Source: Saprospiraceae bacterium (lineage in GTDB: Bacteria; Bacteroidota; Bacteroidia; Chitinophagales; Saprospiraceae). Taken from it: a stretch of 32,840 bases of DNA. This document shows, one piece after another, positions 1 to 32,840 of the stretch; within the stretch, counting starts at the first letter, position 1, and every line of letters begins with the position of its first letter. The translations under genes were made by a program, and so were the position numbers. The notes beneath the pieces were generated by a model, which was not told where the DNA came from, ran no database searches, and was given only the letters and a program-made list of their open reading frames with translations. Location of the stretch: positions 1-32,840 of the forward strand of contig JADLBE010000203.1 of the NCBI GenBank assembly GCA_020847915.1. Direction: 5' to 3'.

Positions 1-38
1 GGCGTGTTGAAAATGCGCTGGCGTGGCTGGTGAAACAC

Positions 39-602
39 CTAACCATTCCCCAGTTTCTCCCTGATTTTGTTGCCCACATTGCGCAAACGTAAGCCTAAAA
101 GCACGAAAAACACGCCGAATATGGCGGCATAGAGTCCTATCCACCATACGATGGATATGGCGCCTGCAGTTGGGTTGATGAGCATCAAAACTCCTAGGGC
201 AATGGAAACGAGACCGGCCAGTCCGAGCATCCATTCGTTTTCAATCTCTTTGCGCAATTTGATGGCGGCGAAAAACTCAAAAGTGCCGCTCAGGAGGCAC
301 CAAAGGGCGATGAACATCACCATGGTTGCAGCGCCAATGTCGGGACGAAGCAGCGCCAACAGGCCCAAAACAACACCGAGCCCGCCTTCCAGAAATACCG
401 ACCACCATTCGTCGTCTTCCCCACGCATCTGCCAGCCCAAAACAAGCGCCAGCAGTCCGTCGGCCAGAAAGAAGGCGCCCAGCATAACCACCATGGCGGT
501 GAAGGTGACCTCAGGTCGCGTGAATGCAAAAAAGGCAAAAAGCAGCGCTACTAGGCCGCGAAGGATCAGCATCCACCAGAATCGGGACATCGTTTTCAGC
601 AT
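39..602 (-). CDS. DUF308 / HdeD-family multi-pass membrane protein
   Basis: Repeated hydrophobic helices with HdeD-like layout (RGLVALLFAFFAF...LADGLLALVLGWQ...GLVSIALGVLMLINPTAG...); start taken at MLKTMSRFWWML. Confidence 0.72.
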   Translation of the reverse strand: MLKTMSRFWWMLILRGLVALLFAFFAFTRPEVTFTAMVVMLGAFFLADGLLALVLGWQMRGEDDEWWSVFLEGGLGVVLGLLALLRPDIGAATMVMFIALWCLLSGTFEFFAAIKLRKEIENEWMLGLAGLVSIALGVLMLINPTAGAISIVWWIGLYAAIFGVFFVLLGLRLRNVGNKIREKLGNG

Positions 603-636
603 GGTTCTCGGTTTTGTTTCATGCCAAGGTAAAAAC

Positions 637-1191
637 TTATTTGCCAATTACGTCTCTGGCGTACAACAATCGCTGCTGCCAGTATTTTGAAGTGGTAATG
701 TTTTCCTCAATGACGCCCCTGCTGGTTGTGCTGTGGATGCAGTACACGTTTTTACCGTCGCGCCTGCTCACCATGGCCACGTGTGAAACGTCGCGGCCGT
801 TTTCTGCAAAAAAAACAAGATCTCCTGGTTGCACCTTGCTGAGGGAGACTTCATTTCCCAAAACAGCCTGACCCCTGGATGCCGGGGTGATGGGAAAACC
901 GAATCCTTTGTAAACAAAACTGGTGAAGCCGGAACAGTCGAAGCCGGTTTTGGGATTGGTTCCTGCGTATTTGTAAGGTGTTCCGATGTATTTTCGCGCA
1001 TAATCGGCCATTTCCCTGCGTTTTTTCGAAACAGTTCCACTCGATGCCGGTGGTGTGGTTGTTGGTTTTGACGGCGAGGTGGGCGCCGGCTTGTCCGACG
1101 AAGATTTGTAATAAGAGACGGTGCCTTTTTTCGAACAGGATGCCGCCAGAAACAAAAAAAACAGCAAGGATAAAAATTGGAGCAAACGCAT
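637..1191 (-). CDS. NlpC/P60 (C40) family lipoprotein hydrolase
   Basis: Lipobox-like LAASC; GFDCSGF catalytic Cys motif, PGDLVFF and SHVAMV His region. Confidence 0.9.
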   Translation of the reverse strand: MRLLQFLSLLFFLFLAASCSKKGTVSYYKSSSDKPAPTSPSKPTTTPPASSGTVSKKRREMADYARKYIGTPYKYAGTNPKTGFDCSGFTSFVYKGFGFPITPASRGQAVLGNEVSLSKVQPGDLVFFAENGRDVSHVAMVSRRDGKNVYCIHSTTSRGVIEENITTSKYWQQRLLYARDVIGK

Positions 1192-1267
1192 AGCAAACAA
1201 GATTAATATTTTATTTCACTTCGGTTCCACACTTCTCCGGAATAACCACGCTTTACCGTGATATCCG

Positions 1268-1286
1268 CATTCCCCATTCCCCATTC
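1268..1286. repeat. Short heptad repeat CATTCCC x2.7
   Basis: cattccc cattccc cattc next to the terminator; mirror 31555-31573. Confidence 0.6.
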
Positions 1287-1321
1287 AAAAAAAGCCACCC
1301 CGTTTTAACGGAATGGCTCAT
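1287..1321 (-). terminator. Intrinsic terminator after the 1385-1942 NlpC/P60 gene
   Basis: On minus strand: AGCCATTCCGTT-AA-AACGGGGTGGCT followed by TTTTTTT; mirror 31520-31554. Confidence 0.75.
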
Positions 1322-1384
1322 GTATTAACTTTTTTTCATACCGGTAAGGTATGATGCGAAAACGCATTGTATTTTCTTTAACAA

Positions 1385-1942
1385 TTACAATTGGGAGTCT
1401 GCAAACAAAGGCGCCTGATCGCTGATGACATCGCGGGCAAACAGGATGCGCGGTTTCCAGTACCTGGAAGTACTGATGTTTTCCACAACGATGCCACGCG
1501 AGCAAGTGCTGTGTACGCAGATGATGCCTTCGGCGGTGTTTTCAACCACCAAAGCAACGTGCTGGATGTAACCTTTGCCGCCGAAAAACACCAGGTCGCC
1601 TGGCAATACGTCGTTAAGGGAAATCCGTTTGCCCTGACGCGACTGCGTGCTCGAGCTGGAGGATACGTTGATGTTGAATTCTTTCAGGATGTAACGGGTA
1701 AAACCCGAGCAGTCGAAACCTGTTTTAGGGCTCTGTCCTGCGTATCGGTAGCGGAGTCCGGTGAAAGTTTGGGCCCAACCGGTAACCTGCTCGCGGAGCT
1801 GCATGATTTCAGCGCCTACTTCACGTGCTGGATTTTTGCCGGGGCTGTAAAAGGCTGAGGAGGAAACCCAAAATAGCAGAACCAGGCTACATGTGGCAAT
1901 AAATTGAACTGAACGGTTGAAACGTTTTGTTTCGAACATCAT
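1385..1942 (-). CDS. NlpC/P60 (C40) family hydrolase, paralogue of the adjacent gene
   Basis: YAGQSPKTGFDCSGFTRY, PGDLVFFGGKGYIQHVALV; N-terminal hydrophobic signal. Confidence 0.9.
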   Translation of the reverse strand: MMFETKRFNRSVQFIATCSLVLLFWVSSSAFYSPGKNPAREVGAEIMQLREQVTGWAQTFTGLRYRYAGQSPKTGFDCSGFTRYILKEFNINVSSSSSTQSRQGKRISLNDVLPGDLVFFGGKGYIQHVALVVENTAEGIICVHSTCSRGIVVENISTSRYWKPRILFARDVISDQAPLFADSQL

Positions 1943-2190
1943 AAGTGTGTAAGTTTAGTGAAGCAAACGGCCGCCGGGCCGTCTGTAGGGGATTAATCCC
2001 TGACGGGATGACAAGAAAAAGGCGATTCTTGGGCAATTATGGACTCCGAAATGGCTTGCGTGCGGCGGATATGTTCATGGAGAGGATTATGAAACCGGAG
2101 TCGATTTGGGATAATTTCCCTGCAAGCCGACGGCAAAGGTAGCAATTGCTTTCAAAAAACAATGCGTTTAAAACAAAAAATGGAACAAAG

Positions 2191-2961
2191 TCACAGGTTC
2201 AATACAAAATCATCGGCATCGGCGAGAAAGGGCAACTCGCGACGGTATTTATGTAAAAAATCCAAGGAAAGTTCTGTGGTAAAGACGCCTTTTTGGTCTT
2301 TCGGCGATAAAATTTCTTGTCCGGAACAATCCAGAAGCACCGAATCCCCGCCGTATTCGTAGCCGTTTCCATCGGTGCCGATGATGTTCACGCCTGCTGT
2401 AAATGCTTGATTTTCAATGGATCGCGCTGGAAGTAAGCTTCGCCAATGGTGCGCTCTGCGCGAGGGCCAGTTGGCCAGAAAAAAAATAAGGTCATACGGC
2501 TCCTTTTGCTGCCTGCTCCACACCGGAAACCGTAAATCGTAACAAATCATGGGACAAATGCGCCATCCCCGCCATTCAAAAACCAGACGTTGCGTACCCG
2601 CCGCATAGTGCTCGTGTTCACCGGCAAGTGCAAAGCGGTGCCGTTTGTCGTAATGCAGTGTTGTGCCGTCGGGGAAAGCCACGAGCAGGCGGTTGTAATA
2701 GCTGCCGGCCTCTTTGCAAATGAACGAACCACAAACAGCAGCATCCAGTTGCCGGGCATGGTTCAACATCCAGCGTACGGTTTCACCGTCCATCGTTTCG
2801 GACAACGTTTCCGGACGCATGCTGAATCCTGTGGTGAACATTTCGGGCAGCAAAACCAGGTCGGTGGCTCCGGCAAGCGGTGCGAGCAAGGCATCGAAAC
2901 GTTCCCGGTTGGCGACAGGGTTCTCCCAGATGAGGTCGGTTTGTACAAGCGTAGTGCGCAT
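2191..2961 (-). CDS. Carbon-nitrogen hydrolase (nitrilase superfamily), omega-amidase/YafV-like
   Basis: Glu-Lys-Cys triad context: LLPEMFTTGFS, YDKRHRF, PMICYDLRFPVW. Confidence 0.88.
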   Translation of the reverse strand: MRTTLVQTDLIWENPVANRERFDALLAPLAGATDLVLLPEMFTTGFSMRPETLSETMDGETVRWMLNHARQLDAAVCGSFICKEAGSYYNRLLVAFPDGTTLHYDKRHRFALAGEHEHYAAGTQRLVFEWRGWRICPMICYDLRFPVWSRQQKEPYDLIFFLANWPSRRAHHWRSLLPARSIENQAFTAGVNIIGTDGNGYEYGGDSVLLDCSGQEILSPKDQKGVFTTELSLDFLHKYRRELPFLADADDFVLNL

Positions 2962-3020
2962 GGTGCTAAGGTCGTGTGTTTGTAGGTATCTTTGCCACCC
3001 TTAACCGAACAAATTTCACC

Positions 3021-3791
3021 ATGGATATTACCCAGCAAGGCTACGTCAAATACGAGGTTTCACCCGCCGGCGTGGCACGTATCGTTTTTTTTCACCCCAA
3101 CCACAACAGTTTGCCCAGCAAACTGCTTCAGAGCCTCGCCGACGCGTTCGAACGTGCTTCAAGCGATCCGGCGGCTCGCATCGTGCTGCTGGCCAGTGAA
3201 GGCCACAAAACCTTTTGTGCAGGCGCCAGTTTCGACGAACTTTCCGCCATCAACGATTTTGAAACCGGCCACCGCTTTTTTTCCGGCTTCGGGAACGTGA
3301 TCAATGCCATGCGCACATGTTCCAAAATCATCTTGGGACGTATCAACGGCAAAGCTGTGGGCGGCGGCGTAGGACTTTTAGCAGCCACCGACTACTGTCT
3401 GGCCAGCAAATACGCCTCCGTGCGCCTCAGCGAACTTGCCGTGGGTTTCGGCCCCTTTGTCATCGGTCCAGCCGTGGAACGCAAAGTAGGCCCGGCAGCT
3501 TTCAGCCAAATGGCGCTGAACCCCGACGAATGGCAAACGGCCGAATGGGCCAAAGCCAAAGGTCTTTTCCAGGAAGCTTTTGAAAGTGAAGAACAACTCG
3601 ACGCCTACATCGAACATTTCAGTGCAAAACTCTGCGGTTACCACACCGAGGCGCTCGCCGAACTCAAATCCATCTTTTGGAAAGGTACGGAGCACTGGGA
3701 TACGCTCCTGAGCGAACGCGCCGCCATCAGCGGCCGACTGGCGCTGTCGGATTTTACGAAAAATGCGATTAAAGCTTTTAAAAGCAGTTAG
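3021..3791 (+). CDS. Enoyl-CoA hydratase/isomerase family protein
   Basis: Crotonase-fold motifs FCAGASFDELSA, INGKAVGGGVGLLAATDYCLAS; stop codon TAG lies inside an AGCAGTT repeat. Confidence 0.88.
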   Translation: MDITQQGYVKYEVSPAGVARIVFFHPNHNSLPSKLLQSLADAFERASSDPAARIVLLASEGHKTFCAGASFDELSAINDFETGHRFFSGFGNVINAMRTCSKIILGRINGKAVGGGVGLLAATDYCLASKYASVRLSELAVGFGPFVIGPAVERKVGPAAFSQMALNPDEWQTAEWAKAKGLFQEAFESEEQLDAYIEHFSAKLCGYHTEALAELKSIFWKGTEHWDTLLSERAAISGRLALSDFTKNAIKAFKSS

Positions 3792-3826
3792 CAGTTAGCA
3801 GTTAGCAGGCAGCAGGCAGCAGGCAG
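3783..3826. repeat. Heptad tandem repeat: AGCAGTT x3 then AGCAGGC x3
   Basis: Direct reading, period exactly 7; overlaps stop codon of the enoyl-CoA hydratase gene; mirror 29015-29058. Confidence 0.95.
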
Positions 3827-3896
3827 TGCGCATGCGTTTTACATTTACAAGTGGCCGAAAGTAGTGAGTCCTATAGAAACTATCAAATTCAATAAA

Positions 3897-3943
3897 TAAA
3901 AATGAGTCATCCCTGAAAGGGATGACCCATTGTATTTTTTTTA
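3897..3943. terminator. Bidirectional terminator hairpin between convergent genes
   Basis: aaaaatgaGTCATCCCT-gaa-AGGGATGACccattgtatttttttt; mirror about 28898-28944. Confidence 0.75.
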
Positions 3944-4003
3944 GCTGCCTGCTGCCTGCTGCCTGCTGCCTGCTGCCTGCTGCCTGCTGCCTGCTGCCTG
4001 CTA
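3944..4003. repeat. Heptad tandem repeat GCTGCCT x8 plus partial
   Basis: Direct reading; inverted relative to 3804-3826 (AGCAGGC); abuts carA stop codon; mirror 28838-28897. Confidence 0.97.
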
Positions 4004-5086
4004 TGACAGCATTTCCACAAACGCATCAAACAAATACCGTGCGTCGTGTGGGCCGGGACTGGCTTCGGGGTGGTATTGTACGCTGAAGGCAGGTTTGTTT
4101 TTCAGGCGGATGCCTTCCACCGTATTGTCGTTGAGGTTGATGTGGGTAGCTTCAACGAGGGAAGGGGAATCGTACACGGCTTGTTCGAGAACGCCGAATC
4201 CGTGGTTTTGACTGGTAATTTCACTTTGGCCGGTGATGAGGTTTTTTACCGGGTGGTTGATGCCGCGGTGGCCGTGGTGGAGTTTGTAGGTGGGCAACCC
4301 GACCGCGCGTGCGAGCAGTTGTTGTCCCAGACAAATACCAAACAGTGGCTTTTCTTCGGCCAGCATTTTGCGGATGTTGTCCACGGCGTAGTCCATGGGT
4401 GCCGGGTCGCCAGGACCGTTGGACAGGAAGTAACCGTCGGGATTCCAGGCTTTTACCGTCTCGAAGGGTGTTTGGGCTGGAAATACACGAAGGAAACATT
4501 TGCGTTGATCGAAACAGCGCAGGATGTTCTTTTTCACCCCGTAGTCCATTACGGCAATGCGGTAGGGCGCTTCGGGATCACCGATTTCGTAAGGTTCGGA
4601 GCAGGTGACGCGGCTGGAAAGCTCGAGGCCGTCCATGCTGGGTGTGTTTTTAAGGATGCCAATGAGTTGGTCGACATCGTCGATCTCCGACGAAATGATG
4701 CAGTTCATGGCGCCGCGTTGGCGGATGTGCTGTACGATGGCGCGGGTATCCACACCTTCTATGGCCACGAGGTTTTGTTGTTCGAAGTAGTCCTGAATGC
4801 TCAGATCGGCATTGGCACGGCTGTACGGAACATTAAAATTACGGCAAATGAAGCCGGCAATTTTGATGCCGTTGCTTTCAACTTCGGAGTTTTTGATGCC
4901 GTAGTTGCCGATGTGCACGTTGGTGGCTACAAGGATTTGTCCGAAGTAAGAAGGGTCGGTAAAAATTTCCTGATAGCCGGTCATGCCGGTGTTGAAACAA
5001 ATTTCGCCGGTGGTAGTGCCGATTTTGCCGGCGGCAGTACCGTGGAATACGGTACCGTCTTCGAGAAGGAGAATGGCTTTGCCCAT
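4001..5086 (-). CDS. carA: Carbamoyl-phosphate synthase small subunit
   Basis: ATP-grasp partner glutaminase: EDGTVFHGTAAG, NTGMTGYQEIFTDPSYFGQI, FGICLGQQLLARA, PEASPGPHD. Confidence 0.96.
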   Translation of the reverse strand: MGKAILLLEDGTVFHGTAAGKIGTTTGEICFNTGMTGYQEIFTDPSYFGQILVATNVHIGNYGIKNSEVESNGIKIAGFICRNFNVPYSRANADLSIQDYFEQQNLVAIEGVDTRAIVQHIRQRGAMNCIISSEIDDVDQLIGILKNTPSMDGLELSSRVTCSEPYEIGDPEAPYRIAVMDYGVKKNILRCFDQRKCFLRVFPAQTPFETVKAWNPDGYFLSNGPGDPAPMDYAVDNIRKMLAEEKPLFGICLGQQLLARAVGLPTYKLHHGHRGINHPVKNLITGQSEITSQNHGFGVLEQAVYDSPSLVEATHINLNDNTVEGIRLKNKPAFSVQYHPEASPGPHDARYLFDAFVEMLS

Positions 5087-5212
5087 GTGTTTGTGGAATA
5101 TGCGACCTGCACTGCCGCTGGTTTTCGGGCGGCAAAGGTCGGATTTAGCCGGGACTTTTTGGCGCAGCCAACCGTTTTTATTTGCCGTAGGCTAAAAATC
5201 ATTTTCATCAAA

Positions 5213-5265
5213 TGTTAAGTTTTTTCCTTCCAGGTAAACTTAACATTAAATAATTGTTAAGTTTT
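5213..5265. promoter_or_regulatory. Three alternating-orientation copies of TGTTAAGTTT in a divergent intergenic region
   Basis: TGTTAAGTTT 5213-5222, AAACTTAACA 5236-5245, TGTTAAGTTT 5255-5264, between carA and the 5341 ORF; mirror 27576-27628. Confidence 0.5.
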
Positions 5266-5340
5266 GGACCTTTGTGCCAGTCAGGTTCCTAACCTTGCCA
5301 TGACGACCGAGGAGTCGTCTGTTTTTTAAAAACACATTTT

Positions 5341-5697
5341 ATGAAGAAGAAAATTGCCAAGATGCTCCAATCGGAGCAGTGGAAAACCAATGCCCGTTTC
5401 AAAGCTTTGTACAAAGAAATCCAGGCCGCCGAGGCGCGTGTAGAAGATGCCATCAAGGCCAAGGAAGCTGCCAAAGCAGCTTACCGTGAAGTTTTGCCTT
5501 CCGGCGACCAGGTTGTGCTTATGGAAAAGTTGACGGCCTTCCGTCAGGCCAAACTGATGCGCGAATTTGAAGAAGCCGCCCTCACCCTGGCACAGTTCCG
5601 TTTGTACCAGTGGGCTGAGCAACAAAAAGAAAAAGCCAAAGCAGCTGCCAAAAAGAAAAAGCCGGTGATTGAAAAAGCGGTTGCCAAGGTTGCCTAA
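5341..5697 (+). CDS. Small basic protein of unknown function with Lys/Ala-rich C-terminus
   Basis: 118-aa ORF, intact, opposite to carA across a divergent region; predicted helical, KAKAAAKKKKPVIEKAVAKVA tail; no family recognised. Confidence 0.65.
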   Translation: MKKKIAKMLQSEQWKTNARFKALYKEIQAAEARVEDAIKAKEAAKAAYREVLPSGDQVVLMEKLTAFRQAKLMREFEEAALTLAQFRLYQWAEQQKEKAKAAAKKKKPVIEKAVAKVA

Positions 5698-5706
5698 TTT
5701 TGGCCC

Positions 5707-6480
5707 ATGGCCGACCAGGATGCTCTGCGCCGCATGCTCGATGAAGCCTTGCGGCGTTTCAATACCCCCGACTTTATTCCACACGATCCGATCCGTATAC
5801 CGCACCGCTTTACGCAGCTGCAGGACCGCGAGATCATGGCCTTTTGGACGGCCACACTCGCCTGGGGCAACCGAAAAAGCATCATCAACAGTGCTGAAAA
5901 GTTGGTTCAATTGATGGACGGCGCGCCTTACGACTTCATTTTAAACCATGAAGAAAAGGACCGCCAACGTTTCCTGGAGTTTAAACACCGAACCTTTCAG
6001 GCCACCGACACCCTGTACTTCCTGGAGTTTTTTCAAAACCACTACCGGCAGCATCACTCGCTGGAAGATGCTTTTGTAAGCCACCTGAAACCCGGCGAAG
6101 TGCATGTGGAAAACGCCATCGCAGGGTTTCACCAAACGTTTTTCGACCATCCTTATGCACCCGGGCGTACACGCAAACACGTGGCCACACCCGACAGGGG
6201 CAGTACCTGCAAACGTATCAACATGTTCCTGCGCTGGATGGTACGCCGCGATGAAGCCGGGGTCGATTTTGGCGACTGGCAACGGTTACGGCCGTCACAA
6301 TTGCTGATACCACTTGATGTTCATGTGGAAAAAGTAGCGCGCAAACTGGGCCTGCTGACACGTACCCAGGTCGATTGGAAGGCTGTACTTGAACTCACGG
6401 AAAACCTCCGCGCCTTTGATCCGGAAGACCCGGTGAAATACGATTTTGCTTTATTCGGAATGGGAGTACTGAAGTCGTAA
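5707..6480 (+). CDS. TIGR02757 family protein (DUF2400)
   Basis: DPIRIPHRFTQLQDREIMAFWTATLAWGNRKSIINSAEKLVQLMDGAPYDF and RINMFLRWMVRRDEAGVDFG..LLIPLDVHVEKVAR. Confidence 0.87.
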   Translation: MADQDALRRMLDEALRRFNTPDFIPHDPIRIPHRFTQLQDREIMAFWTATLAWGNRKSIINSAEKLVQLMDGAPYDFILNHEEKDRQRFLEFKHRTFQATDTLYFLEFFQNHYRQHHSLEDAFVSHLKPGEVHVENAIAGFHQTFFDHPYAPGRTRKHVATPDRGSTCKRINMFLRWMVRRDEAGVDFGDWQRLRPSQLLIPLDVHVEKVARKLGLLTRTQVDWKAVLELTENLRAFDPEDPVKYDFALFGMGVLKS

Positions 6481-6491
6481 GTCGTAAGTCG
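6472..6491. repeat. Heptad tandem repeat AAGTCGT x2.9
   Basis: Includes the TAA stop of the TIGR02757 gene; mirror 26350-26369. Confidence 0.9.
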
Positions 6492-6513
6492 GGCTATAGC
6501 TTGGGATTGGAAT

Positions 6514-6560
6514 AAAAAAATGCCCAATTGTTTGGAATTCAAACGATTGGGCATTTTTTT
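6514..6560. terminator. Bidirectional terminator hairpin
   Basis: AAAAAAATGCCCAATtGTTT-ggaattc-AAACgATTGGGCATTTTTTT; mirror 26281-26327. Confidence 0.85.
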
Positions 6561-6583
6561 ATTGAAATACTAAGCCGAATGCT

Positions 6584-6616
6584 GACTTACGACTTACGAC
6601 TTACGACTTACGACTT
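6584..6616. repeat. Heptad tandem repeat GACTTAC x4.7, inverted relative to 6472-6491
   Basis: Direct reading; one base from the OmpA-gene stop codon; mirror 26225-26257. Confidence 0.95.
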
Positions 6617-6617
6617 T

Positions 6618-7376
6618 TTAAAACGAGCCTCCGAGGTCTTTGTTCGTTTTTACTTCACCTGCATCGTCAACGATGGCGAGTACCACACGGCGGTTGTGTT
6701 TGCGGTTTTCTGCGATGTCGTTGCCGTCGAAATCTTCGTTGGCAGCAACAGGATCAGCTTCGCCGAATACTTTGATGTACATGCGATCGGCACGGATACC
6801 CTTGTTGATCAGGTAATTGCGTGCAGCACGGGCACGCGTGGTGGCAAGGTTAACGTTGGACTGGGCGCTGCCCACGGCATCGGTATAACCAAGCAGTTTC
6901 AGCTTCATGGTAGGATGCTCGCGCAGGGTCTGGGCCACGACGTCGAGCTCGGCTTTGGATTCGGCGGAGAGGTTGGAGCGGCCGAAATCAAAATAAATGT
7001 TGCGAAGGGTGGAACTGCGGGCTTTGTCCTGAACAAACACCGCACCGTCGGTACGGAAATAAGGACAATTGGCGCCGCACAGGATGCGCTGTTCTTCAAG
7101 GTCGATGATGGCGGCGAACGGAAAGCCTTTGCTGATCAGTTGTTTCTGAATTTGTTCGGCTTGTTCGCGTGTTTGGTAGGAACCGTAAAAATAACGGTGC
7201 ATACCCATTTGGTCGACCGTTGTAACCACGCCTTCCACACCACGCGATTTGAAGTACGACGAAGAAACGGAATCTGCAAAAGCGGCAACCTGTACGCGGA
7301 AATCCTGCGCCATCAGGGGAGTGAATGCAAGCAGGGACGAACAAATGCAAGTCAGAACGAGATGTCTCAACTTCAT
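6618..7376 (-). CDS. SPOR-like + OmpA C-terminal domain envelope protein
   Basis: Signal peptide; FRVQVAAFADS..YFYGSYQTREQAEQ (SPOR-like); NIYFDFGRSNLSAESKAELD...LLGYTDAVGSAQSN (OmpA). Confidence 0.87.
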   Translation of the reverse strand: MKLRHLVLTCICSSLLAFTPLMAQDFRVQVAAFADSVSSSYFKSRGVEGVVTTVDQMGMHRYFYGSYQTREQAEQIQKQLISKGFPFAAIIDLEEQRILCGANCPYFRTDGAVFVQDKARSSTLRNIYFDFGRSNLSAESKAELDVVAQTLREHPTMKLKLLGYTDAVGSAQSNVNLATTRARAARNYLINKGIRADRMYIKVFGEADPVAANEDFDGNDIAENRKHNRRVVLAIVDDAGEVKTNKDLGGSF

Positions 7377-7424
7377 GGGTGTGTAAGGAGGATGATTAAG
7401 TGAATATCGGTTCGGATCAAAGTA

Positions 7425-7456
7425 CAAAAGTACGTTTTTCGCCGCGCAACTGCAAA
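7425..7456 (-). promoter_or_regulatory. Bacteroidota-type promoter for the SPOR-OmpA gene
   Basis: Minus strand TTTG-N20-TACTTTTG, matching the TTTG / TAnnTTTG consensus; mirror 25385-25416 (+). Confidence 0.5.
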
Positions 7457-7562
7457 TTTTCCGGGTAGGTTAACATGTGCTGTTGGTTGCTCCTGAAAAC
7501 TAACCGGGTCATTGAGACGCTGTTTGTTTACTTTTGTAACACAAAACAGACTTTTATTATTC

Positions 7563-8399
7563 ATGTTGCGGCACTTATTTTGTCTATTGGCGGTGTTTTT
7601 CGGCACGGCTTTCCAACAACAATCGCCTGGTATCGACCCACGTGACGCAACCCTTTTTGCATCCAAAGTTGCAATTGCCGCAGCCGAAACATCCCTGGCC
7701 GCCCGAACCCTTGCCGTTGCCGAATCGTTTCTCGGCGCCCCTTATGTTTCCGGTACCCTCGACGTAAATACCTCCGAAAAACTCGTCGTCAACCTACGTC
7801 AACTCGATTGCTGGACGTTGGTGGAAAACAGCCTTGCCATCGCCCTGACTTCTCAGGAGACGCCTCCGGGTTTAACATCCTACGAAAATTACCTTCGTCA
7901 ACTTCGCTATTGGGGCGGCACGATCAACGGGTACGGCTCGCGCATACATTATTTTACCGGCTGGACCTTGCAGGCTGAAAAGCTGGGCTACGTCACCGAC
8001 ATCACCGAGCAACTGGGCGGCAGACGTTACGATAAACACATCGCCTACATGTCTGCAAGGCCCCACAAATACCCGGCATTGAACAACCCAAAAAACTTAC
8101 AGGACATTCAAAACGCCGAAACACGCATCAACCGTCACGCCTGGCATTACATACCTGAAAACCGTATCGAAATGGTGGAGGACAAACTGAAACCGGGCGA
8201 CATCATCCTGCTCACCTCCGCCAAACGCGACCTGGATATCGCGCACCAGGGCTTTGCCGTCGTGCGCAACGGCCGCATCCATTTGTTGCACGCCTCCTCC
8301 CTCAGCAAACGAGTGATGGTTTCGTCCCAACCGCTGGGGGCATACGTACGGAGCCAGGTGGGACAAACGGGAATTATGGTGCTGCGGGTAGTCGGTTAG
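7563..8399 (+). CDS. DUF1460 (PF07313, N-acetylmuramoyl-L-alanine amidase-like) protein
   Basis: FLGAPYVSGTLDVNTSEKLVVNLRQLDCWTLVENSLAIAL and GDIILLTSAKRDLDIAHQGFAVVRNGRIHLLHAS. Confidence 0.85.
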   Translation: MLRHLFCLLAVFFGTAFQQQSPGIDPRDATLFASKVAIAAAETSLAARTLAVAESFLGAPYVSGTLDVNTSEKLVVNLRQLDCWTLVENSLAIALTSQETPPGLTSYENYLRQLRYWGGTINGYGSRIHYFTGWTLQAEKLGYVTDITEQLGGRRYDKHIAYMSARPHKYPALNNPKNLQDIQNAETRINRHAWHYIPENRIEMVEDKLKPGDIILLTSAKRDLDIAHQGFAVVRNGRIHLLHASSLSKRVMVSSQPLGAYVRSQVGQTGIMVLRVVG

Positions 8400-8436
8400 T
8401 CAGTTAGTCGGTTGGTCGGTTGGTCTGTTGGTCGGG
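8391..8436. repeat. Octad tandem repeat GTCGGTTA-like x5.7
   Basis: gtcggtta gtcagtta gtcggttg gtcggttg gtctgttg gtcggg; contains the DUF1460 gene stop codon; mirror 24405-24450. Confidence 0.92.
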
Positions 8437-8445
8437 ATTTATTGA

Positions 8446-8729
8446 CGAGATACCAGATACGATTTTTGAAATTTGAATTTAAGCCCTCACTCCGCTTTTT
8501 TGTCTGAATCAGGATTCCCAGGATTTGAAGATTTTCAGGATTTTAAATTGCATGATTGGATTAAAGTAGATTACAGGATTTGAGCTGAAATGATCCTAAA
8601 ATTCCGAAAAATCCAATCCTGCAATTTAAATCCTGGAAATCTTCAAATCCTGGGAATCCTGATTCAGACAAAATGGGCGGAGTGAGGGCCCTTTAAATTC
8701 AAAAATCAAATTTCAAATTTCGTATCTCG
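8446..8729. repeat. Long imperfect inverted repeat (arms about 117-120 nt) between convergent genes
   Basis: Left arm ...gtctgaatcaggattcccaggatttgaagattttcaggattttaaattgcatgattggatt; right arm aatccaatcctgcaatttaaatcctggaaatcttcaaatcctgggaatcctgattcagac...; mirror 24112-24395. Confidence 0.92.
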
Positions 8730-8740
8730 TAATTCAAAGC

Positions 8741-10057
8741 CTACACCCTGCTAATCTTCGCCCCAATAGCATTCAACCTCGTATCAATGTGCTGGTAGCC
8801 TCGGTCGATCTGGTGCACGTTGTGGATGATGCTTTTGCCTTTGGCAGATAGTGCGGCGATGAGCAGGGCTTGTCCGGCGCGGATGTCGGGTGAGGTCATT
8901 TCGATGCCGCGAAGTTGTGAGCGGCGGTCGAGTCCGATGACCGTAGCGCGGTGCGGGTCGCAAAGGATGATTTGTGCGCCCATGTCGATGAGTTTGTCGA
9001 CAAAAAACAAGCGACTTTCGAACATTTTTTGGTGGATCAATACGCTTCCTCGGGCCTGGGTGGCGGTTACGAGCATGATCGACATGAGGTCGGGCGTAAA
9101 GCCGGGCCATGGAGCATCGTAGATGGTCATGATCGAACCGTCGATGAACGTCTGGATTTCGTAGTGTTCCTGGGCGGGTATGTGCAGGTCGTCGCCAACC
9201 ACGTCGATTTGGATGCCGAGGCGTTCGAAGGTGTGTGGTATGATGCCGAGGTGTTGAACGCCGACGTTTTTGATGGTGATGTCGGAGGCGGTCATGGCGG
9301 CGAGACCGATGAAGCTGCCTACTTCGATCATGTCGGGCAAACAGCGGTGTTCGGTGCCGCCGAGTTGTTCAACACCTTCGATGTGCAGGAGGTTGGAGCC
9401 CAAACCTTCGATGCGGGCGCCCATACGCACGAGCATTTGGCAAAGTTGCTGTACGTACGGTTCGCAGGCGGCGTTGTAGAGGGTGGTTTTACCCTTGGAA
9501 AGCACAGCGGCCATCAACACGTTGGCGGTACCGGTGACAGAAATTTCGTCCATGTGCAGGTACGTGCCCTTCAGACCTCCGTCGGGTTTTTGCACATAAT
9601 AAATGTCTTTTTCGTCGTCGTATTTGAACTCGGCGCCAAGTTTTTGGAAACCCAGAAAGTGGGTATCAAGGCGTCGGCGACCGATTTTATCACCGCCGGG
9701 TTTGGGCAGGGTAGCGCGGCCGAAACGGGCGAGCAGCGGACCGATGAGCATGACCGAACCGCGCAGGCGTTGGGCGTCGCGCAGGAAATTTTCGGAACGC
9801 AAATAACTCACGTCGATGGTACCGGCGCAGAAACGGTAGGTGTCGGGCGCCGTTTTTTCGGCCGTTACACCCAGTCCGCGCAGCAGTTCGATGAGTTTGT
9901 TGACATCGAGGATGTCGGGGATGTTGGAGATGGTCACCACATCGTCGGTGAGCAACACGGCGCTGATCACCTGCAGCGCTTCGTTTTTAGCGCCCTGCGG
10001 TGTCAGTTCGCCTTTCAGCGGATGCCCGCCTATAACTTCAAAAGTATCGGATACCAT
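8741..10057 (-). CDS. murA: UDP-N-acetylglucosamine 1-carboxyvinyltransferase
   Basis: MVSDTFEVIGGHPLKGELTPQGAKNEALQVISAVLLTDD...; start set at the MVSD methionine rather than the longer ORF start. Confidence 0.95.
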   Translation of the reverse strand: MVSDTFEVIGGHPLKGELTPQGAKNEALQVISAVLLTDDVVTISNIPDILDVNKLIELLRGLGVTAEKTAPDTYRFCAGTIDVSYLRSENFLRDAQRLRGSVMLIGPLLARFGRATLPKPGGDKIGRRRLDTHFLGFQKLGAEFKYDDEKDIYYVQKPDGGLKGTYLHMDEISVTGTANVLMAAVLSKGKTTLYNAACEPYVQQLCQMLVRMGARIEGLGSNLLHIEGVEQLGGTEHRCLPDMIEVGSFIGLAAMTASDITIKNVGVQHLGIIPHTFERLGIQIDVVGDDLHIPAQEHYEIQTFIDGSIMTIYDAPWPGFTPDLMSIMLVTATQARGSVLIHQKMFESRLFFVDKLIDMGAQIILCDPHRATVIGLDRRSQLRGIEMTSPDIRAGQALLIAALSAKGKSIIHNVHQIDRGYQHIDTRLNAIGAKISRV

Positions 10058-10311
10058 GTTTTGGTTGTGGTTTTTCGGATTTATGTGGTTGGGCGGGGCG
10101 AAAGTAAGCAATTGCAGGTATTCGACCACGACTACCTCATTTCCAATGTAGAAGGTACCTAAAAATAAAGGAGCAGCCATTCGAATGTGACGGAATACAA
10201 TCCCAGGAATCCAGCTCCAATGTGAAAATTTGGGGGAAGTCCGGCAAATCATGGTTAACTTTGCGGCTTCGCGGGACCGGGACAAAATCCGGTTTGCGGC
10301 GAACACAACCT

Positions 10312-11217
10312 ATGTCGGTAAAAGTTCAACACCTTGTAAAAACATACGATACCCAACGCGCCGTCGACGACGTAAGTTTCGAAGCGCATGCGGGAGAAGT
10401 GCTTGGTTTTTTGGGCCCCAACGGCGCCGGAAAAACCACCACGATGAAAATCATCACCGGTTACCTGCCCCAATCGGCCGGTACCGTACAGGTATGTGGC
10501 TACGACGTAGCGTCGCAATCCATCGAATCGCGCGCATGCGTGGGTTACCTGCCCGAGCACAATCCGCTGTATCGGGATATGTATGTGCTTGAGTACCTTC
10601 ATTTTGCAGCAGGTTTGCACGGTGTGAAAAACGCCGTCAAACGCGCCGATGAGATGGTTGAACGCACCGGTTTGCAAAGCCACAGACACAAACAAATCAG
10701 CGAATTGTCGAAAGGTTACCGGCAGCGTGTAGGCCTCGCCCAGGCCATGCTGCACGATCCGCAGGTACTCATCCTCGACGAGCCGACTTCCGGTCTCGAT
10801 CCCAACCAGATTGTTGAAATCCGCCAGCTTATCCGCGATTTGGGCAAGGAAAAAACGGTGATTCTTTCCACCCACATTCTGGGCGAAGTGGAAGCCGTGT
10901 GCGACCGCGCAGTCATCATCAACAAAGGCAAACTGGTTGCAGATTCGCCAATTGAAGCGCTTAAACAACAGTTCAGCGGACAAAACCTGATCACGGTGGA
11001 GTTTGCGCAGGATGTGTCTGAAAAACAACTTGCCGGCATCCGCCACGTACAATCGGTGAAAAAACTCGCCAACCGCCGCTGGCAACTGGTATCGGCCGTT
11101 CAAAACGACGTGCGTTCCGACGTGTTTGCTTTTGCCGTTGCCAACCAACTCACCCTGCTGGAACTGCACAAAGAAGTATTCAGCGTAGAGGACGTATTCC
11201 AACAGCTCACCCGTTAA
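10312..11217 (+). CDS. gldA: ABC transporter ATP-binding protein, GldA-like
   Basis: Walker A GPNGAGKTTTMKI, signature LSKGYRQRVGLAQAM, Walker B VLILDEPTSGLDP; adjacent GldF-like permease. Confidence 0.82.
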   Translation: MSVKVQHLVKTYDTQRAVDDVSFEAHAGEVLGFLGPNGAGKTTTMKIITGYLPQSAGTVQVCGYDVASQSIESRACVGYLPEHNPLYRDMYVLEYLHFAAGLHGVKNAVKRADEMVERTGLQSHRHKQISELSKGYRQRVGLAQAMLHDPQVLILDEPTSGLDPNQIVEIRQLIRDLGKEKTVILSTHILGEVEAVCDRAVIINKGKLVADSPIEALKQQFSGQNLITVEFAQDVSEKQLAGIRHVQSVKKLANRRWQLVSAVQNDVRSDVFAFAVANQLTLLELHKEVFSVEDVFQQLTR

Positions 11218-11259
11218 CTTTTGTCATCCCGTAAGGGACCTTTGTCATTCCGTTAGGAA
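11218..11259. repeat. 21-bp degenerate tandem duplication between gldA-like and gldF-like genes
   Basis: CTTTTGTCATCCCGTAAGGGA / CCTTTGTCATTCCGTTAGGAA; mirror 21582-21623. Confidence 0.7.
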
Positions 11260-11262
11260 ACC

Positions 11263-12081
11263 ATGCCAATCACAGCCTTACTCAAAATACTACTCGTCGT
11301 CGCAGCTTTTTCCGCCCTGCTGTTGGTACCCCGCTTTTTTCGCTCGGGCGTTTCGGCCATTTACAGGAAAGAAATCAACGCATTTTTCGCCTCCTTCATC
11401 GGCTATGTGGTGATCGGCGTTTTTCTGGTCATCATGGGCCTCGTGATGTGGGTTTTCCCCGATTACAGCGTGCTCGACAGCAACTACGCCAGTTTGGAAA
11501 CGCTTTTTTCCATGGCGCCCATGATTTTTATGTTCCTCATACCTGCGGTAACCATGCGCACGTTCGCCGAGGAAAAACAAAGCGGTACGATTGAATTGCT
11601 GGTAACCCGGCCGGTTTCAGACTGGCAAATCGTGGCGGGCAAGTACCTTGCTTGTTTGGCGTTGGTGGTGTTTGCTTTGTTGCCCACGGTGTTGTATTAC
11701 ATCACGGTGTACATCCTCGGTCAGCCCCAGGGCAACCTCGATTCGGGTGGCATTTTGGGTTCCTACATCGGTTTGTTGTTCCTGGCCGGTAGTTTTTCCG
11801 CCATTGGCGTGTTTGCTTCCTCGCTCACCAACAACCAGATCGTGGCTTTCGTTTTGGCGACTTTCCTGTGTTTTGTGGTGTACCTTTCTTTCGATTTTTT
11901 GAGCGCTTTGCCCATTTTTTACGGCAAAACCGACGACATCGTACAGTCGTTCGGCATACAGTACCACTACAATTCCATCAGCCGCGGCGTCATCGATTCG
12001 CGCGACGTGGTGTATTTCCTGTCGGTGATCGTGTTGTTTTTGGCGGCTACGGTTTTGTCGTTGGGCAGGCGCCGTTGGTAA
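11263..12081 (+). CDS. gldF: ABC-2 type permease, GldF-like
   Basis: YRKEINAFFASFIGYVVIGVFLVIMGLVMWVF, TMRTFAEEKQSGTIELLVTRPVSDWQIVAGKY; follows GldA-like ATPase. Confidence 0.78.
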   Translation: MPITALLKILLVVAAFSALLLVPRFFRSGVSAIYRKEINAFFASFIGYVVIGVFLVIMGLVMWVFPDYSVLDSNYASLETLFSMAPMIFMFLIPAVTMRTFAEEKQSGTIELLVTRPVSDWQIVAGKYLACLALVVFALLPTVLYYITVYILGQPQGNLDSGGILGSYIGLLFLAGSFSAIGVFASSLTNNQIVAFVLATFLCFVVYLSFDFLSALPIFYGKTDDIVQSFGIQYHYNSISRGVIDSRDVVYFLSVIVLFLAATVLSLGRRRW

Positions 12082-12084
12082 AAA

Positions 12085-12160
12085 ATAGCTGAAAGCTGAA
12101 AGTGGAAAGTAAATATTGGTTCAAGTAACTTTCAGCTTTCCACTTTCAGCTTTCAGCTAT
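12085..12160. repeat. Inverted heptad tandem repeats (AGCTGAA/AGTGGAA) at the gldF-like/SDR convergent junction
   Basis: ATAGCTGAAAGCTGAAAGTGGAAAGT ... ACTTTCAGCTTTCCACTTTCAGCTTTCAGCTAT; mirror 20681-20756. Confidence 0.93.
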
Positions 12161-12864
12161 AGATCCCCCAGCTGCGGTCTTACCAAAATTTCCTCCACCA
12201 CGGCCGAATCGGACAAGTCGTAAGCGCCCCACACCAGTTTGGCGATGTCGGTTGCCTGCATGAGGCGTGATTCGGGCAGATCGACGCCTGCCCACGAGTC
12301 GGACCAGGTGGCGCCGGGCAGGACGGCGGTTACTTTTACCCCTTTGGATTTCATTTCTTCGCGCAACACTTTGGTGAAACCCAGCATGGCAAATTTGGCG
12401 ATGGTGTACGATCCGCCGTTGGGGTAGGCGATGATGCTGGCGATGCTGCACATGTTGAAAATGTGGCCATGGTTGTAAGGCGTCATTTGAGGCAGCAGGG
12501 CGCGGGTAAGATAATAAGCGCTGTAGAGGTTGGTTTCGATCATGGTTTCGAGTGTGCCCGAGGCTTCGTCTTCCACGGCGCCGGGAAGGAAAAGTCCGGC
12601 ATTGTTGATCAAAACATCCACTTTGGAGCGTTTGCTGCGCACAAAATCGGCGAAATGAAACACGTCGTGCTTTTTGCTTAAATCGGCGGCAAACGTAAAA
12701 AGTTCTACGTTGGGGAAATGTTCGTTGAAGTGCTCGCGCATGTCGTCTAGGTCGGACTGTGTACGTGCACAGGCACACACATCGAATCCCTGGATTGCAA
12801 ACGTTTCGGCGAAGGCGCGGCCCAAACCTTTGGTGCCGCCGGTAACTACTATAAATTTGTTCAT
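12157..12864 (-). CDS. Short-chain dehydrogenase/reductase (SDR)
   Basis: VVTGGTKGLGRAFAE (Gly-rich), LINNAG, S..YTIAKFA (Y-x3-K). Confidence 0.93.
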   Translation of the reverse strand: MNKFIVVTGGTKGLGRAFAETFAIQGFDVCACARTQSDLDDMREHFNEHFPNVELFTFAADLSKKHDVFHFADFVRSKRSKVDVLINNAGLFLPGAVEDEASGTLETMIETNLYSAYYLTRALLPQMTPYNHGHIFNMCSIASIIAYPNGGSYTIAKFAMLGFTKVLREEMKSKGVKVTAVLPGATWSDSWAGVDLPESRLMQATDIAKLVWGAYDLSDSAVVEEILVRPQLGDL

Positions 12865-12947
12865 CAGTTCGATATTGTTTTTCAGCCTTCGGCAAAAGTA
12901 CGTTACTTTGAGGCTGTATTTTGGGCGTGTCTCAACAATCACAACGC

Positions 12948-13703
12948 ATGAATTCATTTTCCCGTTTCAATTACCTGTACCATTTCGGACGCTACCTGGG
13001 CATGATGCGCCAGTCGATAAGCCGGCCCGAAAAATTCAGCATGTACTGGAAGGAAACCATGCGGCAACTCAACGACATCGGTGTGGGTTCGCTCATCATT
13101 GTTTGTCTGATCGCCATTTTTATCGGCGCCGTATCGGCTGTACAGTTTGCTTACCAGCTCGACGGGCAACTTGTTCCGCGCTACTACATCGGCTACATCG
13201 TTCGCGACCTTGCCATCATCGAACTGGCGCCTACCATCACCTGTTTGGTTTTGGCCGGCAAGGTAGGCTCCAATATGGCTGCTGAAATAGGCGGCATGCG
13301 GCAAAAAGAACACATCGACGCCATGGAAGTGATGGGGGTTAATACGGCGGCCTACCTCATCATGCCGAAAACCATTGCCGCCATTTTTGTGATTCCTTTG
13401 CTGGTAACCTTCGCCGCGTTTGTTGCCATTTTGGGTGGTTACCTCGCAAGCGTACCTACCGACCTGATCACCGACGACGAATTTGTGCGCGGTTTGCGTG
13501 TGTATTTCAACGAACGCAACGTCACGCTCATGTACATCAAATCGCTTGTTTTCGCCTACATCCTTACCACGGTCTCCTGTTACCAGGGTTTTTATGTTAC
13601 CGGTGGAAGCATCGAGCTCGGTCAGGCCAGCACAAGGGCAGTGGTTTTCAGCGATATTTTGATCCTGCTTGCTGATTACCTGATCGCTGTTATGTTAACC
13701 TAG
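12948..13703 (+). CDS. MlaE/YrbE-family ABC transporter permease
   Basis: ELAPTITCLVLAGKVGSNMAAEIGGMRQKEHIDAMEVMGVN motif typical of MlaE permeases. Confidence 0.9.
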   Translation: MNSFSRFNYLYHFGRYLGMMRQSISRPEKFSMYWKETMRQLNDIGVGSLIIVCLIAIFIGAVSAVQFAYQLDGQLVPRYYIGYIVRDLAIIELAPTITCLVLAGKVGSNMAAEIGGMRQKEHIDAMEVMGVNTAAYLIMPKTIAAIFVIPLLVTFAAFVAILGGYLASVPTDLITDDEFVRGLRVYFNERNVTLMYIKSLVFAYILTTVSCYQGFYVTGGSIELGQASTRAVVFSDILILLADYLIAVMLT

Positions 13704-13705
13704 AA

Positions 13706-13776
13706 AGTTCGGAGTTTGGAGTTCGGAGTTCGGAGTGGCTCCGAACTCCAAACTCCAAACTCCGAACTCCAAACTC
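13706..13776. repeat. Inverted heptad tandem repeats (AGTTCGG/AGTTTGG) forming a long hairpin upstream of dapD
   Basis: AGTTCGG AGTTTGG AGTTCGG AGTTCGG AGTGG / CTCCGAACTCCAAACTCCAAACTCCGAACTCCAAACTC; mirror 19065-19135. Confidence 0.94.
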
Positions 13777-13784
13777 TTCAAGAA

Positions 13785-14594
13785 ATGCGTGACATCATAG
13801 AGGCTGCCTGGAACGACCGCAGCCTTCTTCAATCCGAATCAACCCGCAAAACCATCCGCGAGGTGATCGCCGCCCTCGACGCCGGCGATTTGCGTGTGGC
13901 CGAACCTGGAACCGACGGCAACTGGATCACCCACGAATGGGTGAAAAAAGCCGTGATCCTGTATTTTCCCATTCAGGAAATGCAAACCATCGAAGTTGGT
14001 CCGTTTGAATACCACGATAAAATTCCGCTTAAAACAGGCTTCGCCCAAAAAGGTGTTCGTGTGGTGCCCCAGGCGTTGGCGCGCTACGGATCGTTTATTG
14101 AAAAAGGCGCCATCCTTATGCCTTCGTACGTCAACATCGGCGCATGGGTAGGCAGTGGCAGCATGGTGGATACCTGGGCAACCGTGGGTTCATGCGCACA
14201 GATCGGCCGCAACGTACACCTGGCAGGCGGCGTAGGCATCGGCGGCGTTTTGGAACCACCTCAGGCTACACCCACCATCATCGAGGATGAATGTTTTATC
14301 GGCTCACGTTGCATCGTTGTGGAAGGTGTCCATGTGGAAAGAGAAGCCGTTTTGGGCGCCAACGTGGTACTTACTCAAAGTACACACATCATCGACGTGA
14401 CCGGCTCTGAACCAAAAGTGCTGAAAGGCCGAGTGCCTGCACGTTCCGTGGTGGTTCCGGGCTCGTATACCAAACAATTCCCTGCGGGTGAATACCAGGT
14501 GAGCTGTGCGCTCATCATCGGACAAAGGAAAGAAAGCACCGACAAAAAAGTGTCGCTGAACGATGCGCTTCGCGATTTCCAGGTTTCCGCATGA
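13785..14594 (+). CDS. dapD: 2,3,4,5-tetrahydropyridine-2,6-dicarboxylate N-succinyltransferase
   Basis: Left-handed beta-helix hexapeptides; GAWVGSGSMVDTWATVGSCAQIGRNVHLAGGVGIGGVLEP; start at MRDIIEAAWNDR, downstream of the 13706-13776 hairpin. Confidence 0.94.
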   Translation: MRDIIEAAWNDRSLLQSESTRKTIREVIAALDAGDLRVAEPGTDGNWITHEWVKKAVILYFPIQEMQTIEVGPFEYHDKIPLKTGFAQKGVRVVPQALARYGSFIEKGAILMPSYVNIGAWVGSGSMVDTWATVGSCAQIGRNVHLAGGVGIGGVLEPPQATPTIIEDECFIGSRCIVVEGVHVEREAVLGANVVLTQSTHIIDVTGSEPKVLKGRVPARSVVVPGSYTKQFPAGEYQVSCALIIGQRKESTDKKVSLNDALRDFQVSA

Positions 14595-15340
14595 GCAAAA
14601 CGATCGACATCACCACCACACAAAACGTGACCATTGAGTACGACCTTGCGCCCCTGCGGGAGCGTGCTTTGGCGTGGGTGCTCGATTTGGTGCTGGTGAT
14701 CATTTTGTATTTTATGTTTTTCCAGTTTATGCGCTTCCTGCTGGGCGATGGCATGTTTGAAAACATGGGCTGGACGATGATCATCGTGTTGTTCCCTTTT
14801 TTGTTGTTTTTTTTCTACAACATCCTTTTTGAAATTTTAAAAAGCGGACAAACACCCGGAAAAACCGCCATGAGCATCAAGGTGGTGCGTCTGGACGGCA
14901 AAGACCCGGAATGGAGCGACGTTTTGCTTCGTTCGGTTCTACACCTTGTGGATTCTTTGTTCTCCTTTGCCGTTATTGGTTCGTTGCTGATCAAAACAAC
15001 GCCCAAAAGCCAACGACTGGGCGACATGGCGGCCAACACCACCGTCATCAAAATACAAGGGCTTCGTTCGCAGTTCCGGCTCGACGACATCCTCAACATT
15101 TCCACCATCAGCAATTACCAGCCGGTGTATCCACAGGTGCGCAACCTTGGCGAAAAGGACATGATTTACATCAAAACCGTTTTGCTCCGTTTCCAGCGTT
15201 ACCCCAACCAGGCCCATCACGAGGTGGTGGAAGATTTGGTTTCACACCTCATGCCGTTGCTGGATGTTGAACAAAGACCGAGGGATCGGGTAGAGTTTTT
15301 GAGGACACTTTTAAGGGATTATATCGTGTTGACGAGGTAA
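14591..15340 (+). CDS. RDD family membrane protein
   Basis: APLRERALAWVLDLVLVIILYF..., GQTPGKTAMSIKVVRLDG; ATGA overlap with dapD stop. Confidence 0.87.
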   Translation: MSKTIDITTTQNVTIEYDLAPLRERALAWVLDLVLVIILYFMFFQFMRFLLGDGMFENMGWTMIIVLFPFLLFFFYNILFEILKSGQTPGKTAMSIKVVRLDGKDPEWSDVLLRSVLHLVDSLFSFAVIGSLLIKTTPKSQRLGDMAANTTVIKIQGLRSQFRLDDILNISTISNYQPVYPQVRNLGEKDMIYIKTVLLRFQRYPNQAHHEVVEDLVSHLMPLLDVEQRPRDRVEFLRTLLRDYIVLTR

Positions 15341-15346
15341 ATTTGA

Positions 15347-15426
15347 AACGTTGCTTTTACCCATCCTGCAAAAAGGCGTGCCGGCTAGCCGGCACGCCTT
15401 TTTGCAGGATGGGTAAAAGCAACGTT
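15347..15426. terminator. 80-bp perfect palindrome (40-nt arms, no loop), probable terminator hairpin core
   Basis: aacgttgcttttacccatcctgcaaaaaggcgtgccggct/agccggcacgcctttttgcaggatgggtaaaagcaacgtt; core AAAAAGGCGTGCCGGCTAGCCGGCACGCCTTTTT is terminator-like; mirror 17415-17494. Confidence 0.9.
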
Positions 15427-15525
15427 GTTGTTTAGGGAAAAGCGTTAAATCCGGGTTCCAACACACTATAAACGCTTATTGTTGCCAATATTGAGGTATC
15501 GTACAACCCAACTAAAAATTTTCAA

Positions 15526-16374
15526 ATGAAAAAATTCATTCCTCTCGTTTTGCTGGCTTGTCTGGCCCTGGCTGCAACACCTGCCCGTAAAAAATTTAAG
15601 CTGCCGAAAGCTTACGTATACATACCATCGGGTACCCTAACGGAAAATGGTGAAAAAAAGTCCATTCAGGGTTTTTACATGCAGCGTTCGGAGGTAACCA
15701 ATCTACACTACCGCGAATTTTTATCCTGGTTGAAACATTACGGTAAGCCCGAAGATCTGGCCAAAGCACAGATAAAGCCTGAAGGTTGGAGATTGAATGG
15801 CGGTTACAACGAACCTTTTGTTGAATATTACCATACTCATCCGGCGTACGATAATTACCCGGTAGTGAACGTTTCCTACGAATCTGCACAACTGTATTGC
15901 ACATGGCTCACAGGAATCCTGCAGGATCAACATCCTGATTGGAAAATTGAGGCACGCCTGCCTACGGAAGCCGAATGGAATTATGCTGCACGGGCAGGCA
16001 AGGAGGGCGTCCCATATCCGCTCGGCCACAACCTGCGCGATGCCAAAGGCAATATCCTGTACACTTACCGCAACATTGGCGATGAATCAATCTCGCGTGA
16101 TCCGGGAACGGGTGAAATCAAGATGGTTGAAACCAAACCTGGCGGCACTTTTTACGGTCCGGCCGAAGCCGCAGCGAGCAAGCCCAACGACTTTGGCTTG
16201 TACAACACCTCGGGCAACGTGGCTGAAATGTTGCTCGAACCCGGCAAACACAAAGGTGGTTGTTTCAACAGCACAGGTTACGACATCCGCATTGACGCAC
16301 CCGATGAATTTGCAGGTGTAACGGAAGCATCGCCGTTCGTAGGATTCCGGGTATTGATTGTGGTTCGCTCTTAA
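15526..16374 (+). CDS. SUMF1/FGE-sulfatase-domain protein with signal peptide
   Basis: IQGFYMQRSEVTNLHYREFL, ARLPTEAEWNYAARAG, GLYNTSGNVAEML, KGGCFNS; secreted, ends 46 nt before the symmetry axis. Confidence 0.88.
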   Translation: MKKFIPLVLLACLALAATPARKKFKLPKAYVYIPSGTLTENGEKKSIQGFYMQRSEVTNLHYREFLSWLKHYGKPEDLAKAQIKPEGWRLNGGYNEPFVEYYHTHPAYDNYPVVNVSYESAQLYCTWLTGILQDQHPDWKIEARLPTEAEWNYAARAGKEGVPYPLGHNLRDAKGNILYTYRNIGDESISRDPGTGEIKMVETKPGGTFYGPAEAAASKPNDFGLYNTSGNVAEMLLEPGKHKGGCFNSTGYDIRIDAPDEFAGVTEASPFVGFRVLIVVRS

Positions 16375-16380
16375 CCTTCA

Positions 16381-16460
16381 ACCGTCGCGATTACCATAAC
16401 CAAGAAGGGTGTTGCCGGCTAGCCGGCAACACCCTTCTTGGTTATGGTAATCGCGACGGT
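16381..16460. terminator. Hairpin at the symmetry axis, probable natural terminator of the SUMF1-domain gene
   Basis: ...AAGAAGGGTGTTGCCGGCT/AGCCGGCAACACCCTTCTT...; shares TGCCGGCTAGCCGGCA with 15347-15426; natural boundaries not determinable because symmetry continues to the window ends. Confidence 0.6.
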
Positions 16461-16466
16461 TGAAGG

Positions 16467-17315
16467 TTAAGAGCGAACCACAATCAATACCCGGAATCCT
16501 ACGAACGGCGATGCTTCCGTTACACCTGCAAATTCATCGGGTGCGTCAATGCGGATGTCGTAACCTGTGCTGTTGAAACAACCACCTTTGTGTTTGCCGG
16601 GTTCGAGCAACATTTCAGCCACGTTGCCCGAGGTGTTGTACAAGCCAAAGTCGTTGGGCTTGCTCGCTGCGGCTTCGGCCGGACCGTAAAAAGTGCCGCC
16701 AGGTTTGGTTTCAACCATCTTGATTTCACCCGTTCCCGGATCACGCGAGATTGATTCATCGCCAATGTTGCGGTAAGTGTACAGGATATTGCCTTTGGCA
16801 TCGCGCAGGTTGTGGCCGAGCGGATATGGGACGCCCTCCTTGCCTGCCCGTGCAGCATAATTCCATTCGGCTTCCGTAGGCAGGCGTGCCTCAATTTTCC
16901 AATCAGGATGTTGATCCTGCAGGATTCCTGTGAGCCATGTGCAATACAGTTGTGCAGATTCGTAGGAAACGTTCACTACCGGGTAATTATCGTACGCCGG
17001 ATGAGTATGGTAATATTCAACAAAAGGTTCGTTGTAACCGCCATTCAATCTCCAACCTTCAGGCTTTATCTGTGCTTTGGCCAGATCTTCGGGCTTACCG
17101 TAATGTTTCAACCAGGATAAAAATTCGCGGTAGTGTAGATTGGTTACCTCCGAACGCTGCATGTAAAAACCCTGAATGGACTTTTTTTCACCATTTTCCG
17201 TTAGGGTACCCGATGGTATGTATACGTAAGCTTTCGGCAGCTTAAATTTTTTACGGGCAGGTGTTGCAGCCAGGGCCAGACAAGCCAGCAAAACGAGAGG
17301 AATGAATTTTTTCAT
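16467..17315 (-). CDS. Mirror copy: SUMF1-domain protein
   Basis: Exact reverse complement of 15526-16374. Confidence 0.88.
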   Translation of the reverse strand: MKKFIPLVLLACLALAATPARKKFKLPKAYVYIPSGTLTENGEKKSIQGFYMQRSEVTNLHYREFLSWLKHYGKPEDLAKAQIKPEGWRLNGGYNEPFVEYYHTHPAYDNYPVVNVSYESAQLYCTWLTGILQDQHPDWKIEARLPTEAEWNYAARAGKEGVPYPLGHNLRDAKGNILYTYRNIGDESISRDPGTGEIKMVETKPGGTFYGPAEAAASKPNDFGLYNTSGNVAEMLLEPGKHKGGCFNSTGYDIRIDAPDEFAGVTEASPFVGFRVLIVVRS

Positions 17316-17500
17316 TTGAAAATTTTTAGTTGGGTTGTACGATACCTCAATATTGGCAACAATAAGCGTTTATAGTGTGTTGGAACCCGGATTTAACGCT
17401 TTTCCCTAAACAACAACGTTGCTTTTACCCATCCTGCAAAAAGGCGTGCCGGCTAGCCGGCACGCCTTTTTGCAGGATGGGTAAAAGCAACGTTTCAAAT

Positions 17501-18250
17501 TTACCTCGTCAACACGATATAATCCCTTAAAAGTGTCCTCAAAAACTCTACCCGATCCCTCGGTCTTTGTTCAACATCCAGCAACGGCATGAGGTGTGAA
17601 ACCAAATCTTCCACCACCTCGTGATGGGCCTGGTTGGGGTAACGCTGGAAACGGAGCAAAACGGTTTTGATGTAAATCATGTCCTTTTCGCCAAGGTTGC
17701 GCACCTGTGGATACACCGGCTGGTAATTGCTGATGGTGGAAATGTTGAGGATGTCGTCGAGCCGGAACTGCGAACGAAGCCCTTGTATTTTGATGACGGT
17801 GGTGTTGGCCGCCATGTCGCCCAGTCGTTGGCTTTTGGGCGTTGTTTTGATCAGCAACGAACCAATAACGGCAAAGGAGAACAAAGAATCCACAAGGTGT
17901 AGAACCGAACGAAGCAAAACGTCGCTCCATTCCGGGTCTTTGCCGTCCAGACGCACCACCTTGATGCTCATGGCGGTTTTTCCGGGTGTTTGTCCGCTTT
18001 TTAAAATTTCAAAAAGGATGTTGTAGAAAAAAAACAACAAAAAAGGGAACAACACGATGATCATCGTCCAGCCCATGTTTTCAAACATGCCATCGCCCAG
18101 CAGGAAGCGCATAAACTGGAAAAACATAAAATACAAAATGATCACCAGCACCAAATCGAGCACCCACGCCAAAGCACGCTCCCGCAGGGGCGCAAGGTCG
18201 TACTCAATGGTCACGTTTTGTGTGGTGGTGATGTCGATCGTTTTGCTCAT
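17501..18250 (-). CDS. Mirror copy: RDD family protein
   Basis: Exact reverse complement of 14591-15340. Confidence 0.87.
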   Translation of the reverse strand: MSKTIDITTTQNVTIEYDLAPLRERALAWVLDLVLVIILYFMFFQFMRFLLGDGMFENMGWTMIIVLFPFLLFFFYNILFEILKSGQTPGKTAMSIKVVRLDGKDPEWSDVLLRSVLHLVDSLFSFAVIGSLLIKTTPKSQRLGDMAANTTVIKIQGLRSQFRLDDILNISTISNYQPVYPQVRNLGEKDMIYIKTVLLRFQRYPNQAHHEVVEDLVSHLMPLLDVEQRPRDRVEFLRTLLRDYIVLTR

Positions 18251-19056
18251 GCGGAAACCTGGAAATCGCGAAGCGCATCGTTCAGCGACACTTTTTTGTC
18301 GGTGCTTTCTTTCCTTTGTCCGATGATGAGCGCACAGCTCACCTGGTATTCACCCGCAGGGAATTGTTTGGTATACGAGCCCGGAACCACCACGGAACGT
18401 GCAGGCACTCGGCCTTTCAGCACTTTTGGTTCAGAGCCGGTCACGTCGATGATGTGTGTACTTTGAGTAAGTACCACGTTGGCGCCCAAAACGGCTTCTC
18501 TTTCCACATGGACACCTTCCACAACGATGCAACGTGAGCCGATAAAACATTCATCCTCGATGATGGTGGGTGTAGCCTGAGGTGGTTCCAAAACGCCGCC
18601 GATGCCTACGCCGCCTGCCAGGTGTACGTTGCGGCCGATCTGTGCGCATGAACCCACGGTTGCCCAGGTATCCACCATGCTGCCACTGCCTACCCATGCG
18701 CCGATGTTGACGTACGAAGGCATAAGGATGGCGCCTTTTTCAATAAACGATCCGTAGCGCGCCAACGCCTGGGGCACCACACGAACACCTTTTTGGGCGA
18801 AGCCTGTTTTAAGCGGAATTTTATCGTGGTATTCAAACGGACCAACTTCGATGGTTTGCATTTCCTGAATGGGAAAATACAGGATCACGGCTTTTTTCAC
18901 CCATTCGTGGGTGATCCAGTTGCCGTCGGTTCCAGGTTCGGCCACACGCAAATCGCCGGCGTCGAGGGCGGCGATCACCTCGCGGATGGTTTTGCGGGTT
19001 GATTCGGATTGAAGAAGGCTGCGGTCGTTCCAGGCAGCCTCTATGATGTCACGCAT
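18247..19056 (-). CDS. dapD: Mirror copy: tetrahydrodipicolinate N-succinyltransferase
   Basis: Exact reverse complement of 13785-14594. Confidence 0.94.
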   Translation of the reverse strand: MRDIIEAAWNDRSLLQSESTRKTIREVIAALDAGDLRVAEPGTDGNWITHEWVKKAVILYFPIQEMQTIEVGPFEYHDKIPLKTGFAQKGVRVVPQALARYGSFIEKGAILMPSYVNIGAWVGSGSMVDTWATVGSCAQIGRNVHLAGGVGIGGVLEPPQATPTIIEDECFIGSRCIVVEGVHVEREAVLGANVVLTQSTHIIDVTGSEPKVLKGRVPARSVVVPGSYTKQFPAGEYQVSCALIIGQRKESTDKKVSLNDALRDFQVSA

Positions 19057-19137
19057 TTCTTGAAGAGTTTGGAGTTCGGAGTTTGGAGTTTGGAGTTCGG
19101 AGCCACTCCGAACTCCGAACTCCAAACTCCGAACTTT

Positions 19138-19893
19138 CTAGGTTAACATAACAGCGATCAGGTAATCAGCAAGCAGGATCAAAATATCGCTGAAAACCAC
19201 TGCCCTTGTGCTGGCCTGACCGAGCTCGATGCTTCCACCGGTAACATAAAAACCCTGGTAACAGGAGACCGTGGTAAGGATGTAGGCGAAAACAAGCGAT
19301 TTGATGTACATGAGCGTGACGTTGCGTTCGTTGAAATACACACGCAAACCGCGCACAAATTCGTCGTCGGTGATCAGGTCGGTAGGTACGCTTGCGAGGT
19401 AACCACCCAAAATGGCAACAAACGCGGCGAAGGTTACCAGCAAAGGAATCACAAAAATGGCGGCAATGGTTTTCGGCATGATGAGGTAGGCCGCCGTATT
19501 AACCCCCATCACTTCCATGGCGTCGATGTGTTCTTTTTGCCGCATGCCGCCTATTTCAGCAGCCATATTGGAGCCTACCTTGCCGGCCAAAACCAAACAG
19601 GTGATGGTAGGCGCCAGTTCGATGATGGCAAGGTCGCGAACGATGTAGCCGATGTAGTAGCGCGGAACAAGTTGCCCGTCGAGCTGGTAAGCAAACTGTA
19701 CAGCCGATACGGCGCCGATAAAAATGGCGATCAGACAAACAATGATGAGCGAACCCACACCGATGTCGTTGAGTTGCCGCATGGTTTCCTTCCAGTACAT
19801 GCTGAATTTTTCGGGCCGGCTTATCGACTGGCGCATCATGCCCAGGTAGCGTCCGAAATGGTACAGGTAATTGAAACGGGAAAATGAATTCAT
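19138..19893 (-). CDS. Mirror copy: MlaE-family permease
   Basis: Exact reverse complement of 12948-13703. Confidence 0.9.
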   Translation of the reverse strand: MNSFSRFNYLYHFGRYLGMMRQSISRPEKFSMYWKETMRQLNDIGVGSLIIVCLIAIFIGAVSAVQFAYQLDGQLVPRYYIGYIVRDLAIIELAPTITCLVLAGKVGSNMAAEIGGMRQKEHIDAMEVMGVNTAAYLIMPKTIAAIFVIPLLVTFAAFVAILGGYLASVPTDLITDDEFVRGLRVYFNERNVTLMYIKSLVFAYILTTVSCYQGFYVTGGSIELGQASTRAVVFSDILILLADYLIAVMLT

Positions 19894-19976
19894 GCGTTGT
19901 GATTGTTGAGACACGCCCAAAATACAGCCTCAAAGTAACGTACTTTTGCCGAAGGCTGAAAAACAATATCGAACTG

Positions 19977-20684
19977 ATGAACAAATTTATAGTAGTTACC
20001 GGCGGCACCAAAGGTTTGGGCCGCGCCTTCGCCGAAACGTTTGCAATCCAGGGATTCGATGTGTGTGCCTGTGCACGTACACAGTCCGACCTAGACGACA
20101 TGCGCGAGCACTTCAACGAACATTTCCCCAACGTAGAACTTTTTACGTTTGCCGCCGATTTAAGCAAAAAGCACGACGTGTTTCATTTCGCCGATTTTGT
20201 GCGCAGCAAACGCTCCAAAGTGGATGTTTTGATCAACAATGCCGGACTTTTCCTTCCCGGCGCCGTGGAAGACGAAGCCTCGGGCACACTCGAAACCATG
20301 ATCGAAACCAACCTCTACAGCGCTTATTATCTTACCCGCGCCCTGCTGCCTCAAATGACGCCTTACAACCATGGCCACATTTTCAACATGTGCAGCATCG
20401 CCAGCATCATCGCCTACCCCAACGGCGGATCGTACACCATCGCCAAATTTGCCATGCTGGGTTTCACCAAAGTGTTGCGCGAAGAAATGAAATCCAAAGG
20501 GGTAAAAGTAACCGCCGTCCTGCCCGGCGCCACCTGGTCCGACTCGTGGGCAGGCGTCGATCTGCCCGAATCACGCCTCATGCAGGCAACCGACATCGCC
20601 AAACTGGTGTGGGGCGCTTACGACTTGTCCGATTCGGCCGTGGTGGAGGAAATTTTGGTAAGACCGCAGCTGGGGGATCTATAG
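19977..20684 (+). CDS. Mirror copy: SDR oxidoreductase
   Basis: Exact reverse complement of 12157-12864. Confidence 0.93.
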   Translation: MNKFIVVTGGTKGLGRAFAETFAIQGFDVCACARTQSDLDDMREHFNEHFPNVELFTFAADLSKKHDVFHFADFVRSKRSKVDVLINNAGLFLPGAVEDEASGTLETMIETNLYSAYYLTRALLPQMTPYNHGHIFNMCSIASIIAYPNGGSYTIAKFAMLGFTKVLREEMKSKGVKVTAVLPGATWSDSWAGVDLPESRLMQATDIAKLVWGAYDLSDSAVVEEILVRPQLGDL

Positions 20685-20759
20685 CTGAAAGCTGAAAGTG
20701 GAAAGCTGAAAGTTACTTGAACCAATATTTACTTTCCACTTTCAGCTTTCAGCTATTTT

Positions 20760-21578
20760 TTACCAACGGCGCCTGCCCAACGACAAAACCGTAGCCGCCA
20801 AAAACAACACGATCACCGACAGGAAATACACCACGTCGCGCGAATCGATGACGCCGCGGCTGATGGAATTGTAGTGGTACTGTATGCCGAACGACTGTAC
20901 GATGTCGTCGGTTTTGCCGTAAAAAATGGGCAAAGCGCTCAAAAAATCGAAAGAAAGGTACACCACAAAACACAGGAAAGTCGCCAAAACGAAAGCCACG
21001 ATCTGGTTGTTGGTGAGCGAGGAAGCAAACACGCCAATGGCGGAAAAACTACCGGCCAGGAACAACAAACCGATGTAGGAACCCAAAATGCCACCCGAAT
21101 CGAGGTTGCCCTGGGGCTGACCGAGGATGTACACCGTGATGTAATACAACACCGTGGGCAACAAAGCAAACACCACCAACGCCAAACAAGCAAGGTACTT
21201 GCCCGCCACGATTTGCCAGTCTGAAACCGGCCGGGTTACCAGCAATTCAATCGTACCGCTTTGTTTTTCCTCGGCGAACGTGCGCATGGTTACCGCAGGT
21301 ATGAGGAACATAAAAATCATGGGCGCCATGGAAAAAAGCGTTTCCAAACTGGCGTAGTTGCTGTCGAGCACGCTGTAATCGGGGAAAACCCACATCACGA
21401 GGCCCATGATGACCAGAAAAACGCCGATCACCACATAGCCGATGAAGGAGGCGAAAAATGCGTTGATTTCTTTCCTGTAAATGGCCGAAACGCCCGAGCG
21501 AAAAAAGCGGGGTACCAACAGCAGGGCGGAAAAAGCTGCGACGACGAGTAGTATTTTGAGTAAGGCTGTGATTGGCAT
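20760..21578 (-). CDS. gldF: Mirror copy: GldF-like ABC permease
   Basis: Exact reverse complement of 11263-12081. Confidence 0.78.
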   Translation of the reverse strand: MPITALLKILLVVAAFSALLLVPRFFRSGVSAIYRKEINAFFASFIGYVVIGVFLVIMGLVMWVFPDYSVLDSNYASLETLFSMAPMIFMFLIPAVTMRTFAEEKQSGTIELLVTRPVSDWQIVAGKYLACLALVVFALLPTVLYYITVYILGQPQGNLDSGGILGSYIGLLFLAGSFSAIGVFASSLTNNQIVAFVLATFLCFVVYLSFDFLSALPIFYGKTDDIVQSFGIQYHYNSISRGVIDSRDVVYFLSVIVLFLAATVLSLGRRRW

Positions 21579-21623
21579 GGTTTCCTAACGGAATGACAAA
21601 GGTCCCTTACGGGATGACAAAAG

Positions 21624-22529
21624 TTAACGGGTGAGCTGTTGGAATACGTCCTCTACGCTGAATACTTCTTTGTGCAGTTCCAGCAGGGTGAGTTGGTTGG
21701 CAACGGCAAAAGCAAACACGTCGGAACGCACGTCGTTTTGAACGGCCGATACCAGTTGCCAGCGGCGGTTGGCGAGTTTTTTCACCGATTGTACGTGGCG
21801 GATGCCGGCAAGTTGTTTTTCAGACACATCCTGCGCAAACTCCACCGTGATCAGGTTTTGTCCGCTGAACTGTTGTTTAAGCGCTTCAATTGGCGAATCT
21901 GCAACCAGTTTGCCTTTGTTGATGATGACTGCGCGGTCGCACACGGCTTCCACTTCGCCCAGAATGTGGGTGGAAAGAATCACCGTTTTTTCCTTGCCCA
22001 AATCGCGGATAAGCTGGCGGATTTCAACAATCTGGTTGGGATCGAGACCGGAAGTCGGCTCGTCGAGGATGAGTACCTGCGGATCGTGCAGCATGGCCTG
22101 GGCGAGGCCTACACGCTGCCGGTAACCTTTCGACAATTCGCTGATTTGTTTGTGTCTGTGGCTTTGCAAACCGGTGCGTTCAACCATCTCATCGGCGCGT
22201 TTGACGGCGTTTTTCACACCGTGCAAACCTGCTGCAAAATGAAGGTACTCAAGCACATACATATCCCGATACAGCGGATTGTGCTCGGGCAGGTAACCCA
22301 CGCATGCGCGCGATTCGATGGATTGCGACGCTACGTCGTAGCCACATACCTGTACGGTACCGGCCGATTGGGGCAGGTAACCGGTGATGATTTTCATCGT
22401 GGTGGTTTTTCCGGCGCCGTTGGGGCCCAAAAAACCAAGCACTTCTCCCGCATGCGCTTCGAAACTTACGTCGTCGACGGCGCGTTGGGTATCGTATGTT
22501 TTTACAAGGTGTTGAACTTTTACCGACAT
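21624..22529 (-). CDS. gldA: Mirror copy: GldA-like ABC ATPase
   Basis: Exact reverse complement of 10312-11217. Confidence 0.82.
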   Translation of the reverse strand: MSVKVQHLVKTYDTQRAVDDVSFEAHAGEVLGFLGPNGAGKTTTMKIITGYLPQSAGTVQVCGYDVASQSIESRACVGYLPEHNPLYRDMYVLEYLHFAAGLHGVKNAVKRADEMVERTGLQSHRHKQISELSKGYRQRVGLAQAMLHDPQVLILDEPTSGLDPNQIVEIRQLIRDLGKEKTVILSTHILGEVEAVCDRAVIINKGKLVADSPIEALKQQFSGQNLITVEFAQDVSEKQLAGIRHVQSVKKLANRRWQLVSAVQNDVRSDVFAFAVANQLTLLELHKEVFSVEDVFQQLTR

Positions 22530-22783
22530 AGGTTGTGTTCGCCGCAAACCGGATTTTGTCCCGGTCCCGCGAAGCCGCAAAGTTAACCATGATTTGCCGG
22601 ACTTCCCCCAAATTTTCACATTGGAGCTGGATTCCTGGGATTGTATTCCGTCACATTCGAATGGCTGCTCCTTTATTTTTAGGTACCTTCTACATTGGAA
22701 ATGAGGTAGTCGTGGTCGAATACCTGCAATTGCTTACTTTCGCCCCGCCCAACCACATAAATCCGAAAAACCACAACCAAAAC

Positions 22784-24100
22784 ATGGTATCCGATACTTT
22801 TGAAGTTATAGGCGGGCATCCGCTGAAAGGCGAACTGACACCGCAGGGCGCTAAAAACGAAGCGCTGCAGGTGATCAGCGCCGTGTTGCTCACCGACGAT
22901 GTGGTGACCATCTCCAACATCCCCGACATCCTCGATGTCAACAAACTCATCGAACTGCTGCGCGGACTGGGTGTAACGGCCGAAAAAACGGCGCCCGACA
23001 CCTACCGTTTCTGCGCCGGTACCATCGACGTGAGTTATTTGCGTTCCGAAAATTTCCTGCGCGACGCCCAACGCCTGCGCGGTTCGGTCATGCTCATCGG
23101 TCCGCTGCTCGCCCGTTTCGGCCGCGCTACCCTGCCCAAACCCGGCGGTGATAAAATCGGTCGCCGACGCCTTGATACCCACTTTCTGGGTTTCCAAAAA
23201 CTTGGCGCCGAGTTCAAATACGACGACGAAAAAGACATTTATTATGTGCAAAAACCCGACGGAGGTCTGAAGGGCACGTACCTGCACATGGACGAAATTT
23301 CTGTCACCGGTACCGCCAACGTGTTGATGGCCGCTGTGCTTTCCAAGGGTAAAACCACCCTCTACAACGCCGCCTGCGAACCGTACGTACAGCAACTTTG
23401 CCAAATGCTCGTGCGTATGGGCGCCCGCATCGAAGGTTTGGGCTCCAACCTCCTGCACATCGAAGGTGTTGAACAACTCGGCGGCACCGAACACCGCTGT
23501 TTGCCCGACATGATCGAAGTAGGCAGCTTCATCGGTCTCGCCGCCATGACCGCCTCCGACATCACCATCAAAAACGTCGGCGTTCAACACCTCGGCATCA
23601 TACCACACACCTTCGAACGCCTCGGCATCCAAATCGACGTGGTTGGCGACGACCTGCACATACCCGCCCAGGAACACTACGAAATCCAGACGTTCATCGA
23701 CGGTTCGATCATGACCATCTACGATGCTCCATGGCCCGGCTTTACGCCCGACCTCATGTCGATCATGCTCGTAACCGCCACCCAGGCCCGAGGAAGCGTA
23801 TTGATCCACCAAAAAATGTTCGAAAGTCGCTTGTTTTTTGTCGACAAACTCATCGACATGGGCGCACAAATCATCCTTTGCGACCCGCACCGCGCTACGG
23901 TCATCGGACTCGACCGCCGCTCACAACTTCGCGGCATCGAAATGACCTCACCCGACATCCGCGCCGGACAAGCCCTGCTCATCGCCGCACTATCTGCCAA
24001 AGGCAAAAGCATCATCCACAACGTGCACCAGATCGACCGAGGCTACCAGCACATTGATACGAGGTTGAATGCTATTGGGGCGAAGATTAGCAGGGTGTAG
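22784..24100 (+). CDS. murA: Mirror copy: UDP-N-acetylglucosamine 1-carboxyvinyltransferase
   Basis: Exact reverse complement of 8741-10057. Confidence 0.95.
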   Translation: MVSDTFEVIGGHPLKGELTPQGAKNEALQVISAVLLTDDVVTISNIPDILDVNKLIELLRGLGVTAEKTAPDTYRFCAGTIDVSYLRSENFLRDAQRLRGSVMLIGPLLARFGRATLPKPGGDKIGRRRLDTHFLGFQKLGAEFKYDDEKDIYYVQKPDGGLKGTYLHMDEISVTGTANVLMAAVLSKGKTTLYNAACEPYVQQLCQMLVRMGARIEGLGSNLLHIEGVEQLGGTEHRCLPDMIEVGSFIGLAAMTASDITIKNVGVQHLGIIPHTFERLGIQIDVVGDDLHIPAQEHYEIQTFIDGSIMTIYDAPWPGFTPDLMSIMLVTATQARGSVLIHQKMFESRLFFVDKLIDMGAQIILCDPHRATVIGLDRRSQLRGIEMTSPDIRAGQALLIAALSAKGKSIIHNVHQIDRGYQHIDTRLNAIGAKISRV

Positions 24101-24441
24101 GCTTTGAATTACGAGATACGAAATTTGAAATTTGATTTTTGAATTTAAAGGGCCCTCACTCCGCCCATTTTGTCTGAATCAGGATTCCCAGGATTTGAAG
24201 ATTTCCAGGATTTAAATTGCAGGATTGGATTTTTCGGAATTTTAGGATCATTTCAGCTCAAATCCTGTAATCTACTTTAATCCAATCATGCAATTTAAAA
24301 TCCTGAAAATCTTCAAATCCTGGGAATCCTGATTCAGACAAAAAAGCGGAGTGAGGGCTTAAATTCAAATTTCAAAAATCGTATCTGGTATCTCGTCAAT
24401 AAATCCCGACCAACAGACCAACCGACCAACCGACTAACTGA

Positions 24442-25278
24442 CTAACCGACTACCCGCAGCACCATAATTCCCGTTTGTCCCACCTGGCTCCGTACGTATG
24501 CCCCCAGCGGTTGGGACGAAACCATCACTCGTTTGCTGAGGGAGGAGGCGTGCAACAAATGGATGCGGCCGTTGCGCACGACGGCAAAGCCCTGGTGCGC
24601 GATATCCAGGTCGCGTTTGGCGGAGGTGAGCAGGATGATGTCGCCCGGTTTCAGTTTGTCCTCCACCATTTCGATACGGTTTTCAGGTATGTAATGCCAG
24701 GCGTGACGGTTGATGCGTGTTTCGGCGTTTTGAATGTCCTGTAAGTTTTTTGGGTTGTTCAATGCCGGGTATTTGTGGGGCCTTGCAGACATGTAGGCGA
24801 TGTGTTTATCGTAACGTCTGCCGCCCAGTTGCTCGGTGATGTCGGTGACGTAGCCCAGCTTTTCAGCCTGCAAGGTCCAGCCGGTAAAATAATGTATGCG
24901 CGAGCCGTACCCGTTGATCGTGCCGCCCCAATAGCGAAGTTGACGAAGGTAATTTTCGTAGGATGTTAAACCCGGAGGCGTCTCCTGAGAAGTCAGGGCG
25001 ATGGCAAGGCTGTTTTCCACCAACGTCCAGCAATCGAGTTGACGTAGGTTGACGACGAGTTTTTCGGAGGTATTTACGTCGAGGGTACCGGAAACATAAG
25101 GGGCGCCGAGAAACGATTCGGCAACGGCAAGGGTTCGGGCGGCCAGGGATGTTTCGGCTGCGGCAATTGCAACTTTGGATGCAAAAAGGGTTGCGTCACG
25201 TGGGTCGATACCAGGCGATTGTTGTTGGAAAGCCGTGCCGAAAAACACCGCCAATAGACAAAATAAGTGCCGCAACAT
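24442..25278 (-). CDS. Mirror copy: DUF1460 protein
   Basis: Exact reverse complement of 7563-8399. Confidence 0.85.
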   Translation of the reverse strand: MLRHLFCLLAVFFGTAFQQQSPGIDPRDATLFASKVAIAAAETSLAARTLAVAESFLGAPYVSGTLDVNTSEKLVVNLRQLDCWTLVENSLAIALTSQETPPGLTSYENYLRQLRYWGGTINGYGSRIHYFTGWTLQAEKLGYVTDITEQLGGRRYDKHIAYMSARPHKYPALNNPKNLQDIQNAETRINRHAWHYIPENRIEMVEDKLKPGDIILLTSAKRDLDIAHQGFAVVRNGRIHLLHASSLSKRVMVSSQPLGAYVRSQVGQTGIMVLRVVG

Positions 25279-25464
25279 GAATAATAAAAGTCTGTTTTGT
25301 GTTACAAAAGTAAACAAACAGCGTCTCAATGACCCGGTTAGTTTTCAGGAGCAACCAACAGCACATGTTAACCTACCCGGAAAATTTGCAGTTGCGCGGC
25401 GAAAAACGTACTTTTGTACTTTGATCCGAACCGATATTCACTTAATCATCCTCCTTACACACCC

Positions 25465-26223
25465 ATGAAGTTGAGACATCTCGTTCTGACTTGCATTTGT
25501 TCGTCCCTGCTTGCATTCACTCCCCTGATGGCGCAGGATTTCCGCGTACAGGTTGCCGCTTTTGCAGATTCCGTTTCTTCGTCGTACTTCAAATCGCGTG
25601 GTGTGGAAGGCGTGGTTACAACGGTCGACCAAATGGGTATGCACCGTTATTTTTACGGTTCCTACCAAACACGCGAACAAGCCGAACAAATTCAGAAACA
25701 ACTGATCAGCAAAGGCTTTCCGTTCGCCGCCATCATCGACCTTGAAGAACAGCGCATCCTGTGCGGCGCCAATTGTCCTTATTTCCGTACCGACGGTGCG
25801 GTGTTTGTTCAGGACAAAGCCCGCAGTTCCACCCTTCGCAACATTTATTTTGATTTCGGCCGCTCCAACCTCTCCGCCGAATCCAAAGCCGAGCTCGACG
25901 TCGTGGCCCAGACCCTGCGCGAGCATCCTACCATGAAGCTGAAACTGCTTGGTTATACCGATGCCGTGGGCAGCGCCCAGTCCAACGTTAACCTTGCCAC
26001 CACGCGTGCCCGTGCTGCACGCAATTACCTGATCAACAAGGGTATCCGTGCCGATCGCATGTACATCAAAGTATTCGGCGAAGCTGATCCTGTTGCTGCC
26101 AACGAAGATTTCGACGGCAACGACATCGCAGAAAACCGCAAACACAACCGCCGTGTGGTACTCGCCATCGTTGACGATGCAGGTGAAGTAAAAACGAACA
26201 AAGACCTCGGAGGCTCGTTTTAA
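25465..26223 (+). CDS. Mirror copy: SPOR-like + OmpA domain protein
   Basis: Exact reverse complement of 6618-7376. Confidence 0.87.
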   Translation: MKLRHLVLTCICSSLLAFTPLMAQDFRVQVAAFADSVSSSYFKSRGVEGVVTTVDQMGMHRYFYGSYQTREQAEQIQKQLISKGFPFAAIIDLEEQRILCGANCPYFRTDGAVFVQDKARSSTLRNIYFDFGRSNLSAESKAELDVVAQTLREHPTMKLKLLGYTDAVGSAQSNVNLATTRARAARNYLINKGIRADRMYIKVFGEADPVAANEDFDGNDIAENRKHNRRVVLAIVDDAGEVKTNKDLGGSF

Positions 26224-26360
26224 AAAGTCGTAAGTCGTAAGTCGTAAGTCGTAAGTCAGCATTCGGCTTAGTATTTCAATAAAAAAATGCCCAATCGTTT
26301 GAATTCCAAACAATTGGGCATTTTTTTATTCCAATCCCAAGCTATAGCCCGACTTACGAC

Positions 26361-27134
26361 TTACGACTTCAGTACTCCCATTCCGAATAAAGCAAAATCG
26401 TATTTCACCGGGTCTTCCGGATCAAAGGCGCGGAGGTTTTCCGTGAGTTCAAGTACAGCCTTCCAATCGACCTGGGTACGTGTCAGCAGGCCCAGTTTGC
26501 GCGCTACTTTTTCCACATGAACATCAAGTGGTATCAGCAATTGTGACGGCCGTAACCGTTGCCAGTCGCCAAAATCGACCCCGGCTTCATCGCGGCGTAC
26601 CATCCAGCGCAGGAACATGTTGATACGTTTGCAGGTACTGCCCCTGTCGGGTGTGGCCACGTGTTTGCGTGTACGCCCGGGTGCATAAGGATGGTCGAAA
26701 AACGTTTGGTGAAACCCTGCGATGGCGTTTTCCACATGCACTTCGCCGGGTTTCAGGTGGCTTACAAAAGCATCTTCCAGCGAGTGATGCTGCCGGTAGT
26801 GGTTTTGAAAAAACTCCAGGAAGTACAGGGTGTCGGTGGCCTGAAAGGTTCGGTGTTTAAACTCCAGGAAACGTTGGCGGTCCTTTTCTTCATGGTTTAA
26901 AATGAAGTCGTAAGGCGCGCCGTCCATCAATTGAACCAACTTTTCAGCACTGTTGATGATGCTTTTTCGGTTGCCCCAGGCGAGTGTGGCCGTCCAAAAG
27001 GCCATGATCTCGCGGTCCTGCAGCTGCGTAAAGCGGTGCGGTATACGGATCGGATCGTGTGGAATAAAGTCGGGGGTATTGAAACGCCGCAAGGCTTCAT
27101 CGAGCATGCGGCGCAGAGCATCCTGGTCGGCCAT
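26361..27134 (-). CDS. Mirror copy: TIGR02757 family protein
   Basis: Exact reverse complement of 5707-6480. Confidence 0.87.
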   Translation of the reverse strand: MADQDALRRMLDEALRRFNTPDFIPHDPIRIPHRFTQLQDREIMAFWTATLAWGNRKSIINSAEKLVQLMDGAPYDFILNHEEKDRQRFLEFKHRTFQATDTLYFLEFFQNHYRQHHSLEDAFVSHLKPGEVHVENAIAGFHQTFFDHPYAPGRTRKHVATPDRGSTCKRINMFLRWMVRRDEAGVDFGDWQRLRPSQLLIPLDVHVEKVARKLGLLTRTQVDWKAVLELTENLRAFDPEDPVKYDFALFGMGVLKS

Positions 27135-27143
27135 GGGCCAAAA

Positions 27144-27500
27144 TTAGGCAACCTTGGCAACCGCTTTTTCAATCACCGGCTTTTTCTTTTTGGCAGCTGC
27201 TTTGGCTTTTTCTTTTTGTTGCTCAGCCCACTGGTACAAACGGAACTGTGCCAGGGTGAGGGCGGCTTCTTCAAATTCGCGCATCAGTTTGGCCTGACGG
27301 AAGGCCGTCAACTTTTCCATAAGCACAACCTGGTCGCCGGAAGGCAAAACTTCACGGTAAGCTGCTTTGGCAGCTTCCTTGGCCTTGATGGCATCTTCTA
27401 CACGCGCCTCGGCGGCCTGGATTTCTTTGTACAAAGCTTTGAAACGGGCATTGGTTTTCCACTGCTCCGATTGGAGCATCTTGGCAATTTTCTTCTTCAT
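27144..27500 (-). CDS. Mirror copy: small basic protein of unknown function
   Basis: Exact reverse complement of 5341-5697. Confidence 0.65.
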   Translation of the reverse strand: MKKKIAKMLQSEQWKTNARFKALYKEIQAAEARVEDAIKAKEAAKAAYREVLPSGDQVVLMEKLTAFRQAKLMREFEEAALTLAQFRLYQWAEQQKEKAKAAAKKKKPVIEKAVAKVA

Positions 27501-27754
27501 AAAATGTGTTTTTAAAAAACAGACGACTCCTCGGTCGTCATGGCAAGGTTAGGAACCTGACTGGCACAAAGGTCCAAAACTTAACAATTATTTAATGTTA
27601 AGTTTACCTGGAAGGAAAAAACTTAACATTTGATGAAAATGATTTTTAGCCTACGGCAAATAAAAACGGTTGGCTGCGCCAAAAAGTCCCGGCTAAATCC
27701 GACCTTTGCCGCCCGAAAACCAGCGGCAGTGCAGGTCGCATATTCCACAAACAC

Positions 27755-28840
27755 ATGGGCAAAGCCATTCTCCTTCTCGAAGACGGTACCGTATTCCACG
27801 GTACTGCCGCCGGCAAAATCGGCACTACCACCGGCGAAATTTGTTTCAACACCGGCATGACCGGCTATCAGGAAATTTTTACCGACCCTTCTTACTTCGG
27901 ACAAATCCTTGTAGCCACCAACGTGCACATCGGCAACTACGGCATCAAAAACTCCGAAGTTGAAAGCAACGGCATCAAAATTGCCGGCTTCATTTGCCGT
28001 AATTTTAATGTTCCGTACAGCCGTGCCAATGCCGATCTGAGCATTCAGGACTACTTCGAACAACAAAACCTCGTGGCCATAGAAGGTGTGGATACCCGCG
28101 CCATCGTACAGCACATCCGCCAACGCGGCGCCATGAACTGCATCATTTCGTCGGAGATCGACGATGTCGACCAACTCATTGGCATCCTTAAAAACACACC
28201 CAGCATGGACGGCCTCGAGCTTTCCAGCCGCGTCACCTGCTCCGAACCTTACGAAATCGGTGATCCCGAAGCGCCCTACCGCATTGCCGTAATGGACTAC
28301 GGGGTGAAAAAGAACATCCTGCGCTGTTTCGATCAACGCAAATGTTTCCTTCGTGTATTTCCAGCCCAAACACCCTTCGAGACGGTAAAAGCCTGGAATC
28401 CCGACGGTTACTTCCTGTCCAACGGTCCTGGCGACCCGGCACCCATGGACTACGCCGTGGACAACATCCGCAAAATGCTGGCCGAAGAAAAGCCACTGTT
28501 TGGTATTTGTCTGGGACAACAACTGCTCGCACGCGCGGTCGGGTTGCCCACCTACAAACTCCACCACGGCCACCGCGGCATCAACCACCCGGTAAAAAAC
28601 CTCATCACCGGCCAAAGTGAAATTACCAGTCAAAACCACGGATTCGGCGTTCTCGAACAAGCCGTGTACGATTCCCCTTCCCTCGTTGAAGCTACCCACA
28701 TCAACCTCAACGACAATACGGTGGAAGGCATCCGCCTGAAAAACAAACCTGCCTTCAGCGTACAATACCACCCCGAAGCCAGTCCCGGCCCACACGACGC
28801 ACGGTATTTGTTTGATGCGTTTGTGGAAATGCTGTCATAG
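27755..28840 (+). CDS. carA: Mirror copy: carbamoyl-phosphate synthase small subunit
   Basis: Exact reverse complement of 4001-5086. Confidence 0.96.
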   Translation: MGKAILLLEDGTVFHGTAAGKIGTTTGEICFNTGMTGYQEIFTDPSYFGQILVATNVHIGNYGIKNSEVESNGIKIAGFICRNFNVPYSRANADLSIQDYFEQQNLVAIEGVDTRAIVQHIRQRGAMNCIISSEIDDVDQLIGILKNTPSMDGLELSSRVTCSEPYEIGDPEAPYRIAVMDYGVKKNILRCFDQRKCFLRVFPAQTPFETVKAWNPDGYFLSNGPGDPAPMDYAVDNIRKMLAEEKPLFGICLGQQLLARAVGLPTYKLHHGHRGINHPVKNLITGQSEITSQNHGFGVLEQAVYDSPSLVEATHINLNDNTVEGIRLKNKPAFSVQYHPEASPGPHDARYLFDAFVEMLS

Positions 28841-29049
28841 CAGGCAGCAGGCAGCAGGCAGCAGGCAGCAGGCAGCAGGCAGCAGGCAGCAGGCAGCTAA
28901 AAAAAATACAATGGGTCATCCCTTTCAGGGATGACTCATTTTTATTTATTGAATTTGATAGTTTCTATAGGACTCACTACTTTCGGCCACTTGTAAATGT
29001 AAAACGCATGCGCACTGCCTGCTGCCTGCTGCCTGCTAACTGCTAACTG

Positions 29050-29820
29050 CTAACTGCTTTTAAAAGCTTTAATCGCATTTTTCGTAAAATCCGACAGCGC
29101 CAGTCGGCCGCTGATGGCGGCGCGTTCGCTCAGGAGCGTATCCCAGTGCTCCGTACCTTTCCAAAAGATGGATTTGAGTTCGGCGAGCGCCTCGGTGTGG
29201 TAACCGCAGAGTTTTGCACTGAAATGTTCGATGTAGGCGTCGAGTTGTTCTTCACTTTCAAAAGCTTCCTGGAAAAGACCTTTGGCTTTGGCCCATTCGG
29301 CCGTTTGCCATTCGTCGGGGTTCAGCGCCATTTGGCTGAAAGCTGCCGGGCCTACTTTGCGTTCCACGGCTGGACCGATGACAAAGGGGCCGAAACCCAC
29401 GGCAAGTTCGCTGAGGCGCACGGAGGCGTATTTGCTGGCCAGACAGTAGTCGGTGGCTGCTAAAAGTCCTACGCCGCCGCCCACAGCTTTGCCGTTGATA
29501 CGTCCCAAGATGATTTTGGAACATGTGCGCATGGCATTGATCACGTTCCCGAAGCCGGAAAAAAAGCGGTGGCCGGTTTCAAAATCGTTGATGGCGGAAA
29601 GTTCGTCGAAACTGGCGCCTGCACAAAAGGTTTTGTGGCCTTCACTGGCCAGCAGCACGATGCGAGCCGCCGGATCGCTTGAAGCACGTTCGAACGCGTC
29701 GGCGAGGCTCTGAAGCAGTTTGCTGGGCAAACTGTTGTGGTTGGGGTGAAAAAAAACGATACGTGCCACGCCGGCGGGTGAAACCTCGTATTTGACGTAG
29801 CCTTGCTGGGTAATATCCAT
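29050..29820 (-). CDS. Mirror copy: enoyl-CoA hydratase/isomerase
   Basis: Exact reverse complement of 3021-3791. Confidence 0.88.
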   Translation of the reverse strand: MDITQQGYVKYEVSPAGVARIVFFHPNHNSLPSKLLQSLADAFERASSDPAARIVLLASEGHKTFCAGASFDELSAINDFETGHRFFSGFGNVINAMRTCSKIILGRINGKAVGGGVGLLAATDYCLASKYASVRLSELAVGFGPFVIGPAVERKVGPAAFSQMALNPDEWQTAEWAKAKGLFQEAFESEEQLDAYIEHFSAKLCGYHTEALAELKSIFWKGTEHWDTLLSERAAISGRLALSDFTKNAIKAFKSS

Positions 29821-29879
29821 GGTGAAATTTGTTCGGTTAAGGGTGGCAAAGATACCTACAAACACACGACCTTAGCACC

Positions 29880-30650
29880 ATGCGCACTACGCTTGTACAA
29901 ACCGACCTCATCTGGGAGAACCCTGTCGCCAACCGGGAACGTTTCGATGCCTTGCTCGCACCGCTTGCCGGAGCCACCGACCTGGTTTTGCTGCCCGAAA
30001 TGTTCACCACAGGATTCAGCATGCGTCCGGAAACGTTGTCCGAAACGATGGACGGTGAAACCGTACGCTGGATGTTGAACCATGCCCGGCAACTGGATGC
30101 TGCTGTTTGTGGTTCGTTCATTTGCAAAGAGGCCGGCAGCTATTACAACCGCCTGCTCGTGGCTTTCCCCGACGGCACAACACTGCATTACGACAAACGG
30201 CACCGCTTTGCACTTGCCGGTGAACACGAGCACTATGCGGCGGGTACGCAACGTCTGGTTTTTGAATGGCGGGGATGGCGCATTTGTCCCATGATTTGTT
30301 ACGATTTACGGTTTCCGGTGTGGAGCAGGCAGCAAAAGGAGCCGTATGACCTTATTTTTTTTCTGGCCAACTGGCCCTCGCGCAGAGCGCACCATTGGCG
30401 AAGCTTACTTCCAGCGCGATCCATTGAAAATCAAGCATTTACAGCAGGCGTGAACATCATCGGCACCGATGGAAACGGCTACGAATACGGCGGGGATTCG
30501 GTGCTTCTGGATTGTTCCGGACAAGAAATTTTATCGCCGAAAGACCAAAAAGGCGTCTTTACCACAGAACTTTCCTTGGATTTTTTACATAAATACCGTC
30601 GCGAGTTGCCCTTTCTCGCCGATGCCGATGATTTTGTATTGAACCTGTGA
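29880..30650 (+). CDS. Mirror copy: nitrilase-superfamily omega-amidase-like
   Basis: Exact reverse complement of 2191-2961. Confidence 0.88.
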   Translation: MRTTLVQTDLIWENPVANRERFDALLAPLAGATDLVLLPEMFTTGFSMRPETLSETMDGETVRWMLNHARQLDAAVCGSFICKEAGSYYNRLLVAFPDGTTLHYDKRHRFALAGEHEHYAAGTQRLVFEWRGWRICPMICYDLRFPVWSRQQKEPYDLIFFLANWPSRRAHHWRSLLPARSIENQAFTAGVNIIGTDGNGYEYGGDSVLLDCSGQEILSPKDQKGVFTTELSLDFLHKYRRELPFLADADDFVLNL

Positions 30651-30898
30651 CTTTGTTCCATTTTTTGTTTTAAACGCATTGTTTTTTGAAAGCAATTGCT
30701 ACCTTTGCCGTCGGCTTGCAGGGAAATTATCCCAAATCGACTCCGGTTTCATAATCCTCTCCATGAACATATCCGCCGCACGCAAGCCATTTCGGAGTCC
30801 ATAATTGCCCAAGAATCGCCTTTTTCTTGTCATCCCGTCAGGGATTAATCCCCTACAGACGGCCCGGCGGCCGTTTGCTTCACTAAACTTACACACTT

Positions 30899-31456
30899 AT
30901 GATGTTCGAAACAAAACGTTTCAACCGTTCAGTTCAATTTATTGCCACATGTAGCCTGGTTCTGCTATTTTGGGTTTCCTCCTCAGCCTTTTACAGCCCC
31001 GGCAAAAATCCAGCACGTGAAGTAGGCGCTGAAATCATGCAGCTCCGCGAGCAGGTTACCGGTTGGGCCCAAACTTTCACCGGACTCCGCTACCGATACG
31101 CAGGACAGAGCCCTAAAACAGGTTTCGACTGCTCGGGTTTTACCCGTTACATCCTGAAAGAATTCAACATCAACGTATCCTCCAGCTCGAGCACGCAGTC
31201 GCGTCAGGGCAAACGGATTTCCCTTAACGACGTATTGCCAGGCGACCTGGTGTTTTTCGGCGGCAAAGGTTACATCCAGCACGTTGCTTTGGTGGTTGAA
31301 AACACCGCCGAAGGCATCATCTGCGTACACAGCACTTGCTCGCGTGGCATCGTTGTGGAAAACATCAGTACTTCCAGGTACTGGAAACCGCGCATCCTGT
31401 TTGCCCGCGATGTCATCAGCGATCAGGCGCCTTTGTTTGCAGACTCCCAATTGTAA
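30899..31456 (+). CDS. Mirror copy: NlpC/P60 hydrolase
   Basis: Exact reverse complement of 1385-1942. Confidence 0.9.
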   Translation: MMFETKRFNRSVQFIATCSLVLLFWVSSSAFYSPGKNPAREVGAEIMQLREQVTGWAQTFTGLRYRYAGQSPKTGFDCSGFTRYILKEFNINVSSSSSTQSRQGKRISLNDVLPGDLVFFGGKGYIQHVALVVENTAEGIICVHSTCSRGIVVENISTSRYWKPRILFARDVISDQAPLFADSQL

Positions 31457-31649
31457 TTGTTAAAGAAAATACAATGCGTTTTCGCATCATACCTTACCGG
31501 TATGAAAAAAAGTTAATACATGAGCCATTCCGTTAAAACGGGGTGGCTTTTTTTGAATGGGGAATGGGGAATGCGGATATCACGGTAAAGCGTGGTTATT
31601 CCGGAGAAGTGTGGAACCGAAGTGAAATAAAATATTAATCTTGTTTGCT

Positions 31650-32204
31650 ATGCGTTTGCTCCAATTTTTATCCTTGCTGTTTTTTTTGTTTCTGGCGGCA
31701 TCCTGTTCGAAAAAAGGCACCGTCTCTTATTACAAATCTTCGTCGGACAAGCCGGCGCCCACCTCGCCGTCAAAACCAACAACCACACCACCGGCATCGA
31801 GTGGAACTGTTTCGAAAAAACGCAGGGAAATGGCCGATTATGCGCGAAAATACATCGGAACACCTTACAAATACGCAGGAACCAATCCCAAAACCGGCTT
31901 CGACTGTTCCGGCTTCACCAGTTTTGTTTACAAAGGATTCGGTTTTCCCATCACCCCGGCATCCAGGGGTCAGGCTGTTTTGGGAAATGAAGTCTCCCTC
32001 AGCAAGGTGCAACCAGGAGATCTTGTTTTTTTTGCAGAAAACGGCCGCGACGTTTCACACGTGGCCATGGTGAGCAGGCGCGACGGTAAAAACGTGTACT
32101 GCATCCACAGCACAACCAGCAGGGGCGTCATTGAGGAAAACATTACCACTTCAAAATACTGGCAGCAGCGATTGTTGTACGCCAGAGACGTAATTGGCAA
32201 ATAA
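31650..32204 (+). CDS. Mirror copy: NlpC/P60 lipoprotein
   Basis: Exact reverse complement of 637-1191. Confidence 0.9.
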   Translation: MRLLQFLSLLFFLFLAASCSKKGTVSYYKSSSDKPAPTSPSKPTTTPPASSGTVSKKRREMADYARKYIGTPYKYAGTNPKTGFDCSGFTSFVYKGFGFPITPASRGQAVLGNEVSLSKVQPGDLVFFAENGRDVSHVAMVSRRDGKNVYCIHSTTSRGVIEENITTSKYWQQRLLYARDVIGK

Positions 32205-32238
32205 GTTTTTACCTTGGCATGAAACAAAACCGAGAACC

Positions 32239-32802
32239 ATGCTGAAAACGATGTCCCGATTCTGGTGGATGCTGATCCTTCGCGGCCTAGTAGCGCTGCT
32301 TTTTGCCTTTTTTGCATTCACGCGACCTGAGGTCACCTTCACCGCCATGGTGGTTATGCTGGGCGCCTTCTTTCTGGCCGACGGACTGCTGGCGCTTGTT
32401 TTGGGCTGGCAGATGCGTGGGGAAGACGACGAATGGTGGTCGGTATTTCTGGAAGGCGGGCTCGGTGTTGTTTTGGGCCTGTTGGCGCTGCTTCGTCCCG
32501 ACATTGGCGCTGCAACCATGGTGATGTTCATCGCCCTTTGGTGCCTCCTGAGCGGCACTTTTGAGTTTTTCGCCGCCATCAAATTGCGCAAAGAGATTGA
32601 AAACGAATGGATGCTCGGACTGGCCGGTCTCGTTTCCATTGCCCTAGGAGTTTTGATGCTCATCAACCCAACTGCAGGCGCCATATCCATCGTATGGTGG
32701 ATAGGACTCTATGCCGCCATATTCGGCGTGTTTTTCGTGCTTTTAGGCTTACGTTTGCGCAATGTGGGCAACAAAATCAGGGAGAAACTGGGGAATGGTT
32801 AG
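32239..32802 (+). CDS. Mirror copy: DUF308/HdeD-family membrane protein
   Basis: Exact reverse complement of 39-602. Confidence 0.72.
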   Translation: MLKTMSRFWWMLILRGLVALLFAFFAFTRPEVTFTAMVVMLGAFFLADGLLALVLGWQMRGEDDEWWSVFLEGGLGVVLGLLALLRPDIGAATMVMFIALWCLLSGTFEFFAAIKLRKEIENEWMLGLAGLVSIALGVLMLINPTAGAISIVWWIGLYAAIFGVFFVLLGLRLRNVGNKIREKLGNG

Positions 32803-32840
32803 GTGTTTCACCAGCCACGCCAGCGCATTTTCAACACGCC

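Follow-up and report, generated by a model that had tools for sequence, protein, structure and literature searches.

The closest described systems are the intergenic heptad arrays of Xanthomonas (GGGAATC) and Nostoc (GGGGATT) (Rehm et al. 2015, PMC4692102). Most of these arrays lie 0–50 bp from a stop codon and have their G-rich unit on the coding strand, with shares of 16% for convergent and 7–8% for divergent ORFs; moreover, each Xanthomonas genome holds 70–75 inverted heptad pairs (PMC4692102). The cyanobacterial STRRs and TAACTGA repeats are intergenic heptamer direct repeats reported also from five Bacteroidetes, but in Beggiatoaceae TAACTGA lies mostly upstream of start codons, and most copies are not in inverted pairs (PMC4679880). 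Intergenic stem-loops past stop codons are commonest between convergent genes, followed by co-directional and then divergent ones, and include bidirectional terminators in which symmetric stems carry an A-tract and a T-tract (PMC1590033, PMC6060812). At the level of DNA, template switching creates and maintains hairpins (PMC8794818).

The window, the whole stretch of DNA analysed here, is a 32,840-base contig of an uncultured Saprospiraceae bacterium. It is an exact reverse-complement palindrome in which 16421–32840 mirrors 1–16420 (an assembly doubling), such that only 1–16420 is unique sequence and the window therefore offers four independent convergent junctions. With the contig exactly palindromic, its arrays could be thought an assembly artefact, a reading that is exceedingly improbable given that dozens of the genome's other contigs, and the genomes of other species, carry the same arrays and hairpins.

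Tandem Repeats Finder calls period-7 arrays at 3783–3826/3944–4002, 6472–6491/6584–6616, 12087–12102/12128–12158 and 13706–13736/13739–13776, and a period-8 array at 8385–8435, in agreement with a preliminary description of this DNA. That description had also reported the divergent junctions to be free of arrays, and indeed none of the five in the window has one of period 7 or 8. At the first convergent junction the left arm (3783–3826, +), an inverted-repeat arm of AGCAGTT and then AGCAGGC heptads, takes in the TAG stop of the + strand gene at 2976–3791, while the right arm (3944–4002, −), with 8.4 AGCAGGC heptads in the carA sense and likewise an inverted-repeat arm, begins at the carA stop (ORF 4001–5086, −). 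From its sequence and RNA fold, the segment between them (3895–3947) is a terminator-like hairpin with A/T tracts, GTCATCCCTgaaAGGGATGAC and a T-run. The second junction has AAGTCGT heptads running from the stop of ORF 5707–6480 (6472–6491, +, an inverted-repeat arm) and adjoining the stop of ORF 6618–7427 on the − strand (6584–6616, −), on either side of a symmetric terminator-like hairpin, AAAAAAATGCCCAATTGTTTG...CAAACGATTGGGCATTTTTTT, recognised from sequence and fold at 6511–6563; arms of AAGTCGT, AGCAGGC or AGCCGTT flank similar cores at other loci. The two sides of the third junction (8400–8740) differ in repeat. On the left, an octad array of GTCGGTTA/GTTGGTCG (8385–8435, +) adjoins the stop of ORF 7512–8399, whereas the TTCAAAT on the right is part of a dispersed long-hairpin element (8442–8735), identified from inverted repeats and folding, with ends TGACGAGATAC...GAAATTTG, an interior of TTTGTCTGAATCAGGATT..., near-perfect arms at 8498–8543/8628–8673 and a fold z-score of −17.4.

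At the fourth junction, Tandem Repeats Finder, inverted repeats and folding give a left arm of AGCTGAA/AGTGGAA heptads past the stop at 12081 (12085–12109, +) and a right arm that is its perfect complement (12136–12160, −) and holds the TAG stop of ORF 12157–12957 (−). Two co-directional junctions of the window also bear arrays (13704–13784 and 1264–1286). In the former, AGTTCGG/AGTTTGG heptads past the stop at 13703 (13706–13735, +) fold with a right arm at 13739–13768 (−) that has no T-run, both arms resting on Tandem Repeats Finder, inverted repeats and folding. Shortly past the stop at 15340 lies a perfect hairpin with arms of ~40 bp but no heptads (15347–15426; inverted repeat and fold), which is of the same class with a different filling. 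The hairpins of the window have fold z-scores of −9 to −17, and the arrays lie partly in coding ends, starting at the stop codon, which often falls inside the first unit.

Beyond the window, the repeats are real genome-wide and are commonest between converging genes. A 0.81-Mb sample of the genome, selected regardless of repeats, was scored over intergenic regions of at least 80 bp. Period-7/8 arrays were present at 36% of its convergent junctions, 19% of its co-directional ones and 7% of its divergent ones (odds ratio 7.3 for convergent against divergent, p = 1e-4). The enrichment anticipated in the preliminary description is thus borne out, with frequencies far from equal in divergent regions, but its statement that every convergent junction is marked was a local overstatement, since the share is 60% even among contigs selected for a single repeat. 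Period 7 predominates, with 116 runs against 23 of period 6, 41 of period 8, 34 of period 9 and 5 of period 10 in the 0.81 Mb. In other words, the heptad units are intergenic and over-represented relative to other unit lengths, as heptanucleotide SSRs of the STRR type are; few arrays lie inside genes.

Arrays at co-directional junctions also mean that the repeats are not, as had been proposed, confined to convergent ones; their true anchor is the 3′ end of genes and, more exactly, the stop codon. As in Xanthomonas, the arrays are stop-proximal, 74 of them beginning −15 to +6 nt from a stop codon where 15.4 would be expected, and 36 of the 76 abutting arrays overlap the stop, with TAG over-represented. 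The polarity is also Xanthomonas-like, in that units read from gene to spacer are strictly G>C (67:0). Arrays adjoining 5′ ends are polarised the other way, G<C in the sense of the downstream gene (24:0). At either end, therefore, G exceeds C in the direction leading out of the flanking gene into the spacer, and a link of polarity to transcription as such is rejected. Array-free 3′ flanks have no clear bias (148:126). Plain slippage with template switching does not predict so strict a polarity.

The third Xanthomonas-like property is the close inverted pair: 44 of 52 stop-abutting arrays at convergent junctions and 18 of 30 at co-directional ones have an inverted partner, with a median spacer of 78 bp. 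The two sides carry the same unit at 16 of 20 two-armed convergent loci, where unit frequencies predict ~16%. Arm lengths are often unequal, single arms occur, and in some hairpins the arms stand back to back with no core. Sharing of the same stop codon by facing genes does not rise where hairpins run from stop to stop (15:15 versus 56:53). The units, described earlier as unrelated between loci, are so locally, but genome-wide they recur as families; there are 33 of these, the common ones without G-tracts of three or more, and AAGTCGT alone has 109 matches (49 forward, 60 reverse) while being present in only 3 of 61 genomes searched, its own included.

Very long hairpins filling convergent spacers form a wider class, of which the arrays are part. 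Stems scoring at least 25 are present in 49% of convergent spacers in this genome, 21% in the genus sample and 2% in other Bacteroidota, as against none in shuffled sequence; the median arm in convergent spacers is ~41 bp, and about half of the high-scoring stems have no arrays. In most other Bacteroidota arrays are rare, the 1.46 Mb of that broad sample yielding 36 period-7 runs and no significant bias to convergent junctions. Of the near-stop arrays in the genus and Bacteroidota samples, 14 are G>C and 2 are G<C. The junction of carA with an enoyl-CoA-hydratase gene was compared across the nine species having that neighbour and a spacer of at least 30 nt. In eight of the nine the hairpin edges lie no more than 9 nt from both stops, although the arms differ by species (AGCAGGC, GTTATTG/GTTATCA or non-repetitive), the order of variant units being mostly mirrored between the arms within each species. 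The hairpin is retained across ~20% divergence of the carA protein. This one orthologous junction supports the earlier view that period and placement, rather than sequence, are kept.

REP and BIME elements are palindromic, intergenic and biased to 3′ ends, with one or a few conserved sequences of 20–40 bp. The hairpins described here share the first three properties, but their sequence varies freely by locus and species and their arms are tandem arrays; no conserved dispersed palindromic consensus of the kind associated with RAYT was found, nor any link between the arrays and the two Y1_Tnp genes of the genome. A known RNA family is also rejected, as searches of Rfam returned nothing at gathering score, only low-scoring matches to miRNA hairpins and one leader. 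Compared with known intergenic stem-loops and bidirectional terminators, the stems are several times longer, often lack a U-tract and have tandem-repeat arms. Unlike the single, G4-forming GGGAATC of Xanthomonas, there are dozens of unit families of periods 7 and 8, the arms often span the whole spacer from stop to stop, and an orthologous junction keeps its hairpin while the units change. The hairpins of this Saprospiraceae genome are an extreme and varied version of the stop-proximal inverted heptads of Xanthomonas and not a new kind of system; the distinct architecture suggested in the preliminary description had its stop-proximal, strand-polarised, inverted-pair precedent there (PMC4692102).

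If the arms were selected RNA 3′-end structures, kept complementary for termination or protection of mRNA ends, with heptads as an easy route to a long stem, then their position at gene 3′ ends, their very stable folds, the symmetric terminator core between arms at some loci and the arrays seen in 12 of the 18 convergent spacers that hold a bidirectional terminator would all be understandable. Selection on RNA pairing, however, predicts a clear G.U excess. In co-directional stems G.U mismatches do not exceed A.C (77 to 74, three sets pooled), which points to making and upkeep at the level of DNA, by slippage and template switching; unequal and single arms are frequent or present, and GC-rich stem and U-tract terminators, while some loci have them between the arms, show no significant association with arrays (p = 0.15 for unbiased convergent, p = 0.80 for co-directional junctions), and selection for RNA structure seems unlikely. 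A similarly low likelihood attaches to mobile palindromes, REP- or MITE-like, with heptad ends that insert at gene 3′ ends. Identical units and similar terminator cores at many loci, the two Y1-type transposase genes and one clear dispersed family (TTTGTCTGAATCAGGATT..., at 8442–8735 and elsewhere) speak for them, but only that TCAGGATT-type family has the look of a dispersed element, arm sequences differ at orthologous junctions, some hairpins are coreless, array starts fall inside the stop codon and AAGTCGT has a narrow distribution among genomes. It is also conceivable, if doubtful, that the hairpins are a functionless by-product, slippage arrays and palindromes arising everywhere, being purged from coding and 5′ regions and surviving in convergent spacers. 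The distribution of arrays does follow constraint, all bacteria surveyed have stem-loops more often in convergent than in divergent spacers (PMC1590033), and RNA-pairing selection leaves no sign; nevertheless, the strict polarity, the sharp start at stops and the retention at the carA junction are more ordered than plain neutrality suggests.

The origin that we infer for the long hairpins downstream of stops is DNA-level copying errors, a reading whose chances appear evenly balanced; among the roles put forward in the preliminary description, a template-switch by-product fits best, there being no G.U excess, with transcript-end protection a further candidate. The hairpins fill the spacer past stop codons, reaching the facing stop where genes converge, and many arms in this genome take the form of 7- or 8-base tandem repeats. 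Each arm would be lengthened by slippage in steps of 7–8 bases, and template switching (quasi-palindrome correction) would copy one arm onto the other, such that both share a unit and the sequence changes from species to species. Accumulation would be favoured where sequence is free to change, between stop codons, with exclusion from 5′ regions holding promoters and start sites. In quasi-palindromes, too, nearby reverse-complement copies create and repair perfect stems at the DNA level (PMC8794818). Arms evolving in concert agree with the mirrored order of variants and the lack of G.U excess, while within the genome arms match their own partner better than those of other loci in 18 cases and worse in 15. 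The same units at many loci indicate that sequence also spreads between loci. To our knowledge, no earlier work has linked stop-anchored heptad arrays to template-switch hairpins. The palindrome load is not explained by loss of the hairpin nuclease SbcCD, an SbcCD-like pair being present. Once transcribed, the long hairpins would fold at 3′ ends, in some cases enclosing a bidirectional terminator, with termination or stabilisation of transcripts and insulation between facing genes as probable effects.

More speculatively, and with rather little likelihood of holding in full, a DNA-level process may keep rewriting the convergent spacers of the genus as stop-to-stop palindromes, with a 7/8-base vocabulary proper to each species and a fixed G-to-C polarity, such that a junction would pass on the form of its hairpin as the sequence is replaced, and the hairpins would serve as a sequence-independent barrier between converging genes. 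These junctions are a natural case of a 3′-end hairpin whose form is retained through sequence turnover, and templated DNA copying is therefore separable from selection for RNA pairing by mismatch type and strain comparison. Heptad repeats and long palindromes, usually catalogued apart, can be one and the same objects. They also set a practical trap, in that arrays and hairpins of this kind break assemblies, with 10 of 161 contig ends lying inside arrays, and may cause contigs to double back as false palindromes such as this window.

Period-7 arrays lie at 4/4 convergent junctions of the window, at 2/8 co-directional and at 0/5 divergent ones (Tandem Repeats Finder), and include a paired array at 13706-13776, in the co-directional junction preceding what the preliminary description calls dapD, and a short one at 1264-1286. 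The octad array within 8400-8740 is one-sided, its opposite side being part of a dispersed hairpin element. Upon RNA folding, the window junctions give z-scores of -9 to -17 relative to shuffles. Necessarily, the second half of the window is a mirror without independent evidence, since 1-32840 is identical to its own reverse complement over all 32,840 bases. The turning point of this exact palindrome is a hairpin next to a stop, with its centre at 16420/16421 (the TTGCCGGC/TAGCCGGCAA region); the assembly probably folded back there on a long natural hairpin. Two short contigs of the same genome, C435 (locus L065) and C173 (L195), carry repeated 41-mers nearly throughout; they were probably doubled in the same way and were excluded. 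The genome itself (5.22 Mb, 534 contigs, 97.6% complete) belongs to the Saprospiraceae and encodes a MurA whose closest named records are Saprospiraceae/Bacteroidota MAGs, at 84-85% identity.

Beyond the window, 1.18 Mb was examined, of which 0.81 Mb (73 loci) was picked blind to repeats, the sample amounting to roughly one fifth of the genome. A simple home-made caller based on hexamers supplied the gene models (86% coding), and gene starts and small genes rest on it. In the 0.81 Mb, period-7 runs number 116, against 23, 41, 34 and 5 for periods 6, 8, 9 and 10. The preference for convergent over divergent junctions in the preliminary description holds across this sample of the genome: among spacers of at least 80 bp, arrays occur in 16 of 45 convergent, 38 of 195 co-directional and 6 of 85 divergent cases (convergent over divergent, OR 7.3, p=1e-4; over co-directional, OR 2.3, p=0.028). 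The window is an extreme sample. Arrays also abut 3' gene ends threefold more often than 5' ends (49/536 vs 18/566). Long arrays are under-counted in these figures because contigs break within them: 10/161 contig ends fall in arrays, which are therefore one cause of assembly breaks and have greater true lengths. At L009, L030, L035, L041, L056, L063, L188, L190 and L205 the contig stops within an array, the longest reaching 155 nt.

The arrays are anchored to stop codons. In spacers with a 3' end, 74/168 arrays start between -15 and +6 nt from the stop codon, where uniform placement would give 15.4, and at 36 of the 76 gene ends that an array abuts, the stop codon lies within or overlaps the array. 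Gene ends abutted by an array have TAG more often than other ends do (25/76 vs 116/725, p=7e-4). Near stops, all units in which G and C differ in number are G-rich on the sense strand of their own gene (67:0), and arrays adjoining start codons have the mirrored polarity (24:0); the rule is therefore geometric: a unit read outward from its neighbouring gene has G>C, which makes the 5' arm of the hairpin the G-richer on either strand. In spacers without arrays the bias is small (148:126).

In this genome the best inverted repeat of a spacer scores at least 25, which none does in shuffles, in 27 of 55 convergent, 39 of 239 co-directional and 5 of 79 divergent cases; for convergent spacers the figures are 10/48 in a small same-genus sample and 2/106 in 80 other Bacteroidota loci. 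Among 29 strong convergent hairpins, arm length has a median of about 41 bp and both edges lie within 12 nt of both stops in 17. An array of heptads or octads is present in only 13, the remainder being non-repetitive or members of dispersed hairpin families; the long 3'-end hairpin is therefore the more general feature, and heptads are one of its fillings. The G/C polarity is absent from the strong convergent hairpins without arrays (8:7). One dispersed family, which has TGACGAGATACGAAATTTG at its ends and TTTGTCTGAATCAGGATT... inside, occurs at 8442-8735 of the window and in L031, L053, L055 and L059; others are ACCACATTAGGCACATTAG... and CTGTGTTGCTTGCATCTGTGTCATC....

The carA junction shows that such a hairpin persists while its sequence changes. 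Forty genomes of the genus yielded carA, and the sequence was read at 30 loci. In nine species carA converges with an enoyl-CoA hydratase gene and is separated from it by 30 nt or more; in eight of these, our own among them, the spacer holds a hairpin whose arms measure 24-62 bp and whose edges each lie no more than 9 nt from the stop on their side. The arms consist of AGCAGGC in our genome; five species, which form a clade supported by the carA tree, have GTTATTG/GTTATCA, and in two others the arms are non-repetitive. Within the clade the order of variant units is species-specific, and mostly mirrored between the two arms. These are not eight independent origins but, conservatively, four lineages with differing arm sequence, and relatives about 80% identical in carA protein are too distant for single events to be seen. 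Other genomes of the genus have vocabularies of their own, in which inverted pairs are built of TGAGTGTT octads (L164:11188-11348), AACGATG/ATGAACG heptads (L226:267-401) and GTTATTGG octads (L154:13476-13594).

Selection for RNA pairing predicts that, where a stem is transcribed from a single side, its mismatches should mostly be of the G.U type, not A.C. No G.U excess was found, either in our genome (59:55) or over own, genus and Bacteroidota co-directional sets together (77:74). This parity, the coupling of the arms (identical units on both at 16/20 two-armed loci) and the replacement of sequence at a constant position favour production at the DNA level, in which slippage would generate the tandem units and template switching, documented as creating and maintaining hairpins (PMC8794818), the mirrored arms. 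The hairpins may affect how transcripts terminate, how stable the mRNA is or how genes are insulated. Since symmetric terminator cores lie between the arms at several loci, it is plausible that the hairpins act at transcript ends; the association of arrays with U-tract terminators is statistically weak.

The closest precedent is the GGGAATC heptads of Xanthomonas (Rehm et al. 2015, PMC4692102): most are found on the coding strand no further than 50 bp from a stop codon, each genome has 70-75 inverted pairs, and pairs of convergent ORFs enclose them at twice the frequency of divergent ones. In every bacterium surveyed, stem-loops are preferentially located in convergent spacers (PMC1590033), E. 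coli inverted repeats cluster after stops (PMC6060812) and TAACTGA heptads are present in some Bacteroidetes (PMC4679880). To these known systems are added a vocabulary of many units sharing one polarity, stop-to-stop arms that fill the spacer, an orthologous junction at which the hairpin is retained while its sequence differs, and the mismatch test. SbcD matches above the family cut-off occur in a few genus members (genomes G004, G008, G012 and G036), whereas most encode no more than a divergent SbcD-like nuclease next to a short protein of SbcC-like type, a distribution possibly related to hairpin load. At similar positions near murA, three Pedobacter species have differing heptads, AGGGTTT x8 (L089:6443-6501), GGTTAGC x5 (L091:6425-6460) and AGGCTTT x12 (L096:6583-6669); this looks like one junction filled with unlike units.
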